Of a stretch of DNA of 64,000 nt, positions 1 to 64,000 are shown piece by piece; position 1 is the stretch's first letter, and each line of letters opens with the position of its first letter. The DNA comes from Chitinophaga pollutisoli (GTDB lineage: Bacteria; Bacteroidota; Bacteroidia; Chitinophagales; Chitinophagaceae): positions 124,001 to 188,000 of the forward strand of contig NZ_CP149822.1 of assembly GCF_038396755.1 (NCBI RefSeq), given 5' to 3'. Both the position numbers and the translations under genes were made by a program. A model generated the notes under the pieces. That model did not search any database. It was not told the DNA's origin and saw nothing but the letters and a program-made list of their open reading frames with translations.

Positions 1-14
1 AAGTTACATCGTCT

Positions 15-1082
15 ATGGGAAAGTACAAAGCCGGCGTATTATTCGGCGAAGAGCTGGAAGCGCTCTACAAGGATGCCAAGGATAGCGGATATGCCATGCC
101 CGCGGTTAACGTGGTAGGCACCGATACCGTGAACGCCGTTCTCGAAACAGCCGCAAAGGTGAATTCTCCGGTAATCATCCAGTTTTCTAACGGTGGCGCG
201 CAGTTTTATGCGGGGAAAGGGATGCCGAACGACAAGCTGCAGGCGAATATCTCCGGTGGTATTTCCGGCGCCAAGCACGTACATGAAGTAGCCAAATACT
301 ATGGTGTCCCCGTAGTGCTCCATACCGACCACGCCGCTAAAAAATGGCTGCCCTGGATCGACGGCTTGCTGGACGCGGGCGAAAAGTTCATGAAAGAGAA
401 CGGCCAGCCTCTGTACAGCTCCCACATGCTCGACCTCTCCGAAGAGCCCTTGCACGAAAACATCGAAATCTCTAAAAAATACTTCCAGCGGATGAATAAA
501 CTGGGCATGTCCATCGAAATCGAACTGGGCGTGACCGGCGGCGAGGAAGACGGTGTGGACAATTCCGGCGTGGAAAACTCCCTCCTCTACACCCAGCCGG
601 AAGACGTGGCCTACAGCTACGAGCAACTGATGGAAGTGGGTTCCCGCTTCACCGTGGCGGCCGCATTCGGCAACGTGCACGGCGTTTATAGCCCCGGCAA
701 CGTGGAACTGCGCCCCGAGATCCTGAAAAACAGCCAGGACTTCATCGAAAAGAAATTCGGCACCGCACCCAAACCCGTTTATTACGTGTTCCACGGCGGT
801 TCCGGCTCACCCAAGCACCAGATCGCGGAAGCGCTCGGTTACGGTGTTATCAAAATGAACCTCGATACCGACATGCAGTGGGCTTTCTGGGAAGGCGTGC
901 TGCATTATTATAAAGATAAAGAAGGCTACCTCCAGGCCCAGCTCGGCAACCCCGAAGGCGAAGGAAAGCCCAATAAAAAGTACTACGACCCCCGCGTTTG
1001 GCTCCGCAAAGGCGAGGAATCCTTCGTGAAACGCCTCGAAGAGGCCTTCCACGACCTCAATTGCATCAACCGTAACGCATAA
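15..1082 (+). CDS. fbaA: Class II fructose-bisphosphate aldolase
   Basis: This enzyme cleaves fructose 1,6-bisphosphate to dihydroxyacetone phosphate and glyceraldehyde 3-phosphate, reversibly, in glycolysis and gluconeogenesis in the cytosol. The 355-residue length matches the E. coli-type class IIA family. The zinc site is visible: the HTDH motif at residues 103-106 holds the catalytic Asp105 and the zinc ligand His106, and later ligands sit in EIELG, NVHG and FHGGSGS, the last also forming the phosphate-binding loop. NLDTDMQWA near residue 283 is the usual substrate-binding segment. The gene has its own rho-independent terminator 25 bases downstream, so it ends its transcription unit. The start is only 14 bases from the window edge, so its promoter is not visible. 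Family assignment is secure. Confidence 0.97.
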   Translation: MGKYKAGVLFGEELEALYKDAKDSGYAMPAVNVVGTDTVNAVLETAAKVNSPVIIQFSNGGAQFYAGKGMPNDKLQANISGGISGAKHVHEVAKYYGVPVVLHTDHAAKKWLPWIDGLLDAGEKFMKENGQPLYSSHMLDLSEEPLHENIEISKKYFQRMNKLGMSIEIELGVTGGEEDGVDNSGVENSLLYTQPEDVAYSYEQLMEVGSRFTVAAAFGNVHGVYSPGNVELRPEILKNSQDFIEKKFGTAPKPVYYVFHGGSGSPKHQIAEALGYGVIKMNLDTDMQWAFWEGVLHYYKDKEGYLQAQLGNPEGEGKPNKKYYDPRVWLRKGEESFVKRLEEAFHDLNCINRNA

Positions 1083-1106
1083 TAACCAGGTTGTTATATA
1101 TTTGCC

Positions 1107-1138
1107 AAAGCCCCCTGTTAAAAAACGGGGGGCTTTTT
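1107..1138 (+). terminator. Rho-independent terminator of fbaA
   Basis: An 8-base stem (AAGCCCCC / GGGGGCTT) with an A-rich loop is followed by a T run. It lies 25 bases after the aldolase stop. Confidence 0.85.
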
Positions 1139-1140
1139 GG

Positions 1141-1172
1141 TTGACGGAAAAATTTAATTTTATCGTATCTTG
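1141..1172 (+). promoter_or_regulatory. Putative accD promoter (TTG ... TATCTTG)
   Basis: TTG at 1141-1143 and TATCTTG at 1166-1172 resemble the Bacteroidota -33 (TTTG) and -7 (TAnnTTTG) elements at about 22-base spacing. They lie about 40 bases before the accD ATG and just after the fba terminator. This is motif matching only. Confidence 0.45.
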
Positions 1173-1213
1173 CACCACTAAACTTTAATCTAATTACTTA
1201 GTACACATTCTGT

Positions 1214-2059
1214 ATGAGCTGGTTTAAGCGAATTAAACAGGGTATTTCCACCACTACCAGTGAGAAGAAAGAGGCGCCGGACGGTTTATGGCACAAATGC
1301 CCGAAATGTAAGAAGACGACCACCATGAAAGATCTGAAAGTGAATCTTTACGTTTGCGATAAGTGTAATTATCACAACCGTATCAATTCACCCGAATACT
1401 TCGAGATCATTTTTGATGATAATAATTTTGAAGAGCTCTTCACCAACATTTACCCGAAAGACTTCCTCGGCTTCAACGACCTGAAACCTTATGGCGATAG
1501 GCTAAAAGACGCCCAGAAGAAATCCGGACTCTCCGACGCCATGCGCGCCGGCGTGGGAACGGTGAACGGGTACGGCCTCGTGGTGGCCTGTATGGACTTC
1601 AACTTTATCGGCGGCTCCATGGGCTCCGTAGTCGGTGAAAAGATCGCCCGCAGCATAGATTATTGCATCCAGCATAAACTGCCCCTGATGATCATCAGCA
1701 AATCGGGCGGCGCACGTATGATGGAAAGCGCATTTTCCTTGATGCAGATGGCGAAAACTTCGGCCAAGCTCACGCAACTGGCAGCGGCGCGCCTCCCTTA
1801 CATTTCCCTGATGACGGACCCCACCACCGGCGGCGTTACCGCGTCGTACGCTATGCTGGGAGACATCAACACGGCTGAGCCCGGCGCACTCATCGGTTTC
1901 GCCGGCCCGCGCGTGATCAAGGAAACCATTAAAAAGGACCTCCCTGAAGGATTCCAGAGCGCTGAATTCCTCCTGGACCACGGGTTCCTCGATTTCATCA
2001 CCGATCGTAAAGAACTGAAGAACAAACTGGGCTCGCTGCTCCAGCTGTTCAAAAACTAA
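1214..2059 (+). CDS. accD: Acetyl-CoA carboxylase carboxyltransferase subunit beta
   Basis: AccD is the beta half of the carboxyltransferase that moves a carboxyl group from biotin-BCCP to acetyl-CoA, making malonyl-CoA for fatty acid synthesis. The 281 residues match the family. A four-cysteine zinc ribbon is present at Cys29, Cys32, Cys48 and Cys51, followed by the crotonase-fold carboxyltransferase domain with the typical [11 protein letters not shown] and SGGARM segments and the [14 protein letters not shown] oxyanion region. The partner accA is not in this window. A strong hairpin terminator follows the stop, so accD looks monocistronic or is the last gene of a short unit. Confidence 0.96.
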
Positions 2060-2070
2060 TGATATTTCCC

Positions 2071-2102
2071 GGCCGGTTGCCCCTGCAACCGGCCCACTTT
2101 TA
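2071..2102 (+). terminator. Terminator between accD and smpB
   Basis: Perfect 10-base arms (2071-2080 and 2085-2094) enclose a CCCT loop and are followed by CACTTTT. The T run is short, and the smpB start is only 8 bases further on, so partial read-through is likely. Confidence 0.7.
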
Positions 2103-2110
2103 ACCCTCAC

Positions 2111-2551
2111 ATGGCAGAATTAAAGAACAGATCGGCTTATTTTGAATACGCGATAGAAGATAAATACATCGCCGGACTGGTGCTGACCGGAACCGAAATC
2201 AAATCCATCCGCAGCGGTAAAGTGAGCTTTAACGACAGCTTCTGCTATTTCTCCAAAGGCGAATTATACGTCAAAAGTCTGCACATTGCCGAATACAAAT
2301 TCGGTACATACGCCAATCACGATCCCCTCCGCGAACGCAAACTGCTCCTGCAAAGAAAAGAACTGCGCAAGCTGGAAAAGAAAATACAGGAACGCGGGTA
2401 CACCATCGTTCCCCTTAGAATGTTCATCACCGACAAAGGGCTCGCCAAAATGGAAATCGGCCTCGGGAAAGGTAAAAAACTGCACGACAAACGCGACTCC
2501 ATCAAAGCGCGGGAGGTTGACCGTGAGTTACGCCGCAATTTCAAAGTCTGA
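2111..2551 (+). CDS. smpB: SsrA-binding protein SmpB
   Basis: SmpB binds tmRNA and delivers it to stalled ribosomes for trans-translation. The protein has 146 residues, the normal size, with the conserved N-terminal RSAYFEYAIEDKYIAGL and the GTEIKSIR motif of the OB-fold, followed by LHIAEYKFGTYANHDP and the KRDSIKAREVDRELRR tail that enters the ribosomal A site. No tmRNA gene is recognised nearby. The gene starts directly after the accD terminator and is followed by a lipoprotein gene on the same strand. Confidence 0.96.
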   Translation: MAELKNRSAYFEYAIEDKYIAGLVLTGTEIKSIRSGKVSFNDSFCYFSKGELYVKSLHIAEYKFGTYANHDPLRERKLLLQRKELRKLEKKIQERGYTIVPLRMFITDKGLAKMEIGLGKGKKLHDKRDSIKAREVDRELRRNFKV

Positions 2552-2607
2552 CCCCAGCCCCACAATCTGGCGCGCCATTTGCCTGCATATCTTCGTAAAA
2601 CAGCTTT

Positions 2608-3753
2608 ATGTTGAAGTTTCTCCGCTACCTATCCGTATGCCTGCCCGCCGTCATCCTCTTTGCCTGCAAATCCGGCGAAAAACTGTACAACCAGGGGCGA
2701 TATTATGACGCCGTGGAATCATTTGTAAAGAAGTTACAGCGCCGCCCCCAGGACGAAACCTCGTTGCGGCTCCTTCCGCTTGCTTACCAGGCCGCCATGG
2801 AACATTATGAAGGCCGCGCCAAGCAATCCCTCGCGTCTAACAATCCCCTGAAATGGGAAGAGGTAAAAAACGAATACCGCGCCATGCAATCGCTCTATAA
2901 CGTGATCCGCAGCGCGCCGGCCGCCAATGCCGTCGTTAAACCGAAAGATTACAGCTCCGCCATCGCCGCCTCGGGCGAAAATGCCGCGGAAGTCCGCTAT
3001 AACCGGGGCATCGAGCTCATGGAACAGCGTACCAAACAAGCCGCGCGGGAAGCCTACGAGGAATTCGCCGCCGCGCTCCGCCTCAGCCCCGATTTCCGGG
3101 ATGCCGCCAGCCTCCGTGACCAGGCATTCCAGCTCGGCCTCGTTCATGTAGTTGTAAGCGAGATCGACGTTCGCTCACCCTACTTCCAGTTTTCGGCGGA
3201 CCAGTTCCGCGATGCGCTTGTGCGTAACCTGGAAGACCGCCGCATCAATACTTTCGTTCGGTTTTATGATGAAAGAAGGGTGCGCGGCGAAAAAGATTTC
3301 CATCCGGATCAGTACATGGAAATGCGTTTTATGGATTTTATTGTAGGCCAAACCTACGTAGACCGCTCCCAGCGCGAAGTTTCCAGGGTGATCCAGGTGA
3401 AAGGCAACAAAGCCGACAGCACGGGCAAGTTTCCGATGGTCGACATTACAGTGAAAGCCACCATTTTCGTGACCCGGAAAACCGTGCAATCCACCGGCGC
3501 GCTCGACTATCGCATCATCGACGTTACCAATGAGCGCATCCTCCGCCAGGACCGCGTTCCCGGTTCCTTTACCTGGCAAAACCAATTCGGAACCTTCCGG
3601 GGAGACGAGCGCGCGTTGTCCGACGAAGACAAGCGCCTCATCCAGGGCCGGGATCTTGTTCCTCCTCCCCCACAGGATCTTTTCCTGGAACTCACACGGC
3701 CTATTTACGACCGGATGGCGCGGGATCTGCAATCTTTCTACAGCAGGTATTAA
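2608..3753 (+). CDS. Putative lipoprotein with TPR-like N-terminal region
   Basis: This 381-residue protein starts with a lipoprotein signal (hydrophobic run ending in LFAC, Cys20), so it is expected in the cell envelope. Right after the lipobox the sequence KLYNQGRYYDAVESFVKKLQ looks like a tetratricopeptide helix pair, and a second TPR-like segment lies near residues 130-165 (YNRGIELMEQ ... AYEEFAAALRLSP). The C-terminal half is mixed alpha/beta with no motif I recognise. Function is unknown; TPR lipoproteins of this kind are common in Bacteroidota. A long perfect hairpin follows the gene. The CDS call is confident; no role can be assigned. Confidence 0.85.
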   Translation: MLKFLRYLSVCLPAVILFACKSGEKLYNQGRYYDAVESFVKKLQRRPQDETSLRLLPLAYQAAMEHYEGRAKQSLASNNPLKWEEVKNEYRAMQSLYNVIRSAPAANAVVKPKDYSSAIAASGENAAEVRYNRGIELMEQRTKQAAREAYEEFAAALRLSPDFRDAASLRDQAFQLGLVHVVVSEIDVRSPYFQFSADQFRDALVRNLEDRRINTFVRFYDERRVRGEKDFHPDQYMEMRFMDFIVGQTYVDRSQREVSRVIQVKGNKADSTGKFPMVDITVKATIFVTRKTVQSTGALDYRIIDVTNERILRQDRVPGSFTWQNQFGTFRGDERALSDEDKRLIQGRDLVPPPPQDLFLELTRPIYDRMARDLQSFYSRY

Positions 3754-3781
3754 ACGATTTCGCTACATACAGTATCATAAA

Positions 3782-3831
3782 ATATCAAAGCGTTTTACGG
3801 ATCCTCTGTAAAACGCTTTGATATTTAATTT
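3782..3831. terminator. Long bidirectional-type terminator hairpin
   Basis: Perfect 17-base arms (3782-3798 and 3808-3824) enclose a 9-base loop and are followed by an AT-rich tail. It lies 28 bases after the TPR lipoprotein stop. Confidence 0.8.
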
Positions 3832-3894
3832 CTTACGATGGTTGTAACTTTTTCCGCGCTAAACTGTTATAGTGATTGTACAAACCATCAAGAC

Positions 3895-4338
3895 ATGCAC
3901 AAACTATTCAGCATTTCCATTGCCATTGCGACCACTGCGCTTATGGCGGCATGCTCCAACGCCAACAAAGCAACCGGAGGCGGCGCCAACAATGAAGCTG
4001 ATCTCTATAAGACGTGGCGTTTCGTTGAAATCGATGGCCTCCCGGTAGACACTGCAGGTTTAAGAACTCCGGCAGAATTGACATTTGAGAAAACTGACAG
4101 CCGCGTTTTCGGTTCAGCGGGCTGCAACAGGATCACGGGCGGATTTAAGCTGGAAGCACCGAACAAGCTTTCTTTCACACCGCTTGCCGCAACAAAAATG
4201 ATGTGCATGGAGAAAATGGAATATGAATCCAAATTCTTCGGTGTAACCGATAAAATAAAAACATGGTCTGTTGTGGACGGGGTATTAACCCTTGGCGCGG
4301 AAGATGGAAAGACACTTGTCAGGCTTATGGCGAAATAA
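3895..4338 (+). CDS. META (HslJ-type) domain lipoprotein
   Basis: I chose the ATG at 3895 because it directly precedes a clean signal sequence (HKLFSISIAIATTALMAAC), giving a lipobox Cys at residue 16; an in-frame ATG at 3838 would add a polar, non-signal extension. The mature part is one META/HslJ domain: YKTWRFVEIDG at its start, FGSAGCNRITGGFKL in the middle, and the LSFTPLAATKMMCM segment typical of the family. E. coli HslJ is heat-inducible and linked to novobiocin resistance, but META domains are otherwise poorly understood. A terminator follows. The next gene is convergent. Confidence 0.88.
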   Translation: MHKLFSISIAIATTALMAACSNANKATGGGANNEADLYKTWRFVEIDGLPVDTAGLRTPAELTFEKTDSRVFGSAGCNRITGGFKLEAPNKLSFTPLAATKMMCMEKMEYESKFFGVTDKIKTWSVVDGVLTLGAEDGKTLVRLMAK

Positions 4339-4364
4339 ACCTGCCTTTTTGGACGCACACAATC

Positions 4365-4393
4365 GGCCTGCATTACGCAGGCCTTTGTTTTTT
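4365..4393 (+). terminator. Terminator of META lipoprotein gene
   Basis: A GGCCTGC/GCAGGCC stem with a 5-base loop is followed by TTTGTTTTTT. It sits between two convergent genes. Confidence 0.85.
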
Positions 4394-4434
4394 ATAGTTG
4401 GAAATGATTTGCGGTAGATCGGTGCCCTTCCGCA

Positions 4435-6612
4435 TCACGCCAAAACCGCCTGGTGATGCTGCCACAACCGTGCATAAACGGCGTTGTTCGATAGCAATTC
4501 GGCGTGCGTTCCTTCCTCCACCAGTTTTCCTTCCTGCAATACCACTATTTTATCTGCGCTCACTACCGTACTGAGCCGGTGGGCGATGACGATGATGGTT
4601 TTACCCTGGTCGCGGAGCTGCTGCATCGCGTCCTGCACATACTGATCAGAAACGGAATCGAGGGAAGAAGTAGCTTCATCCAATATAATAACCTGCGGAT
4701 CCCGGTACAGCGCCCTGGCGATAGCTATGCGCTGCCGCTGGCCGCCGCTGAGGTTGACGCCATGCTCGCCCAGGGGGGTATTGAAGCCCTCCGGCAACTT
4801 TTCGATAAACTGAAGAATGCCCAGCAACTTGCAGACCTGCAACACGCGCTGCACATCCGGCTCAAATTCGCCCACCGCAATATTCTCCAGCACCGATCCC
4901 GCAAACAAATCAATCTGCTGCGGAACGGCAGACACCTGCCTGCGTAAACTTTCGTTATCGATATAGCGGATATCCAGTTGCCCGATGAGGATGCTGCCAT
5001 CCATTAACGGGTAAATATTCTGCAACAAAGCCATCAGCGTTGATTTTCCGCTGCCACTCTCGCCCACTACCGCCGTGATCCGGCCGTGCGGGATATGCAG
5101 ATCGAACTGCCGGAATACCTCCACGCGCGTACCATACCGGAAGCTCACCCGCTGGAAATGTATGTCACCCACCATCTCCGGCGCCAGCGCCACTTTATTG
5201 GCCGTATCCTCCTGCTCCAGGTCCATGATCTCGAACAACCTGTCGGCCGCGATCAGCGCATCCTGCATGCTCCGGTTCGCGCCGATAAGGCTCATGGCCG
5301 GGCCCGTAAAGTACCCGATCAATGCATAAAACGACAATAACTCGCCGGGGCTCAATTGCCGGTCCATCACGAAGTAAGACCCCGCCCATAATAATATCAC
5401 CACAAGCGCATTTGTCGCAAAACTACTGGCGTTGCCGAGATATAAATTGGAAACCGACGCCGAATAGATCGTTTTCAGCAACCTTACGAACCGGGATTCG
5501 GTTTTGATATTCGCAAACTCCTCAAGCCCGAAGCGCTTGATGGTGGCTACTGAATTAAGGGATTCCACCAGCTGGCTCCCTAACTCGGCATTGTCTTCCA
5601 TCAGCCTGCGCTGCATTTTTTTATTGACCTGGTTGCTGATCCAGTAAATCAATCCGTATACAGGGAGGATCGCCAGCACAAGGAGCGCCAGTTTCCAGTA
5701 ATAGGTAAACATGAGCGCGAATGAGAAAAATACGATGAAAACGTTCACCACCAGCCCTATCGCCACATCGTTGATGAATACGCGGATTTTCACCGCGTCA
5801 TTGATCCGTGAGGTGATCTCCCCCACCCGCATCGTATCGAAGAACTGTTGCGGCAGGCGGAGCAGATGCTTGTAATATCCCAGGATCAGCCGCGCATCGA
5901 TCTGCTGGCCCGTCTTTAATGCGAAAACACTTTTCAGGTGCCCGATGAACAATTGGAGCAAAAGTATCAGTATCATGATAATCCCCAGCAGGTTCAACAG
6001 GTTGCGGTTGCCTTCCACCAGCACATTGTCGACGATCTTTTGGACGTAAATCGAAGTGGATAATCCCAATACCGTATAAATGATAGCGCCGAACAAAGCC
6101 TGCATCACCACCGCCTTGTGCGGCCGCAGCAGGAACCAGAACCTCGCCAGGTGTGAGATGCGTTCGTCGCCGGCTTTGAATTCATCGCCTGGCATGAGGA
6201 TCACGAGGATGCCGGTCCACATTTGCTTGAACGCTTCGTGCGGGATATGATGAAACTGCCCGTCGGCCGGGTCCATCACAACCACTTCCGTTTTCGTGAC
6301 GCGGTAGATCACCACATAATGGTGCAGCACACCTTTTACCACCACGTGCGCGATGGCGGGCTTCGGGATATTGTACAGCGCTTCAAACGGGCCTTTTACG
6401 CCCTTTGCCTGAAAACCCAGTCGGGTAGCGGCTTCTACCATTCCCAGCACGTTGGTGCCTTTGCTGTCGGTAGCCGCCATTTGCCGGATGCGCGCCACGG
6501 GTAATTCGAGGTTGTAAAACGCTGCAACGGAGGCCAGGCAGGCGGCGCCGCAATCGCTTAGATCCCGCTGGCGGACGCGGGTGCTTTTCTTGAGTCGGGT
6601 GTTGGTGGACAT
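4435..6612 (-). CDS. Peptidase-containing ABC exporter (C39, bacteriocin/peptide type)
   Basis: A 725-residue inner-membrane exporter with three parts. Residues 1-140 form a C39 cysteine peptidase with the catalytic Cys in SDCGAAC (Cys21), the His in HHYVVIY and the Asp in MDPADG, which normally cuts double-glycine leader peptides. Residues about 160-450 are a six-helix ABC transmembrane domain. The C-terminal nucleotide-binding domain shows Walker A GESGSGKST, signature LSGGQRQR, Walker B VIILDEATSSLD and the AHRLST switch His. The HlyD-type partner lies directly upstream on the same strand, 56 bases away, so the two form an operon. No double-glycine precursor peptide gene is recognisable next to it. 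All catalytic residues look intact. Confidence 0.95.
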   Translation of the reverse strand: MSTNTRLKKSTRVRQRDLSDCGAACLASVAAFYNLELPVARIRQMAATDSKGTNVLGMVEAATRLGFQAKGVKGPFEALYNIPKPAIAHVVVKGVLHHYVVIYRVTKTEVVVMDPADGQFHHIPHEAFKQMWTGILVILMPGDEFKAGDERISHLARFWFLLRPHKAVVMQALFGAIIYTVLGLSTSIYVQKIVDNVLVEGNRNLLNLLGIIMILILLLQLFIGHLKSVFALKTGQQIDARLILGYYKHLLRLPQQFFDTMRVGEITSRINDAVKIRVFINDVAIGLVVNVFIVFFSFALMFTYYWKLALLVLAILPVYGLIYWISNQVNKKMQRRLMEDNAELGSQLVESLNSVATIKRFGLEEFANIKTESRFVRLLKTIYSASVSNLYLGNASSFATNALVVILLWAGSYFVMDRQLSPGELLSFYALIGYFTGPAMSLIGANRSMQDALIAADRLFEIMDLEQEDTANKVALAPEMVGDIHFQRVSFRYGTRVEVFRQFDLHIPHGRITAVVGESGSGKSTLMALLQNIYPLMDGSILIGQLDIRYIDNESLRRQVSAVPQQIDLFAGSVLENIAVGEFEPDVQRVLQVCKLLGILQFIEKLPEGFNTPLGEHGVNLSGGQRQRIAIARALYRDPQVIILDEATSSLDSVSDQYVQDAMQQLRDQGKTIIVIAHRLSTVVSADKIVVLQEGKLVEEGTHAELLSNNAVYARLWQHHQAVLA

Positions 6613-6668
6613 GGTCGTGTGTTATTTTCCGGTCTGGCGGTGAGATGGCCGGTCGGTTGGGGATCAGT

Positions 6669-7814
6669 TTATCGTTGGGCAATGACGTTCGGGTTCATCC
6701 AGTCGTCCGTTTTATCATACAGCAGCTGGAAAAGGCTGCGGCGGGTCAGGAGGAACCGGGCCTGAAGTGTCATCCCTTTTTTCAGCTGCCCTTTTACGCC
6801 TTTCGCCGTAGACACCTCCGTAGCGGCGAACTTGCAGCGTACTTTGAATACCGGCTGATTATCGACCAGCGTAAAGTCACTATCGACGCTTTGCACGGTT
6901 CCTTCCACCGAGCCCCATTCATTATAATTGAACGCATCCACCTGGAAGCGCACGGGCATGCCGGCTTTCAGGTAGCCGATGTCCTTGGGGCTCACGAGGC
7001 ACTCGGCCACGAGGTTGCTGTCGGGACTGATAATCCCGATCATTTCCCCGGTTTGCAGGTAGCCGCCGGGATATTTACCGTTGAATTGCTGAATGGTGCC
7101 GCTGACAGGCGCTTTAATGAGGTTCCATTCTTTTTGCTTTTCGAGCTGTTCCGCATCTGCCGCCAGGCGGTTGCTTTCCATGCGGTAACGGCTCAGTTCT
7201 TCCGCCCAGGCGCTGCGTTGCTGCTGAACGGCGGACCGGTACAGGGTTACGGACCGGTCGTATTCATATTGTTTGTCTCGCAGCTCCTTTTCGGCGACCA
7301 CTTTATCCGCGAAAAGTTTTTTATACATATCGAGATCACGGCCCAGCTTGTCCATCGTAGCTTGTTGCTCGCTGATGGCCGCCATAAACCGGCTGTATTG
7401 CTGCTGATAGAGGGCGGTGCGCGGCGATCCGCCCCCCGTGGCCAGGCGCTGCAGGTCGGCGATAAAGGCTTCCCGCTGCTGTAGCTCGAAAGATGCCTGG
7501 GAAATTTTACTGTTGGAGATATCTTCCTGCAAGCGCAGGATCAGCTGCCCTTTCTCGACATGCTGCCCCTCCTTGGCAAGCACTTCTTCGATGGTGCCGG
7601 ACACGAGGCTGCGCAGCTCGTTCTTCTCCGCCACGGGGCGTACGATGCCAGCGGATTTAACGGAAACGTCCACATAAATGAAAGGTAAAGCCAACAGGCA
7701 GAGCACTACTGCCAGCAAAACGGTGGTGTAGATCACCTGCGTTCTCGCCTGCACACGGGGTAACCACGACATGGCGGAATGCTCGATGACGGCGACGGGA
7801 AAAATCTGAGGCAT
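6669..7814 (-). CDS. HlyD-family membrane fusion protein of the C39 exporter
   Basis: A 381-residue periplasmic adaptor linking the ABC exporter to an outer-membrane channel. There is one N-terminal transmembrane segment at about residues 28-48 after a cytoplasmic stretch, then the biotinyl-lipoyl half motif (LVSGTIEEVLAKEGQHVEKGQ), a long coiled coil at about residues 105-225, the matching lipoyl half (IKAPVSGTIQQF) and a beta-barrel domain (VSPKDIGYLKAGMPVRFQVDAF). Domain order and length fit bacteriocin-secretion adaptors. It is the first gene of a two-gene operon with the C39 exporter. No TolC-like gene is in the window, so the outer-membrane partner must be encoded elsewhere. Confidence 0.93.
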   Translation of the reverse strand: MPQIFPVAVIEHSAMSWLPRVQARTQVIYTTVLLAVVLCLLALPFIYVDVSVKSAGIVRPVAEKNELRSLVSGTIEEVLAKEGQHVEKGQLILRLQEDISNSKISQASFELQQREAFIADLQRLATGGGSPRTALYQQQYSRFMAAISEQQATMDKLGRDLDMYKKLFADKVVAEKELRDKQYEYDRSVTLYRSAVQQQRSAWAEELSRYRMESNRLAADAEQLEKQKEWNLIKAPVSGTIQQFNGKYPGGYLQTGEMIGIISPDSNLVAECLVSPKDIGYLKAGMPVRFQVDAFNYNEWGSVEGTVQSVDSDFTLVDNQPVFKVRCKFAATEVSTAKGVKGQLKKGMTLQARFLLTRRSLFQLLYDKTDDWMNPNVIAQR

Positions 7815-7902
7815 GTTCAGGATTCAAGGTTCAAGTTGAATGCCTGACGGTTCAAATAGTTAATTGCTGTAAGACGTGACTAATTTACTATATTTTCCGG
7901 AA

Positions 7903-8376
7903 TTATTCGCCGCGTTCGTAACCCACATCCACCTGCAGGTTGCCGCCATCGGCAGCCTCGGTGGCCAGCTGGTCGCACCGGTTGTTTTCAGGATTGGAGG
8001 CATGGCCTTTCACCCAGTTGAATTTCACGCGGTGCCGGCGGTACAGGGGAATGAAGCGCTCCCAGAGATCGCGGTTCTTCTTGTCTTTAAATCCGATTTT
8101 AACCCAGTTCCATAGCCATCCCTTCTCCACCGCATTCACCAGGTACTGGCTGTCGGTATACACCTGGATGTCCAGCCCTTCGCGCGTTAGCGCTTCCAGG
8201 GCTACGATGACGGCCAGCAATTCCATGCGGTTGTTGGTGGTCATCCGGTAACCGCCGGAAAGCTCGCGGCGGATATTGCCCCAGATCAGCACAATGCCGT
8301 AGCCTCCCCTGCCGGGGTTGCCTCGGGCGGCGCCGTCGGTATAAATTATCAATTGCTGGTTCGTCTGGTTCGTCAA
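7903..8376 (-). CDS. rnhA: Ribonuclease HI
   Basis: RNase HI cuts the RNA strand of RNA-DNA hybrids (primers, R-loops). The protein has 157 residues, the usual bacterial length. The catalytic acids are visible: Asp14 in YTDGAARGNPG, Glu52 in NNRMELLA, Asp75 in VYTDSQYL and a fourth Asp in the NNRCDQLA segment after the catalytic-loop His in VKGHASNPEN. The start is placed at the ATG eight codons before the first beta strand. It is 88 bases upstream of the HlyD gene on the same strand, but its function is unrelated to export. Confidence 0.96.
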   Translation of the reverse strand: MTNQTNQQLIIYTDGAARGNPGRGGYGIVLIWGNIRRELSGGYRMTTNNRMELLAVIVALEALTREGLDIQVYTDSQYLVNAVEKGWLWNWVKIGFKDKKNRDLWERFIPLYRRHRVKFNWVKGHASNPENNRCDQLATEAADGGNLQVDVGYERGE

Positions 8377-8480
8377 AGCCTGTCGGGTTTAAGGCAGCAA
8401 AAATAATGGAAAATACTTCAACCTGCCGTTTCTTAAAGCTATACCTAATCAAACAAGCCTACAACAGTCATCTAAACCGT

Positions 8481-8554
8481 CTATGAGCCATCTTTTTATG
8501 AGGATGGCTCATAGGTGGCTTGCAGGTGGCTTAATGGTAGCTTAGAGGTAGCTC
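8481..8554. repeat. Hairpin joined to five 11-base degenerate tandem repeats
   Basis: Arms CTATGAGCCATC (8481-8492) and GATGGCTCATAG (8503-8514) pair perfectly around a 10-base loop. Overlapping the right arm begins a run of five 11-base units (8500-8510, 8511-8521, 8522-8532, 8533-8543, 8544-8554), each carrying a GG-T-GCT core. The units drift from TGGCT to TAGCT, as expected of an ageing slippage repeat. Confidence 0.6.
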
Positions 8555-8621
8555 AGCTGACAGGCAAATGACAAGGGCAAGTACCCGGCAACCCGGTTTG
8601 CATGCAGGTTGGCGCAATGCA

Positions 8622-8688
8622 AAACAGGCTTACTCCTGCAGTTCGCTTATCGCTGGGTGCGCGTGCGATTTCAAGAGTAAGCCTGTTT
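8622..8688. repeat. 14-base perfect inverted repeat with 39-base loop
   Basis: AAACAGGCTTACTC (8622-8635) and GAGTAAGCCTGTTT (8675-8688) are perfect complements. The pair lies just past the stop of the minus-strand carboxylase gene, where it may act as a 3' stem or weak terminator; only four T follow on that strand. Confidence 0.5.
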
Positions 8689-8705
8689 GGTGCCTGTCGG
8701 CGAAT

Positions 8706-10343
8706 TTATACCTGGATGACCCCGGTCCGGAAGGGCTCTTCGACCGGCGCGAGGTTCGCGGCTTCGAGGCAGCGGGCGATGGTCTGGCGGGTATTCCGGG
8801 GATCAATGATCTCGTCGACCCATAGGCGCGCCGCGGCGTAGTAGGGCGTGGTCTGGCTGTCGTATTTGTCAGTGATTTCTTTAAGGAGTTTGGCTTCTGC
8901 TTCCGGAGTGATTTCCTGACCTTTTGCCTTTAGCGAGGCCACCTGGATCTGAAGCAGCGTTTTGGCAGCCTGTTCGCCGCCCATAACGGCGATTTTGGCG
9001 TTGGGCCAGGCGAAGATGAACCGCGGATCGTAAGCCTTGCCGCACATGGCGTAGTTGCCCGCGCCGTATGAATTGCCGATGATCACCGTGATCTTGGGCA
9101 CCACGCTGTTGCTCACGGCATTTACCAGCTTGGCGCCGTCTTTAATGATACCGGAATGCTCCGACCGGCTGCCCACCATAAAACCTGTCACGTCTTGCAG
9201 AAAAACGAGCGGGATTTTTTTCTGGTTGCAGTTCATGATGAAACGGGCGGCCTTGTCGGCCGAGTCATTATATATCACCCCGCCCATCTGCATTTCACCC
9301 TTTTTCGTTTTTACCATCTTACGCTGGTTGGCTACGATGCCCACGGCCCAGCCCTCGATGCGGGCGTAACCGCAGAGGATCGTCTGCCCATAATCCTCTT
9401 TATATTCCTCAAACACGGAGCCATCCACAATGCGGGCGATCACCTCGCGCACGTCATAAGACCGGGAGCTGTCGGCCGGGATGAGCCCATAAATTTCATC
9501 GTCATTCTTTTCCGGTGCTACGGGTGTGATGCGGTCGAAGCCTGCGGTGGCGGGCTGACCGATGCGGGAAACGATATGCCGGATGCGTTCCAGGCATTCT
9601 TCGTCTGTTTTGAATTTGTAATCCGCGATGCCGGAGATTTCCGTATGCGTCACTGCGCCGCCCAGGGTTTCTGCGTCCACATCTTCCCCGATGGCGGCTT
9701 TCACGAGATAAGGGCCCGCCAGGAAGATGGAGCCGTTGCCTTCCACCATCAGTACTTCGTCGCTCATGATGGGTAGGTAAGCGCCACCGGCCACGCAGCT
9801 CCCCATTACCGCCGCGATCTGGGTGATGCCCATCGCGCTCATCTTAGCATTGTTGCGGAAGATGCGGCCGAAGTGTTCTTTATCGGGGAATATTTCGTCC
9901 TGCATGGGCAGGTAAACGCCGGCGGAATCTACCAGGTAGATGACCGGCAACCTATTCTCCATGGCGATTTCCTGCATGCGCAGGTTCTTTTTGCCAGTGA
10001 GCGGGAACCAGGCCCCCGCTTTCACGGTCATATCATTGGCAACGATCATGCAGAGCCGGCCGCTCACGTAACCGACACCGGCCACGGTACCTCCGGCCGG
10101 GCATCCTCCGTGTTCGGCGTACATCTCGTAAGCTGTGAAAGCGCCGAGCTCCATGAAAGTGCTGTTTTTGTCGATGAGTTTGGCGATGCGCTCGCGCGGG
10201 GTAAGTTTGCCGCGTTGGCGGACCTTCTCCAGGCTTTTCTTCCCTCCTCCCTGTTCGATTACGGCCAGCCTTTGTTTCATGGTGCTGACCAACAATTTCA
10301 ATTGATCTTCGTTCCGGTTGAATTCCATTTGCTGTTTATCCAT
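8706..10343 (-). CDS. Acyl-CoA carboxylase beta subunit (methylcrotonyl/propionyl-CoA type)
   Basis: This is the carboxyltransferase subunit of a biotin-dependent acyl-CoA carboxylase. It has 545 residues with two crotonase-fold halves. The N-terminal half carries [24 protein letters not shown] and [16 protein letters not shown], a stretch typical of methylcrotonyl-CoA carboxylase beta. The C-terminal half carries [24 protein letters not shown] and [17 protein letters not shown]. The biotin carboxylase/carrier subunit is not adjacent, so substrate (3-methylcrotonyl-CoA in leucine breakdown, or propionyl/acetyl-CoA) cannot be settled here. It sits alone between non-coding stretches. Confidence 0.92.
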
Positions 10344-10719
10344 AATGTGGCGATAATTTCGTTAAATGTAAGGGAATACAGCATTCTGGCCAACAATCCC
10401 GGAAATCAATGCTTGCCCGCTTTTCGCATCGCGAGATTCCGCTGTTTCCGCCGCATGATCTTCTTTTCTGCTTTGGTTTCAGCGGCGAGGTTTGGCCGTT
10501 TGACCGAAATAAACGACTTGCAACCCAGCCAGTCAGCGCTAAGAGCGGAATTATTAAGAATAACTGCGTATTAGGATTTCCGGTATCAGTATCGTGGCCA
10601 GCAATTGTTTAAATTGACTTATCATGCCGAGTAACTAAAATGCAAAAGGTATAGTAATTGATTTTCAAGCCTAAAGTAGTGTTAAATTTGGAACAGAAGT
10701 GGCGCGAATGGAACATTAA
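10344..10719. other. Intergenic region with DinB-gene promoter
   Basis: No credible gene. Short open frames here have no protein-like features. A promoter-like TTG / TAAATTTG pair at 10658-10690 lies near the right end, listed separately. Confidence 0.5.
10658..10690 (+). promoter_or_regulatory. Putative promoter of the DinB-like gene
   Basis: TTG at 10658-10660 and TAAATTTG at 10683-10690, 22 bases apart, fit the Bacteroidota -33/-7 pattern. The predicted start of transcription is about 50 bases before the ATG at 10747. Confidence 0.5.
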
Positions 10720-10746
10720 TTGCATGTATATCCAAAATCTAACCAT

Positions 10747-11211
10747 ATGTCTTTACCCGTAGTACTATCCGAAGCATTGCAACACATTTACCAGGGCCAA
10801 CCCTGGCTCGACGTTACGCTGATGGAGCACCTCCAGGAAATGGACGCCACGCAGGCATCCCGCCGCTTCGATACTTCGCACAACATCTGGGAACTCGTCA
10901 ACCATCTCATTTTCTGGCACCAGAACGTGGACCGCAAACTGAAAGGTGAAAAACCGGAGCAGGAAGGCGACCTTCCCGATTTCTATTTCCCGGAAAACCA
11001 CGGCGATAACAACTGGCAGGCTACCCTCCTGCGGCTCGACCATTCCATCACCCATATGGTGGAAACCATCCGCAACTTCCCGGAAGAAAAACTCTGGTCC
11101 AACGTCCCTAACACGCAACACAACGCCTATTACTACATACAAGGCGTGCTCCAGCATGCCGCCTATCACCTGGGGCAAATCGTGCTGATCCGGAAATACG
11201 CTGATACTTAA
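10747..11211 (+). CDS. DinB/YfiT-family protein
   Basis: A 154-residue four-helix-bundle protein of the DinB superfamily, which often binds a metal through three histidines and includes thiol transferases and stress-induced proteins. Candidate metal ligands are the His in NHLIFWH and the pair in QHAAYHLGQI near the C-terminus, where the family signature HxxxHxGQ is clear. I prefer the ATG at 10747 (SLPVVLSEALQHIYQG) over the in-frame one nine codons earlier, because homologous proteins usually begin just before the first helix. Substrate is unknown. It stands alone, with its own promoter and terminator. Confidence 0.85.
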   Translation: MSLPVVLSEALQHIYQGQPWLDVTLMEHLQEMDATQASRRFDTSHNIWELVNHLIFWHQNVDRKLKGEKPEQEGDLPDFYFPENHGDNNWQATLLRLDHSITHMVETIRNFPEEKLWSNVPNTQHNAYYYIQGVLQHAAYHLGQIVLIRKYADT

Positions 11212-11215
11212 TGAA

Positions 11216-11239
11216 AAACGCCGCTAAAAAGCGGCGTTT
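11216..11239 (+). terminator. Terminator of DinB-like gene
   Basis: AAACGCCGC / GCGGCGTTT with a TAAAAA loop directly after the stop codon; the T run is short. Confidence 0.75.
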
Positions 11240-11363
11240 CTAACTAGGAAATGGTTAAAAGTACCGTTACCGGTATCGTGAACGAAAATATATAATTATT
11301 TTAAAATGCAAAGCCTCCTTTCGCTGCGCCGGAAATGATTATATTCGGGTATAATTCCATGCC

Positions 11364-12554
11364 ATGGTGCTCCCAACCCCATCCCGCGACCGGGTCTATT
11401 CCATCGACGTTTTACGCGGCATCGTCATGATCCTGATGGCGCTGGATCATGTCCGCGACTTCTTCCATACCGGTGCCATGACCTCCGACCCGCTCGATCC
11501 GGAAACCACCCATACCGCATTGTATCTCACCCGTTGGGTAACGCACTTCTGCGCGCCGATATTTGTTTTCCTTTCCGGGCTTTCCGTATTCCTCATGAAC
11601 GGCCGCAAAACCAAAGCGGAAATCAGCAAATTCCTTTTAACACGGGGGCTTTGGTTGATTGTGGTGGAAGTCACCATTGTGTCGCTCGGGCTTTCTTTCA
11701 ATCCGCTGTTCAGCTTGTTTTTCCTGCAGGTGATCTGGGCCATCGGGGTAAGCTTCGTGCTGCTGTCGTTGCTCGTGTTTCTGCCTTGGGGCGCCATCCT
11801 GGCGCTGGGCGCGGCTATTACCCTTTCACATAATATTTTGGACTTTTACGAAGCGCAACCCGGTTTCCAGCCAGGACTGCTGTGGGAGTTCGCGCATAAA
11901 CGGACGTTCGCGCTGCACGAGGTTTTCCCCGGGCACCGTGCGATTGTCCTCTACCCTTTCCTGCCCTGGGTGGGCGTCATGATGATGGGATATGGCTGCG
12001 GGCGTTTGTTTGCGGCGGATATTTCATCCCGCATGCGGCAATCGGTGCTGGTAACTGTGGGTTTGGGTATGATCGGGCTGTTCTTTCTCCTGCGCGCCGT
12101 GAACGTTTATGGTGATCCTTTGCGTTGGGAAGCCTGGCATACGCTTTCCCAAACCCTCTTTTCCTTCTTCAATGTCCAGAAATACCCGCCTTCTTTGTTA
12201 TACACCTGCGCCACCATCGGGCCGGGGCTCCTCGCCCTCGCCGCGCTCGAACATGCGCGCAACGGATTTACCGCCGTATGCAACGTGTATGGCAGCGTTC
12301 CTTTCTTTTATTACGTACTGCATTTCTACCTTATTCATGGCCTCACGGTCATCGCGTTTTTCGCCAGCGGGTACAATGCCTCGCAGATTGTGGACCCGCA
12401 AACGCCATTCCTTTTCCGGCCGGCGGACTTCGGATTCTCCCTGCCGGTGGTTTACCTCGTCTGGATCGGGGTTGTGGCTGCGTTGTACTTCCCCTGCAAG
12501 CGCTTTGCGGCGTATAAGCGCAATCGCCGCAAATGGTGGCTCAGTTACGTTTGA
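11364..12554 (+). CDS. DUF1624/HGSNAT-like multi-pass membrane protein
   Basis: A 396-residue integral membrane protein with about ten hydrophobic helices. The start RVYSIDVLRGIVMILMALDHVRDFF is the hallmark of the heparan-alpha-glucosaminide N-acetyltransferase-like (DUF1624) family, with the conserved Asp/Arg and His of the first helix; THFCAPIFVFLSG marks the second. Relatives are membrane acyltransferases or unknown. The gene is convergent with the MarR-GNAT gene, with only three bases between the two stops and no room for a terminator. The acetyltransferase role is inferred from the family. Confidence 0.85.
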   Translation: MVLPTPSRDRVYSIDVLRGIVMILMALDHVRDFFHTGAMTSDPLDPETTHTALYLTRWVTHFCAPIFVFLSGLSVFLMNGRKTKAEISKFLLTRGLWLIVVEVTIVSLGLSFNPLFSLFFLQVIWAIGVSFVLLSLLVFLPWGAILALGAAITLSHNILDFYEAQPGFQPGLLWEFAHKRTFALHEVFPGHRAIVLYPFLPWVGVMMMGYGCGRLFAADISSRMRQSVLVTVGLGMIGLFFLLRAVNVYGDPLRWEAWHTLSQTLFSFFNVQKYPPSLLYTCATIGPGLLALAALEHARNGFTAVCNVYGSVPFFYYVLHFYLIHGLTVIAFFASGYNASQIVDPQTPFLFRPADFGFSLPVVYLVWIGVVAALYFPCKRFAAYKRNRRKWWLSYV

Positions 12555-12557
12555 CAC

Positions 12558-13487
12558 CTATAATTCAAGCTCATAGCGTTCTTCGTACAATTCATGCCCC
12601 CAAAGACTGGCGGGCGTGGATTCCTTTTTCACAAACCCGCATTTTTTATACAACGCGGCGGCAGTCGTCTGCTGGTCGGTAGTCAGCAGGTAGACTTTTT
12701 TGAAACGCTGCGCCTTGCAGAATTCCATCGCCTGCTGCATGAGCGCCTTCCCCAACCCGATGCCGCGGTATTCGGGCCGGATGAGGAACCACCGCAGCTG
12801 CGCCTGCCTGCCTTCGCGGTGCTGGATGGCTACCACGCCAGCCAGCCGGCCGTGGCTCGTGGCCAGCCAGAGGCGGTCGCGCCGGGGATCTGCGTGCACC
12901 AGGTAATCGTGTATGGTTTCCATCACGTAGTGCTCGAAGCGGTGGTCGTAACCATATTCGGCCGCGTAAAGCTGTCCGTGCAGGGCGATGATATCCCCGA
13001 TATCGCCGGGGCGGAGGTCAGTCCGGATATCGATCTGATCCAGCGTTACCTGGCCGCCAGGAGCGCCGAGGAGCCTGCGGAGCTCCCGCATGGATGCGGC
13101 GATGGTCTGATGGTGGGCCGGCGGCAGGTGCGACAGCATGTCGCGGATCTGATCGTCGGACAGCGTGCCCATCTTCACCATCAGCCGCCGGCCGCGTTCG
13201 GACAGGGTGAGGTACGACGAGCGGCCGTCTTCTGGCAACGGGTGTTTCAGCACCATGCCCGCCTTTTCCAGCTTGCGGAGGATGCGGCTGAGGTAACCCG
13301 CGTCGATATGCAATGCTTCGCGAATGCCCGTGGCGGTAGTTTGTTTGTTGAAATTGATTTCGTAGAGGACGCGCACTTCCGTGAGGGAATACTCGCTGTC
13401 GAAAATATGTTGCTGGAGCAAACCGAGCTGGGCCGTGTAGAAGCGGTTAAACTGGCGTATGTCGGCGATGATACCGTGATCAGACAT
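12558..13487 (-). CDS. MarR-type regulator fused to a GNAT acetyltransferase
   Basis: A 309-residue two-domain protein. Residues 1-145 form a MarR winged helix: RVLYEINFNKQTTATGIREAL, then recognition helix DAGYLSRILRKLEKAG and wing PEDGRSSYLTLSERGR. Residues about 150-309 are a GNAT domain with the acetyl-CoA loop RPEYRGIGLGKALMQQAM and C-terminal AAALYKKCGFVKK. Proteins with this order are known as helix-turn-helix/GNAT fusions; the DNA and acyl targets are unknown. I prefer the ATG at 13487 (SDHGIIADIRQFNRFYT) over the in-frame one 16 codons earlier, which would overlap the putative operator region. A strong dyad lies upstream and suggests self-regulation. Confidence 0.92.
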   Translation of the reverse strand: MSDHGIIADIRQFNRFYTAQLGLLQQHIFDSEYSLTEVRVLYEINFNKQTTATGIREALHIDAGYLSRILRKLEKAGMVLKHPLPEDGRSSYLTLSERGRRLMVKMGTLSDDQIRDMLSHLPPAHHQTIAASMRELRRLLGAPGGQVTLDQIDIRTDLRPGDIGDIIALHGQLYAAEYGYDHRFEHYVMETIHDYLVHADPRRDRLWLATSHGRLAGVVAIQHREGRQAQLRWFLIRPEYRGIGLGKALMQQAMEFCKAQRFKKVYLLTTDQQTTAAALYKKCGFVKKESTPASLWGHELYEERYELEL

Positions 13488-13521
13488 CGGGCGGTTAATT
13501 TCCGGTAAAAATACAATCTTG

Positions 13522-13558
13522 CTTGCTTTTGTCAAATATTTTAGTTGACGGAAGCAAG
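13522..13558. promoter_or_regulatory. MarR-type nested dyad operator
   Basis: Two inverted repeats share one centre at 13540: outer arms CTTGCTT (13522-13528) and AAGCAAG (13552-13558), inner arms GTCAA (13531-13535) and TTGAC (13545-13549). It lies 35-71 bases before the MarR-GNAT start, where an autoregulatory operator would be expected. Confidence 0.6.
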
Positions 13559-13712
13559 TAAATAGTAGAACAGGTATTTCTACGCAAAACTTCGCGTATT
13601 TGCGCGTGGGCGATTCCTGGCTGAAGGGGATAATTTGCGGTCACAAGCATGGCGAATCACGCAAACGTGACCCGCGATATTAGTAGCATAATTTAGATTG
13701 AAGTGCTGATGG

Positions 13713-13740
13713 AGCCCGGATTGCCGGGCTTCTTCCTTTT
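13713..13740 (+). terminator. Terminator-like hairpin with no plus-strand gene before it
   Basis: AGCCCGG / CCGGGCT with an ATTG loop is followed on the plus strand by TCTTCCTTTT. The flanking genes are both on the minus strand, so on the plus strand it could end a small RNA or the divergent leader from the MarR operator; on the minus strand it could be a poor terminator for the AraC-type gene. Confidence 0.5.
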
Positions 13741-14839
13741 CAGGAGGCCTGTTGCCGCCGCAGGAATTCCCCGGGCGAGAATCCTGTTGCCGCGCGGAAG
13801 GCGCGCTGGAAAGTAGGCTGGGAATTGAAACCGCATTCGTAAGCGATGCCGGTAAGGGTGAGGTGCTTGCTGGAAGGATCCAGCAGGCGGTTTTTCACGG
13901 CCTCTACCCGCCAGTTGTTGATGTATTCGTTAAAACCTTTGCCCATCTGGCGGTTCAATACGGCGGAAAGTGTTTTCACCGGAACGCCGATCCGGTTTGC
14001 CAACACCGCCGCGGAAATAGAGGGATCGAGGTACAGGCGGTCGGATTCCATAGCGTGCTGCAGGGCGCGGGTGCAGTCGAGGATTTCATCTTCCGTCAAC
14101 TGATCGAAATACGACCTGGACTGCTGCTCCTGGGCGGCGTAAATAACGCGGGTACGGTGATAGGCCGAAAAGCCCATCCAGTAAATAAAAACCACCAGGC
14201 ACACTTCGATCACCGTATACTGCTGCGCGCCCGTCACTTCGCTGAGTAAGGCAGCACAACCGTAACAACCCACAGCAGTGCGATAATACCCGTCACCCCG
14301 AGCAGTCTTTTCAGCCAACGGGCCGCCACATCCATTAATCCAATTTTTATTTTCCGGAAAGCGTGCAAAGCGCTTCCCCAGTAAGCGATAAACCAAATCA
14401 CGGATAAGGGCTCGGCAATGCGGTCGAATGCGTGGCTCAGCCACACCCACCACTCCGGAAAAGGCTTCCCGATGGAATAGAGGCCCCAGCACGCGAGGAA
14501 TCCCAGCCGGATGGTCAGGGCGGCGTACACGATGAGGAAATGGCGCCAGGGCGCGGAGGGCCTGCCCTCCTGCCCGAAAGAACGGACGTAGAGATATAAA
14601 AAAGGGCCTGCGGCGAAAATCAGGACGAAGGAAAAACACTCAAAAAATACGATGTTGGGATACAGTCCCGACGACCAGTTCAGCGTTTCGAAACCATTAT
14701 AGGCGAAAACGAACATAAACCCGGCCAGCATCCGGTTCTGAAAACGGTTCTCCGTGCGGGTAGCCAGCAGGAAGATCCCGAAGAACAACGCCTGCAAGGC
14801 GCCCAGTAATACCAGGAGGGAAAACAAATCGATTTTCAT
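13740..14839 (-). pseudogene. AraC-family regulator with membrane N-terminus, broken by a one-base deletion
   Basis: The upstream part (14839 down to about 14245) encodes a membrane domain of about six helices beginning KIDLFSLLVLLGALQALFFG. The downstream part, in another frame, continues with SEVTGAQQYTVIEVCLVVF and ends in an AraC DNA-binding domain with two helix-turn-helix motifs (ISAAVLANRIGVPVKTLSAV and LTGIAYECGFNSQPTFQRAF). The two halves join perfectly if one T is restored near 14245 (coding strand TACTCAGC to TACTTCAGC). As written, the first frame stops at 14234. Membrane-anchored AraC regulators of this shape are common in Chitinophagaceae. It may be a true pseudogene or a sequencing error; two other genes here show the same defect. 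Confidence 0.85.
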
Positions 14840-14894
14840 GGCGATAACTCGTTCATTAAAGATAATCGCATTTTTTTAACCTCCGTCAAACGCC

Positions 14895-14902
14895 TACATT
14901 TG
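14895..14902 (+). promoter_or_regulatory. Putative -7 element of the pirin gene
   Basis: TACATTTG matches the Bacteroidota TAnnTTTG box and lies 24 bases before the pirin ATG; a T-rich run about 20 bases upstream takes the -33 place. Confidence 0.45.
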
Positions 14903-14925
14903 TTAGCTCCTTTAAACTGAAACCC

Positions 14926-15780
14926 ATGAAGAAGAACATCGCCCATGTGCTGACCGGCAGGGCCAAGCAGATCACTCCGGAGGAAACTGTTATACAACCG
15001 CTTCCGCACAAGGATTTCCGGTTCGCCAATCCGTTTATCGTTATCCACCATATCGGTCCCGAAACCATTGCGCCCGGGTCCGCCATGCGCATCCACCCGC
15101 ATCCGCACCGGGGCTTCTCTCCCGTTACATTCATGATTTCGGGGGAAGGTTATCATATGGACAATGCCGGCCACTCCGGCACTATTACCGACGGCGGCAT
15201 ACAGTGGATGTTCGCAGGAAAGGGATTGCTGCACAGCGAAGGCCCAACGAAAGAAATGCTGAAGCGCGGCGGCACCTGGGAGCTGATCCAGATCTGGGTG
15301 AATGTGCCCAAAGCCCATAAGTGGGACGATCCCTATTACCAGGCCGCCACCGCCGAAGAGCTACCCTTCGTGCTGGAACAGGATGGCGTCCGCCTCCGGC
15401 TGGCCAGCGGGGAGCTGGAAGGCAAAAAGAGCCCGATGAAGAGCTTTACGCCGATTACAGCCATCGTGGGCACCATTGCCGCGGGTAAGACGGTGAATTT
15501 GTCCGCCCGTCCCGGCGACCCGGCGCTGCTGTATGTTTACCGCGGACAGGTAATGGTAAACGGTACCGCGGCCACAATGCACCAATTGTACGTTTTCGAT
15601 ACCGAGGGCGATGAAATCGCGTTGACGGCCAGCTCCGACGCGGGCATTCTTTTCCTGACCGGCGAGCCCATCAATGAGCCGATTGCTGCGAAAGACAATT
15701 TCGTCATGAATACGGCCGGGGAAGTGGAACAGGCGCTGGAAGATTACCGCAACGGCGTTTTCGGTACGCTGCAATATTGA
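14926..15780 (+). CDS. Pirin family protein
   Basis: A 284-residue bicupin. The N-terminal cupin carries the metal site in IHPHPHRGFSPVTFMISGE and GLLHSEGP, the usual three His and one Glu; the C-terminal cupin lacks these, as in all pirins. Family members bind Fe and include quercetin 2,3-dioxygenases and transcription cofactors, so the exact role is open. It is divergent from the broken AraC gene, 86 bases away, and the first of a same-strand run (pirin, two membrane proteins, SDR) with 22-base gaps, suggesting co-transcription. Confidence 0.93.
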   Translation: MKKNIAHVLTGRAKQITPEETVIQPLPHKDFRFANPFIVIHHIGPETIAPGSAMRIHPHPHRGFSPVTFMISGEGYHMDNAGHSGTITDGGIQWMFAGKGLLHSEGPTKEMLKRGGTWELIQIWVNVPKAHKWDDPYYQAATAEELPFVLEQDGVRLRLASGELEGKKSPMKSFTPITAIVGTIAAGKTVNLSARPGDPALLYVYRGQVMVNGTAATMHQLYVFDTEGDEIALTASSDAGILFLTGEPINEPIAAKDNFVMNTAGEVEQALEDYRNGVFGTLQY

Positions 15781-15802
15781 TTCGCTCATCCAAACCCCAC
15801 AA

Positions 15803-16798
15803 ATGCGACCTACATTCATCCGCCAACTGGCCGACGAAGGACTGCTGAGCCAAACGGAGCGCCTCCGGCTGGAAGCGCAGCAAGGCAGCAGGTTGTTCTC
15901 CCTGCACTGGGAGCTCAAAACCCTGCTATACCTGGGCGTGCTGCTCCTCAGCGGCGGCCTGGGAACGCTCATCTACAAAAACATCGACACCATCGGCCAC
16001 CAGGCCATTCTCGCCGTGATCGGGCTGCTGTGCAGCGCGTGTTTCTGGTATGCCAACAAACACAAGGCGCCGTTTACCTGGCAGAAAGCGGAATCCCCCA
16101 ACGCCTGGTGGGACTACGTGGTATTGCTCGGCTGCCTGCTTTTCATTTCGTTTATCACCTACCTGCAAGGGCAATACGAAGTATTCGGTTACCGGCTGGG
16201 CAGCGCTACTTTCATCCCGATGGTGGTGTTGTTCGTCAGTGCTTATTATTTCGACCACCTGGGCGTGCTGAGCCTCGCCATTACGAACTTCGCGGCCTGG
16301 CTTGGGATCGCCATCACACCAATGCATATCCTCACCAACAATCCCTTCGGCCTGGAAAACCGGCTGATCAATACGGCGCTGATCGCGGGCGGAGTGCTTA
16401 CGCTGGCGGGTTATGCCAGCACGCATTTCAGGAAGAAAGCGCATTTCTCGTTCACGTATTACAATTTCGACGTGCATATTTTCTGTATCGGCGCGTTGTC
16501 GGGGATGTTTTTCGCGGACGGCCTGCTGCTGCTGTATACGCCCGCGCTCATTGCGGCACTTATGTTTTATTACCTGCTGGGCATCCGGCTCCGGTCGTTT
16601 TACTTCTTGCTCGTGACCGTGGTTTACGGGTACATCGGCGCGGGGTACCTCGTTATTTTCACCCTCGTGCAGGGTTGGGAGTCGCTGGAAATGGGCGTCG
16701 TTTACCTGTCGATCCTGTATCTCATCGCCTCATCCATTTTTATGGCGAAGCTGCTCATTCATCTTAACCGCAAACTCAAGTCCGATGCTCATTTATAA
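15803..16798 (+). CDS. DUF2157-like multi-pass membrane protein
   Basis: A 331-residue membrane protein. A soluble N-terminal segment (FIRQLADEGLLSQTERLRL) of the kind seen in DUF2157 proteins is followed by about nine hydrophobic helices, beginning with TLLYLGVLLLSGGLGTLIY. No enzyme motif is visible. It ends 14 bases inside the start of the next gene, another membrane protein, so the two are translated together and may form a complex. Function unknown. Confidence 0.8.
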   Translation: MRPTFIRQLADEGLLSQTERLRLEAQQGSRLFSLHWELKTLLYLGVLLLSGGLGTLIYKNIDTIGHQAILAVIGLLCSACFWYANKHKAPFTWQKAESPNAWWDYVVLLGCLLFISFITYLQGQYEVFGYRLGSATFIPMVVLFVSAYYFDHLGVLSLAITNFAAWLGIAITPMHILTNNPFGLENRLINTALIAGGVLTLAGYASTHFRKKAHFSFTYYNFDVHIFCIGALSGMFFADGLLLLYTPALIAALMFYYLLGIRLRSFYFLLVTVVYGYIGAGYLVIFTLVQGWESLEMGVVYLSILYLIASSIFMAKLLIHLNRKLKSDAHL

Positions 16799-17933
16799 CA
16801 CCGCGCAGCTCGATAACCGCCTGATCCGCCAGGATGCGGAAGATGCGGTAGATGCCGGCATGATCGCGCCTGAAACGGCGGAGCGGATTAATGCGGCGCA
16901 TCCATATTCCCTTTATTCACCAAACATATTCGTGTGCATCGGGCTCATGCTCGCCACCATGCTGGTGGTGCTGCTGGCGGCCGGTTTGATTTTCCTGTTG
17001 ATGGTCGATGGCGCACTGCGTTCCATCGAAGTATTTTTCATCGTCTGGGGCATCCTGGCATATGGTGCGCTGGAGTCCTGGATGGCGACGCACCGGCATT
17101 ACCGCTCGGGCGTGGACGATGGACTGGAGTGGATGTCGGTATTGATGATCGGGATATCGCTGGTTTCGTTGATGGAAAACCAATCCCCTGTGCTGCTATT
17201 CGCCCTGCTGAGTGTTTTGGGCAGCTGGTTTACCGTCCGCACTTCCAATCCCGGCATTGCATTGGGCACCTGGTGCTGCGGGGTGATGCTGGTGGTGAAC
17301 CTGGCGATCTGGTATTTGCCGGGAGCGCGTTACGCGTTGCCGTTTTTGATAATGGCGGTTGCGGGCACGGGGTATTTCCAATTCACCCGGATGCAGCGGC
17401 AATTCCGTTTCCGGCATTACGAACTGGCATTATCGGTGTTTCGGCTGGCTGCGCTTGCTACATTTTACCTTGCGGGCAACTATTTTGCGGTGCATCACGC
17501 GGGGCGGGAATTATTGGGGATGGAAGGTAGTCCCCCGCTCCCATGGCTCTTCTGGACATTATCGTTACTTTTACCGCCCGCTTACATCTGGATGGGGCTG
17601 CGGAAGAAGGACAGGATTCCCCTGGCAATGGGCCTCATCCTGATCGCCGCCGCCGTTTTCACCGTGCGGGCCTACCATGCCGTTTTGCCCCTGGAAGCGG
17701 CGATGGCTTTGGGTGGGATCGGGCTGATCGCCGTGTCGTACATCGTGCACCAGTATCTCAAAACCCCCAAACGCGGTTTTACCACGCAGGCCATGAACAC
17801 CCGCAGCTTCGGCGCGGAGCAGCTGGAAGGGCTCATCGTCGCGGAAACGATGCAACATGCGCCACAGCCTGCGGAAACCACCCGCTTCGGCGGAGGCTCC
17901 AGCGGCGGAGGGGGCGCCGGCGGAGAATATTAA
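16785..17933 (+). CDS. Multi-pass membrane protein with Gly-rich C-terminus
   Basis: A 382-residue membrane protein with about ten hydrophobic segments after a polar N-terminal stretch (IRQDAEDAVDAGMIAPETAERI) that resembles the start of the preceding DUF2157-like protein. It ends in an unusual glycine/serine tail, RFGGGSSGGGGAGGEY. The start ATG lies inside the end of the upstream gene (14-base overlap), a sign of translational coupling. I do not recognise a function. TPM-domain (YgcG-like) proteins carry similar Gly-rich tails, but no TPM domain is visible here. Confidence 0.8.
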   Translation: MLIYNTAQLDNRLIRQDAEDAVDAGMIAPETAERINAAHPYSLYSPNIFVCIGLMLATMLVVLLAAGLIFLLMVDGALRSIEVFFIVWGILAYGALESWMATHRHYRSGVDDGLEWMSVLMIGISLVSLMENQSPVLLFALLSVLGSWFTVRTSNPGIALGTWCCGVMLVVNLAIWYLPGARYALPFLIMAVAGTGYFQFTRMQRQFRFRHYELALSVFRLAALATFYLAGNYFAVHHAGRELLGMEGSPPLPWLFWTLSLLLPPAYIWMGLRKKDRIPLAMGLILIAAAVFTVRAYHAVLPLEAAMALGGIGLIAVSYIVHQYLKTPKRGFTTQAMNTRSFGAEQLEGLIVAETMQHAPQPAETTRFGGGSSGGGGAGGEY

Positions 17934-17955
17934 CCAGCACTTAAAAACTGTGCAT

Positions 17956-18750
17956 ATGGATTTACAATTGAAAGGCAAAACCGCATTCATCAGCGGCAGC
18001 ACCCAGGGAATCGGGTTCGCCGCCGCCAGGCTCCTTCTCCAGGAAGGCGCCTCCGTGATTATCAACGGCAGAACGGAAGCCCGCGTGGAAGAAGCCGTGC
18101 AGAAACTGAAAGACCTCGTGCCCAATAGTCCCGTTTCCGGCATCGCCGCCGATTTCAGCAAACTGGATGACGTGCAGCGGCTCATGGATAAACTCCCTTC
18201 CGTCGATATCCTCGTCAACAACGCCGGCATCTTCGAACCGAAAGCTTTCGAAGAAATCCCGGATGAAGACTGGTACCGATTCTTCGAAGTAAACGTAATG
18301 AGCGGCGTCCGCCTTTCCCGCCACTTCTTCCAGAAAATGATTGCTAAAAACTGGGGGCGCATCATCTTCATTTCCAGCGAATCGTCTGTCATGATCCCTT
18401 CGGAAATGATCCACTACGGCATGACCAAAACCGCGCAACTGGCCGTGAGCCGGGGGCTGGCGGAAAGGACGAAGAACACCGGCGTCACCGTCAATACGAT
18501 CTTCCCCGGCCCCACCAAGTCGGAAGGCGTGATGGATTTCCTAGCTAAACTGGCCACCGAACAAGGTGTTACGCCGGAAGAAGCGGAGAAAAATTTCTTT
18601 AAGGACATGCGCCCAACTTCGCTCATCCAGCGATTTGCTGATGTGTCGGAAATCGCGAGCATGATCGCTTATATCGCCAGCCCGCTGTCGTCGGCCACCA
18701 ATGGCGCCGCACTGCGGGTGGAAGGCGGCCTGGTGCCAACAATCGTATAA
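17956..18750 (+). CDS. SDR-family oxidoreductase
   Basis: A 264-residue classical short-chain dehydrogenase. The NAD(P)-binding loop is GSTQGIGFAA, NNAG is at DILVNNAGIF, and the catalytic Ser and Tyr-Lys are in ISSESSVM and YGMTKTAQ, so the site is complete. I take the ATG at 17956 (DLQLKGKTAFISGS), since the longer open frame adds a Pro/Ala-rich stretch that comes from overlapping the previous gene. The substrate is not predictable from sequence. It follows the membrane protein by 22 bases. Confidence 0.92.
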   Translation: MDLQLKGKTAFISGSTQGIGFAAARLLLQEGASVIINGRTEARVEEAVQKLKDLVPNSPVSGIAADFSKLDDVQRLMDKLPSVDILVNNAGIFEPKAFEEIPDEDWYRFFEVNVMSGVRLSRHFFQKMIAKNWGRIIFISSESSVMIPSEMIHYGMTKTAQLAVSRGLAERTKNTGVTVNTIFPGPTKSEGVMDFLAKLATEQGVTPEEAEKNFFKDMRPTSLIQRFADVSEIASMIAYIASPLSSATNGAALRVEGGLVPTIV

Positions 18751-18808
18751 CACTGGTATTTATGGGGACTTTTTACTATTTTGTTCCATCCAAATAATAT
18801 CAGCGTTT

Positions 18809-19485
18809 ATGAAAAAACTCTCCATGCTTCTCTTCGCGCTCGGCGCTGTGGCTCTGTTGTCGGCAGGTGTAGCTAAAAAGAAGAAAAAGTCATCTTCTTC
18901 GGCGATTCCATCACCCAGGCCGGCGTGGGCCCGGAAGGTTACATTACCCAGTTGAACGGCCTGCTGGAGAAGTCGCACGCCGGGCAGTATGAGCTCATCG
19001 GCGCAGGCATCGGCGGCAATAAAGTTTACGATCTCTACCTCCGCATGGAAAGAGACGTACTGGAAAAGAAGCCTGACGTAGTGGTGATTTACGTAGGCAT
19101 CAACGACGTATGGCATAAAGCATCAAGTCGTACCGGTACGGATTTCGATAAATTCGGCGGCTTCTACAAAGCCCTCATCAAGAAAATCCAGGACAACGGC
19201 GCGAAGGTCATCGTCTGCACACCGTCTGTAATCGGCGAGAAACATGACGGCTCCAACGAACAGGATGCCGATCTCGACAAATACAGCGGCCTGATCCGCA
19301 CGATCAGCAAAGAGCAAAACCTCCCGCTGGTGGACCTCCGCAAGGCTTTCCTCGATTATGAGACCGCCAACAATCCGGAGAATAAAGAGAAAGGGATTCT
19401 CACCACCGACCGCGTTCACCTCAATAAAGCGGGCAATGCTTTTGTGGCGGAGCAGATGGCGAAGGCGATCACGGGTTTGAAGTAA
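18809..19485 (+). pseudogene. Secreted SGNH/GDSL hydrolase, broken by a one-base deletion
   Basis: The first frame gives a signal peptide (KKLSMLLFALGAVALLSAGVA) and a lysine run. The second frame continues with VIFFGDSITQAG (catalytic Ser block I), VGINDVWHK (block III Asn) and DRVHLNKAGN (block V Asp/His). The join needs one extra base at about 18889, in an A5-G context: one more A (A6) restores KKKKKVIFFGDS. Restored, the protein has about 226 residues, the normal size for a secreted SGNH esterase such as a carbohydrate acetylesterase. As written, translation runs out of frame and ends near 18955. A 15-base-arm terminator follows. Confidence 0.85.
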
Positions 19486-19500
19486 CGAATCCAGCAGCAT

Positions 19501-19540
19501 AAAGAAAGGCAGGCCTATCCGGCCTGCCTTTCTTTATTAT
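19501..19540. terminator. Bidirectional terminator between SGNH hydrolase and GH43 genes
   Basis: Perfect 15-base arms 19501-19515 and 19521-19535 with a TATCC loop, A-rich on one side and T-rich on the other, between convergent genes. Confidence 0.88.
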
Positions 19541-19553
19541 TTAGTGAAATGCT

Positions 19554-20561
19554 TTATTCCGAAGGTTTCTTCAACCGAACCCCTTCCGCCACGGGCTCCC
19601 CGAAAACAGGAATTCCGTCTTTCGTGAAAGTAAAGCGCTGCATGCGGGGTGAGCGCTTACCGCCGCAGCCCCATCCGGGTTGGGAGTTGGCGTGGTAAAG
19701 GATCCAGTCTTCTTTGCCGTCGGGACTTTTGAAGAAGGAATTATGCCCCGGCGCCCATACTTTATTGGCGACAGAAGTCTTGAACAGCGGCTCGGGATGT
19801 TTGGTCCATTGTGCAGAATCCAGGAGGCTGCCTTTGCCGGAAAAACGGAGAAGGCCCAGCGCGTAATGGTCCGTCCAGCAGCCGCTGGCGGAATAAACGA
19901 TCATGAGTTTCTTGCCATGGAACAAGGCCTGCGGGCCTTCGTTCACCGTTACTTTCTGACCGCTTTTCTCCCATTCGTGCTCTGGCACGGAAAGGCGCAC
20001 ACGTTCGGAAGAAATGGTCCAGGGGTTTTTCATTTTCGCGATATAAATATCCTGTTGTTTGTCGACATCACCTTCCCAACCCGACCAGATCATATACAAT
20101 TCCTTTTTGTATTCGAAAATATCCGCATCAATCGCCCATTTGTTGGTAGCGTCGGTAACCTGGCCTTTGAAAGTCCAGGTGCCAGTCATGGGATCGGGCG
20201 AAGGGTTTTCGAGGACGTACATGCGATGTTGCGCGTTTTTACCGCCGGTGGCGGCGAAGTAAGCGTACCATTTGCCGCGGAGGAATTGCACCTGCGGCGC
20301 CCAAACATCTTTCGACCAGGCGTTGTTTTCCGTGGGCTTGTAGATCGTGGTGCGCTGGGCGGACTGCAGATCTGTGAGGCTGCGTGTTTTCCATAACACT
20401 ACGGAATTGGCGGTGGTATGTGTGTAATAATAGTATCCGTCCTTGTAAAAAGAATACGGATCGGCTCCGGAAGGGAGCAGTGGATTGGTGAACGTGGAAT
20501 CCTGCGCGTGGGCGAAAAGCATGGCCTGAATGAGCGTCAGGGTCAATAAGATGGTTCTCAT
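19554..20561 (-). CDS. Secreted glycoside hydrolase, GH43-like
   Basis: A 335-residue five-bladed beta-propeller hydrolase with an N-terminal signal peptide (RTILLTLTLIQAMLFAHAQ). The three GH43 acids are visible: general base Asp in GADPYSFYKDG, the pKa-modulating Asp in AIDADIFEY, and general acid Glu in TVNEGPQAL. GH43 enzymes are mainly arabinofuranosidases, xylosidases and arabinanases; the exact substrate cannot be read from sequence. Its start is divergent from the LacI regulator and a shared operator lies between, so it likely belongs to that regulon. I use the ATG at 20561, three codons inside the longest frame. Confidence 0.9.
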   Translation of the reverse strand: MRTILLTLTLIQAMLFAHAQDSTFTNPLLPSGADPYSFYKDGYYYYTHTTANSVVLWKTRSLTDLQSAQRTTIYKPTENNAWSKDVWAPQVQFLRGKWYAYFAATGGKNAQHRMYVLENPSPDPMTGTWTFKGQVTDATNKWAIDADIFEYKKELYMIWSGWEGDVDKQQDIYIAKMKNPWTISSERVRLSVPEHEWEKSGQKVTVNEGPQALFHGKKLMIVYSASGCWTDHYALGLLRFSGKGSLLDSAQWTKHPEPLFKTSVANKVWAPGHNSFFKSPDGKEDWILYHANSQPGWGCGGKRSPRMQRFTFTKDGIPVFGEPVAEGVRLKKPSE

Positions 20562-20600
20562 GCCGCACAAAATAAAATATCCCTTTCAATTCTTTTTTAC

Positions 20601-20623
20601 TACTTTCGGGTACGTACACGTAC
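20601..20623 (+). promoter_or_regulatory. lacI promoter -7 box overlapped by LacI operator (site 1)
   Basis: TACTTTCG (20601-20608) resembles a -7 box and runs into CGGGTACGTACACG (20607-20620). The same 20 bases starting TACTTTCG recur at 27807-27826. It ends 15 bases before the regulator ATG and lies 40 bases from the GH43 start. Confidence 0.7.
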
Positions 20624-20635
20624 AGCTTAATTTTC

Positions 20636-21697
20636 ATGAAAGCGAAACAACCAGAACAGCCGAACGGCGTAAAGGAAATAGCGCGCCGGGCTAAGGTATC
20701 GATCGCCACGGTGGACAGGGTGATCCATAACAGGTCAGGCGTATCTGCCAAAACGCGGGCGCGGATCGAAAAGATCATCCAGGAACTGAATTACCAGCCC
20801 AACATTATCGCGAGCCGGCTGGCGTCGCGGAAAATATTGAACCTCGCGATCCTCCTTCCTGCCGTTACCACCGAAACCGCATATTGGGAAATCCTGCTGG
20901 CAGGTGTCGGGCAGGCGGAAGAAGAGATCCGTCAAATGGGTGTGCGCATCGAACGCCACTTCTTTGATTTCAACGACCGCTCTTCTTTTCCCAAAGCCGC
21001 GAAGCAATTGCTGAAGAATCCAGTAGATGGGGTGTTGCTGGCGCCGCTCTTCATTGACGAAGCCACGGAATTCTGCCGTGAACTGCAGGAGAAAAATGTT
21101 CCTTTCGTTTTTATCAACTCTGGCATCCCCGGGCTCGACAGCCTTTCCTATATCGGCCCCGAACTGTTCCGCAGCGGTTATCTCGCAGCACATCTCATGT
21201 CTTACTGCCTGGCGCCGCAAGATAAAATCATGGTGGTGAACATGACCCGCCAGATCGAAGGCATTCATCCCCTGTTACGGAAGGAAGAAGGATTCAGGGC
21301 GTATTTCGCGGAGCAACCGGAGCGCATCGTGAAGGCGGATGTGCGTGAAAGCAGTGATGCTACCGTGGAGAAAAAGCTGGCGGAAGCGCTGGCGGCGGAT
21401 CCTGCCATAAAAGCCATCTTTGTGACCAGCTCACGCGTGCGATACGTGGCGCGATACCTGGAAACCGCCGGGAAAGGAGATATTTTGGTCATGGGATACG
21501 ACTTCCTCCCCGATAACGTGGCATGGCTCCAGAAAGGCATGATCGATTTCCTTATCTGCCAGAAACCCCAGGAACAAGCCTATCGTGGCATCATGACGCT
21601 TTACCAGCACCTCGTGCTGGGCGCGCCGGTCGAAAAGGAGTACTTCATGCCGATCGACATCATCACCCGGGAAAATCACATGTATTACAAAAATTAG
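20636..21697 (+). CDS. LacI-family transcriptional regulator of the sugar locus
   Basis: A 353-residue regulator. The N-terminal LacI helix-turn-helix is VKEIARRAKVSIATVDRVIH with hinge helix NIIASRLASRK. The rest is a periplasmic-binding-protein-like sensor domain (LPAVTTETAYWEILLAGVGQA ... FVTSSRVRYVARYLE ... YDFLPDNVAWLQKGMIDF), likely to bind a sugar or sugar phosphate. It is divergent from GH43, and its 3' end overlaps that of nagB by four bases (convergent). Four near-palindromic sites at this and two other promoters fit as its operators, including one at its own promoter, so it is probably autoregulated. Confidence 0.93.
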   Translation: MKAKQPEQPNGVKEIARRAKVSIATVDRVIHNRSGVSAKTRARIEKIIQELNYQPNIIASRLASRKILNLAILLPAVTTETAYWEILLAGVGQAEEEIRQMGVRIERHFFDFNDRSSFPKAAKQLLKNPVDGVLLAPLFIDEATEFCRELQEKNVPFVFINSGIPGLDSLSYIGPELFRSGYLAAHLMSYCLAPQDKIMVVNMTRQIEGIHPLLRKEEGFRAYFAEQPERIVKADVRESSDATVEKKLAEALAADPAIKAIFVTSSRVRYVARYLETAGKGDILVMGYDFLPDNVAWLQKGMIDFLICQKPQEQAYRGIMTLYQHLVLGAPVEKEYFMPIDIITRENHMYYKN

Positions 21698-22443
21698 AGC
21701 AAAGCGGCACTGTCTTTGTCGAGATACAACTCCGCATGCGGATGCGTGCGCAGGATCGTGCTGGGATATTGTTCGCTGACAGGCGCGTGCAATGTATGCC
21801 GGATCGCTTCCGCTTTTGCGGGACCGGGCACCATGCAGTAGATGTATTTCCCGCAAAGCAGCGCCGGAACCGTCAGCGTCAGCGCATGCGTGGGCACTTC
21901 TTCCAATGTGGCGAAACAGCCGTCGTTCACCTGTTGCCGGCGGCAGGCATCGTCCAGGTCCACCACCTTCACCAACACCGGATCGTTGAAATCCGCTACA
22001 TGCGGATCGTTGAACGCGATGTGCGTGTTCTCCCCCACTCCCATACAAACGATATCGGTTCCGCCATTCAACAGTTGTGCGTAGCGCGCGCATTCGGCCG
22101 CGGCATCGGTGGCTTGTCCGTTGAGGTAATGCACCGCGCGGAAAGGCACCTGGCCAAACAGCCGTGCTTCCAGGAAATTGCCAAAACCCTGGGGCGCATC
22201 GGCGGACAGCCCGAGGTATTCGTCCATATGAAAAGCGAGGATGCGATGCCAGGGGATGGATGTATCTGCGCGTAACGCTTCGAGGAATTCCTGCTGCGAA
22301 GGCGCGGCGGCGAAAATCATGCTGATGTGTTCCTGCGTTGCAAGCAGGGAATGTATGCGATGGGCTACCGCAGCCGCCGCGGCAGCGCCCATCCGGCGCC
22401 TGTCCTCAAACTGGTGTACGTTGATTCGTTCAAATGTATGCAT
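21694..22443 (-). CDS. nagB: Glucosamine-6-phosphate deaminase-like protein
   Basis: A 249-residue member of the NagB/RpiA-fold family that converts glucosamine 6-phosphate to fructose 6-phosphate plus ammonia. Motifs: FHMDEYLGL (the Asp of the phosphosugar site) and GVGENTHIAFNDP. Compared with E. coli NagB (GVGNDGHIAFNEP), the ring-opening Asp141 is Asn and Glu148 is Asp, while His143 is kept. Such ENxH variants are frequent in Bacteroidota but their substrate is less certain. It is the last gene of the minus-strand operon, 68 bases after nagA, and its stop overlaps the end of the LacI gene. Confidence 0.87.
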   Translation of the reverse strand: MHTFERINVHQFEDRRRMGAAAAAAVAHRIHSLLATQEHISMIFAAAPSQQEFLEALRADTSIPWHRILAFHMDEYLGLSADAPQGFGNFLEARLFGQVPFRAVHYLNGQATDAAAECARYAQLLNGGTDIVCMGVGENTHIAFNDPHVADFNDPVLVKVVDLDDACRRQQVNDGCFATLEEVPTHALTLTVPALLCGKYIYCMVPGPAKAEAIRHTLHAPVSEQYPSTILRTHPHAELYLDKDSAALL

Positions 22444-22511
22444 ATGTTGACAGGTTTTCTTGCCGGACGGCGCTCTGTGGCTGCCGCAGCGTTGTGGTAG
22501 AATTATTGGTT

Positions 22512-23738
22512 TCAGTCTGATCGCGGTTCCGTCAGTACAGAGCGCGCCGTGTTGCTACGGTGGCGGATCTCACCGTTGATGATGACGGTGTCGATATGAA
22601 TATCCGCATCGAAGAGCAGGATGTCCGCATCCTTACCCGTGGCCAGGGAGCCCTTCGTCCCGGAAACCTTCATAATGGCCGCGGGTGTGCTGGTCATCAT
22701 ACGAACGGCATCCGCAAGCGGCACGTCGGCCAGCCGCACCATATTGCGAACCAGCCGGTCGCAGGTGGCAACGCTTCCCGCAAAGGAGGAACGGTCGGGC
22801 AGTTTGGCGACATCGTCTTCCACGATCACTTTCAGGCCGTTTCGCCGGTCGCCCAGGATGCTTTCGCCCGGCGGCATGCCCGCGGCGCGCATGGCGTCGG
22901 TGATGAGGGCGGTTTTCTCCGGGCCTTTGAATTTGTATACGAGCTTGAGCAAAGCCGGCGGCAGGTGAACGCCGTCGGCGATGATTTCCACGGTCATATC
23001 GTCGAGCAGGAACGCGCTTTCGATGACGCCGGCGTAGCGGAAGGCATTCCGCCGCGTAACGCCTGACATGGCGGAATACAGGTGTGTGGCGTGGGTGTAT
23101 CCATGCTCCCATGCATCGAGGACTTCCTCATAGATCGCGTCAGTGTGGGCGATAGCGGGTAAAATGCCTTTCGATCGGAGGAACGATCCGAACGCCAGCG
23201 CTCCCGGCAGTTCGGGGGCGGCGCTCCAGCGTACCACGGCATTCGTTTCCGCCAGAACGGATGCGTATTCGGCGGGATCAGGGTTGCGGATGAACCGTGG
23301 ATCCTGGGCGCCGCGCTGGTTCATGGCGAAATAAGGCCCTTCCAGGTGCATACCGAGGAACGACGCTCCTTTCGTGTTGCGGAGATGCGCTGCTTCATAT
23401 GTGCGCACGGCATGCCGGAGGCTTTCAGTGTCACTGCTCAGCGTGGTGGGCACCATCGCCGTGGCGCCGTAACGCATATGCGTTTCCGCGACTGTAAGGA
23501 AATCGGCCACACTACCGTCCATAAAGTCGCTGTCGCCCCCGCCATGCACATGGATATCGATGAACCCGGGCGAGATGTAAAGCCCTTGCGCATCAAGTAC
23601 CTGCGCATCAGATGCGGGTATATCGTCTTCCGACACGGCCAGGATGCGGCTGCCCTCCGTCAGCACCGTGCCGCCGTTGATGACGCGGTATGGGGTGATG
23701 ATCCTGCCGTTGACGATTTTAATTTTCCGATAGTTCAT
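22512..23738 (-). CDS. nagA: N-acetylglucosamine-6-phosphate deacetylase
   Basis: A 408-residue amidohydrolase-fold enzyme that removes the acetyl group from GlcNAc-6-phosphate, giving glucosamine-6-phosphate for NagB. Motifs in order: HVHGGGDSDFMDG (HxH), LGMHLEGPYFA (metal Glu), IAHTDA, THLYSAMSG and LITDAMRAAG (catalytic Asp), so the site looks intact. I choose the ATG at 23738 (NYRKIKIVNGRIITP), since the longer frame runs into the upstream transporter. The start lies 20 bases inside the end of the transporter gene, which suggests translational coupling. Confidence 0.94.
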   Translation of the reverse strand: MNYRKIKIVNGRIITPYRVINGGTVLTEGSRILAVSEDDIPASDAQVLDAQGLYISPGFIDIHVHGGGDSDFMDGSVADFLTVAETHMRYGATAMVPTTLSSDTESLRHAVRTYEAAHLRNTKGASFLGMHLEGPYFAMNQRGAQDPRFIRNPDPAEYASVLAETNAVVRWSAAPELPGALAFGSFLRSKGILPAIAHTDAIYEEVLDAWEHGYTHATHLYSAMSGVTRRNAFRYAGVIESAFLLDDMTVEIIADGVHLPPALLKLVYKFKGPEKTALITDAMRAAGMPPGESILGDRRNGLKVIVEDDVAKLPDRSSFAGSVATCDRLVRNMVRLADVPLADAVRMMTSTPAAIMKVSGTKGSLATGKDADILLFDADIHIDTVIINGEIRHRSNTARSVLTEPRSD

Positions 23739-25089
23739 ACGACTGCTTTGACGATACAGGTGTGCGCGTCCATTTCCAGCTGCGGACCAGGTGGCCGTAA
23801 AACGCGTAGTACATGAGATACCCATAACAGGGTAACAGTACCCAATAAGCGCTGCGCTCTCCCGCTATATCGGCGAAATATCCGTACACCAGCGGCAGCA
23901 CCGCGTTGCCGCAAAGCCCCATGATCAGTACCGACGCGCCAAGTTTTGTGAACCGGCCCAGCCCGTCGAGCGCCAGCGGCCAGATGCCTGCCCAAACAAG
24001 TGAGTTGGCCAATCCCAGCATCACCACGAACCAGATGGAAATATCCGCTTCATGCCCGAAAACACTGACCATCCCCCGCATATACACGATGCAAACGGTG
24101 AGCACCGCTCCCAGCACTGTACAAAACCGCAGTGCGTTTACCTGTTTCACGAATTTGGGTATCAGGAGAATGCCGATGAAATACCCCACAATCGTGGCGC
24201 CCAGGGTATACGACGGAAACGCTTTGGCTTCGAGCAAAGGAATGCCCATCGATCCCGCGTAGGAAATGATGGTGTCGATGGCGATGACTTGTGTGCCTAC
24301 ATGCAGGAAGATCGCCACGGCGCCGAGGATCAGATGCGGGAAGTCGAAAATGCTCTTCCTGCCCCTGTTCACCGCTGCCGTTTCCCGGCTTTCGTTTTCG
24401 GTATTGATTTCTGGCAAGGGGGAAAAGCGTACCATGAGCCCCAGCGCGAATAATACGGTCCCCAAAACGGCATAAGGAACCATTACCCGGCGGATAAACG
24501 CGTCCAGCACTGCGGCCCTTTCGACGGGGTCCAGGGATGGAAGGGTGCGCTCCAGGTCGGTATCGGTAACGCGTAGTATGACTGCCGCAAAGATAAGCGG
24601 GGCGATGATCCCGGCGAATTTGTTGCAAATCCCCATCACGCTGATGCGTTGCGCGGCGGATTCCTTCGGACCGAGGATCGTGATATAAGGATTGGCGGCG
24701 GTTTGCAGCACGGCCAGCCCGACCCCCAGGGTGAAAAGCCCCAACAGGAAAAGCGGGTATGCGCGCATGAGGGCGGCAGGTACGAAGAGGAATGCCCCCA
24801 ACGACATCGCCCAGAAACCAATCATCATCCCCTTCTTGAAACCAATCGATTTCAGCAGGTACGATGACGGAACCGACATCACCAGGTAAGAAATATAGAA
24901 CGCAAATGTCACCAGGTACGACTGCAGGCTGGTAAGCTCGCAGGCGATCCTGAAATAGGGAATCAGGATGGCGTTCACCCACGACACGAAGCCGAAGATG
25001 AAAAACAACATCCCGATGATAAGGATGGAAATCCGCGTGTCGCGGCGGCTCAGGGAGCCAGGGTCTACCATTCCGGTTGGTGTCCGCAT
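23719..25089 (-). CDS. FHS-family (FucP/NagP-like) sugar MFS transporter
   Basis: A 456-residue inner-membrane symporter with twelve predicted helices. The first helix region GMLFFIFGFVSWVNAILIPYF and LQTAANPYITILGP are typical of the fucose/glucose-galactose/GlcNAc (FHS) proton symporters of Bacteroidota, where a NagP-type member imports N-acetylglucosamine. Lying directly before nagA, it most probably imports an N-acetylated amino sugar; substrate is inferred from context. It follows the first Gfo/Idh gene by 17 bases. A start at codon 7 (25071) is also possible. Confidence 0.92.
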   Translation of the reverse strand: MRTPTGMVDPGSLSRRDTRISILIIGMLFFIFGFVSWVNAILIPYFRIACELTSLQSYLVTFAFYISYLVMSVPSSYLLKSIGFKKGMMIGFWAMSLGAFLFVPAALMRAYPLFLLGLFTLGVGLAVLQTAANPYITILGPKESAAQRISVMGICNKFAGIIAPLIFAAVILRVTDTDLERTLPSLDPVERAAVLDAFIRRVMVPYAVLGTVLFALGLMVRFSPLPEINTENESRETAAVNRGRKSIFDFPHLILGAVAIFLHVGTQVIAIDTIISYAGSMGIPLLEAKAFPSYTLGATIVGYFIGILLIPKFVKQVNALRFCTVLGAVLTVCIVYMRGMVSVFGHEADISIWFVVMLGLANSLVWAGIWPLALDGLGRFTKLGASVLIMGLCGNAVLPLVYGYFADIAGERSAYWVLLPCYGYLMYYAFYGHLVRSWKWTRTPVSSKQSYELSEN

Positions 25090-25106
25090 AGGCCGGTTTT
25101 ACGGGT

Positions 25107-26447
25107 TTAAACTGTCGGTTCCCAGCCAGGCTGGTACGTTCGTTTCCATAACTTTTGCGCTTCCTTGTTGTTTTTGATCCTTCCGTTGGAGGGATCGGTA
25201 TGCAGTGTGCCGCCTGTGCGCAGGGCGATGTTGCCCAGCTGGCAAAGCAACGTGCTCTGGTGGCCACTGAGGATATCGCTGTTGAGCGGCGCGCCTTTGC
25301 GGATGCCGTCGAAGAAGTTCTGGAAGTGCAGCGCGTCGAGGGCTTCAGCCGGATTGGTGAGATTGCGCGCATCAATTTTCAAATCGTTTTTCACGTCTTT
25401 CACCACTTTGCCATCCAGGTCGTAAATGGTGTAAGCGTTGCCGTCGATCATCAGCGAGCCCTTATCTCCGTAAAACACCACACCTACCGTATTTCCTTCC
25501 AGCGGCTTGCCGTTGCAGCTCCTGCCCTCCCAGGTCATGCTCGAATTGTTGTCGAATTCGAGATTGATGACCTGCGTGTCCGGAGTTTCCCAGTCGTCTT
25601 CGTACCGGTAGCGCCCGCCGGAAGAGGTTACGCGGACAGGATACTCCACGCCCATGCCCCAGCGCAGCAGGTCGATCATGTGGGTGCCGTTGTTGAGGGC
25701 CTCGCCGGTTCCCCAGTTCCAGAACCAGTGCCAGTTGTAATGAATGAGATTATCGCGGAACGCCTTGCGGGGTGCGGGGCCTTGCCAGAGATCGTAGTTC
25801 AGCCATTCGGGAACGGCGGCTTCTTTGCCGCGGCCGATGGACTTGCGGTTGTTGGTGTACCATCCTTTTCCGAAATACGCGCGGCCGATGACGCCGTCTT
25901 TTAATTCCTGAATGCCTTTGATGACATTGGGCCAGGAACGGCGCTGGTTGCCCATCTGGATGACGGTTTTGTATTTTTTCTGTGCCGCCACGAGCAATTC
26001 GCCTTCGTGGGGATTGTGGCTGCAGGGTTTTTCGAGATACACGTGCTTCCCGGCTTTGGAGGCCAGGATGGCGGCGGGAGCATGCCAGTGGTCCGGAGCG
26101 GCGATCACGAGTGCATCCATATCCCTTTGCTCCAGGGCTTTCCGGAAATCCGGAACATCCGAAGGTTTCCTCTTTTGGATTTCCTCCACTTTGGCGATGC
26201 ACTTCAGCGAAGCGCGGCTGTCGACGTCGGAGATGGATACCACCTCACAATTGGGTTGCTTGGCGAAGTTCTGCGCCAATGCCAGTCCGCGCGCATTCAC
26301 GCCCATTACTCCTATTCTCACGCGCTCGTTGGCGCCCAGGACGGAAGCATAGCTTTTGGCGCTGAATCCCGGGAGGATACCGCCTGCGGCGATTATCGCC
26401 GAACCTTTCGCGGCTTGTTTTAAAAATGTTCTGCGTGATTTTTCCAT
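25107..26447 (-). CDS. Tat-exported Gfo/Idh/MocA-family oxidoreductase
   Basis: A 446-residue protein with a twin-arginine signal (KSRRTFLKQAA then a hydrophobic stretch), so it is exported folded, with its cofactor. The Rossmann loop GVMGVNARGLALA and the family EKP motif in YLEKPCSHNP are present, and the C-terminal alpha/beta domain carries GTHMIDLLRWG. Family members act on sugars as NAD(P)-dependent dehydrogenases; some exported ones are glycosidases (GH109) or act through 3-keto sugars. Its place with nagA/nagB and a GlcNAc-type transporter suggests periplasmic processing of a glycoside or amino sugar. It is second in the operon, 13 bases after its paralogue. Confidence 0.9.
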   Translation of the reverse strand: MEKSRRTFLKQAAKGSAIIAAGGILPGFSAKSYASVLGANERVRIGVMGVNARGLALAQNFAKQPNCEVVSISDVDSRASLKCIAKVEEIQKRKPSDVPDFRKALEQRDMDALVIAAPDHWHAPAAILASKAGKHVYLEKPCSHNPHEGELLVAAQKKYKTVIQMGNQRRSWPNVIKGIQELKDGVIGRAYFGKGWYTNNRKSIGRGKEAAVPEWLNYDLWQGPAPRKAFRDNLIHYNWHWFWNWGTGEALNNGTHMIDLLRWGMGVEYPVRVTSSGGRYRYEDDWETPDTQVINLEFDNNSSMTWEGRSCNGKPLEGNTVGVVFYGDKGSLMIDGNAYTIYDLDGKVVKDVKNDLKIDARNLTNPAEALDALHFQNFFDGIRKGAPLNSDILSGHQSTLLCQLGNIALRTGGTLHTDPSNGRIKNNKEAQKLWKRTYQPGWEPTV

Positions 26448-26460
26448 AGCGGGAATTATT

Positions 26461-27504
26461 TTAGATAGAAGATGTTTTGCGTTTGCGTTTTTTCGCTCTT
26501 TCGAACATGGAGGCCACGGTAACCGCGGCGCCTTTCCGGCGCTTGCTTTCGTCGGCCGCGTCCATGATGGCGAGGATTTCTAGCGTTGCTTCGCGGGTAA
26601 CGGGAGAAACGCCCGTTTTGAAGAACTCCGCTACGCGCAGCAGCAAAGGTTCGTAGCCTTTGTAAGGCCCCAGTTCCACGATACCTTTTTCTCCGAAGGC
26701 TTTTCCGCCATAATCCTGCTTTCCGCTGCGGATGCCCCGGAAAGTACCGATCCTTCCGCCATCCCACACGCCTACGACCAGATCGGTATCGGCGGTAGAT
26801 GTCCGGGAAACCGAAACGCAGCCGGTGCCCATCACGGTGCAAAGCGTTTCCACGCCATGAATGCCGTACCAGTACAGATCCGGGTGCGTTTTTTCGAGGG
26901 CGCATGGACTGTATGCTTCAGCGCCCAAAACTTTCCCGATCGAGCCATTGGAGACGGCTTGCGCGGCTTCCATGTAACGGAGGGACGACGCGGAGAACAC
27001 GGCGGCGTTATGTTTTTCGGCAAGGTCGAATATTTCGATGGCTTCCGCGAGCGAGGCGGTCATAGGTTTGTCGATAAACACTTTCTTCCCGGCTTTGATG
27101 GCGGGAAGGGCTTGCCGGAGATGGGGGCGCCCGTCGTTGGATTCCACCATGACGACATCGGATTTGGCGAGCAGGTCCTCCATCGAGGAAACGAATTCCA
27201 CGTTGAGCTTTTTCAGTTCTTCCGGGTAACCCGGGAAACGTTTCTGGTTGTTTTCGATATCAGGACTTGCCTCCGGCAATGCGGCAACGATGCGGAAGCC
27301 TTCCAGTCCGGGAGAAGGAACGTCCTTATTGAAGCTTTTGGCAAAGGCGACGGCGTGCGAGGTATCACAGCCGATGATCCCGATGCGGATGGGGTCGGCG
27401 GAAAGGGCCATGGCGCGGAGCGGTCGGCTGGCGGTGAGGCCCGCGCCAATCCCGGCGGCGGTCATGGTCTGGAGGAACTGTCGGCGGTCATAACGTTGTT
27501 TCAT
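26461..27504 (-). CDS. Second Tat-exported Gfo/Idh/MocA-family protein
   Basis: A 347-residue protein. I use the ATG at 27504 because it precedes a twin-arginine signal (YDRRQFLQTMTAAGIGAGL); the longest frame reaches 77 codons further into the promoter region. The cofactor loop is GIIGCDTSHAVAFA rather than the classic GxGxxG, and the EKP motif is replaced by FIDKPMTASL, where the Lys is kept. It is only distantly similar to the next gene and may be its partner. First gene of the nagA/nagB operon, with a perfect-palindrome operator 73-86 bases upstream. Confidence 0.88.
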   Translation of the reverse strand: MKQRYDRRQFLQTMTAAGIGAGLTASRPLRAMALSADPIRIGIIGCDTSHAVAFAKSFNKDVPSPGLEGFRIVAALPEASPDIENNQKRFPGYPEELKKLNVEFVSSMEDLLAKSDVVMVESNDGRPHLRQALPAIKAGKKVFIDKPMTASLAEAIEIFDLAEKHNAAVFSASSLRYMEAAQAVSNGSIGKVLGAEAYSPCALEKTHPDLYWYGIHGVETLCTVMGTGCVSVSRTSTADTDLVVGVWDGGRIGTFRGIRSGKQDYGGKAFGEKGIVELGPYKGYEPLLLRVAEFFKTGVSPVTREATLEILAIMDAADESKRRKGAAVTVASMFERAKKRKRKTSSI

Positions 27505-27576
27505 GGCAATATCTTCAATTTTTTTAGTGTTTTGACGGTTGGATAATCGCTTGGCTGATGCTGGTTTCCGTAAAGT

Positions 27577-27590
27577 CGGGTACGTACCCG
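27577..27590. promoter_or_regulatory. LacI operator site 2 (perfect palindrome)
   Basis: CGGGTACGTACCCG is a perfect 14-base palindrome, 73-86 bases before the start of the Gfo/Idh operon. Confidence 0.7.
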
Positions 27591-27782
27591 TAAATACTGC
27601 TTTAATATGGTTGCACGAAGGCAACCTGTCAGGATGCGCGCCGAGGATAAAGGCAGTCGCATGCTGTAAAATAGGCAAACATATTTCAAAATGCAAGGGA
27701 AAGGGGGCAGAAAAAAATAATTTACCTTTCTGCATATATTATAGTCTATCCCCTGCCCCAACCTACTGAGGACAGAAAAATA

Positions 27783-27826
27783 TTTGCATTTTCCGGAATT
27801 GAAATGTACTTTCGGGTACGTACACG
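27783..27826 (+). promoter_or_regulatory. Promoter of the NRAMP-like operon with LacI operator (site 3)
   Basis: TTTG (27783-27786) and TACTTTCG (27807-27814), 20 bases apart, give a good -33/-7 pair. The operator CGGGTACGTACACG (27813-27826) overlaps the -7 box, so repressor binding should block polymerase. Confidence 0.7.
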
Positions 27827-27878
27827 GTAATTGATCCACGTCACTTTAGAACGCACGGCTACATTGGAATCCACGCCT

Positions 27879-27892
27879 CGTGTACGCACCCG
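27879..27892 (-). promoter_or_regulatory. LacI operator site 4
   Basis: CGTGTACGCACCCG is the complement of CGGGTGCGTACACG, one change from sites 1 and 3. It is downstream of the NRAMP-operon promoter, 39 bases before the ATG. Confidence 0.6.
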
Positions 27893-27931
27893 TAAAACAA
27901 CAACCAGATCAGAATAAAAAAATACAGGTTT

Positions 27932-29182
27932 ATGGAAGAATCAACAGCCACCGCGCACCCATCCGCCACTGCTCCCGCCACCAGCCGCGGGAAAGCATGG
28001 TTGCAGGCCATCGGGCCGGGGCTTATCACGGCCGCGCTCGTGTTCGGCCCCAGCAAAATCACGATTACCTCCATGATGGGCGCCCGTTACGGGTACAGCT
28101 TATTGTGGCTGGTGCTGGTCGCTATTTTCTTTATGATTGTTTTCGCTGTTATGAGCGCCAGGGTCGGTATCGCCACCAACGAATCCGTTTTAACCACCAT
28201 CGGCCGCAAATGGGGCAAGGGCGTACGAACGGCCGTGGGTGTGGGCGTATTCCTCGTCTGCGCATCCTTCCAGGCGGGTAATTCCATTGGTACGGGTATC
28301 GCCATCGGCGAAGCCACCCATACAAGCCCCAATATCTGGATCATCATATTCACCATGACCGCCATCGGTATGCTGTTTTTCCGCAGTTTCTACAAATCGA
28401 TGGAAAGGATCATGATCGTTCTCATCGCCCTGATGCTGCTCGCCTTCATCGCTACCTTCATTTTTACCAAGCCTTCGGTGTCGGGTATGGCGGCCGGATT
28501 GGTGCCCGTGGTGCCGGAGGGCTCGCTGCAGCTGGTGATCGCTTTCATGGCATCCTGCTTCTCCATCGTAGGCGCTTTGTACCAATCCTACCTCGTGCAG
28601 GAACGCAAAAGGCTGAACCCGGGTGTTAAACAAACCGGCCGCGAAACCATTCCGGGCATGGTGATCCTCGGCGTCCTCGCCGCCATCGTGATGGTATGCG
28701 GCGCCGCTGTCCTGAACACCCGCAATATTGAAGTCACCAAAGCCACGGATATGGCCGTAGCGCTGGAACCCATCTTCGGGAACTTCGCCTCCGCCCTCTT
28801 CCTTTCGGGCCTCTTCGGCGCTTCCTTTTCTTCTGTTATCGGCAACGCCGCCCTCGGCGGCACCCTCCTCGGCGATGCCCTCGGCTATGGCGGCACTCTG
28901 CAATCCGGTATGGTCCGTTTCTTTATCGGGGTAATCATGGTTATTGGCGCCGTGGTAGCCATTTCTTTCGGGAAGCTGCCGCTGGAACTGATCGTGCTGG
29001 CACAGGCCGTTACGATCTTCGTCGTGCCTTTCATCGGCGTGGCGCTGTACCTGATCGCGAACGACGAAAAAATCATGGGCCCCATGAAAAACCCGCCTTT
29101 CATTAAGGTCGTGGGCGCCATCGGGCTCGTTATCATGGCATTGCTGATGATCAGCAACATCAAAACTTTATTCTTTTCCTGA
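27932..29182 (+). CDS. NRAMP-fold transporter lacking the metal-site residues
   Basis: A 416-residue inner-membrane protein with about eleven hydrophobic helices and clear NRAMP-family starts (AIGPGLITAALVFGPSKIT). In metal-carrying NRAMPs helix 1 has DPGN; here it is GPSK (residues 39-42). In helix 6 the A-x-x-MPH segment becomes GALYQSYL (residues 214-221), so both the Met and His are gone. It therefore probably does not carry Mn/Fe by the known mechanism. First gene of an operon with an SDR, a DHDPS-family aldolase and an M20 hydrolase, under a LacI promoter: it may import an organic substrate for that pathway. The substrate is inference. Confidence 0.85.
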   Translation: MEESTATAHPSATAPATSRGKAWLQAIGPGLITAALVFGPSKITITSMMGARYGYSLLWLVLVAIFFMIVFAVMSARVGIATNESVLTTIGRKWGKGVRTAVGVGVFLVCASFQAGNSIGTGIAIGEATHTSPNIWIIIFTMTAIGMLFFRSFYKSMERIMIVLIALMLLAFIATFIFTKPSVSGMAAGLVPVVPEGSLQLVIAFMASCFSIVGALYQSYLVQERKRLNPGVKQTGRETIPGMVILGVLAAIVMVCGAAVLNTRNIEVTKATDMAVALEPIFGNFASALFLSGLFGASFSSVIGNAALGGTLLGDALGYGGTLQSGMVRFFIGVIMVIGAVVAISFGKLPLELIVLAQAVTIFVVPFIGVALYLIANDEKIMGPMKNPPFIKVVGAIGLVIMALLMISNIKTLFFS

Positions 29183-29203
29183 CAACATTGCAAACAATAC
29201 GAC

Positions 29204-30220
29204 ATGGACACAATATTCTCAACCGTTGAAGAACTGCTGCAGCCTTCCGAAGCCCTGATAGCAGACATTGCCCGCCTTGATGGCGACATCCTCATTCTCG
29301 GCGTGGGCGGTAAAATCGGCCCCAGCCTCGCCAAACTCGCCAAACAAGCCGTAGACGCCTCCGGTGTTCCGCGCCGCGTGATAGGCGTGAGCCGGCTTTC
29401 CGAACCCGGCCTCCGCGAAGAGCTGGAAGCCGCCGGCGTGGAAGCCATCGCCGCAGACCTGCTGAACGAAGCCGACCTCGCTTCGCTCCCCGATGCTAAA
29501 AACGTGCTCTATCTCGCCGGCACCAAATTCGGTACCACCGGCAAGGAGGCCTTCACCTGGGCCATGAACGCCTACCTCCCCGGACGCGTGGCGGAAAAAT
29601 ACCGGAATTCCAGAATCGTGGTTTATTCCACCGGCAACGTATATCCCTTAGTGCCCGTGTTCTCCGGGGGCGCAGACGAAAACACACCCACCGGCCCCAT
29701 CGGCGAGTATGCCCAGTCTTCCCTCGGCCGCGAGCGCATTTTCCAGCACTTCTCCCAACAATATGGCACCGAACTGCTCATCTACCGCCTGAACTACGCC
29801 AACGACCTCCGGTACGGCGTGCTCCTGGAAATCTGCAAATCCGTGGTGAACGAATCCCCCATCGACCTCCGCATGGGCCACGTTAACGTGATCTGGCAAG
29901 GCGATGCAAACGAGTACGCGCTGCGCTCTTTCCTGCACACCTCCCATCCCGCCAAATTTCTCAACATCACCGGACCGGAAACAGCCTCCGTTCGTTGGAT
30001 CGCGGAAGAATTCGGCAAGCTCGCCGGTAAAACGCCGCAGTTCGTCAACGAAGAATCCGACACCGCGCTCCTCAGCAATGCCGCCGAAAGCTTCCGCCTT
30101 TTCGGCTATCCCAAAGTAACCCTCCGCGACATGATCCGCATGACGCTCGAATGGTTCCAGGGAGGCGGCGCTACCATCAAAAAGCCCACCCATTTCCAAA
30201 CCAGGACCGGTAAATTCTAA
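29204..30220 (+). CDS. Extended SDR-like NAD(P)-binding protein without YxxxK lysine
   Basis: A 338-residue Rossmann protein with the nucleotide loop LGVGGKIGPSLAKLA and the usual serine region VVYSTGNVYP. The catalytic position usually read as YxxxK is YAQSS here (in EYAQSSLGRER), so the lysine is missing. The C-terminal part follows the extended epimerase/dehydratase pattern (NITGPETASVRWIAEEFGKL). It may still be an epimerase or dehydrogenase with changed chemistry. It starts 21 bases after the transporter and lies before the DHDPS-like gene. Confidence 0.87.
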   Translation: MDTIFSTVEELLQPSEALIADIARLDGDILILGVGGKIGPSLAKLAKQAVDASGVPRRVIGVSRLSEPGLREELEAAGVEAIAADLLNEADLASLPDAKNVLYLAGTKFGTTGKEAFTWAMNAYLPGRVAEKYRNSRIVVYSTGNVYPLVPVFSGGADENTPTGPIGEYAQSSLGRERIFQHFSQQYGTELLIYRLNYANDLRYGVLLEICKSVVNESPIDLRMGHVNVIWQGDANEYALRSFLHTSHPAKFLNITGPETASVRWIAEEFGKLAGKTPQFVNEESDTALLSNAAESFRLFGYPKVTLRDMIRMTLEWFQGGGATIKKPTHFQTRTGKF

Positions 30221-30246
30221 TTCAAGACCTTTCGTTTGCACAAAAT

Positions 30247-31284
30247 ATGGACGCATCCATCAAATCATTACTGTATAGCGGCACCGTAATTCCCGCGCAC
30301 CCGCTGGCGCTCACCGCTGACCGCCAGCTCGACGAAGCCCGCCAGCGCAGGCTCACCCGGTATTACATCGCATCCGGCGCCGGCGGCGTGGCCGTTGGCG
30401 TACACACCACCCAATTCGAGATCCGCTGGCCGCAGTTCAATCTCTACGAACGCGTGCTCCGCCTCGCCGCGGAAGAAATCGATAAAGCGAACCTCGACCG
30501 CCCCTTCATCCGCGTGGCCGGTATCGCCGGGCCGACCGAACAGGCCGTCAATGAAGCCCGCATCGCCAGGGACCTCGGCTATCATATCGGGCTCGTGAGC
30601 ATGGGCGGATTGAAAGATTACTCCGAAGACCAACTCGTGCAGCACGTAGCGGCCGTAGCGGAAGTGATCCCCGTTTTCGGCTTTTATCTCCAACCTTCTG
30701 TCGGAGGTCGTATATTGAGCTACGATTGCTGGCGCAAACTGGCGGACATCCCCAACCTGCTCGCCATCAAAACCGCGCCCTTCAACCGATACCAGACGCT
30801 GGACGTGTTCCGCGCCGTTTGCCACTCGGAGCGCCGCGATGAGATCGCGATGTACACCGGCAACGACGATAACATCGTGGCCGACCTGCTCACCGTCTAC
30901 AAAATCCCGGTAAACGGTAAGATTGTAGAAAAACGCTTTGCAGGCGGATTGCTGGGACATTGGTCGGTGTGGACGAGCAAAGTGGTGGAACAGTTCAACG
31001 AAATTAAAGCCAATCCGCTGGACGCTGGATTGCTGAGCACCAACATCGCCGTCACCGACATGAACGCCGCGCTGTTTGACCCCTCCCACTCGTTCAAAGG
31101 CTCCATCGCGGGGCTGCACGAAGTGTTGAGAAGGCAGGGGCTGATGGAAGGGACCTGGTGCCTCAGCGACCACGAGGTGCTGTCGCCGGGGCAGGCCGAA
31201 GAAATCGACCGTGTGATCCGGGAATATCCGGAACTGACCGACGATGCATTCGTGCGCGCCTTCCTTGAAAAAGACAAAATTTAA
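30247..31284 (+). CDS. Dihydrodipicolinate synthase-family (class I) aldolase/lyase
   Basis: A 345-residue TIM-barrel protein of the DHDPS/N-acetylneuraminate lyase superfamily. The Schiff-base lysine is in NLLAIKTAPF, the tyrosine in FGFYLQPSVGGR, and the pyruvate-carboxylate region is at GAGGVAVGVHTTQFE. It is longer than true DapA (about 290-300 residues), so lysine synthesis is unlikely. Relatives split keto-acids such as sialic acid or keto-deoxy sugars into pyruvate and an aldehyde or sugar. It sits between an SDR and an M20 hydrolase, 7 bases before the latter, in a regulon that also holds nagA/nagB. Confidence 0.88.
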   Translation: MDASIKSLLYSGTVIPAHPLALTADRQLDEARQRRLTRYYIASGAGGVAVGVHTTQFEIRWPQFNLYERVLRLAAEEIDKANLDRPFIRVAGIAGPTEQAVNEARIARDLGYHIGLVSMGGLKDYSEDQLVQHVAAVAEVIPVFGFYLQPSVGGRILSYDCWRKLADIPNLLAIKTAPFNRYQTLDVFRAVCHSERRDEIAMYTGNDDNIVADLLTVYKIPVNGKIVEKRFAGGLLGHWSVWTSKVVEQFNEIKANPLDAGLLSTNIAVTDMNAALFDPSHSFKGSIAGLHEVLRRQGLMEGTWCLSDHEVLSPGQAEEIDRVIREYPELTDDAFVRAFLEKDKI

Positions 31285-31291
31285 TGCCGAT

Positions 31292-32482
31292 ATGCTGAAG
31301 GAAAAGATCCGGGAAATCGCCCGCAGTTTGCAGGACAAAGCCGTTGCCACGCGCCGGCACCTGCATGCCCACCCGGAGCTGTCGTTCGAAGAAACGCAAA
31401 CCGCCGCCTTCGTCGCCTCAAAGCTCGATGCGCTGGGGATTTCGTATACCCGAATGGCCAATACGGGGCTGGTGGCGCTGCTGGAAGGAACGAAAGGCCC
31501 ATCCGGCCAGGTGATCGCCCTGCGCGCCGACATGGACGCATTGCCGATCACGGAGCTGAACGATGTGCCGTATAAATCGCAAAACCCTGGTGTAATGCAC
31601 GCCTGCGGGCACGATGTGCATACCACATCGTTACTCGGTGTCGCTGAAATCCTGCTGCAGTTGCGTCATACGTTCGCCGGCACGGTAAAGCTTATTTTCC
31701 AGCCGGGTGAGGAAACCATTCCCGGTGGCGCGAGTATGATGATCGCGGAAGGTGTGCTTCGCAACCCGGCACCCGCCCGTATCCTGGGCCAGCACGTGAT
31801 GCCGGAGCTGCCGGTTGGCAAGATCGGCATGCGGCCCGGGAGGTACATGGCGAGTGCGGATGAAATTTATATCGAAGTTTACGGAAAAGGCGGCCACGGC
31901 GCAATGCCGCATACCACGATCGACCCCGTGATCATCGCCAGTCATATGATCCTGGCATTCCAGCAGATCGTGAGCCGCAACGCCGATCCCACGATGCCTT
32001 CGGTATTATCCATCGGCAAAGTAATCGCGGACGGCGCGCATAACGTGATTCCCGACAAAGTGATCATCGACGGCACTTTCCGCACGCTGGACGAAACCTG
32101 GCGCTTCGACGCGCATGAGCGCATCCGCCGGATGGCGAAATCCATTGCAGAAAGCATGGGGGGCAGCTGCAAGGTGGATATCCGTGTAGGTTACCCGGTG
32201 CTGATCAACCACGAAGAACTGACGGCCGAAGTGCGCGCGCTGACAGAAGAATACATGGGCGCGGAAAACGTTGTAACGCTTCCTGTCTGGATGGCCGCGG
32301 AAGATTTTGCCTCTTACTCCCAGGTATCCGACGCTTGCTTCTACCGGCTCGGCGTCGGCAATGCAGAACGCGGCATAACCTCGGGACTGCATACCGCTAC
32401 TTTCGACGCCGACGAGCAATCGCTCGAAATCGGGGCCGGACTGATGGCTTGGCTGGCGCTACGTTCGCTGGGCGCATCCTGA
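31292..32482 (+). CDS. M20-family metallohydrolase (amidohydrolase)
   Basis: A 396-residue dinuclear zinc hydrolase of the M20D type that removes acyl or aminoacyl groups from amides. Metal ligands are visible in HACGHDVHTT, QPGEETIPGG (Glu pair) and GQHVMPELP, with the last His in SGLHTATFDA; the dimerisation insert follows KGGHGAMPHTTIDP. I use the ATG at 31292 (LKEKIREIARSLQ) since the longer frame overlaps the previous gene. Last gene of the NRAMP-like operon; it might deacylate an N-acyl sugar or amino acid. A terminator follows. Confidence 0.93.
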   Translation: MLKEKIREIARSLQDKAVATRRHLHAHPELSFEETQTAAFVASKLDALGISYTRMANTGLVALLEGTKGPSGQVIALRADMDALPITELNDVPYKSQNPGVMHACGHDVHTTSLLGVAEILLQLRHTFAGTVKLIFQPGEETIPGGASMMIAEGVLRNPAPARILGQHVMPELPVGKIGMRPGRYMASADEIYIEVYGKGGHGAMPHTTIDPVIIASHMILAFQQIVSRNADPTMPSVLSIGKVIADGAHNVIPDKVIIDGTFRTLDETWRFDAHERIRRMAKSIAESMGGSCKVDIRVGYPVLINHEELTAEVRALTEEYMGAENVVTLPVWMAAEDFASYSQVSDACFYRLGVGNAERGITSGLHTATFDADEQSLEIGAGLMAWLALRSLGAS

Positions 32483-32500
32483 CGTTAAAAAATTCTATAA

Positions 32501-32541
32501 AAGAAACCGGCTGCACTCATTATGCAACCGGTTTTTCTTTT
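32501..32541 (+). terminator. Terminator of the NRAMP-like operon
   Basis: AAACCGG-TGCA / TGCA-CCGGTTT arms with a CTCATTA loop are followed by TTTCTTTTT. It closes the plus-strand operon. Confidence 0.85.
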
Positions 32542-32599
32542 TACAGGTACACACAAACCAGTAAGACCTTGCATTAAAGAAAATCCGGAACGGAAATAG

Positions 32600-32827
32600 T
32601 TATAAGCCGTTAAATAAATCGCTGAGGGAGATACCCAGTTGTTTGACAATGGCGCTAAGGGTACTGATGGACACATTGACCTGTCCTGTATCGATCCTGT
32701 TGATCTGGGCATGACCGATACCCGCACGATCCGCGAACTCACGATTGCTCATGCCCGATTGTTCGCGCAGCTGCTTGAACCGCGCGCCCAGGGCTTTTAG
32801 CAATTTATCGTCACGGATTTCATCCAT
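32600..32827 (-). CDS. XRE-type helix-turn-helix regulator
   Basis: A 75-residue single-domain Cro/C1 (XRE) DNA-binding protein. The helix-turn-helix is SNREFADRAGIGHAQINRID, followed by VSISTLSAIVKQLGISLSDLF, the usual third to fifth helices. Regulators this small often control a nearby gene or act as antitoxins; no toxin partner is seen. It is convergent with the M20 operon and divergent from a small hypothetical gene at about 32969. Confidence 0.88.
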   Translation of the reverse strand: MDEIRDDKLLKALGARFKQLREQSGMSNREFADRAGIGHAQINRIDTGQVNVSISTLSAIVKQLGISLSDLFNGL

Positions 32828-32968
32828 CCGGCCAAATTGAAGAAAAGCAGAAAATATATTGACCTCGTATGTGAGGCTGGCTGCATTTTTTCACCTATAT
32901 TGCCTTAAATAATACGCCGAACATCTCCTGGCATCAATCGAGAATCGCGTCTGCCATGGCGGCGCGCA

Positions 32969-33229
32969 ATGTTTACCCAAATCATGCATATGGAAACGGA
33001 TCCCTCCACGCAATTGAAAATCTACCTGGAAGAATTCATCGGGCGCCTGGCGGAAGATGGCATCACGCATGTAGCCATTAGTATAACCGGCCCTCTTACC
33101 CTGTTTCAATCGCAACTGCCGCGCGAAGTGATTGCCGCCGGAGAAAGCATGTACGTCATCCAGCATTATCAACCCGGGACCATCATCCCGGCGGACATTA
33201 TGCTCCGTCACGACGACGCTCCTTCCTGA
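32969..33229 (+). CDS. Small hypothetical protein
   Basis: An 86-residue acidic protein with no recognised motif (ETDPSTQLKIYLEEFIGRL, then HVAISITGPLTLF). Composition is protein-like, and the position divergent from the XRE regulator suggests a real, possibly regulated, gene. Starts at 32984 or 32990 are also possible. No function can be given. Confidence 0.5.
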   Translation: MFTQIMHMETDPSTQLKIYLEEFIGRLAEDGITHVAISITGPLTLFQSQLPREVIAAGESMYVIQHYQPGTIIPADIMLRHDDAPS

Positions 33230-33552
33230 TACCCTATGCAAAGCTATCTCCGCTCCCGCGGAAATCTGCTGGCTTTCTATCCATCATTCCAGTAAACACA
33301 TAAAAGAACCCGGCCGGCAATTCCGGAGCTATACGTTCAGGTAATTCATTTCTACTCTGGAAATGGTTCCTACAGGCAGGCGAACTCGATTTTCCTGGCG
33401 ATATCCTGCGTAGGGTTAGGGCAAAAGAAAGCCGGGCAAGATTGCCCGGCGCTCTCAGTTTTTTTGGAAACTATTTTGTGCCAAATAATGATAATGGAAC
33501 GAAGATAGGCGGTTTGCGCCGCCGGACTGCTGGTCATTAACCCATCATGCCG
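33230..33552. other. Intergenic region; only a terminator seen
   Basis: No gene recognised. A hairpin with T run at 33431-33465 is the only clear feature, listed separately. Confidence 0.5.
33431..33465 (+). terminator. Terminator-like hairpin
   Basis: GCCGGGCA / TGCCCGGC with an AGAT loop; a run of seven or more T follows after eight bases. It could serve the small gene ending at 33229. Confidence 0.6.
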
Positions 33553-34761
33553 CTATTCCCCCGCAACATAAGGCTGCATGTAGGCATAGCGATCCGTTAG
33601 CTTCCCATGCGCCGCGATAGTTGCCTTGGTGATCATCTCGCTTCCGCCGTTCACGAGGTCGTCGAACACATATTTCATGAGATGGTCGCCGAAGAACTGC
33701 GAGGCATCACGCGGAAGTTCGTTTGGCAGGTTGCCGACGCACATCATGGTGACGCTTTCCGGGTCGTAGGGCGCGGTCTTTTCCCGGCTTTGCCGGTGTA
33801 CGCCGTACACGGGTTGCTCGATGGTGCCGTCACCGAGGTTGCAGGGCACGGAGCCGCCTTTGTCGTCGGTGATATCCGCGATTACCTGGATGCGGAAATT
33901 CTCCTTCGCCAGGTCCTCCCAGGTGAACAGGGGGGCAATATCCTGCTCCCAATAGATTCCGTTCATGAGGATGTCGGAACAGGTAACGTAAGGCAGGAAT
34001 TTGCAGTCGTAATGTTCGGGATGGTTATGGAAATCCTCGCGGCTGTAGGTTTTGTCGGACCGCCGGAGATATAGCTCCCCTGCTTTGAGCTGGGTGTATA
34101 CGGGATAGGCATATTCGTTGATCAGGAACTCTTCTGGCGGGATGTATTTGATGCCCAGGAGCCCCATCACTTCGAGGATGCCCGCCGTCACGCGGCCGGA
34201 GCCGGTAGCCACGATCTTTACGGGCGGCAGTTTGACGCCGAAGTAATGCGTGATCAGTTCCTGGAAATCGTGGCATTCATGGACGCGCTTGAAATTAAAA
34301 AGCCCTGTCCGCCGTCCGAATTCCAGCAAGCCGTTATGTGCTCCTACCACGCCGGCGAAGAAACCGAAACCGAGGATACGCTGCCCGTCGGGATGCACGA
34401 GGCATTCGTAGTCGATAAGGGTGATCTTGCGTTCCAGGATGGTTCGCAGCATTTCGCGGTTCTGCGGCTGGAGTTTTTTGGTGTGGGAGAAGAAAAGATA
34501 TGTTTTACCGGGGATCAGCCGTTCAACGGGCACTTCTTTAATGCCCAGCAGGATGTCGCACTGCGAGAGGTCTTCCGCGAGGCGGATACCGGCTGTGCTG
34601 TATTCGTCGTCCTTGAAAGCGCGGTGCGGCGATGGTTGCACGGTGATCTGCACGGTGGGGTAATGGGAAAGGATCCACTGGCATTGCTGCGGAGTGAATG
34701 CCACGCGGTTATCTTGTGGAGTTTTTTCCTCCCGGATCAGGCCGATGTGTAAGGAAGTCAT
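33553..34761 (-). CDS. Saccharopine/alanine dehydrogenase-like NAD(P)-dependent oxidoreductase
   Basis: A 402-residue protein with an AlaDh/PNT N-terminal domain (IGLIREEKTPQDNRVAFTP, then SQCDILLGIKEVPVERLIPGKTYLFFSHT) and a Rossmann domain whose loop is VATGSGRVTAGILEVMG. This is the pattern of lysine-forming saccharopine dehydrogenase-like proteins, which interconvert saccharopine and lysine or related opines. The ATG at 34761 matches the family start; the longest frame reaches 102 codons further, over the divergent neighbour. It stands alone, divergent from the next gene by 66 bases. Confidence 0.88.
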   Translation of the reverse strand: MTSLHIGLIREEKTPQDNRVAFTPQQCQWILSHYPTVQITVQPSPHRAFKDDEYSTAGIRLAEDLSQCDILLGIKEVPVERLIPGKTYLFFSHTKKLQPQNREMLRTILERKITLIDYECLVHPDGQRILGFGFFAGVVGAHNGLLEFGRRTGLFNFKRVHECHDFQELITHYFGVKLPPVKIVATGSGRVTAGILEVMGLLGIKYIPPEEFLINEYAYPVYTQLKAGELYLRRSDKTYSREDFHNHPEHYDCKFLPYVTCSDILMNGIYWEQDIAPLFTWEDLAKENFRIQVIADITDDKGGSVPCNLGDGTIEQPVYGVHRQSREKTAPYDPESVTMMCVGNLPNELPRDASQFFGDHLMKYVFDDLVNGGSEMITKATIAAHGKLTDRYAYMQPYVAGE

Positions 34762-34827
34762 GATTGTTTGAGGTGTTAGGATCGAATGCTGCAACATTAC
34801 TGTAAATTTGCTTTTTAGCAAAATCAG

Positions 34828-35160
34828 ATGGAGGTAATGAAACGATTCGACGGCTTGCTGGCCCCCGGGGAAAAATACATTTTGCCCGAAATTTTCCAGC
34901 AGGAGATGCTGGAACTGAATAGCCAGCTGTTTGCCCTGGAACATAGCGGCGACGAAAACGCCGTTCTGCAACTCGGCCGCAGGATTTCTCAATGGATGGA
35001 GCTCCTGCTCCGGGAAGCGGAACCCGCGCTGGAAGCCTTCTCCGGGGGAAAGGCATCCCCCGGGCAACTCGAACTGCTGAAAGAATGCCAGGCAAAACTG
35101 AAATATTTATTGCGGATTCAACAAAGAATTTCTACATTTGCAACCCGCGATGAGGCCTGA
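34828..35160 (+). CDS. Hypothetical helical protein
   Basis: A 110-residue protein, probably all alpha-helical, with amphipathic repeats (IFQQEMLELNSQLFALEHSG, RRISQWMELLLREAEPALEAF, LELLKECQAKLKYLLRI). No known family recognised. It is divergent from the saccharopine dehydrogenase-like gene and ends 14 bases before tRNA-Leu, with which it may be co-transcribed. Confidence 0.7.
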   Translation: MEVMKRFDGLLAPGEKYILPEIFQQEMLELNSQLFALEHSGDENAVLQLGRRISQWMELLLREAEPALEAFSGGKASPGQLELLKECQAKLKYLLRIQQRISTFATRDEA

Positions 35161-35174
35161 CGGCCAGATCGCAT

Positions 35175-35258
35175 GCCCAGATGGCGGAATTGGTAGACGC
35201 GCTAGACTCAAAATCTTGTTTCGGCAACGGAGTGCAGGTTCGATTCCTGTTCTGGGCA
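35175..35258 (+). tRNA. tRNA-Leu (anticodon CAA)
   Basis: A class II tRNA with a seven-pair acceptor stem (GCCCAGA / TCTGGGC), D-arm with GGAATTGGTAGACGC, anticodon loop CTCAAAA (anticodon CAA at 35209-35211, reading UUG), a long variable arm, and T-loop GGTTCGATTCC. CCA is not encoded; the discriminator base is A. It is followed by a terminator. Confidence 0.95.
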
Positions 35259-35263
35259 CAAGA

Positions 35264-35297
35264 AAAAAACCTGCTTCATCAGCAGGTTTTTCTTTTT
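35264..35297 (+). terminator. Terminator after tRNA-Leu
   Basis: AAAAACCTGCT / AGCAGGTTTTT with a TCATC loop is followed by CTTTTTAT. It can work in both directions between the tRNA and the convergent pseudouridine synthase. Confidence 0.88.
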
Positions 35298-35309
35298 ATA
35301 TGAATGTCG

Positions 35310-36461
35310 TTATTTCCGTTTCCCCGGGCCAGCATTCTTCCCCTTCCCGGCCGGCGCACCTTTCTGCGGAACACTTCCTTTCTTTCCCGGCTTACCGGTA
35401 GCTTTACCCGGCTTCGGTGTAACATCTTTAGCCGGATGTTTCCCGGCTTTCGTTTTATGATCCGGCTTACCTGGTTTCACCGAACGAGCCCTCTCCGCCG
35501 GCTTACCCGGCTTCGATGTAGGATCTTTTGCCGAAGGCTTCCCGGACGTCGGCTTATGCTCCGGTTTCACCGAGCGGTCCCTTGCCGACGCTTTACCACC
35601 TTTCGCTCTAAACTCCTTCCAGGTTGATTTGCGCGATGAACGTGGCTTTTCTTCCCGCGGTTCGGGCGCTGCTTCCGTTTCAGGGCGCTTGCGAACGGGA
35701 ATATATTCCGTGCGCTTCTTCGCCGCGGGCGCCGCGCTCCCGTCCTGGCCCGATTCGGAAATACTTTCTTTCAATGTGGCCAATTCCGTTTCGGTGAGAT
35801 GCCGCCACTTCCCTACCGGCAGCTTATCCAGACGGACGTTCATAATCCTAACCCGTTGCAAGCCCGTCACCGCATAACCCAGATACTCGCACATCCGGCG
35901 GATCTGGCGGTTCAGCCCTTGCGTCAGTGTGATCCGGAATGTCTGGCGGCCCGTCATTTGCACCTTGCAGGGCAATGTATAGGTATCCAGGATCGGCACG
36001 CCCTGCGACATCTGCTGGATAAACGCCGTATTGATCGGCTTGTTGACCCGGACGATATACTCTTTCTCGTGGTGATTGGCGGCGCGGAGGATCTTATTGA
36101 TGATGTCTCCGTCGTTCGTAAGAAATATCAACCCCTCGGAATCTTTATCGAGCCGGCCGATCGGGAATATCCTTTGCGGATACCCCACAAAACTGATGAT
36201 ATTATCCTTGATGTGCAATTCCGTGGTGGTAGTGATGCCCACCGGCTTGTTCAGCGCCAGGTACACCCGTTTCTCCTTTTTGGCCGCCGTGATCAGGCTG
36301 CCGTCTACCTCCACCGTATCGCCGGGCTTGTAGCGGTTCCCGAGTGTCGCCGGTTTATCATTTAATAAAACACGGCCCTGCGTAATGAGGTCGTCCGCCG
36401 CACGGCGGGAACAATACCCGGTGTCGCTGATAAACTTATTTAAACTGATTGATTCGTCCAA
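35310..36461 (-). CDS. rluF: RluF-like 23S rRNA pseudouridine synthase with Lys/Pro/Gly tail
   Basis: A 383-residue protein. Residues 1-60 are an S4 RNA-binding domain (SLNKFISDTGYCSRRAADDLI); residues about 65-235 are the RsuA-type synthase with the catalytic Asp in IGRLDKDSEGL and LTQGLNRQIRRM. The RluF type (which modifies U2604 of 23S rRNA in E. coli) is favoured by the short catalytic domain. The last about 140 residues form a low-complexity basic tail rich in KPGKP, KPEHKP and PGK repeats, longer than in the E. coli enzyme and likely to bind RNA non-specifically. Convergent with tRNA-Leu. Confidence 0.9.
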   Translation of the reverse strand: MDESISLNKFISDTGYCSRRAADDLITQGRVLLNDKPATLGNRYKPGDTVEVDGSLITAAKKEKRVYLALNKPVGITTTTELHIKDNIISFVGYPQRIFPIGRLDKDSEGLIFLTNDGDIINKILRAANHHEKEYIVRVNKPINTAFIQQMSQGVPILDTYTLPCKVQMTGRQTFRITLTQGLNRQIRRMCEYLGYAVTGLQRVRIMNVRLDKLPVGKWRHLTETELATLKESISESGQDGSAAPAAKKRTEYIPVRKRPETEAAPEPREEKPRSSRKSTWKEFRAKGGKASARDRSVKPEHKPTSGKPSAKDPTSKPGKPAERARSVKPGKPDHKTKAGKHPAKDVTPKPGKATGKPGKKGSVPQKGAPAGKGKNAGPGKRK

Positions 36462-36544
36462 TGATTAGCGTTTTACGTAACTCGTCCGGCAGGTGCGCCG
36501 TCCGGATGCAAAGGTCGGGAATTGGACGGACAATAATCACCCTC

Positions 36545-38575
36545 TTACGGGCGGATATAAAACGTTTGGCTGAATGCCCCGTTCGCCGCCACGTCCCACG
36601 CTTCTACCCGCACCCATTTCCGGCCGGCGAGCTGCGGGCTGAGATTGAATTGCTTCTCCCCGAACGCTTCCGTTTCCGACAGATCCACCCGCTCCCGGTA
36701 CACCTTCTCGCCGTCTCCCGATATGATCTCCACAAATTGCATGGGGAAGGTCCAGCTGAGGGTGAGCGCCACGTCCGCCGTGCCGCCTGCCGGCAACTGG
36801 AACGTTTCGCCGGAGGATTTGCCGTTAATCTTCAGTGCATGCATGAGCACCTCGCCGGTAGTGCTGAAAAACCGGCCATGCTGCATCGCGTCGAGAATGG
36901 GCAGCCAGGAATCTTTGTACGCCGGTATTTTGTCCAGCATCAGGTAATTGACGTTCATATGGGCGTACATTTCGTTCTCCTGCGTGATGGTGAAGAGATC
37001 CGCCTCGGCGATGACCGTCTTCCTGGCCCCCCAGTTATTCATGTCATCCATCAAATCCAACACGCGCTTGCCCAGACGCGGCTCCGACAGGTCGGCGGGC
37101 ATCGCTTTCCACGCCGCGCCCATAAAACGGTCCGACAAAAAGAAGGTTTCGTGGTTGTAGATATCCGGGGTGTTGACGGACCCCTTCGTCCGCGGATGCG
37201 CCGTCCAGGCCAGGCCTTTCTCGTCCTTCAGCAATTGCAGCATTTCCTGTTTGTTCCCGACGTGATATACTTTCCCATAACCCGGCTTTTCTTCCACATA
37301 AGGCGTTTGCCCGTTGCGCGACATCACCCAGTACACCGGCCGCGGGAAAATATTCAGCCAGTGCCCGCCGAAAAATTCGTTCGGTTCCTCGCCGGGCAGC
37401 AGCAGGAACTCCCGGTCCGATTGCTTTTCGCAAAGCTCGAACAACGCTTTCAGCTGCGGCAGGCGCTTGTCGTCCGGCCCCCGGGGATCGGCGGTGTAAT
37501 GGAATTCCGCGAGATGCACGATGTCGACACCCAGCTGCTTGAACACGTCCACGAATTCAGGCTTCTCCGGCACGGGGTTGCCCGCCATCATCACTTTCAT
37601 CACGAATTCGTTATGGAAGTGGCTCGACATGGTTTTGTATCCCGGGATCTTCACGTAAGTATCGTTGTGTGTAAACCGTTTAACAGCCGCGAACGTTTCG
37701 GCATTCCCTTCCACCCCGAGCAGGCAGAAGAAATTCATCCGCTGTTCCGTTCCGGGAGGCGCATTGAACCAGGGCACGAAGCGCTTGTCGCCCTGCAGTT
37801 CCTGCCGGATGCCGATCCCCTGGCCTTTCACCAGGCCCCGGTAGTTGTTGCCGTACCAGGTAAACCGGAGATTGAACGCTTCATCCAGCGGGTAAAAGTA
37901 CTGGTGCGGCGGCGGGAACACGGCGATGGCTCCCTGCTGCCCGGCGGCGGCGATGGCGCGGTATTTCACGGGTACATTGCGCGCGGTGTCACGGGCGGGG
38001 AACGGTGAAGCCACCAGGCTGTCGCCCGTATTGATCCAGGCGATCTGCTGCCAGGCTTCTGACCGGGTAAACAAACCCGCGTCGAAAACGATGGCCTTGG
38101 CATCGGCCTCCGTAGCAATAACGGCCGCCACATTGAAAAGTGGGCTGCCATGGTAGAAAGTAATTTCCAGCCGGCCGCGGAAGGTTTCCGTGGCCACCGG
38201 CCCGATGGTTACCACCGTGCGGCTGCCTTCCGTTTTCAGGGAGGCGTCCGTTTTCCCGACGGACAGCAAATAAGTTTGATACGGCCGGTTGGGGACTTTA
38301 TCGAAGAAGATATTCCAGCGGTTTTGAGAAAGGAGATCGCGCCGCCCTACGGTCACCACAAAGGCGGGATCCACTGCCGCCGCGATCCGCTTGCCCGCCA
38401 GGGAGATTTCACTGAACAGGGGTTTGCCGGGCGTGAGATCGAAAACAACTTTGCCGGTCCCCGCGCTCCCGGCTGGCCAGGTTACCTCCATCGAACGATC
38501 GTTCGTGGAAGGGACAGGTTTCGCATGTGCGGACGACAATAACAATGCCGCGAATATGGACCAGACGATTTTCAT
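36545..38575 (-). CDS. Secreted PHP-like (CehA/McbA-type) putative metallohydrolase
   Basis: A 676-residue protein with a signal peptide (KIVWSIFAALLLSSAHA). The first half is beta-rich with no known domain. From about residue 310, motifs suggest a PHP metal site: SSHFHNEF (HxH), VHLAEFHYT, LLPGEEPN (Glu), GLAWTAHPRTKG (His) and VIAEADLF. The C-terminal part is a beta-sandwich ending in FSQTFYIRP. PHP proteins of the CehA/McbA group are metal-dependent hydrolases (McbA-like members cleave carbamate esters). The substrate is unknown. It is a lone gene, transcribed away from an uncertain region upstream. Assignment to PHP is by motifs only. Confidence 0.75.
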   Translation of the reverse strand: MKIVWSIFAALLLSSAHAKPVPSTNDRSMEVTWPAGSAGTGKVVFDLTPGKPLFSEISLAGKRIAAAVDPAFVVTVGRRDLLSQNRWNIFFDKVPNRPYQTYLLSVGKTDASLKTEGSRTVVTIGPVATETFRGRLEITFYHGSPLFNVAAVIATEADAKAIVFDAGLFTRSEAWQQIAWINTGDSLVASPFPARDTARNVPVKYRAIAAAGQQGAIAVFPPPHQYFYPLDEAFNLRFTWYGNNYRGLVKGQGIGIRQELQGDKRFVPWFNAPPGTEQRMNFFCLLGVEGNAETFAAVKRFTHNDTYVKIPGYKTMSSHFHNEFVMKVMMAGNPVPEKPEFVDVFKQLGVDIVHLAEFHYTADPRGPDDKRLPQLKALFELCEKQSDREFLLLPGEEPNEFFGGHWLNIFPRPVYWVMSRNGQTPYVEEKPGYGKVYHVGNKQEMLQLLKDEKGLAWTAHPRTKGSVNTPDIYNHETFFLSDRFMGAAWKAMPADLSEPRLGKRVLDLMDDMNNWGARKTVIAEADLFTITQENEMYAHMNVNYLMLDKIPAYKDSWLPILDAMQHGRFFSTTGEVLMHALKINGKSSGETFQLPAGGTADVALTLSWTFPMQFVEIISGDGEKVYRERVDLSETEAFGEKQFNLSPQLAGRKWVRVEAWDVAANGAFSQTFYIRP

Positions 38576-38916
38576 GACGTGGATTTTGGTCCTTCAAAAT
38601 ACATCATCCCGCAGGTGCGGCGTTAGTCGATCCGTTTCTAAATCTCGTTTATTTGTTTCAGCGAACACTGGGTGCGAACGACGTCATGATCCCCGATGTC
38701 ATAGAAGTAACACTGGTGCGCCGTTCCGCGATCCGGCAGGAAGACCTGTCGGACGAAACGGTCACCTACCCCGTTCCGGGCCTCGATTATCCCAACGATC
38801 CGACCCATAAAGACCTGCCTCTCGCATTTGCCTGACGGCGTTTCAAGGCAAAATGTACCTGACGACCTGCTGGGATGATCCGCGCAGGCCATCAGGTTTT
38901 TGCAATGACCATAATA
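38576..38916. other. Intergenic region with a doubtful short ORF
   Basis: Between the divergent PHP-like gene and the trmN6 end. Open frames exist on both strands; the most protein-like is a 60-codon plus-strand frame at 38653-38835 (IEVTLVRRSAIRQEDLSDE), but no motif or neighbour supports it. Confidence 0.4.
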
Positions 38917-39635
38917 TCAGAGATAAAGATAATAGGGGTACAACAGCTTCGCCATATCGCCCGTGTATTCATGATCCATATCCTGGAGGATCAGTATTTC
39001 CGGCTCCATTTCCTTCGGCCCATCACCAAAAATCCCCACCTTCCTGAACGGATAGTCGGAGGCTGTTCTGTGCACATGCAACAATTCATGCGGGTAATAA
39101 CCTTCGCTTTCCGCCAGTTCCTGGAAGACTTGAAATTCCTCCCGTGGCAGCATTACGGAAAATTTGCCGCCGGGTTGCATCAGGCGCGCGATGGCGTCGA
39201 GCAGATCTTCGTAGGTCAGCGTGGTGGTGTGCATGGCGGCTGTCCGGCGTTCGTCGTTGCCTTTCAGGTTTTTCCGGAAGAACGGGGGTTGGAGATGATG
39301 AAATCGTACCGGTCCTCGAATTTGAAAGTGCGGATATCGCCTTCGGCCAGCCAGAGGCGGGTAGCCCAGGGGGAGGATCCGAAATTGACCATCCCTTGCC
39401 TTGCGGACGCAGGGTCCAGCTCTACGGCGTGGATGATGCTGGTGGTTTGCTGTGCGAGCATCAGGCCCAGGAGACCTGTTCCCGCGCCAATGTCCAGGAT
39501 GCGTTCGGGGTGGGGTGAGGATTGCAGGTGCCGCGCCGTCCAGGCGCCCTGGATGCATGCATCCGTACAAACTTTCATGGCGCTGTCGCCTTGTTCTACT
39601 CTGAACTGTTTGAATTGAAACCAGGAATTACTCAT
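38917..39635 (-). pseudogene. trmN6: tRNA1(Val) (adenine(37)-N6)-methyltransferase TrmN6, broken by a one-base deletion
   Basis: The first frame starts at 39635 with SNSWFQFKQFRVEQGDSAMK and holds the SAM-binding motif ILDIGAGTGLLGLML, ending out of frame after ISNP. The second frame continues PFFRKNLKGNDERRTAAMH and then LMQPGGKFSVMLPREEF to the C-terminus. The break falls exactly in the catalytic motif NPPFF: the coding strand has AACCCCCG with five C where six would read NPP. Restored, the protein has about 239 residues, normal for TrmN6, which methylates A37 of tRNA-Val. It lies 10 bases after tsaD and is probably co-transcribed with it. A base-calling error in the C run is likely. Confidence 0.9.
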
Positions 39636-39645
39636 AAAACATAAT

Positions 39646-40650
39646 TCAAAATGCCGCACGGGCAGTGGGTACAATGTCCGCCGGGCTAAAGTCACCGGCG
39701 AGATACTTAAAATGCGCTGTCATAGCGATCATGGCAGCGTTGTCTGTACAAAACTGAAATTGGGGAATGTAGACTTTGTAACCGTGTTTTTGCCCCAGTT
39801 CTTCCAGGGCGTTACGGAGGCCGGAGTTGGCGCTTACGCCGCCGGCGATGCAGATTTCCGTGATACCTGTTTCCTGCGCAGCTTTCACCAACTTGTTGGT
39901 GAGGATCGTGACGATCCGGTGCTGGATGGAGGCGCAAATATCCGCCAGGTGGTTGTCCACGAAAGCGGGGTCTTTGGCTTTGTTTTCCTGCAGGAAGTAA
40001 AGGATGGACGTTTTGAGGCCCGAGAAGCTGAAATTCAGCCCGGGAATCTGCGGTTCGGGGAATCGGTAGGCTTTGGGGTTGCCTTCTTTAGCGTATTTAT
40101 CAATCAGTGGTCCGCCGGGGTACGGCAGGCCGAGTAGTTTCGCGGATTTATCGAATGCTTCGCCGGCGGCATCGTCGAGGGTTTCGCCGATAACGGTCAT
40201 CTGCAAAGGCCCGTCGACCCTTACAATCTGCGTATGCCCGCCGGAAACGGTTAGGCAGAGGCAGGGAAAGGAAGGTTTGGGATCGTCGATGAAGTTGGCG
40301 AGCACGTGCGCCTGCATATGGTGGACGGCGATCAGCGGCAGGTCGAGCGCCAGGGCCATGGATTTGGCGAAGCTGCTGCCCACCAGCAGGGAGCCAATGA
40401 GGCCGGGGCTTTGGGTAAAGGCGATGGCGCTGAGGTCCGCCGGCTGCATACCGGCCTTTTTCAGCGCAAGATCTACCACGGGAACGATGTTTTCCTGGTG
40501 GGCGCGCGAGGCCAGTTCGGGCACCACGCCACCGTATTGTTCGTGAACAGCTTGTCCGGCGATGACGTTGGACAGTACCTTCCCGTCGGAGATAACGGCA
40601 GCGCTGGTATCGTCGCAAGAGGATTCTATGGCAAGTATGTTTACCGACAT
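39646..40650 (-). CDS. tsaD: tRNA N6-adenosine threonylcarbamoyltransferase
   Basis: TsaD transfers threonylcarbamoyl from TC-AMP to A37 of tRNAs reading ANN codons, with TsaB and TsaE. The 334 residues match the family. Motifs: LAIESSCDDTSAAV at the N-terminus, the metal-binding HxxxH in VHHMQAHVL, LTVSGGHTQIVRV, GEAFDKSAKLLGLPYPGG and AGGVSANSGLR, with CTDNAAMIA at the end. Neighbouring trmN6 also modifies A37 of a tRNA, so the pair shares a theme. A nested palindrome and terminator separate it from the DUF4197 gene upstream. Confidence 0.97.
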   Translation of the reverse strand: MSVNILAIESSCDDTSAAVISDGKVLSNVIAGQAVHEQYGGVVPELASRAHQENIVPVVDLALKKAGMQPADLSAIAFTQSPGLIGSLLVGSSFAKSMALALDLPLIAVHHMQAHVLANFIDDPKPSFPCLCLTVSGGHTQIVRVDGPLQMTVIGETLDDAAGEAFDKSAKLLGLPYPGGPLIDKYAKEGNPKAYRFPEPQIPGLNFSFSGLKTSILYFLQENKAKDPAFVDNHLADICASIQHRIVTILTNKLVKAAQETGITEICIAGGVSANSGLRNALEELGQKHGYKVYIPQFQFCTDNAAMIAMTAHFKYLAGDFSPADIVPTARAAF

Positions 40651-40693
40651 AAGTCCGCGAATTTAAGGGAAAGCATCGAAAAAAAATGAGGGG

Positions 40694-40733
40694 TTGCCGG
40701 CGGAATTCGTTAACGAACCATTTCCGCCGGCAA
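40694..40733 (-). terminator. Nested palindrome/terminator after the DUF4197 gene
   Basis: Arms TTGCCGGCGGAA (40694-40705) and TTCCGCCGGCAA (40722-40733) enclose a second, perfect palindrome TTCGTTAACGAA (40706-40717). On the minus strand a run of T follows about nine bases later. Confidence 0.65.
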
Positions 40734-40737
40734 AATA

Positions 40738-41457
40738 TTATTTGTTTTGGGCCAGCTGGCTGCCGAAAACCGTTTTGAGCAGTTCGGTCACGCGGGCTGC
40801 GGGATCCTTCCGGATTTTTTGCTCCTCCACCCCTACTTCATGGAAGATGCCGTTGATGGCGCGCTCGGTGACGTAAGCTGTGAGATCCGTGTTGACAGGT
40901 GTTTTGGAGAATTTGTTATAGACGGAAAAAACATCCGCCCAATATTTTGTGGCGTCCACTTTTTTCAGGGCGTTGTTGATAACGGGGCTGAAAGCGGTGG
41001 TGAGGGCGGCGGTGGTTCTTTGTTTGAAATAGTCGGTAGCCGCGAAATCGCCACCCCGGAGGATGCCGATGGCATCGGTGATGGTCATTTGCTTGATGGC
41101 GTTGACGAAGATGGGTGCGGCGGATTTGGCGGCTTCTTCCGCCCCGCGGTTCATCGCGAGGATGGCTTTATCCACTACGCCGCCCATGCCGAGACTGCGG
41201 AGGGTGGATTCCACCTTCTGCGCTTCTGGGGGCATGAGGATCTTGAGCATGGCGTTGGTGAAGAATCCGTTGGGCGCCGAAAGGCGGCTGGCAGAATTTT
41301 GAGCGCCGATAGTGAGGGCTTCTTTAAGACCGGAAGCGATCTGGAAGCTGTTCGGCTGGCCGGTGGACGCTGGCAGGGTACTGAGGATCTGCTGCGTGGT
41401 TTCGCAGCCGGAAAGCATGGTTACGCATAGGGCGCCGGCAAGGAATATGTGTTTCAT
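40738..41457 (-). CDS. DUF4197-containing lipoprotein
   Basis: A 239-residue lipoprotein: the signal (KHIFLAGALCVTMLSGC) ends in a lipobox with Cys18. The mature part is a single DUF4197 domain, seen in SFQIASGLKEALTIGAQNSA, LRSLGMGGVVDKAILAMNRGAEEAA, SPVINNALKKVDATKYWADVFSVYNK and TERAINGIFHEVGVEEQKIRKDP. The fold is alpha-helical and the role unknown. It probably lies in the periplasm, anchored to a membrane. Its transcription is separated from tsaD by a hairpin. Confidence 0.92.
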   Translation of the reverse strand: MKHIFLAGALCVTMLSGCETTQQILSTLPASTGQPNSFQIASGLKEALTIGAQNSASRLSAPNGFFTNAMLKILMPPEAQKVESTLRSLGMGGVVDKAILAMNRGAEEAAKSAAPIFVNAIKQMTITDAIGILRGGDFAATDYFKQRTTAALTTAFSPVINNALKKVDATKYWADVFSVYNKFSKTPVNTDLTAYVTERAINGIFHEVGVEEQKIRKDPAARVTELLKTVFGSQLAQNK

Positions 41458-41684
41458 GTAGCTGTTGAATTGGGTGCAAAGATATTAATGGAAGGCAATA
41501 CATGTGCCATGGTTGCACTCAAACATGTATGTGTTTCATAACGAATGGCTTGTGGTATTTCCTTTTTGGTTATATTCGGTGAAACAGCAGTTGAAAGGAC
41601 GTTGTTTTTACAGTTGCCCCTGGTTTGTTGAACGCCCGTTTTGAATCCCGAAGAACCAATTTTATTACCCTAAATTCAATTCAA

Positions 41685-42191
41685 ATGACCGAATCACCTC
41701 AAAATCGACTATCGGCCAGTATGGCTGAAAAGGACTTACAGTCCGTTAAAAAATCGTTGGCAGAACTAACCAAATCCATGCCGTTTCTGATTGGATTAAA
41801 TGCCTTGGAAAAGAAAAGGCTTACTAAAATCAACACATCCAATAAAGTATTTGTAGAGGACATCATTAAGACTTTCGATTTGAACAAATCCATTATTCCG
41901 AATTTCATTTCTCAAGATGAAATCGCGAAGGATTTGACATTATTTCATCAATTGGATGAAATTGAATTTCAGTTATCTGAAATACTGGAGAAGGTCAGAT
42001 GTACAAGAAAGCTGGCAGGATCAGAAGCTTACGGTGCGGCCCTGATGATATATCAGCTAATTAAAACAGCAACAAAGGCCGGTGTGCCAGGAGCCGCCGC
42101 GAGTTTTGAATTATTAAAAGATAGATTTAGTGCTTCTACCGGGCGACCTAAGAAGGAAAATCCGGCTCCGGTTCAACAAGATCAATTGTAG
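41685..42191 (+). CDS. Hypothetical protein of lower GC
   Basis: A 168-residue protein, start chosen at 41685 (TESPQNRLSASMAEKDLQS). It is helical, with no recognised domain; a stretch near residues 110-140 (GSEAYGAALMIYQLIKTATKAG) is more hydrophobic. Base composition is clearly more AT-rich than that of neighbours, and codon choice differs, hinting at acquisition. It lies between a divergent lipoprotein gene and the tandem array. Confidence 0.7.
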   Translation: MTESPQNRLSASMAEKDLQSVKKSLAELTKSMPFLIGLNALEKKRLTKINTSNKVFVEDIIKTFDLNKSIIPNFISQDEIAKDLTLFHQLDEIEFQLSEILEKVRCTRKLAGSEAYGAALMIYQLIKTATKAGVPGAAASFELLKDRFSASTGRPKKENPAPVQQDQL

Positions 42192-42367
42192 TTCATTTTA
42201 ACAATAAAGCCAGGGGGAATCGTTCTTACCTATGCCGCTTTTAGAGTAATCCGATCCATAGAAAAAAAGAAACTTCACTCCATCATTACATCCATACCCG
42301 CATTAAACATAAACTTGTCTATTGACGTCTATTATTCAGCTCTTACTATAATAAAAGCATCCCGTCG

Positions 42368-42870
42368 CCCCATTAATGCATCCCCGGGATAGGAAAATGC
42401 ATCGCCACACCCCATTCATGCGTCCCCGGGATAGGAAAATGCATCGCCGCACCCCATTCATCCATCCCCGGGATAGGAAAATGCAACGCCGCACCCCATT
42501 TATCCATCCCCGGGATAGGAAAATGCATCGCCACACCCCATTAATGCGTCCCCGGGATAGGAAAATGCATCGCCGCACCCCATTTATCCATCCCCGGGAT
42601 AGGAAAATGCAACGCCGCACCCCATTTATCCATCCCCGGGATAGGAAAATGCATCGCCACACCCCATTAATGCGTCCCCGGGATAGGAAAATGCATCGCC
42701 GCACCCCATTTATCCATCCCCGGAATAGGAAAATGCATCGCCGCACCCCATTCATCCATCCCCGGGATAGGAAAATGCAACGCCGCACCCCATTTATCCA
42801 TCCCCGGGATAGGAAAATGCGTCGCCGCACCCCATTCATCCATCCCCGGGATAGAAAAATGCACCCTGTG
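42368..42870. repeat. Tandem array of twelve 42-base repeats
   Basis: The core CATCCCCGGGATAGGAAAAT recurs twelve times at exactly 42-base steps (first CCCCGG at 42382, last at 42844). Units differ at few places (GCATCG/GCAACG, CCGCACC/CCACACC, TTTATCC/TTCATCC/TTAATGC). Units 2-4 and 5-7 are nearly the same 126-base triplet, showing higher-order duplication. Because 42 is a multiple of three, several frames stay open on both strands, giving artificial 14-residue repeat ORFs. There are no spacers, so it is not CRISPR. It lies between convergent genes. Confidence 0.9.
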
Positions 42871-43024
42871 ATCCAGTTTTCGCCATTTACCAGACTTAAA
42901 ACTGTATAGATCCTGATGCGCCGCTTACCTACTACCACGCAACAGGCAAAGCCATACCACCGCCATGGCATATCACGTCAAATTACAATTGGGATGATAC
43001 TGTGAAATTGCCGTGTTTACGGCT

Positions 43025-44278
43025 TTAGTTACTCCGGATCGCCACCACCGGGTCCATCTTGCTGGCGCTCCACGCCGGGATGAATCCTGCGATGATGCCC
43101 ACTATCCCGGAAATCGAGAATCCCAGGATGATGTTCCCTACCGAAAGGCCGATCTGGAACGTACTGAACATATTTTTGGCGATCAATGCGCCGCCGTATA
43201 CGATCAGCAAGCCCAATCCGCCTCCCACCATGCATAAGATCATGGATTCGATGAGGAATTCGGTGAGTATAACGCCCGGGCGGGCGCCGATGGCCTTCTT
43301 CAGGCCGATGATATTCGTTCTTTCCTTCACGGTCACGAACATGATGTTGGCGATACCGAAACCGCCCACCAGCAACGCGAAGGCCGCGATCATCCAGCCG
43401 CCGGCGTTGATGTAGGTGAACAAAGTCGTTAGTTCCCCCTGCACCGTCGTGATCTCGTTCAGCGCAAAATCGTTGGTTTGCGCGGGTTTCAGGCGGCGGA
43501 TGGCCCGCATCACGCCGGTGAGATCGTCCTTCAGCTGCGCCGTCGGGATCCCGTCGGCCGCACGCACCAGGATCGTGGTGTTCGTATTCCAATGGCGTTC
43601 GTCCACGATCGTGCGGGCATGGAGATAATTCATCAGCACGCAATCATCATTTAATACGCCGCCGATCAGGCTTTCCCCCTTCCTTTTCAGCACCCCGATC
43701 ACCCGGCATTTGCGGTCAGATACCCTAATCTCTTTCCCTATCGCCAGTTCCGCGTTGCCAAAGAGGCCCTCGGCGATGTTCCAGCCAAGCACCACGGCAT
43801 TGGAACCGCTGTTGAATTCAGAAGGGCCGAAATACCTTCCGGCCGCCAGCTCGATGGTCTGCATCTTATCCAGCTCCGAAGAAGTGGCGATCAATATGAC
43901 CTGATCCATATAATCCGAACCGTACTCCACTTTCCGGCCGTTGGTGGAGAAGGTGAAGGTCACCGCGTCGGCGGAACCTACTTTCTCGCGGATCTGCCGC
44001 ACTTCCTGAAACTTAGGCTGCGGCCGGTTGACGTACTGCCACCATTCGCCGCCGCCGTCCCAGGGCCACTTCTCTACATAGATAACATTGGTTCCCAGGG
44101 AATTAAGATCTTTCCGGATCGACGATTCCATGCTGTCGGTAACCGTCAGCACCGCGATGATGCAGAAGATACCGATCGTGATGCCCAGGAGCGACAGGAA
44201 AGTACGCAGCTTGTTCACCCGCAGTTCCTGCAGGGCCATTTTCAAACTGTTCCATAAGATCTTGAGGGAAGATAGCAT
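43025..44278 (-). CDS. MacB/FtsX-type ABC transporter permease
   Basis: A 417-residue permease with the MacB plan: an N-terminal helix (LRTFLSLLGITIGIFCIIAVLTV), a large periplasmic domain (about residues 55-290), and three C-terminal helices including GGFGIANIMFVTVKERTNIIGLKKAIGA. I take the ATG at 44278 (LSSLKILWNSLKMALQELR) since the longer frame runs into the divergent prfC. Such permeases move lipoproteins, peptides or drugs with a separate ATPase, which is not adjacent here. It is divergent from prfC. Confidence 0.9.
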   Translation of the reverse strand: MLSSLKILWNSLKMALQELRVNKLRTFLSLLGITIGIFCIIAVLTVTDSMESSIRKDLNSLGTNVIYVEKWPWDGGGEWWQYVNRPQPKFQEVRQIREKVGSADAVTFTFSTNGRKVEYGSDYMDQVILIATSSELDKMQTIELAAGRYFGPSEFNSGSNAVVLGWNIAEGLFGNAELAIGKEIRVSDRKCRVIGVLKRKGESLIGGVLNDDCVLMNYLHARTIVDERHWNTNTTILVRAADGIPTAQLKDDLTGVMRAIRRLKPAQTNDFALNEITTVQGELTTLFTYINAGGWMIAAFALLVGGFGIANIMFVTVKERTNIIGLKKAIGARPGVILTEFLIESMILCMVGGGLGLLIVYGGALIAKNMFSTFQIGLSVGNIILGFSISGIVGIIAGFIPAWSASKMDPVVAIRSN

Positions 44279-44344
44279 AAACCAAAAATAACATATAAAC
44301 CAATGCCAAACGCGCGGGACACGCTCCTTTTTCCCGGAAAAATG

Positions 44345-44352
44345 TACCTTTG
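44345..44352 (+). promoter_or_regulatory. Putative -7 element of prfC
   Basis: TACCTTTG matches the Bacteroidota TAnnTTTG box, 17 bases before the prfC start codon. Confidence 0.5.
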
Positions 44353-44369
44353 CTGCCATTTGCAAAACG

Positions 44370-45953
44370 ATGAAGTATATCAACGAGATTAATAAAAGGA
44401 AGACATTCGCCATCATCGCCCACCCGGATGCCGGTAAAACCACGCTCACGGAGAAGTTTCTCCTGTTCGGCGGCGCCATTCAGACGGCCGGCGCGGTGAA
44501 ATCCAACAAAATCAAGAAACACACCACCTCCGACTTCATGGAGATCGAACGGCAGCGCGGTATCTCCGTGGCTACCTCCGTGATGACCTTCGAATACCGC
44601 GATATCCTCATCAACCTCCTGGATACCCCTGGTCACAAGGACTTCGCCGAAGACACCTACCGCACCCTCACGGCGGTTGACAGTGTCGTGCTGGTGATCG
44701 ACTGCGTGAAGGGCGTGGAGGAACAAACGAAAAAACTCATGGAAGTCTGCCGCATGCGCGACACCCCCGTGATCATTTTCGTCAATAAACTCGACCGCGA
44801 CGGTAAAAACCCTTTCGACCTCCTCGACGAGCTGGAAGAGCTGCTCAACATCCGGGTACGCCCGCTGAGCTGGCCTATCAATATGGGGAAAGACTTTAAA
44901 GGAGTTTACAACCTATACGACAAGAGCTTCGTGTCTTTCGCGGCCAACCGCAAGGCAACCGATGACGATATCGTTCCCATGGCAGACATGTCGGACCCCA
45001 GGATCGACGAGCTTTTCAATACCACCGACGCGGCCCAGCTGCGCAACGACGTGGAGCTGATCGAGGGTGTTTATGATGAATTCGACGCACAGCCGTACCT
45101 CGAAGGGAAACTGGCGCCCGTTTTCTTCGGTTCCGCGGTGAATAACTTCGGGGTGAAGGATCTGCTCGACACGTTCGTGGACATCGCTCCCACCCCGCGC
45201 GACCGCGAGGCCAGCACCCGCGTGGTGAAACCGACGGAAGACAAGTTTTCCGGCTTCATTTTCAAGATACACGCCAACCTCGATCCCCGCCACCGCGACC
45301 GTATCGCCTTTTTGCGCGTATGTTCCGGCCGTTTCGAGCGGAATAAATATTTCCATCATGTGCGCCTCGACAAAGACGTGCGTTTCGCGAACCCGTACAG
45401 CTTTTTGGCGCGGGAAAAGAACATCGTGGACGACGCCTACCCCGGCGACGTGGTCGGCCTTTTCGATACCGGCAACTTCAAGATCGGCGATACCCTCACG
45501 GAAGGTGAAAACTTCTACTATACCGGCATTCCGAGCTTCTCGCCCGAGCTTTTCAAGGAACTGGTGAACAAGGATCCGATGAAGACCAAGCAACTGGAAA
45601 AAGGCATTTCGCAGCTCACCGACGAAGGCGTGGCCCAGCTGTTCACGCAGCACAACGGCAACCGCAAGATCATCGGTTGCGTGGGCGATCTCCAGTTCGA
45701 AGTGATACAATACCGCCTGTTGCAGGAATATGGCGCTTCCTGCCAGTTCAATACCCTGCCATTCTACAAAGCCTGCTGGATCACCGGCGACAAAAAGAAG
45801 CTGGAAGAATTCATCCGCTTCAAGGGCGCCAACGTGGTGCAGGATAAGGACGGGCACCTGGTGTACCTCGCGCAATCGGAATGGTACCTCAATACCGAGC
45901 GGGCCAACAACCCTGATATCGAGTTCCATTTCTCCTCCGAAATCCATAAGTAA
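44370..45953 (+). CDS. prfC: Peptide chain release factor 3
   Basis: RF3 is a GTPase that speeds release of RF1/RF2 from the ribosome after termination. The 527 residues match the E. coli protein (529). GTPase motifs: G1 [10 protein letters not shown]2 region [12 protein letters not shown]3 DTPGHKDF, G4 NKLDRDG. Domain II/III segments such as [16 protein letters not shown] [10 protein letters not shown] and the C-terminal FHFSSEIHK follow the family. It is divergent from the permease gene and followed by two terminators. Confidence 0.96.
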
Positions 45954-45978
45954 GTCTTTGCTTGCTCCATATGATATT

Positions 45979-46005
45979 AAAAGGCGCCGCAACCCGGCGC
46001 CTTTT
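45979..46005 (+). terminator. Terminator of prfC
   Basis: AAAAGGCGCC / GGCGCCTTTT with a 7-base loop just after the prfC stop. Confidence 0.85.
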
Positions 46006-46031
46006 CTATTGCGAGGCAATTGGGGGCATTA

Positions 46032-46061
46032 AAAAAGGCACCGGGGAACCGGTGCCTTTTT
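46032..46061. terminator. Second, symmetric terminator between convergent genes
   Basis: Perfect 13-base arms (46032-46044, 46049-46061) with a GGAA loop, A run on one side and T run on the other, so it can end the minus-strand small-protein gene as well. Confidence 0.85.
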
Positions 46062-46100
46062 GCGGTACATGTTTTTATGACAACAAAAGAGATATAATCA

Positions 46101-46430
46101 TTAATTACCAAAAACGATGACACCGGATACCCGCGGCCGCGGAGGCAGCGGAATCGGCGGCGGCGGAGGAGGGAACGGGTAGCGCGGCCTTACCACTACA
46201 ACCCTTTCCGTCCGGCGGTCGTACCGGCGGTAATCATGATGATGATGATGGCCGCGATGCTTGTGTTTGTGCTTGTAATGCCCGCGCCCGCGGCGGTCGT
46301 CGTCATCGCAATCGTCGTCTCCACGGCGATAGTCTCTGTCGTAACGGGAATGTTTGTCGTACCGTCCATGTTGTGCCTGGGTAGCATAGGCTGCTCCGAG
46401 GAGGAGCACCAAGAGGAGTAGCTTTTTCAT
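46101..46430 (-). CDS. Small secreted His/Arg/Asp-rich protein with Pro-rich C-terminus
   Basis: A 109-residue protein with a signal peptide (KKLLLLVLLLGAAYATQAQ). The mature part is low-complexity: a charged Arg/Asp stretch (RYDRDYRRGDDDCDDDDRRG), a His/Lys block (HYKHKHKHRGHHHHHD), then a proline run (PFPPPPPPIPLPPRP) and a hydrophobic end (VSGVIVFGN). The His block could bind metal ions. Proteins of this kind occur in Bacteroidota but are uncharacterised. It is a single gene with terminators on both sides. Confidence 0.75.
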   Translation of the reverse strand: MKKLLLLVLLLGAAYATQAQHGRYDKHSRYDRDYRRGDDDCDDDDRRGRGHYKHKHKHRGHHHHHDYRRYDRRTERVVVVRPRYPFPPPPPPIPLPPRPRVSGVIVFGN

Positions 46431-46604
46431 AGCCTGCTGGTTTTAGATTGATCTGGTCCTTTATCCCCTTTTGATATTGGCGGCTGCCGGACTTGTACTG
46501 TAAAACCAAGAAGTATGCCAATGTAGATATTTCTCCCCAAAGCCGCTCCACTCCTATATTTCGCGATACACAACATATTATATACTTCGTTTTTTTTCAT
46601 AAAA

Positions 46605-46637
46605 AAAGACCGTCACGAAAGACGGTCTTTTACTTTT
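46605..46637. terminator. Terminator of the outer-membrane protein gene
   Basis: AAAGACCGTC / GACGGTCTTT with an ACGAAA loop, A run on the left and T run on the right; on the minus strand it follows the stop of the barrel protein at 46705. Confidence 0.85.
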
Positions 46638-46704
46638 TCTATTTGGACTTGATTGGGGGCGTTGTAATGTGCTTACTATTACGCAACCATCGTGCCAAAA
46701 TATT

Positions 46705-47547
46705 TTACATGCGGAAACATTTGGAGAATTTTGTACTGCGGTTGCCGCCGGAACTACCGAGGCGGTACATGAAAGTGATGCCGGTAAACGCGTACCAGTC
46801 TTTATTCTTATCAGAACCCCTTTGGGCGCCGTCCAGCGGGTAGGCGCCGCCGTGCAGTTCATCACCGCGCCAGGCCATATCCACCGCCAGTTGGCCGCGT
46901 TCGGCCAGCAGCGTGTTCTGGTCAATATACGTGGTGCTCACGTCGTCGAGGTAATCAGTGAATGTTGCGCGAAGGCCTACTTCCAGGCCAATCGTGAATT
47001 TATCCGATAATAGGTATTTGAAGCCCGCGCCGAACGGGATGGACACCTGCGCAAGGGAATATAAACCACCACGCTCCGGGTACTGCGCCAGCCCCTGCCC
47101 TTCGGTACCGAGCTGCCGGAGATAGACGCGGTTGCCGATGCTGTCTTTCGCGGAGGGATTGAAACCAAATACCGCCACGCCGCCAAAAATATATGGGGTA
47201 AAACCTTTATCGTCGATATCCAGGATATTCAGTTCCGCGCCAACATGCCCTTCAAAAACCGGGGAGCGGAAGCTGAGGTTCCTGGCTCTGCGGCCGATGC
47301 CTTCGCTATCCTTGTCGTCTCCCGCCACGAGCCCGAACGTAGCACCGCCGCGCAGCGTGAGCCAGCGGTTGACGTCGCGTTTCACTTGCAGGCCGATCAT
47401 GGGACCGATATGCTTGAGATCGATACGTTTCTCCGTGAGATCTCCGTTATAGTTGCTGATCCCGGCGATTCCACCGATGTGCCAGTCCTGTGATTTGGAA
47501 ACAAAAGGGGCAGCAAGCAATAATACGATGCCGGTGATTTTTTTCAA
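46705..47547 (-). CDS. Outer-membrane beta-barrel protein (DUF6089-like)
   Basis: A beta-barrel protein with a signal peptide (KKITGIVLLLAAPFVSKSQ) and repeated strand patterns (DWHIGGIAGISNYNGDL, WLTLRGGATFGLVAGDD, FTPYIFGGVAVFGFNP, YSLAQVSIPFGAGFKYLL, FTIGLEVGLRATF), ending in AFTGITFMYRL. The N-terminus resembles DUF6089 outer-membrane proteins. The start is uncertain: the first ATG in frame (47622) leaves an odd N-terminal extension, and a TTG at 47547 directly before the signal peptide is my choice. Length about 280 residues. Function unknown. Confidence 0.8.
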   Translation of the reverse strand: MKKITGIVLLLAAPFVSKSQDWHIGGIAGISNYNGDLTEKRIDLKHIGPMIGLQVKRDVNRWLTLRGGATFGLVAGDDKDSEGIGRRARNLSFRSPVFEGHVGAELNILDIDDKGFTPYIFGGVAVFGFNPSAKDSIGNRVYLRQLGTEGQGLAQYPERGGLYSLAQVSIPFGAGFKYLLSDKFTIGLEVGLRATFTDYLDDVSTTYIDQNTLLAERGQLAVDMAWRGDELHGGAYPLDGAQRGSDKNKDWYAFTGITFMYRLGSSGGNRSTKFSKCFRM

Positions 47548-47713
47548 GGTGAAATGTTTTAAGGAGTTACTGACTAATACAACGACACATACCGGTGAAA
47601 AAGTATCCGGTTCCACATACAACCGGGAACGAAATTATACATTTTTTTCCTTTCATTATAATTATACATATGTGATTTTCAACGTTTCCCGCTCCCACTA
47701 AGGGTTTATCCCT

Positions 47714-47721
47714 TATTTTTG
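47714..47721 (+). promoter_or_regulatory. Putative -7 element of the tamB operon
   Basis: TATTTTTG matches TAnnTTTG and lies 64 bases before the GTG start; no clear -33 partner. Confidence 0.4.
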
Positions 47722-47785
47722 CGACGGGTACGGAATTTGAAGCAGCATTGTTTAACCTTTCACCATATAAAACTGTAATACATAC

Positions 47786-50700
47786 GTGAATAACCCTCGC
47801 CGGAAGAAGATATTTCGCTGGATCATAGGAATTGTGCTGACGATTATTTTGCTGCCCGTGGTGTTGCTGCTGCTACTGCAGCTGCCGCCAGTACAGCATT
47901 TCATGCGCGGAAAAGCCGAATCGTACCTGCAAAAACAGCTGAAAACCAACGTCCGCATCGGCGGGCTGCGGATTTCGTGGTGGAATGCCATTAAGCTGAC
48001 CGACGTGTACGTCGAAGATACCCGGAAAGATACGTTGCTCTCCAGCGGCGAGCTTTCCGTGCGCTACAACCTCCTTTCCCTCCTGCGCAACGAGCTCAGC
48101 GTGCACACCCTGCGTTGGGAAGACGCCGTGGTGAACATTTACCGCCCCATGCAGGACTCCGCTTTTAATTATCAGTTCGTCATCGACGCGTTCAGCACGC
48201 CCGGCGCGGCGGAGGACACCCTCATCGATGAGTCGGGCACCACGCTGCGGTATAATATCGGTAACGTGCAACTGGACCGTATATACGTCCGCTTCAACGA
48301 CAGTCTGGGCGGGATGCTCGCCAATATCCGGCTCAAGAAGCTGGAAGCCCTGCCCGACACGCTGCAGCCGGAGAACGGAATGTATTACCTGCGGAATTTC
48401 GATGTGGATGGATTGAACGCCAGCATACGGCAGCTATACCGGCCTGTTATCGACCCGCCTCCCCCACCCATTGCAGATACCGTGGCCGCCGCCTTTAACC
48501 TGGGCGCCCGGCAGCTGAATATCCGCAACACCCAATGGTCGTATTCCGACGAAACCAGCGGCCTCGAAACTAACGGCACCCTGGGGCGGCTGGAGCTGCG
48601 CAAATTGCGGTTCAGCCTCCTGGAGACGCTGATCGCCGCCGAAGAACTGACGCTGGAGAAAACCGTTGCCACACTGGACATACACCAGGGCCGCGATACC
48701 ACTGCCGCGCCGCCGGATACCACATCCGCCAATACCTGGCGGGTAGTGGCGGGGCAGGTGAACGTCCGCGAGACGGACTTTGCCATGAACAACTACACGG
48801 CGAAGAAACTGGGATATAAAGAAGCGGTGGACTACAATTACATCGGGCTGACCGGCCTCCGGTTGGACGCCGGCGATATATATTACAGCGCCGACAGCAC
48901 CCTGCTCACCGTCCGCGACGCATCCCTGAAAGAGCAAAGCGGCCTGGAACTGAGGCGCCTCACCGGCAAGGTGCGCTACACCCCGCAGGAAGCGCAGTTG
49001 AAAGACTTCATCCTGCAAACAGGCGCCAGCCACATCGCGGCTGATCTGCAGCTGCTCACGCCTTCGTGGGACGCATTGTCGGCCCATCCGGAGCTGATGA
49101 AAATAACGGCGGACGTGCGCCCGTCGCAGCTCACGCTCCGGGAGGCGCTGTACTTCGTGCCGGACATGGGCAGCAACCCTTCGATGGCCCCGCTCTGGAA
49201 AAAGCGCCTCGATCTGAAGGGAAAGCTCGGCGGTACGCTTGCCAGGATGGAGATCCCCGGCATCGAGGTGAAAGACAACGACCGTAACTACCTCTATATA
49301 AAAGGAGACGCCTACCAGGTAACCAATACGGAGAAGGTGGGCGCCGACATCACTACCCTCACGCTACGCACCACCCGGCAGGGCATGCTCTCATGGCTGC
49401 CGCCGGGCACACTTCCCGCCAACATGCAATTGCCCGGGCGCCTCGATGTAGACGGCAGCATCCGCGGCGGCATACAGTTGCTGAGGCCCGATCTGGCCAT
49501 AAAAACCGATATGGGAAACGCGAACATCCGGGGTGAAGTAGCAGATTTCACCGATATGGAAAAGATCCGCTACCAGCTCGCCCTCGACACGCGAAACCTG
49601 CAGGCCGGGCGGATATTGGGCGACACCGCCATGGGGAACCTTTCCGGTAAGGTTACAGCCAACGGCAAAGGCACCGATCCGCAGAAAGCTAATATCAAAA
49701 CCGGCGTCAATATCACATCGTTTACCTACAACCGTTATACTTACCAAAACATCCTGTTGGATGCAACGCTTATCGCCGGCGCTTACGGCGCCAAAGGCAG
49801 CATCCGCGACCCCAACGCCGAGGCGCGCTTCGATCTGAAAGGCCGCCTCGACACCCTCCATCCCGACATTGCCCTGCGGGCGGACCTCGACAAGCTGGAT
49901 CTCATGGCTACCCACTGGACCACCAGCCCCATGTCCGTTAAAACCTGCCTGGAAGCGGAGGTTGCCAACCTCAGACCCCGCCGCCTGGAAGCCTGGGCCA
50001 TCGTGTCCAAAATACAACTGGCCGACGCGGAGAATCTATATTCCCTCGATTCCATCCAGCTGCGTGCGGGCGTTGTAGAAGGGTTGCAGCGCATCAGTCT
50101 CACGGGGCCATTCGGGTTTATCACGGCCAACGGCGATTTCAATTACCAGACATTCGCGACAGACGCCACCAATATGGTAACGCGCCATCTTGAAGCCGCC
50201 TCGGCCACCGCGAAAGCAAAGAAAGCGGAAAGCCAGTGGCTGCATTTCAACGGCAGCATCGCCATCCCGAAATCCCTCGCCAAACTGCTCCCCGATCTGG
50301 AGCTGCGCCGGCCAGTCACCCTGGAGGGCCGTATGGATACAGACAGCAGCCTGTTGCTCGCCAACATCACCATCCCCGGCATGCGGTACGATTCCTTCCG
50401 TGTGGATACACTGATCGCCAACGTCAGCGCCGACAGCAGTAAAATGGCGGCCGACGTGCTCCTCGGCAGGCTGCGGCACCCGCAGATACCCCTGGGCCGG
50501 ACGCGCGCCGACCTCACGGCGGCCAATGGGCTGCTCGACTGGAACCTCGTGATGGGGCGGCGGGCTTCACCGCGATACCGGTTGGGCGGATTGGTACAAT
50601 ATGGTTTGAAAGACAGTCTGGTTATCTCCCTCAAAAAAGACCTGCTGCTGAACCGGCAGGAATGGGACGTGAGCGGGGATAACAAAGTGCTCATCCTGCA

Positions 50701-52810
50701 CGGAGGCGTCGCCTTTGCCGATATCGGGCTGCAGCGCGGCGCGCAGGAATTGAAAATCACCTCCGCTCCGCTCGCGCAAGGCGCGCTCCTCCCTGACCTC
50801 ACCGTTTTGTTGAAGGATTTCCGGCTGAGTACCGTGACTTCCCTCATTGAAAAAGATACAGCGCTCGCGGAAGGGATCACGAACGGTACATTTACGGTCA
50901 GTGATATTGAAAAAACGCCGCTGGTCGACGGCAACCTGACGATTGACAGTCTTGCCGTGATGGGCGCCTCCCTCGGCCGCCTGGCCGCCACCGCCAAAAC
51001 CAACGCGGAGATGGCCGTAGCGCTCGACGCCACGCTGAAAGGCCAGGGCAACGACAACGACTTACGCGTAAGCGGCACTTACGCCGACGCCATGGACATC
51101 CGGCTGGATATTACTAAATTGAATATGCAGAGCGTCCAGCCGTTTACGTTCGGCAATGTAACGGAGATGAGCGGCCACCTCACCGGCAACGCCACGCTGA
51201 AAGGCACGATGGACGATCCGGACATCCTCGGCAATTTCCATTTCGAGAAAGTGGCGGGCAGGATCACGATGATCAACAGCATTATGCGCCTGCCGTCTGA
51301 AGACCTGGCGCTCGACCAGACCGGCGTGAAGTTCAACAACTTCGTGATAGCCGACAGTTCGGGCAACGAAGCCGTTATCACCGGCGACATCCGGACAACG
51401 GATTATGAAGCATTCAACCTCAACCTCGACCTCACGGCTGAGAACTTCCAGGCGCTGGGGCCGCAGGACCCGAAGAATAAAGACCAGTTTTATTACGGGC
51501 CGGCATTTGTGGATGTGACCGCCCAGATCCGGGGGACGCTGGATTTGCCGAGGGTGCAGATGAAGCTGAAGCTCCGGGAAAAATCCATGATCACGGTGAT
51601 GATCCCCGAAGAAGAACCGGGCATAGCCGACCGGGCGGGCGTAGTGCAGTTCATCGACCCGGCCATGTGGCTGGATACATCGCTCCGTCCCAAACCCGAC
51701 ACGCTCGCCCGCGTTACCGGCCTGAAAGGCTTTGTAGTGAGCGCGGATGTGGAAGTGACGCCCGAATCCACCATGAAACTGATCATCGACCAGTCGAACG
51801 GCGACTACCTGGAAGTGAAGGGTACGGCCACGCTCAACCTCACGATGGACCCGTCCAGCAAGATGAGCCTCACGGGGCGTTACGAAATCAATGAAGGAAA
51901 ATACGCCATGTCGCTCAGCCAGCTGATCAAGCGTGAATTTCAGATCGAGAAAGGCAGCACCATCATCTGGACGGGCGACCCTATGAGCGCCGACGTGGAT
52001 ATTACGGCGCGGTATGAGGTGAACGCGGTAGCGGGGGATCTCGTGCAGGACGCCATGGCCGCCGAAGGTGATAACACCCGGCGCGACCGCTTTCGCCAGA
52101 AGGTGCCGGTGTACGTGTTCCTGAAGATCACGGGCGAACTGCTTAAGCCGGCAATCGCTTTCGAGCTGGATATGCCCGAGAAAGACCAGGGTGTGCTCAA
52201 CGGAGTAGTGTATACCCGCATTAAGCAGATCAACCAGGTGGAATCGGAGCTGAACAAGCAAGTGATGGGCCTGTTGGTGCTGAACCGCTTCATCTCCGAC
52301 AATCCTTTCGAAAGCCTCAGCAGCGGCGGCAACCCGGCGGAAGACATCGCGCGGAATTCCGTGAGCAAAATCCTCTCTCAACAGCTAAACAACCTGGCGG
52401 GAAGTTTGGTAAAAGGAGTAGACATCAACTTCGACCTGGAAAGCCAGAAAGAATATAATGACGCCGGCACCCAGCAGGAAAACACGAACCTCAAGGTTGA
52501 CGTGTCCAAACGCCTGTTCAACGACCGGCTCACAGTGAGCGTGGGTTCCAACATCGGCATATCAGGCGCGCAAACGCAGGGGCAGGATGCCAGTTCCATC
52601 ATCGGGGACATGTCCGCCGAATATATGCTCACCGAAGACGGGCGTTACCGCATCCGCGCCTACCAGCGCAACCTCACCGAGGCCGTCATCCAGGGCCAGG
52701 TGGTAGAAACCGGGCTGACCTTCATGCTCATCATGGATTACAACGAATTCCGCGAGATACTCGGGAGACAGGCTAAAAAGACCAAGAAGCAAAAACTGAG
52801 AGACAAATGA
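47786..52810 (+). CDS. tamB: TamB/AsmA-like translocation and assembly module protein
   Basis: A very large (1674-residue) inner-membrane-anchored periplasmic protein. Residues about 9-32 form the transmembrane anchor (IFRWIIGIVLTIILLPVVL), followed by repetitive beta-rich segments (AsmA/DUF490-like), with the conserved DUF490 C-terminal domain near residues 1250-1640 (LYFVPDMGSNPS region earlier; end region LGLLVLNRFISDNPF and VDVSKRLFNDRLTVSVGSNI). In Bacteroidota TamB spans the periplasm and works with TamL, the next gene, probably in lipid or barrel-protein transfer. The start is a GTG. The next gene overlaps by four bases (ATGA). Confidence 0.92.
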   Translation: MNNPRRKKIFRWIIGIVLTIILLPVVLLLLLQLPPVQHFMRGKAESYLQKQLKTNVRIGGLRISWWNAIKLTDVYVEDTRKDTLLSSGELSVRYNLLSLLRNELSVHTLRWEDAVVNIYRPMQDSAFNYQFVIDAFSTPGAAEDTLIDESGTTLRYNIGNVQLDRIYVRFNDSLGGMLANIRLKKLEALPDTLQPENGMYYLRNFDVDGLNASIRQLYRPVIDPPPPPIADTVAAAFNLGARQLNIRNTQWSYSDETSGLETNGTLGRLELRKLRFSLLETLIAAEELTLEKTVATLDIHQGRDTTAAPPDTTSANTWRVVAGQVNVRETDFAMNNYTAKKLGYKEAVDYNYIGLTGLRLDAGDIYYSADSTLLTVRDASLKEQSGLELRRLTGKVRYTPQEAQLKDFILQTGASHIAADLQLLTPSWDALSAHPELMKITADVRPSQLTLREALYFVPDMGSNPSMAPLWKKRLDLKGKLGGTLARMEIPGIEVKDNDRNYLYIKGDAYQVTNTEKVGADITTLTLRTTRQGMLSWLPPGTLPANMQLPGRLDVDGSIRGGIQLLRPDLAIKTDMGNANIRGEVADFTDMEKIRYQLALDTRNLQAGRILGDTAMGNLSGKVTANGKGTDPQKANIKTGVNITSFTYNRYTYQNILLDATLIAGAYGAKGSIRDPNAEARFDLKGRLDTLHPDIALRADLDKLDLMATHWTTSPMSVKTCLEAEVANLRPRRLEAWAIVSKIQLADAENLYSLDSIQLRAGVVEGLQRISLTGPFGFITANGDFNYQTFATDATNMVTRHLEAASATAKAKKAESQWLHFNGSIAIPKSLAKLLPDLELRRPVTLEGRMDTDSSLLLANITIPGMRYDSFRVDTLIANVSADSSKMAADVLLGRLRHPQIPLGRTRADLTAANGLLDWNLVMGRRASPRYRLGGLVQYGLKDSLVISLKKDLLLNRQEWDVSGDNKVLILHGGVAFADIGLQRGAQELKITSAPLAQGALLPDLTVLLKDFRLSTVTSLIEKDTALAEGITNGTFTVSDIEKTPLVDGNLTIDSLAVMGASLGRLAATAKTNAEMAVALDATLKGQGNDNDLRVSGTYADAMDIRLDITKLNMQSVQPFTFGNVTEMSGHLTGNATLKGTMDDPDILGNFHFEKVAGRITMINSIMRLPSEDLALDQTGVKFNNFVIADSSGNEAVITGDIRTTDYEAFNLNLDLTAENFQALGPQDPKNKDQFYYGPAFVDVTAQIRGTLDLPRVQMKLKLREKSMITVMIPEEEPGIADRAGVVQFIDPAMWLDTSLRPKPDTLARVTGLKGFVVSADVEVTPESTMKLIIDQSNGDYLEVKGTATLNLTMDPSSKMSLTGRYEINEGKYAMSLSQLIKREFQIEKGSTIIWTGDPMSADVDITARYEVNAVAGDLVQDAMAAEGDNTRRDRFRQKVPVYVFLKITGELLKPAIAFELDMPEKDQGVLNGVVYTRIKQINQVESELNKQVMGLLVLNRFISDNPFESLSSGGNPAEDIARNSVSKILSQQLNNLAGSLVKGVDINFDLESQKEYNDAGTQQENTNLKVDVSKRLFNDRLTVSVGSNIGISGAQTQGQDASSIIGDMSAEYMLTEDGRYRIRAYQRNLTEAVIQGQVVETGLTFMLIMDYNEFREILGRQAKKTKKQKLRDK

Positions 52811-55122
52811 CCAACAGCACCATCCGCATCCTCGCCATCGGCCTTATAATACTCTCGGCCTGCTCCACCACCCGCACGGTGCCGGAAGGCGACCGGCTGT
52901 ATACGGGGCATAGTATTAACTGGAAGCAAAAGAAGAAAGACCGGCCTAAAGATATGTCGACCCTGGAGGCGGGCATGGATGAGCGCGTGCGCCCGTCGCG
53001 CAACCGCCGTTTTCTCGGCATGCCCATCAAGCTTTGGTTATATAATTTAGGTAACGAACCTAAGGGCAAGGGGCTCAACCACCTGCTGCGCAATAAGTGG
53101 GGTGAGCCGCCGGTGCTCCTCAGCCAGGTGCGGCCCCGCCGTACCACCAACGTGCTCGAAAGCTACCTGGAAGACAACGGGTATTTCCAGGTGATGATCG
53201 AAGATTCCATTAAAAATCAAGGCAGGAAGAAAGCGAGCCTCCAGCTGATGGTGGAGCCCAATCACCGATATACGATCCATCGTGTGCGGTTTGACACGGA
53301 CACGGGCGTTATCAGCAAACTGATTATCCAGATGGCGAGTGGGACTTTGTTAAAACCCGACGATTACTACAGCCTCGACCGGATCAAAGACGAGCGCGAG
53401 CGGATTCACAATAACCTGAAGGAAGAAGGGTTTTATTATTTCACACCGGATTATATGATCGTGCAGGTCGACAGTACGCTGAAAGGCCAGGTAGACCTGT
53501 ATGTAAAAGTGAAACCGGGCACGCCATCGTCTGCCCTCCGGCAATACTGGATGCGTTCCGTGGAAGTGTTCCCGAATTACGACCTCACGCGCGACAGTGC
53601 GCTGAAATCGGTTAAGGCGAACGATTACGGCGGATATAAAGTGATAGATCCGGATTCCCTGTTCAAGCCGGTGGTATTCAACCGTTCCGTGTTTTTGCAG
53701 GAAGACAGTCTATACCGGATCAGTTCGCATAATATCACGCTACAGCGCCTGGTGAACCTCGGAGCGTTCAAGTTTGTGCGGGGGAGTTTCCGTCCGCTCC
53801 GCGACAGTTCCCTGCTAGCGGCGCGTTTTTATCTTACGCCGTATCCGAAGCGGTCGTTGCAGTTCGAGGTAAGCGGCACTTCCAAATCGACGGGTTTTGT
53901 GGGTAGCCAGGTAAAAATCTCCGCCCGCAACCGGAACTTGCAAAGGAAGGCGAATATACTGGAAATCAATCTCGGCGGAGGTTTTGAAACGCAGGTAGGC
54001 GGAAAGAAAACGACGCTTTCCACCAACGCCTATAGTCTGAACGCAGAAGTGGCGATGACGATGCCGCGCTTCTATACCCCGTTCATACAATTCAATCCCC
54101 GGACGCCGTATGTGCCGCGCACGCGGGTGAGTTTGGGGTATGAGTTGCTGCGGAGGCCGAATATGTATACATTGAACGCGATGACAGCGCAGTATGGTTA
54201 TTTGTGGAAGCAGACGCGTTTCCTCGATCATACATTATACCCTGTTTCGGTCACTTACACCCTGCCTACGGGTCTTTCGAAAGAATTTGAGGAACAACAG
54301 GAGCTTGATCCCGCACTAAAGCAGTCCATTTCAAAGCAATTTATTCTCGGCAGCAATTACACCTTGACTTTTAACAACCAGGCGCCAGCGAAGTATCATT
54401 CTTTCTTTGGTCAGTTCAACCTGGATTTATCGGGTAACCTGGCGGGCTTGTTCGCGCGAAAGAGCGAGACGGGGGCCAAGGAGATTTTCGGGCAGGATTT
54501 CGCGCAGTATATACGCGCGAGCGTGGATGGGCGTCATTATTGGAAGCTGGGCGAAAAGCTGCGCTGGGTGAACCGGTTGTATATGGGTTATGGCTATGCA
54601 TACGGCCGGTCTGTGGCCAATCCCGATCTGCCGCCAACCCTTCCGTTTATCAAACAGTTCTTCACGGGCGGGAGTAATAGTATCCGCGCATTCAGGGCAA
54701 GAACGTTGGGACCGGGTTCCAAACCACCGCCTGAAGATTCTTCCAACTTATTGCTGGCCAATGCGGCGGGTGATATCAAACTGGAATTCAATTCAGAATT
54801 AAGATATAAGGTGCAATCGCTGATAGAGCTGGCGGCTTTCGTGGATGCAGGCAATATTTGGCTGGGCAGAGCCCCGGCGGGTGATGAAGCCCAGCAGTTC
54901 GCTTTCAACCGGTTTTACAAAGAGATCGCGGTAGGCACCGGTTTAGGTTTACGAATTGATGCTTCTATCCTGCTGATCCGGTTTGATGTGGCATTTCCGC
55001 TGCGGCAGCCGGAACCCGGGACCGGCACATTTAAATGGTCGTGGGGAGACATCGATTTCGGAGATGGTGACTGGCGGAAACGGAATCTAATCTTGAATAT
55101 CGCGATCGGTTATCCGTTCTAA
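52807..55122 (+). CDS. tamL: TamL: lipoprotein BamA/TamA-family outer-membrane barrel
   Basis: A 771-residue Omp85-family protein with a lipoprotein signal ending LILSAC (Cys19 region), which marks the Bacteroidota TamL variant of TamA. POTRA-type repeats lie at about residues 100-360 (LESYLEDNGYFQ, YTIHRVRFDTDTG, EEGFYYFTPDYM), followed by a 16-strand barrel; the conserved lid motif is seen near GGSNSIRAFRAR and the C-terminus ends RNLILNIAIGYPF. It overlaps tamB by four bases, so both are made together and should form the Tam complex. Confidence 0.93.
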   Translation: MTNSTIRILAIGLIILSACSTTRTVPEGDRLYTGHSINWKQKKKDRPKDMSTLEAGMDERVRPSRNRRFLGMPIKLWLYNLGNEPKGKGLNHLLRNKWGEPPVLLSQVRPRRTTNVLESYLEDNGYFQVMIEDSIKNQGRKKASLQLMVEPNHRYTIHRVRFDTDTGVISKLIIQMASGTLLKPDDYYSLDRIKDERERIHNNLKEEGFYYFTPDYMIVQVDSTLKGQVDLYVKVKPGTPSSALRQYWMRSVEVFPNYDLTRDSALKSVKANDYGGYKVIDPDSLFKPVVFNRSVFLQEDSLYRISSHNITLQRLVNLGAFKFVRGSFRPLRDSSLLAARFYLTPYPKRSLQFEVSGTSKSTGFVGSQVKISARNRNLQRKANILEINLGGGFETQVGGKKTTLSTNAYSLNAEVAMTMPRFYTPFIQFNPRTPYVPRTRVSLGYELLRRPNMYTLNAMTAQYGYLWKQTRFLDHTLYPVSVTYTLPTGLSKEFEEQQELDPALKQSISKQFILGSNYTLTFNNQAPAKYHSFFGQFNLDLSGNLAGLFARKSETGAKEIFGQDFAQYIRASVDGRHYWKLGEKLRWVNRLYMGYGYAYGRSVANPDLPPTLPFIKQFFTGGSNSIRAFRARTLGPGSKPPPEDSSNLLLANAAGDIKLEFNSELRYKVQSLIELAAFVDAGNIWLGRAPAGDEAQQFAFNRFYKEIAVGTGLGLRIDASILLIRFDVAFPLRQPEPGTGTFKWSWGDIDFGDGDWRKRNLILNIAIGYPF

Positions 55123-55360
55123 AAAACGAGTTGTTTCACATTTTGCTCCAATCCGTTAGGGCGAATTGACGCTAACCGGGGAATCGCACGATAATAATTA
55201 TACATATCTTTTCCACATAATATTAACCTTCCGATCAAAACAATCATTTCATTGATTTTCAATGCATATGGATGAATTGCCTTTAATTCATGTAGATTGT
55301 TAAATACCCTCAAAATAGCGCCCACAGCGGATTTCATGACCCTATTTTTATATTCTTATT

Positions 55361-55391
55361 TTTGTTCAATTAACGTTTAATTCTATATTTG
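55361..55391 (+). promoter_or_regulatory. Promoter of the PorP/SprF-family gene
   Basis: TTTG (55361-55364) and TATATTTG (55384-55391), 19 bases apart, match the Bacteroidota -33/-7 consensus almost perfectly. Confidence 0.75.
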
Positions 55392-55419
55392 TCATCCGGG
55401 GTAATATTATCCCGGATGA
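55392..55419 (+). promoter_or_regulatory. Leader hairpin at the transcription start of the PorP/SprF gene
   Basis: TCATCCGGG / CCCGGATGA (9-base arms, 10-base loop) begins just after the -7 box. It may be an operator or an mRNA-stabilising stem. Confidence 0.45.
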
Positions 55420-55456
55420 TACTGACCACATTATTCCTGTACCCAAACGAACGCAG

Positions 55457-56362
55457 ATGAAGAAAATTTCTACGCAACTCTGCCTTTTATTCCTGACCCT
55501 GATGCTGCCCTATACGGTGGAGGCACAGCGCATATTCGACCAGCAGGATCCGCTTCCTCAACAATACTTTGAAAACAGATATCTCGGCAACCCGGCCCTG
55601 GCAGGTGCCGACACGGGGCTTAGCCTCAGCATGGGTTACCGCAAAGCCTGGAAAGAATCCGCCGACGCGCCGGTTTCCTTCTCCCTTACCGGCGATTACC
55701 AACTTTTGCGCACGCTTGGCGTGGGGCTGACGGTATTTAACGACCAATCGGGACCGCTGAAACAGACCCGGGTAGCGATGTCTTACGCATACCATACGCC
55801 ACTGAACGATGAAGGTTCCGAATTCCTGCACGTCGGCGCCAGCGTTTCGCTCGACAACAAGCGGGTGGAGAGCCTGAAGCCGGGCACCCCGGCCGAGCAG
55901 GCCCTCAAAGGATATGAGGGGTACAAAAACGCCATCGGAGCCGATCTAGGCATTGCTTATACCAACCGCAAATTAACGTTGCAGGCTACCATGCCTAACG
56001 TCACCCGTACATTTAAAAACCTGGACGACGCCGAGCCGCGCGGCCAGGCCACTTTTGCAGTTACCGCCTCCTATTCTTTCGGTATGCGGAGCTACAAAAT
56101 ATCCTCCATCGAACCACTGATCAGCTTCCGGGCCATGCTCAACTCGAAAAGCGTGGTAGATGCGGGCGCTCGTTTGAGTTTCGCGCGTAACCTCGTGAAC
56201 GTGTTTGGGTTGTATCATAGCAATAAAGCGGTGACGGGTGGTGTTGGTTTCCAGTTCAAGAATTCCATCCAGGTGCAGGCAAGTTATACCAATCAGCCGG
56301 CCGGTCTCGATGCGTATGGCGGCAACTTTGGCCTGGGCATCAAAGTGCGGCTGTTTAATTAG
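55457..56362 (+). CDS. PorP/SprF-family outer-membrane protein
   Basis: A 301-residue outer-membrane protein with a signal peptide (KKISTQLCLLFLTLMLPYTVEAQ) and the family pattern at the start of the mature chain, DQQDPLPQQYFENRYLGNPALAGAD, then SLSMGYRKAWKES, GVGLTVFNDQSGPLKQTRVA and a C-terminal GNFGLGIKVRLF strand. PorP/SprF proteins belong to type IX secretion or gliding systems, where many paralogues exist, and often sit next to large adhesins. No large adhesin is seen next to it here. It has a strong promoter and stands alone. Confidence 0.9.
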   Translation: MKKISTQLCLLFLTLMLPYTVEAQRIFDQQDPLPQQYFENRYLGNPALAGADTGLSLSMGYRKAWKESADAPVSFSLTGDYQLLRTLGVGLTVFNDQSGPLKQTRVAMSYAYHTPLNDEGSEFLHVGASVSLDNKRVESLKPGTPAEQALKGYEGYKNAIGADLGIAYTNRKLTLQATMPNVTRTFKNLDDAEPRGQATFAVTASYSFGMRSYKISSIEPLISFRAMLNSKSVVDAGARLSFARNLVNVFGLYHSNKAVTGGVGFQFKNSIQVQASYTNQPAGLDAYGGNFGLGIKVRLFN

Positions 56363-56431
56363 ACCTAAAATACAGGCAATATATGGCACCCGTTGCGCTT
56401 CAGTGAAAGCTGGCGCAACGGGTTGTTTGTT

Positions 56432-57304
56432 TCAGGAAGGATCGTTCCAGGGGTAAAAAGGCACCAGGGATGAGGGCTCCAGGCTGCCGTTGTCGATACT
56501 GTGGCAAATGAAGCCGTCGGCCTGCGCCGCCAAACCGATATCCGTTTGCGCCGAGAAGGACGTAGCGCGGATTTTCAGTCCGTTACGGTGAACCGTTACG
56601 GCGGGCACGTATTCGTCCTGCGGCACCACGGGCGTGCGGTGTTCGGCGTAGGGTAACAGCCAGGGTCGGATGGTTTTCATGCTCCAGCACGCGCGGATGT
56701 AGGATTCGAGGAACAGGCGGGTGGCTACCTGCACGGCGAAAGGATTCGAGGGCATGAGCATGACGCGTGTTTTGGTGGGGCTGTACCCGAACCAAAAAGC
56801 CTGGCAGGGATGTGCTTTGACGCGATTAAAAACTGGTTCCACGCCCGCGTCGAGGAATATTTTAGGGAGAATGTTACCGCATAATATCAGCAAATCCGCG
56901 TCCAGGGATGTTTCCACCGCTTTCAGGAGGCCTGGGGAGCCGGCGGCGGGGAATTTCGCTTCGCGTAAACGGATACCGTAGTTGGCCAAAGCGCCTTCCA
57001 CCGTGAATTTATTGGTTTGGGGAATTTTCGGCCCCTCGCCTTCCGTTAGCCCGATAAAAACCACGGATGGTGGTGTAAATACCGGTACCTGAAGAATTTC
57101 CGCTTGGTTGATGGCGGCCAGGTGGCGGCTGGATAGCTGGGTCCCGGTTGGGAAAGATGGTAATGAATGGCCGTTTTCAAGGGAAGTATATGCTATTGGC
57201 TCGGCGAGCACTAAGCCTTCCGAATCGGATAAGGAAAGAGTGGATTTGCCCCAACTCGTCCGGCAGGCGGCGATTTGCTGTATGGCGGCAGGCACGCTGA
57301 TCAT
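56432..57304 (-). CDS. Degenerate MoeA-like protein
   Basis: A 290-residue protein resembling molybdopterin molybdotransferase (MoeA, about 400 residues), but shortened. The N-terminal AACRTSWGKSTLSLSDSEGLVLAEPI aligns with the MoeA start, and GVEPVFNRVKAHPCQAFWFG with the GVxxxFxxVxxxPGKPxWFG region. The catalytic-type TGGxSxGDxD segment is reduced to LILCGNILPK, PGNP is PSNP, and domain II appears missing. Enzyme activity is therefore doubtful. No other molybdenum-cofactor genes are nearby. It may have a new role. The CDS itself looks sound. Confidence 0.75.
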   Translation of the reverse strand: MISVPAAIQQIAACRTSWGKSTLSLSDSEGLVLAEPIAYTSLENGHSLPSFPTGTQLSSRHLAAINQAEILQVPVFTPPSVVFIGLTEGEGPKIPQTNKFTVEGALANYGIRLREAKFPAAGSPGLLKAVETSLDADLLILCGNILPKIFLDAGVEPVFNRVKAHPCQAFWFGYSPTKTRVMLMPSNPFAVQVATRLFLESYIRACWSMKTIRPWLLPYAEHRTPVVPQDEYVPAVTVHRNGLKIRATSFSAQTDIGLAAQADGFICHSIDNGSLEPSSLVPFYPWNDPS

Positions 57305-57634
57305 AACATAACTGCAATTTTAAGGACCTGAGGCAAGGAGCGCCGTGCGGCTTTCACATACATGCAAGTTGGTATGCCGCAGGTCTCCCCGCCTCGGGCC
57401 AGGCAGGCAAGGGAATTCGCATTACATTTCAATCTATTCGACAACATCTCCAATAAAATTAATTTTTTTAAGCTATACTTCAAATATTACTCCGATTAGA
57501 ATTGAAATATTTAGCTAATTATTAGTTTGACGGAGATTATTTATAAATAATCGAACGATTATCTTACATGTATTATTTAATAATGTATGTGATATTAAGC
57601 GAATAGCGGACCTGACTGCAATTGTGTAAGCTGG
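57305..57634. other. AT-rich gene-free stretch with palindromes
   Basis: No gene. GC is low from about 57430. GATTATTTATAAATAATC (57535-57552) is a perfect 18-base palindrome and ATTATTTAATAAT lies about 25 bases further. On the minus strand these could form 3' stems of the gene ending at 57635. Confidence 0.5.
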
Positions 57635-59071
57635 CTAAAAATTATAGCCTACCCTGAATTTGACGGGATCCGTGCGGGGCACCTGGCTGTTATGGAGAAA
57701 GTCGTACAGCAGGGTCATATTGCCTTTTAACTTATTGTTGATTTTATATTTTTTGGCGATGCCGAGTAATGCGCTGCGGGTCCAGACCTTTGCGTTTGAT
57801 AATTGGCCGGGGTTGCTGAAAGCGGCGTTGTAATTATACTCGAAGCCACCGTTAACGAAAAAGGTCCCTTTTAATTTATAGTCCGCGAACGATCTTGCGC
57901 CAATCCCCTGGTGGGAGAAGCGGATATTGTTAAATCCTGTTCCCATCCCAAGTTTATAGGCAGCGCCGAAGCCGATGATCCCATTCTTACTGAAGCGATA
58001 GCCTACCTGGCCCGCAAAATCCCCGGTTGACGGGAAGAATTGATTGGAACGCTGAAACTGGACGTTCGCTCCAAATTCAAGCCGGGAAAGGAAACTTTTG
58101 GTTTTCATTTCTTTAGGCTTGAAATCGGGCATTTCGGCGGCGTTATCGAGATCGGGGAAATTCTTCTTCAACTCGTCCATTTGCGAACGCGCGGCGTCCA
58201 TTTGCTGGCGGATGGCCTGGGAAGTATTGGGACCTCCACCACCGAGGCGTTGCTGAATCAGTTGCTCCACCTGAGAACGGGTTTGAAGTCCGGCCAGTTG
58301 TTCTTCCACATTTGCGGCGCTATTCGCGCCAGACAAATTGAAAAGCCGCGCAATCTGGGAGTTGCGGGACATAAAATCTTTATACGCCGGCAATTTCTGC
58401 AGCAGTTCCATTGCTTTTGCTTCTGCTTTTTTACGGTCGCTGAAAACGGCCTGGTATTCTTTCAGTTGTTGTGCGTAGTAATATGCTTCCTTGTTGATTT
58501 TCTGAAGGTCCTTCGTCATGCTCGCATACTGCCCCAATTGGAATTTCAACTGATTGCGGCGTTCGCGGATGTAATTACGGACCTGGGTGGCTTGTTGTAA
58601 TTTATCCTGCAGTGATTTTACCTGATCGAAGGATTTGCCAAGTTTGTCTTTGTGTTTACCGACTGCGCCTAACAACCCGTCAGCCCCTTTCAAGAATCCC
58701 AAAGTATTGGCGAGAGTATCGAGATAGCCGCCTGAATTACCGTTAAGGGCGCGTGTCAATGCTTGTGTTTTCCCTTTCAGTTTAGCCTGCAGGTTTTGCA
58801 TGGAATCGAGGGAATTTGAAAAAATGTTCCTGGCGGAAACCGAATCCACTTTCATGAGTTTGGCGGCCATCTTCTGCTCCAGCCGCATCATCCGCCCGAG
58901 GGCTTTGCCTGACCTGCTAACTACCTGTCTTTCGTACCGTTCCACTTTCGCCGAAACCAGGTGCAGGAATTTTGAAGGATAAAACCCGGCGTGCGCAGGA
59001 AGGTTGACTTGCCCCATTGAATTTGAGGGCAGGAAGAGTAAACAAACAATGTGTAAAGAAGTATAATTCAC
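57635..59071 (-). CDS. Coiled-coil plus outer-membrane beta-barrel protein
   Basis: A 478-residue exported protein (signal about NYTSLHIVCLLFLPSNSMGQ). Residues about 40-310 are strongly helical, with heptad-like stretches (VERYERQVVSRSGKALGRMM, KSFDQVKSLQDKLQQATQV, DRKKAEAKAMELLQKLPAY). Residues about 325-478 form beta strands (KSFLSRLEFGANVQFQRSN, FAGQVGYRFSKNGIIGFGAA, KGTFFVNGGFEYNYN) ending in VKFRVGYNF, an outer-membrane barrel pattern. It could be a surface-tethered periplasmic coiled coil. No known function; similar proteins appear in Bacteroidota beside large adhesins. Confidence 0.75.
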   Translation of the reverse strand: MNYTSLHIVCLLFLPSNSMGQVNLPAHAGFYPSKFLHLVSAKVERYERQVVSRSGKALGRMMRLEQKMAAKLMKVDSVSARNIFSNSLDSMQNLQAKLKGKTQALTRALNGNSGGYLDTLANTLGFLKGADGLLGAVGKHKDKLGKSFDQVKSLQDKLQQATQVRNYIRERRNQLKFQLGQYASMTKDLQKINKEAYYYAQQLKEYQAVFSDRKKAEAKAMELLQKLPAYKDFMSRNSQIARLFNLSGANSAANVEEQLAGLQTRSQVEQLIQQRLGGGGPNTSQAIRQQMDAARSQMDELKKNFPDLDNAAEMPDFKPKEMKTKSFLSRLEFGANVQFQRSNQFFPSTGDFAGQVGYRFSKNGIIGFGAAYKLGMGTGFNNIRFSHQGIGARSFADYKLKGTFFVNGGFEYNYNAAFSNPGQLSNAKVWTRSALLGIAKKYKINNKLKGNMTLLYDFLHNSQVPRTDPVKFRVGYNF

Positions 59072-59094
59072 TGTATAAAAGTTTATACAGTAAT

Positions 59095-59574
59095 CTAAAT
59101 TTTTTCTTCTTTGGTTTTTTTCTTGCGGGAAGTTTTTTGAAGCACGCCGGTTTCGTCTACGACGTCAAGGTACATGAGCCCATTCTGCTGGTGGATCGTG
59201 CAGGAAATAAGATACCTGCAACGGTCTCCGATGATGAAGTCCAGGGTTACGGTGTCCTTTGCGAGTTTTATGACTTTTTTCGGTTCTCCGCAGATAGCGG
59301 TCATTTGGGATTGCGTGCAATTGGCCGGGATCGGAAATTCGAGGGCCTCCAATACCCGGAGTGCCATGCCGTCGTGATCTTTGGTAAAATCGAGGGAAAT
59401 AGCCCTGGTTTCATCCGGGATAGAAGCCGGCCGGAGGAAGGTATTGAAGCCGCAAAGCTCTCCTACCCAAAGTTCCCCCATGAAGTCGTAATCTTCCACC
59501 TCCTGGTAATCAGGACCGTCATAGAAATCGCTCAGGCGAATAGCGTGAAAGTCCTGGTACGCAATTATATCCAT
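59095..59574 (-). CDS. Hypothetical protein with basic C-terminus
   Basis: A 159-residue protein, start chosen at 59574 (DIIAYQDFHAIRLSDFYDG). It is acidic in the first part (DGPDYQEVEDYDFMGELW) and ends in a basic stretch (KTSRKKKTKEEKI). No domain recognised. It precedes the coiled-coil/barrel gene on the same strand by 23 bases, so they are likely co-transcribed. Confidence 0.65.
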   Translation of the reverse strand: MDIIAYQDFHAIRLSDFYDGPDYQEVEDYDFMGELWVGELCGFNTFLRPASIPDETRAISLDFTKDHDGMALRVLEALEFPIPANCTQSQMTAICGEPKKVIKLAKDTVTLDFIIGDRCRYLISCTIHQQNGLMYLDVVDETGVLQKTSRKKKTKEEKI

Positions 59575-60203
59575 ACGATAGTCTGTTAAGTGTTCTTTCT
59601 TCTTTTCAGTTTGGGGCAAATGGCATCCGCTCGCTGATGGGCGCCAAAAAACGGCAGCAACAAGGGCTTCATCGGACGTTCAGTTTGCATAGGTTGCCGG
59701 TATAGGTAAACCGCGATGTAAATATATGGTTAATTCCTATATTTCAAAACGTCCGGCGGCCGAACGCATTGATTATAAGCTTAATATATTATTATAAATA
59801 TATGTTTAAGTGTATCAAATGCAGTGTGGAACGATGCATTGTGTCTTTTTCTCACAAAATCGGTACCGGAACTTTGGTTGGAAAATTTTAAAAGATTTTT
59901 TGGCGCCATGTCAAATGCAAATTCTTAATGGTTGAAATAAATATGTCTGAAACCAAACAAGGAATTGTATATTTATTCTTAGAAATCAATATCCCTTACC
60001 GTCGGGCCCGCCACCCTTCCCATAAGACAGCCGGCCCGAAAAAATTAATACACCCATGAAAAAACGCTTCCCGGTACTATCCGGATCTGTTGCCTGGTAA
60101 ATTTCCTGTAACACTACTACCCTTCCGTAGCCCATATATTCACGGCCGGAAAAAATCATGTGAAACGGTATATACATAAGATCATCACAAATTTTAACCC
60201 GTA
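59575..60203. other. Long AT-rich intergenic region
   Basis: No supported gene. An imperfect AT-rich dyad lies near 59780-59810. No clear -33/-7 pair was identified for the plus-strand gene at 60204. Confidence 0.5.
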
Positions 60204-60704
60204 ATGGTAAAGCAAATTTTGCTGACAGCTATAGGCCTGTCATCCCTGCATTGTCTGAAAGCCCAGCAATCATTTGGTGTTGTCCGCGATTCGGTCAGAA
60301 TTCGGCAAATGGAGCTTGTGATCCGCAATTCCAGCCAGCACGTAAAAGGCTATCTTTTAAACGTCAACAATGGCAAAACCGAATTCAAGCCACTTGGACA
60401 TGCCATCCAGTTTGCCGTAGGTGCCAGTGGTTTCCCGCAGGCCGGAGATTCCGTATACTCCAACATCAACCTGAAATCCAGCCACGTGAAAATCTGGCGC
60501 AACGGCCACTTGCAATGCAACACCTGCCCCGCGGCGCCTTTGGTAGATACCACCGCCGGTAAAATTATTTTCCGGCCGGCGCTCACGGCAACCGACAGGA
60601 TTTACATCGAAGCCTACCGCTTCGCCGACTTCAGTTACATCCTTTGGCCAGCTGGCAGTTCTACCGCGTTCGAATATGCGGCTGCACGGCGTGCCAGTTA
60701 TTAA
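60204..60704 (+). CDS. Secreted protein sharing a module with the next gene
   Basis: A 166-residue protein with a signal peptide (KQILLTAIGLSSLHCLKAQ). The mature part aligns along its length with residues about 30-145 of the large SGNH hydrolase downstream: MELVIRNSSQHVKGYLLNVNNG versus AELVLRNRTREVPGYLYNSGNG, QFAVGASGFPQAGDSVY versus EFTAGAAGYPAAGDSVF, and KIIFRPALTATDRIYIEAY versus KILFRPALQVDDHIFIEAI. It seems to be a stand-alone version of that N-terminal module. The gene ends 28 bases before the paralogue. Confidence 0.8.
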   Translation: MVKQILLTAIGLSSLHCLKAQQSFGVVRDSVRIRQMELVIRNSSQHVKGYLLNVNNGKTEFKPLGHAIQFAVGASGFPQAGDSVYSNINLKSSHVKIWRNGHLQCNTCPAAPLVDTTAGKIIFRPALTATDRIYIEAYRFADFSYILWPAGSSTAFEYAAARRASY

Positions 60705-60732
60705 CCTTATACCGAACTGTTAAAATTCATAC

Positions 60733-63624
60733 ATGAGACGTTTGTTAAATTTCCTGTTTGTCCCGCTGCTTATTTCCAACGCATACGCACAAACGCACAC
60801 TCCTCCCTTAAAAATTGAACCAGACACGGTGAAGATCGTAAATGCCGAACTGGTACTCAGGAACCGGACGCGGGAAGTTCCCGGTTACCTGTATAACAGC
60901 GGAAACGGCGCCACAGTATTTCAGAAACTGGGCAAGATCGTGGAGTTTACCGCAGGCGCGGCTGGCTATCCAGCCGCAGGTGATTCAGTATTTCAGCACA
61001 CGGAGCTTGCGCGGCATGCGATTAAAGTCATCCGTAACGGGTTACTTCAGTACCACGACAACAGCAATGGCATTGCCGTAGACGCACCTACGGGCAAGAT
61101 CCTTTTCAGGCCAGCGTTACAGGTCGACGATCATATTTTCATCGAAGCCATTTATGGCCTCGACCTTAGCATCAACGGAACAGGCGGCGGGCCGGTGATA
61201 CCCGATGCCGGCGGTCCGCTGAAGCTCAACCCCGGCGCTTCAGACAACGGGAACAATACTTTCACCCTACGTTGGGCCACCAATGCGAAAACCCTTTACC
61301 TGTCGCCCAAAGTGGTAGGTCTGGGTTCTTCGACACTGGCGGGCACCGGGCTTTCCGCTCCGAACCGCCTGGGGGATAAAATATCCAACTGGCTCACTAC
61401 CAACACCGCATCCCATACCTGGATCAACCTGGCAGTGCCGGGATACAGTTCCAGGGATATACTTCCGGTGGCCAATGGTGGCGTAATGGGGCAGAACATT
61501 GAAACCGCGCTTCAGTTCAAACCGGATTTCATTTACGTATCGTTACCCTCCAATGATCCAAGTGCCGGTATCTCCGTGGCGCAGAGCATGGTGAATCTGC
61601 GGAAAGTGGATACGCTGGGAATGAAGGAAGGCGTTACCGTTTTTTTTCAAACCACTCAGCCCCGCACCAACTACACCCTCGCGCAGCGGCAGATGCTGAA
61701 GCTGCTGGCGGACAGCATCCGCAAGGCATGGCCCGACCGGTATGTGGAAGCGTTCAGTGACGTGGAAGACCCTTACAACGAGGGCGCCATCGCACCCGCC
61801 TTCAGCCAATCGGACAATATCCACCTCAATGCCGCCGGCAACCAGCTTATCGCCGACAATCTTTTCGACAAATGGATGCGGTATTTCCAGCCAATTACCA
61901 GTGTAAAAGGATACTACATCGATTCATCGCTCAACCAGGCCGACTGGACGCAATATGCGCAGCAATCGGACGCCAACGTAGTCAAAGCCATTTACAACCG
62001 GTATAACAATGACCCATTGTACTTCCGGGTACGTGCCGAACTGCGCGACGGATCGTTTACGACTTCGCCCATCGCCCGTCTTGACCCGCCGTCCGACATC
62101 CCCGGCGTCAACGATTTTACGTACCGCCTGCTGACCGATCTCGGCGGCGACGGGCAAACGACGCTAAATGGGTCGAATGCGGTGGATGGCCGTCCTACCC
62201 CATCGCCCGATCTCTGGGGTAAATATTGGAACAACTGGTTTGGTGTTGGCGGCGTGGCGGGATTTGCGGAGAACGCGAAAATTGCCGACATGCGGACGAC
62301 CACCAACGAAGCCACGCATATGAGTCTGCAGTTCCTCGGTACGCCAACGGGATCTTTCGGCACTTCTGCCACCAAGGCCATTAACTACAACGGGTTTACT
62401 GTCCCCAGCGGCGACTACCCTTCGCAAGCGCTGTATGACAACGTATTCCTGCATTCTTCGCTTACTGCAGGCGACGGCATCGTGCTGCGGATCAAGGGGC
62501 TTGTGCCGACGAACCGGTATTACATCAAGATCTGGGGCGCGCGGCTTGACGATGGTACCGCCTCCAGGACGCTCCAGGCTAAAATCGAAGGTGAGACATG
62601 GGAGGTCGCAAAATCGGTTGAAACAAAATATGCCAACAGCGCTACGCCAGACTATGAGCGGGCGATCCGCTTTAATAATATTACAGGATACGATTCGCTC
62701 GATATCCGGATGAAAGTTGGTGGTACGGGTACTTTCGCGCATATCAGCCTGATCGATATCGGCGTGATGGGGAATTTACCGGCCATCCCGCAAATCAAGC
62801 TGCGGGACACTTCCACCACCCTGAGCACCATGCAGCTGACCGCGTTGCCGATCAATGGCGCAACGGTAACCGATTATGCATGGACCCAGGTTTCGGGCCC
62901 CAGCACGGCAACCATCGCGAACCCGACCGCCGCTTCTCCCAGTATCACGGGCCTGACGAACGGATATTATGTTTTCCAGGTAACAGGTTCCTCCTCCGGC
63001 GGACCAACGTATACGTCGCGGGCCACGGTACAAGTGTTCCCGGATAACGGCGGTTTGAAGACCTGGCGGATGCACTTCAGTAAGACAGCATTGGCACCGA
63101 TCCCGGGCTGGACGAATATTTTCGGCAGTCCGCACGCCGAACCCATTACCGTAACTGATCCAGCCACCAACTGGACGATCGACAACCTAAGTCCGACGCC
63201 GGCATATTGGGCGCCTTATGCAAGCAACAGTGCTTCCAATATTGATGGTACGACCACAGGCAACAACAGCGGCATAATACCTGACATTGCGCTGCAGGGA
63301 CTTTGGTTCAACTATAGCCTGAAGTATAGCGCAGGGATGGATAACTTCGTGATATCCGGACTTAACCCTTCGAAGACCTACAGGTTGAAGTTCTATGCCA
63401 GCCGTAATAGTACCTCGGCAGCGGCGCCGCGCAGCGGAGCTTGGCGCGTCAATGGCGGAGCGGAATATTTGCAGAATGCTTATAACAATACTTCTCTGGA
63501 GACCGTGGTTGCTGCGATTTCTCCGGATTCGAACGGGAACATCCGGTTGTCGGTACATGCGCCGACGTCGAACACCAATGGGGCGTTCGGGTATCTGAAT
63601 GCGTTGGTGATACAGGAAGAGTAG
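60733..63624 (+). CDS. Large multidomain secreted SGNH/GDSL hydrolase
   Basis: A 963-residue exported protein (signal RRLLNFLFVPLLISNAYAQ). Residues about 30-145 form the module shared with the upstream gene. Residues about 190-385 are an SGNH hydrolase: catalytic Ser at 199 or 200 in VGLGSSTLAGTG, block III Asn in VSLPSNDPS, and Asp361/His364 in SDNIHLNAAGNQ. A beta-sandwich region follows (residues about 440-690), then a PKD/Ig-like domain (TVTDYAWTQVSGPSTATI), and a final beta-sandwich (TYRLKFYASRNSTSAA). It likely removes acyl groups from a polysaccharide outside the cell. No type IX C-terminal signal is clear. Confidence 0.88.
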   Translation: MRRLLNFLFVPLLISNAYAQTHTPPLKIEPDTVKIVNAELVLRNRTREVPGYLYNSGNGATVFQKLGKIVEFTAGAAGYPAAGDSVFQHTELARHAIKVIRNGLLQYHDNSNGIAVDAPTGKILFRPALQVDDHIFIEAIYGLDLSINGTGGGPVIPDAGGPLKLNPGASDNGNNTFTLRWATNAKTLYLSPKVVGLGSSTLAGTGLSAPNRLGDKISNWLTTNTASHTWINLAVPGYSSRDILPVANGGVMGQNIETALQFKPDFIYVSLPSNDPSAGISVAQSMVNLRKVDTLGMKEGVTVFFQTTQPRTNYTLAQRQMLKLLADSIRKAWPDRYVEAFSDVEDPYNEGAIAPAFSQSDNIHLNAAGNQLIADNLFDKWMRYFQPITSVKGYYIDSSLNQADWTQYAQQSDANVVKAIYNRYNNDPLYFRVRAELRDGSFTTSPIARLDPPSDIPGVNDFTYRLLTDLGGDGQTTLNGSNAVDGRPTPSPDLWGKYWNNWFGVGGVAGFAENAKIADMRTTTNEATHMSLQFLGTPTGSFGTSATKAINYNGFTVPSGDYPSQALYDNVFLHSSLTAGDGIVLRIKGLVPTNRYYIKIWGARLDDGTASRTLQAKIEGETWEVAKSVETKYANSATPDYERAIRFNNITGYDSLDIRMKVGGTGTFAHISLIDIGVMGNLPAIPQIKLRDTSTTLSTMQLTALPINGATVTDYAWTQVSGPSTATIANPTAASPSITGLTNGYYVFQVTGSSSGGPTYTSRATVQVFPDNGGLKTWRMHFSKTALAPIPGWTNIFGSPHAEPITVTDPATNWTIDNLSPTPAYWAPYASNSASNIDGTTTGNNSGIIPDIALQGLWFNYSLKYSAGMDNFVISGLNPSKTYRLKFYASRNSTSAAAPRSGAWRVNGGAEYLQNAYNNTSLETVVAAISPDSNGNIRLSVHAPTSNTNGAFGYLNALVIQEE

Positions 63625-63650
63625 TGAAATATTTTCGTATTAAATGAGAG

Positions 63651-63690
63651 ATCCCCCATTCCGGCGAGGGGCGTTGGAATGGGGGATTTT
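63651..63690 (+). terminator. Terminator after the SGNH hydrolase gene
   Basis: ATCCCCCATTCC / GGAATGGGGGAT (12-base arms, 13-base loop) followed by TTTTCT. Confidence 0.8.
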
Positions 63691-63776
63691 CTATTACGAA
63701 GGTGGTTGAATTGGATTAAGGGAAGCTGGGGCATGGGGTATTCGGGTAAATAAGTGAACATTCTCTTCAGGATGGC

Positions 63777-63986
63777 CTAGAGGAGCGGAGCGGTCAGCGC
63801 CTTGCCGTATGTTTTGCAGTTCAAAGAAAAACAATAGCACGACTGTGCTTTGTAGTACACCTGCAGGCTTGGTGTCTTGTCGCCGTGGAACGGGCAGTGT
63901 AACCGGGCGTGCTTGTCCGGTTTGAGCCCGTAGTGCGATAGCGCCTGGGCGAGCGTAAGGCTTTGTTTGATCTCCGATATCTCCAT
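63777..63986 (-). pseudogene. Truncated CHC2 zinc-finger (primase-type) fragment
   Basis: A 69-residue open frame starting SEIKQSLTLAQALSHYGLKPDK, with a CHC2 zinc finger (CPFHGDKTPSLQVY ... SCYCFSLNC). Full-length homologues go on for a few hundred residues past this point; here the frame stops after CKTYGKALTAPLL. It is probably a remnant of a mobile or conjugative element gene. Its start codon lies only 14 bases from the window edge, so the wider context is out of sight. Confidence 0.6.
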
Positions 63987-64000
63987 TGCAAAAATATTTT

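Follow-up and report, generated by a model that had tools for sequence, protein, structure and literature searches.

Organization of the locus and its operators

Within the window, the 64,000-nt stretch of DNA analyzed here, a lacI gene lies beside a divergent GH43 gene and close to two further operons, and four copies of a 14-base site are found in the regions between them. The preliminary description had correctly named this gene content as GH43/lacI, Gfo/Idh-MFS-nagA-nagB and NRAMP-like/SDR/DHDPS/M20. The features are as follows.

19554–20561, minus strand: GH43-family glycoside hydrolase, divergent to lacI
20601–20620, plus strand: 20-base string TACTTTCGGGTACGTACACG, candidate -7 element overlapping O1
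20607–20620, plus strand: operator O1, CGGGTACGTACACG, between GH43 and lacI, 29 bp before the lacI start
20636–21697, plus strand: LacI-family regulator with LacI HTH and Peripla_BP_4 domains, HTH region VKEIARRAKVSIATVDRVIHNR
21694–22443, minus strand: NagB-like protein of a divergent subfamily, with FAAAPSQ loop and GENTHIAFNDP
22512–23825 (exact start approximate), minus strand: NagA, N-acetylglucosamine-6-phosphate deacetylase family, above the TIGR00221 cut-off
23719–25089, minus strand: NagP/FucP-like MFS sugar transporter
25107–26447, minus strand: Gfo1, Tat-type Gfo/Idh/MocA oxidoreductase, nearest solved relatives the dehydrogenases 8tdf/8tdh
26461–27504, minus strand: Gfo2, Gfo/Idh/MocA oxidoreductase, Tat-type start near 27504, first gene of the operon
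27577–27590, no strand (palindrome): operator O2, perfect palindrome CGGGTACGTACCCG, upstream of the Gfo/Idh-NagP-NagA-NagB operon
27807–27826, plus strand: 20-base string TACTTTCGGGTACGTACACG, candidate -7 element overlapping O3
27813–27826, plus strand: operator O3, CGGGTACGTACACG, 119 bp before the Nramp-like gene
27879–27892, minus strand: operator O4, CGGGTGCGTACACG, 53 bp before the Nramp-like gene
27932–29182, plus strand: Nramp-family transporter without the DPGN and MPH metal-ligand motifs
29204–30220, plus strand: SDR1, extended-SDR-like, without the Lys of YxxxK
30247–31284, plus strand: DHDPS/N-acetylneuraminate-lyase superfamily protein with Tyr147 and Lys175
31244–32482, plus strand: M20 amidohydrolase

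The four operators had been proposed beforehand and were all recovered, with the pattern CGGGTACGTACMCG at O1, O2 and O3, the copy at 27577 being a perfect palindrome and the copy at 27879 reversed with one change, as described. Allowing up to two mismatches, the window held 8 strand-hits compared to 0.66 expected, and none of 100 shuffles reached 8. The operators are even palindromes with a central CG located near promoters, including that of lacI itself, which is the form found in LacI regulons. The encoded regulator has both an HTH domain (PF00356, 65.6 bits) and a periplasmic-binding-protein-like effector domain (PF13407, 119.9 bits). A start called at 27735 would make the first Gfo/Idh gene span O2; the Tat-type start of Gfo2 near 27504 places the site outside the gene, and it is therefore probably intergenic.

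The Bacteroidota -7 consensus is TAnnTTTG. The 20-base string around O1 and O3 is indeed identical in both copies; the -7 box that it was said to contain differs from this consensus at one position. A TA ahead of TTT was seen again at most lacI and nramp sites in the relatives inspected, which is compatible with a promoter overlapping the operator, without proving it. The counterpart of O1 lies 26–28 bp before lacI in six of the eight relatives inspected and 241 and 292 bp before it in the remaining two; no operator was found at the lacI promoter in the group with LacI of ~60% identity.

Distribution of the operator in the host genome

The exact motif gave 7 strand-hits in the 6.08-Mb genome, corresponding to 5 places, and the reversed pattern used as a control gave none, which answers the objection of random scatter. 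Three of the places are in the window and two are at 4.76–4.78 Mb, both intergenic and promoter-proximal, 4.6 Mb from the window along the contig, or about 1.46 Mb should it be circular.

4.76 Mb: exact motif before a SusC/SusD-aminotransferase-dehydratase-SDR-SSF cluster
4.76–4.78 Mb: exact motif between the gene for a gluconolactonase and that for a PQQ sugar dehydrogenase, divergent to it

The looser form CGKGTRCGYACMCG matched six places with zero mismatches (the five exact ones and 27879) and 12 further places with one mismatch. Loose sites are thus not rare, with 18 forward hits compared to 12 for the reversed control across the genome, as would be expected if the sites were chance matches; the exact-match counts, the positions and the association with LacI described below contradict that reading, which we regard as vanishingly improbable. 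Nine of the 12 one-mismatch places were inspected, and since eight of them sit within long open frames, one-mismatch sites elsewhere were not accepted as members. These frames are stop-to-stop, a crude measure that also places three of the six regulon sites in frame, at the 5′ edge. The ninth, at 592614, is intergenic and precedes a SusC gene; it is at most a possible member, having its own LacI gene nearby. Searching for the 20-bp palindrome with up to three mismatches identified four places, all within the regulon set, and none for the control.

The MLE protein encoded at 4.76 Mb scored 327.8 bits against a cut-off of 311 for galactonate dehydratase (NF010624) and is predicted to belong to that family. 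An L-fucose/rhamnose acid route considered for the 4.76-Mb genes was set aside on the basis of this best match.

Association of the operator with LacI in related genomes

A LacI homologue was found in 49 of 148 genomes, the host included (65 places in all, two of them in the host genome), and the exact motif in 35, of which 33 have both. The motif therefore does track the regulator among relatives, as had been asked of it. Fisher tests, which take genomes as independent, gave p 1.5e-18 for the 148 genomes and p 5.8e-10 within the genus (n 79), where 31 of the 33 motif-bearing genomes have LacI; the reversed pattern showed no association. Where LacI is at least 57% identical, the motif is present in all 21 genomes and within 10 kb of that LacI in 20. 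A site lies no more than 14 kb from a LacI homologue in 33 of the 33 genomes with both, and 59 of their 84 motif places are within 20 kb of one. In the two motif-bearing genomes without LacI, the motif is inside frames of 796 and 602 codons. The exact motif is missing from 16 of the 49 LacI-bearing genomes, all of them from the group of 28 whose LacI is less than 57% identical.

Among regulon-gene promoters chosen by hand, 39 of 40 carry a site at distances that are mostly similar for each gene. As an illustration, in loci picked by LacI or motif and overlapping one another, 39 of 51 have a site, with 80 hits compared to 0 for the reversed control. Outside the genus, the exact operator precedes nramp in a Chitinophagaceae MAG and gfo2 in Rhodocytophaga and Dyadobacter. 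Of 10 non-genus DHDPS loci with LacI, seven have no exact operator; matches to the looser core there (8 hits) barely exceed the 6.55 expected from shuffles, and in 25 Bacteroidota DHDPS loci without LacI the core gave 11 hits with 17.4 expected.

Gene order was compared in 20 LacI stretches of other genomes and 20 motif-chosen stretches, 18 of the latter being in LacI-bearing genomes and two in G050 and G053. Gene clusters, where used in the analysis, were built by single linkage. In eight relatives, genes of the 4.76-Mb set adjoin lacI: six genomes have the SusC-to-SSF genes beside it, and two further genomes have ceramidase-like and SSF genes there, at the edge of the stretch. In G043, G054, G044, G011 and G059, the run was traced onward through Nramp and Gfo2-Gfo1-NagP-NagA-NagB to SDR1. 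The PQQ dehydrogenase gene directly precedes nramp in 9 of 78 loci and follows DHDPS in four of 78, and GH43 occurs at the lacI locus only in some closer relatives. Since the motif follows LacI and the 4.76-Mb genes lie beside lacI in relatives, the regulon is supported and is larger than proposed: the single LacI regulon stood, while its extent of three transcription units did not, with the 4.76–4.78 Mb regions now added.

The motif may instead belong to a wider LacI subfamily sharing one recognition helix, in which case paralogues would compete and the distant sites could be those of another regulator. A second LacI gene at ~593 kb encodes the helix TVDRVIHNR near the one-mismatch site before another SusC gene, and TVDRV(I/L) is kept in LacI proteins down to 38% identity. 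Additionally, G061 has its sole site on a different contig, at 12 kb from a second LacI gene (47% identity), and in G021, G033, G052 and G060 a LacI of 47–50% identity is found about 13 kb from the site. The motif therefore seems to serve a second group of LacI proteins as well; certain sites in LacI-bearing genomes precede other SusC genes or unrelated genes. However, the 4.76-Mb sites have no LacI gene in their vicinity, the nearest of the genome's 11 being ~164 kb away, and relatives keep the 4.76-Mb genes beside the closer LacI. We consider assignment to such a subfamily unlikely, and favor a single repressor acting at both the window and the distant regions.

The Nag-type operon

The NagA protein scored 264 bits against the TIGR00221 cut-off of 225.65, and the MFS protein is NagP-like, scoring 373.9 bits where the NagP model NF046060 has a cut-off of 625. 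Together these could indicate an ordinary N-acetylglucosamine utilization cluster carrying passenger genes. The NagB-like protein, however, is below every NagB cut-off listed (118.3 bits compared to 236.9 for TIGR00502), and FA(A/S)APSQ and GENxH(I/L)AFNDP are present in all 16 aligned sequences, the window's included. The TGST-type loop of NagB has a phosphate-binding role; it is absent here, and the other NagB of the genome has LATGSTPK. By its sequence, the nagB-like product is a divergent paralogue. Another NagA and another NagB, each above its cut-off, are encoded elsewhere in the genome, and the adjoining Nramp-SDR1-DHDPS module is conserved on its own in two phyla. The plain N-acetylglucosamine cluster was dropped on account of the other nagA and nagB and the divergent NagB subfamily, and we rate it as very unlikely.

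Two labels for Gfo1 were not retained: a GH109-type glycosidase, for which 2ixa was just a weak partial match, and a BT2158-type glycoside 3-dehydrogenase as a firm assignment. No sugar kinase turned up among the proteins scanned, in a scan that was not aimed at kinases.

The Nramp-SDR1-DHDPS-M20 module

The Nramp-like protein is a clear member of PF01566 (229.1 bits, cut-off 29.8), and none of 39 homologues has either the DPGN string in TM1 or the MPH string in TM6; they have GP(S/G)(K/S) in TM1. In SDR1, Tyr169, taken as the motif Tyr from its position, is present in 84 of 84 sequences, and position 173 is C in 73, T in 6, S in 4 and V in 1, so that YxxxK is absent. The DHDPS-type protein has the residues of a class I aldolase, with Lys175 and Tyr147 in all 85 sequences. 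It scored 18.9 against 206.15 for DapA (TIGR00674) and 19.6 against 373.95 for KdgD (TIGR03249). Its predicted fold (mean pLDDT 72.5, 10 sequences) matches both NAL and DapA and leaves lyase, synthase and KDG-aldolase activities unseparated; KDG aldolase, DapA or NAL was not adopted as a firm label, the scores being weak and the fold match general.

The module was examined in 80 DHDPS loci, the best 80 of 590 confirmed relatives (at least 594 pattern matches), so the pairing figures are valid for close family members. An SDR accompanies DHDPS in 79 of these 80 loci, in Bacteroidota and Bacillota. NagA homologues were found in six and NagB in eight of them, MLE was not recovered in any, and many genomes have the Nramp-SDR-DHDPS part with neither nagA nor nagB close by. 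In Bacillota, SdaB and then SdaA follow DHDPS (DHDPS-SdaB in 12 and SdaB-SdaA in 11 of 78 loci), and one representative scanned of each passed the L-serine ammonia-lyase cut-off. A phylum-wide search for the window's Nramp (E 1e-50) identified it in 4 of 247 genomes, too few for a statistic. Besides the window's own, SDR1 and DHDPS adjoin it in two; in the third, with an Nramp of 37% identity, they do not adjoin it within the stretch inspected.

One regulator may serve two unrelated substrates, with the nag-type operon acting on an acetamido sugar and the module on another co-occurring food compound, such as an N-acylated hydroxy-amino acid, the operator being common because both are met together. 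The scarcity of NagA and NagB among the module loci agrees with this, and the Bacillota SdaB and SdaA point to a hydroxy-amino-acid product. However, the Nag genes and the module form a single run in G043, G054, G011, G059 and Rhodocytophaga, and in G044 up to SDR1, which exceeds what a shared regulator requires. We give two substrates a real chance, somewhat short of even.

Proposed regulon and pathway

A regulon of sugar uptake and breakdown genes is well supported by these sequences, as are its operators, membership and co-clustering, and the scattered genes are probably controlled by one sugar-sensing repressor. From these we infer the repression, the effector, each reaction, its location in the cell and the substrate. 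The explanation we favor, and consider likely as regards the regulon, is that one LacI-family repressor binds the palindrome with core CGGGTACGTACCCG and extended form TTTCGGGTACGTACCCGAAA in four intergenic regions: between lacI and GH43, between the Gfo/Idh-NagP-NagA-NagB and Nramp-SDR-DHDPS-M20 operons, before the SusC-to-SSF cluster, and between the gluconolactonase and PQQ sugar dehydrogenase genes. A sugar-type effector would release it.

Downstream of this, a glycan bearing N-acetylhexosamine would enter through SusCD, with part of the sugar passing through NagP/NagA. The other part would be oxidized to an acid in the periplasm by PQQ sugar dehydrogenase, lactonase and Gfo/Idh, and imported by the Nramp protein lacking metal ligands. 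M20 would then take off the acyl group, and loss of ammonia and water would yield a 2-keto-3-deoxy acid for aldolase cleavage by the DHDPS-type enzyme. As a whole, this chemistry is tentative. Against it stand the missing lysine of SDR1, the general nature of the DHDPS fold match and the lack of MLE in the module loci (best 80 of 590 relatives). A D-gluco hexosaminate is D-amino-acid-like at C2, which sits poorly with the Bacillota serine dehydratase families, L-specific by name; likewise, NagA requires a phosphorylated sugar. The single linear pathway of cleavage, oxidation, import, deacetylation, deamination and keto-acid cleavage in the preliminary description was not demonstrated: the NagB-like protein is below the cut-offs and has no ATGSTP loop like that of the genome's other NagB, there are nagA and nagB genes elsewhere, no sugar kinase turned up among the proteins scanned, and the module often occurs without nagA or nagB nearby.

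It is possible, though doubtful, that Nramp-SDR1-DHDPS, with M20 and, in Bacillota, the serine-dehydratase subunits, represents an undescribed catabolic pathway common to Bacteroidota and Bacillota. The cargo imported by the Nramp would be an organic acid, for which an (N-acetyl)hexosaminate formed by the periplasmic PQQ sugar dehydrogenase is a plausible candidate, and SDR1, linked to the DHDPS-type enzyme, would have a new non-canonical SDR activity. With the LacI regulon the module gains a sugar context in which this pathway becomes testable. The regulon is of a familiar kind, yet links an Nramp without a metal site and two enzymes of unassigned reaction to sugar uptake, providing an entry point to the cargo of such Nramp proteins and the role of the widespread SDR1-DHDPS pair.

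Relation to known systems

A literature search, with most subscription journals outside its coverage, found no paper apparently on the module or the operator. SLC11/Nramp metal transporters have DPGN in TM1 and MPH in TM6 (PMC6398981). Aligned on the common GA, the proteins described here have GAxYQ(S/A)Y in place of GATxMPH, and GP(S/G)(K/S) in place of DPGN. Orphan and NRMT outgroups also belong to the Pfam Nramp family and diverge at the metal site, in the parts of these sources consulted (PMC10606218, PMC4072509, PMC6398981); the protein here lies in a catabolic operon and is likened to the orphan outgroup by its loss of the metal motifs. Gfo1 resembles the Bacteroides periplasmic glycoside 3-dehydrogenase BT2158 (PMC11300592) as a Tat-type Gfo/Idh protein with partial model similarity, and at 143.7 bits against a cut-off of 750 it is not an orthologue by that family model.

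The oxidative glucosamine route proposed in natronoarchaea (PMC12343721) similarly has the genes for glucose dehydrogenase and galactonate dehydratase close to amino-sugar genes and ends in a keto-deoxy acid; as presented in the portion consulted, it differs in its phosphorylated intermediate, glucosaminate-6-phosphate ammonia-lyase, other genes, regulator and domain of life. Bacteroides KdgR, UxaR, UxmR and UxuR (PMC3878776) are likewise LacI regulators of Bacteroidota sugar-acid genes; they are set apart by their genes, assigned to uronate pathways as opposed to the nag-type, PQQ dehydrogenase, Nramp-like and DHDPS genes found here. Finally, a study that included a single Bacteroides group (PMC4052901), and whose sections consulted mention no such regulon, describes local LacI sugar-utilization regulons that are alike in having a site by the regulator's own gene, even palindromes with a central CG, sites upstream of start codons and carbohydrate-gene targets, whereas the regulon described here is split over two distant loci.

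Predicted operators in the window and across the genome

The window occupies positions 124001-188000 of a 6.08-Mb genome on a single contig. Among named genomes, its nearest relatives are Chitinophaga. A motif search of the window located the 14-base motif at exactly the positions reported in the preliminary description, whose gene list was also correct, with GH43 and lacI divergent and two operon-like runs found as named:

20607, predicted operator
21694-22443, minus strand, NagB-like protein
27577, predicted operator
27813, predicted operator
27879, predicted operator
29204-30220, plus strand, SDR1

The minus-strand run reads Gfo2-Gfo1-NagP-NagA-NagB (two Gfo/Idh oxidoreductases, an NagP-like MFS transporter, NagA and the NagB-like protein) and the plus-strand run reads Nramp-SDR1-DHDPS-M20. 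Where spacing was computed, neighbouring genes of a run are close together, mostly 13 to 26 bp apart, with 68 bp for NagB/NagA and an overlap of 41 bp for DHDPS/M20. A Tat-type signal near 27504 is the probable start of Gfo2, the first Gfo/Idh gene, and with that start all four sites would be intergenic.

The possibility raised against a regulon, that the motif is equally common at random in the genome, is not borne out, with the exact motif at 5 places (7 strand-hits) in the whole genome and the reversed control pattern at 0. A looser form allowing one mismatch gave 18 forward hits genome-wide versus 12 for the control; the 18 comprise 6 places without mismatch and 12 with one. Nine of the latter 12 were looked at as loci; eight lie within long open frames, and the remaining one, at 592614, is intergenic and upstream of another SusC gene. 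A longer symmetric form seen in relatives, TTTCGGGTACGTACCCGAAA, was found with at most 3 mismatches at 4 genome places, of which three are in the window and the fourth is at 4.778 Mb; the control gave none.

Association of the operator with LacI

Among 148 genomes including the window's own, 49 carry a LacI homologue (E 1e-40 or better) and 35 the exact motif. The motif was found to track the LacI orthologue, a check suggested earlier, as 33 of the 35 motif genomes have a homologue (Fisher p 1.5e-18 over all 148; within the genus, 31 of 33, n = 79, p 5.8e-10), both p values overstating the strength of the association because the genomes are not independent. The reversed pattern, present in 5 genomes, showed no association with LacI. 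Where LacI is at least 57% identical, the motif is present in 21/21 genomes; where only a more distant LacI (<57%) occurs, in 12/28. Each of the 33 genomes with both has a site at most 14 kb from some LacI homologue; of the 84 motif places in these genomes, 59 are no more than 20 kb from such a homologue. In the closer group, the best LacI has a site no more than 10 kb away in 20 of the 21 genomes; the exception is G061, where the sole site lies 12 kb from an additional LacI. In the two motif genomes lacking LacI, the motif falls inside frames of 796 and 602 codons.

In five genomes (G061, G021, G033, G052 and G060) a LacI of 47-50% identity lies some 12-14 kb from an exact site, and such proteins may form a second group of regulators sharing this operator; in the stretch read from G061 the site precedes a SusC gene. 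The window genome itself has a second LacI that shares the TVDRVIHNR helix in a short frame of 261 aa (9031-9816 of stretch L029; genome 592.6-593.8 kb), near a one-mismatch operator (L029 8615) before another SusC/SusD pair, and this protein may use the same operator or compete for it. Some further sites in LacI genomes lie upstream of additional SusC genes or unrelated genes. Taken together, these LacI proteins and sites suggest that the operator is a property of a LacI subfamily, within which the window LacI is the best candidate regulator for the sites described. Part of the helix-turn-helix, V(S/A)xxTVDRV, is retained in the LacI proteins compared.

Probable regulon members outside the window

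Two further exact sites lie far from the window. Site 4764890 is 214 bp upstream of a SusC gene. The genes that follow encode, in order, SusD, an aminotransferase of class III, an MLE protein whose score exceeds the cut-off for galactonate dehydratase, an SDR, a ceramidase-like protein and an SSF symporter. Site 4778524 falls between two divergent genes, 79 bp upstream of one of the gluconolactonase family and some 50 bp from where the other, which encodes a PQQ-type sugar dehydrogenase that includes a cytochrome domain, begins. No LacI gene is near these sites, the closest of the genome's 11 being at 4.60 Mb. The aminotransferase (L027 14990-16300) and ceramidase-like gene (L027 18269-19670), at 4.77 Mb in the genome, are frameshifted here, which may be sequencing error or decay; the former is open in L114, L112 and L072 and the latter in L072, L114 and L126.

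In relatives these genes are clustered. SusC-to-SSF genes flank the close LacI homologue in G059, G029, G041, G037, G011 and G043, and ceramidase-like and SSF genes flank it at the boundary of the extracted stretch in G054 and G044. In G043, G054, G044, G011 and G059 the dehydrogenase and Nramp genes come next, then Gfo2-Gfo1-NagP-NagA-NagB-SDR1, and a single operator lies between Nramp and Gfo2. Four of these runs extend to DHDPS and M20; the stretch from G044 stops at SDR1. GH43 is present only in the loci of closer relatives among the LacI/motif loci compared, and the LacI group at about 60% identity has no site upstream of lacI. Outside the genus, exact operators were found upstream of the nramp match in a Chitinophagaceae MAG (33 bp) and upstream of the gfo2 match in Rhodocytophaga (78 bp) and Dyadobacter (60 bp). 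Counting against the regulon, 7 of 10 non-genus DHDPS loci with LacI lack an exact operator, and the looser core exceeds its frequency in shuffles there only slightly (8 hits versus 6.55 expected). We nevertheless regard a LacI regulon acting through the predicted operators as likely. As a regulon it is a further example of a kind already known, the LacI regulons (PMC4052901, PMC3878776).

Another Gfo/Idh-type protein, which carries Oxidoreduct_C (PF16490), lies inside the cluster of some genomes (L126 4373-5785, L079 1900-3390); it was not among the proteins scanned at the window genome's two loci, in a scan not aimed at it.

A conserved Nramp-SDR1-DHDPS module

A DHDPS family scan of genome contigs gave at least 590 confirmed relatives, and among the best 80 loci homologues were present of SDR1 (79/80), Nramp (34), M20 (29), Gfo2 (28), PQQ dehydrogenase (14) and LacI (12). 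For adjacency, 78 of the best 80 were used, leaving out L140 and L141, both Chitinophaga; 41 of the 78 are Bacillota by record title. Adjacent same-strand pairs in these 78 loci were SDR1-DHDPS (70), Nramp-SDR1 (31), DHDPS-SdaB (12), SdaB-SdaA (11), DHDPS-M20 (11) and PQQ dehydrogenase-Nramp (9). Representative SdaA and SdaB proteins, one of each, were scanned and exceeded the L-serine ammonia-lyase cut-offs. Our literature search, mostly outside subscription journals, found no description of such a module.

The SLC11 metal ligands are located in DPGN and MPH (PMC6398981); both motifs are absent from all 39 Nramp homologues, which have GP(S/G)(K/S) in TM1 and GAxYQ(S/A)YL in TM6 where SLC11 has GATxMPH, a register resting on the shared GA because the phmmer alignment there is uncertain. 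Outgroups divergent at the metal site, one of them named orphan, are recognised (PMC10606218). SDR1 keeps the tyrosine of YxxxK in 84/84 sequences and the lysine in 0/84, its position being Cys in most, and the DHDPS-type enzyme keeps Tyr147 and Lys175 in 85/85.

Across two phyla, SDR1 is almost always a neighbour of the DHDPS-type gene. A further protein family (for example L165 13843-15186) occurs in 26 of the 41 Bacillota loci among the best 80; its sole scanned member has weak GGDEF-like and HTH_Crp-like matches, and the family may be the module's regulator in Bacillota.

Proposed pathway

LacI would repress by binding the palindromes, may thereby cover the -7 element at lacI and nramp, and would be released by a sugar ligand of its Peripla_BP_4 domain. 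SusCD and GH43 would import and split a glycan, and the resulting sugar could take two routes, one through NagP and NagA and the other through periplasmic oxidation to an acid imported by Nramp. Chemically, a 2-acetamido-2-deoxy-aldonic acid belongs to the N-acetyl alpha-amino beta-hydroxy acids. Such an acid would be deacetylated by M20 and would then lose water and ammonia in a serine-dehydratase-like step, catalysed by SdaAB in Bacillota and, in the window genome, perhaps by the PLP enzyme of class III or by a different protein; DHDPS-type aldol cleavage would come next. Every step of this chemistry is inferred, and we hold the whole scheme only tentatively.

The NagB-like protein reaches 118.3 bits where the cut-off is 236.9, and in all 16 aligned sequences (the protein and 15 relatives) both loop and motif are altered, FA(A/S)APSQ replacing ATGSTP and GENxH(I/L)AFNDP replacing GNNGHIGFNEP. 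By its sequence it is a distinct subfamily, perhaps with a reaction or substrate other than that of GlcN6P deaminase. Another NagA and another NagB, each above cut-off, are encoded elsewhere in the genome, and these together with the divergent NagB-like protein and the two frameshifted genes at 4.77 Mb weaken the proposed explanation, whose main rival is that one regulator governs two separate substrates. No sugar kinase was among the proteins scanned, in a scan not aimed at kinases.

As to the glycan of the proposed pathway, a pectate-lyase/GH28-like protein lies beside SusC/SusD in a clustered Chitinophaga genome (L129 13607-14860) and in Dyadobacter (L202 19735-20889), hinting at a pectin-like glycan.
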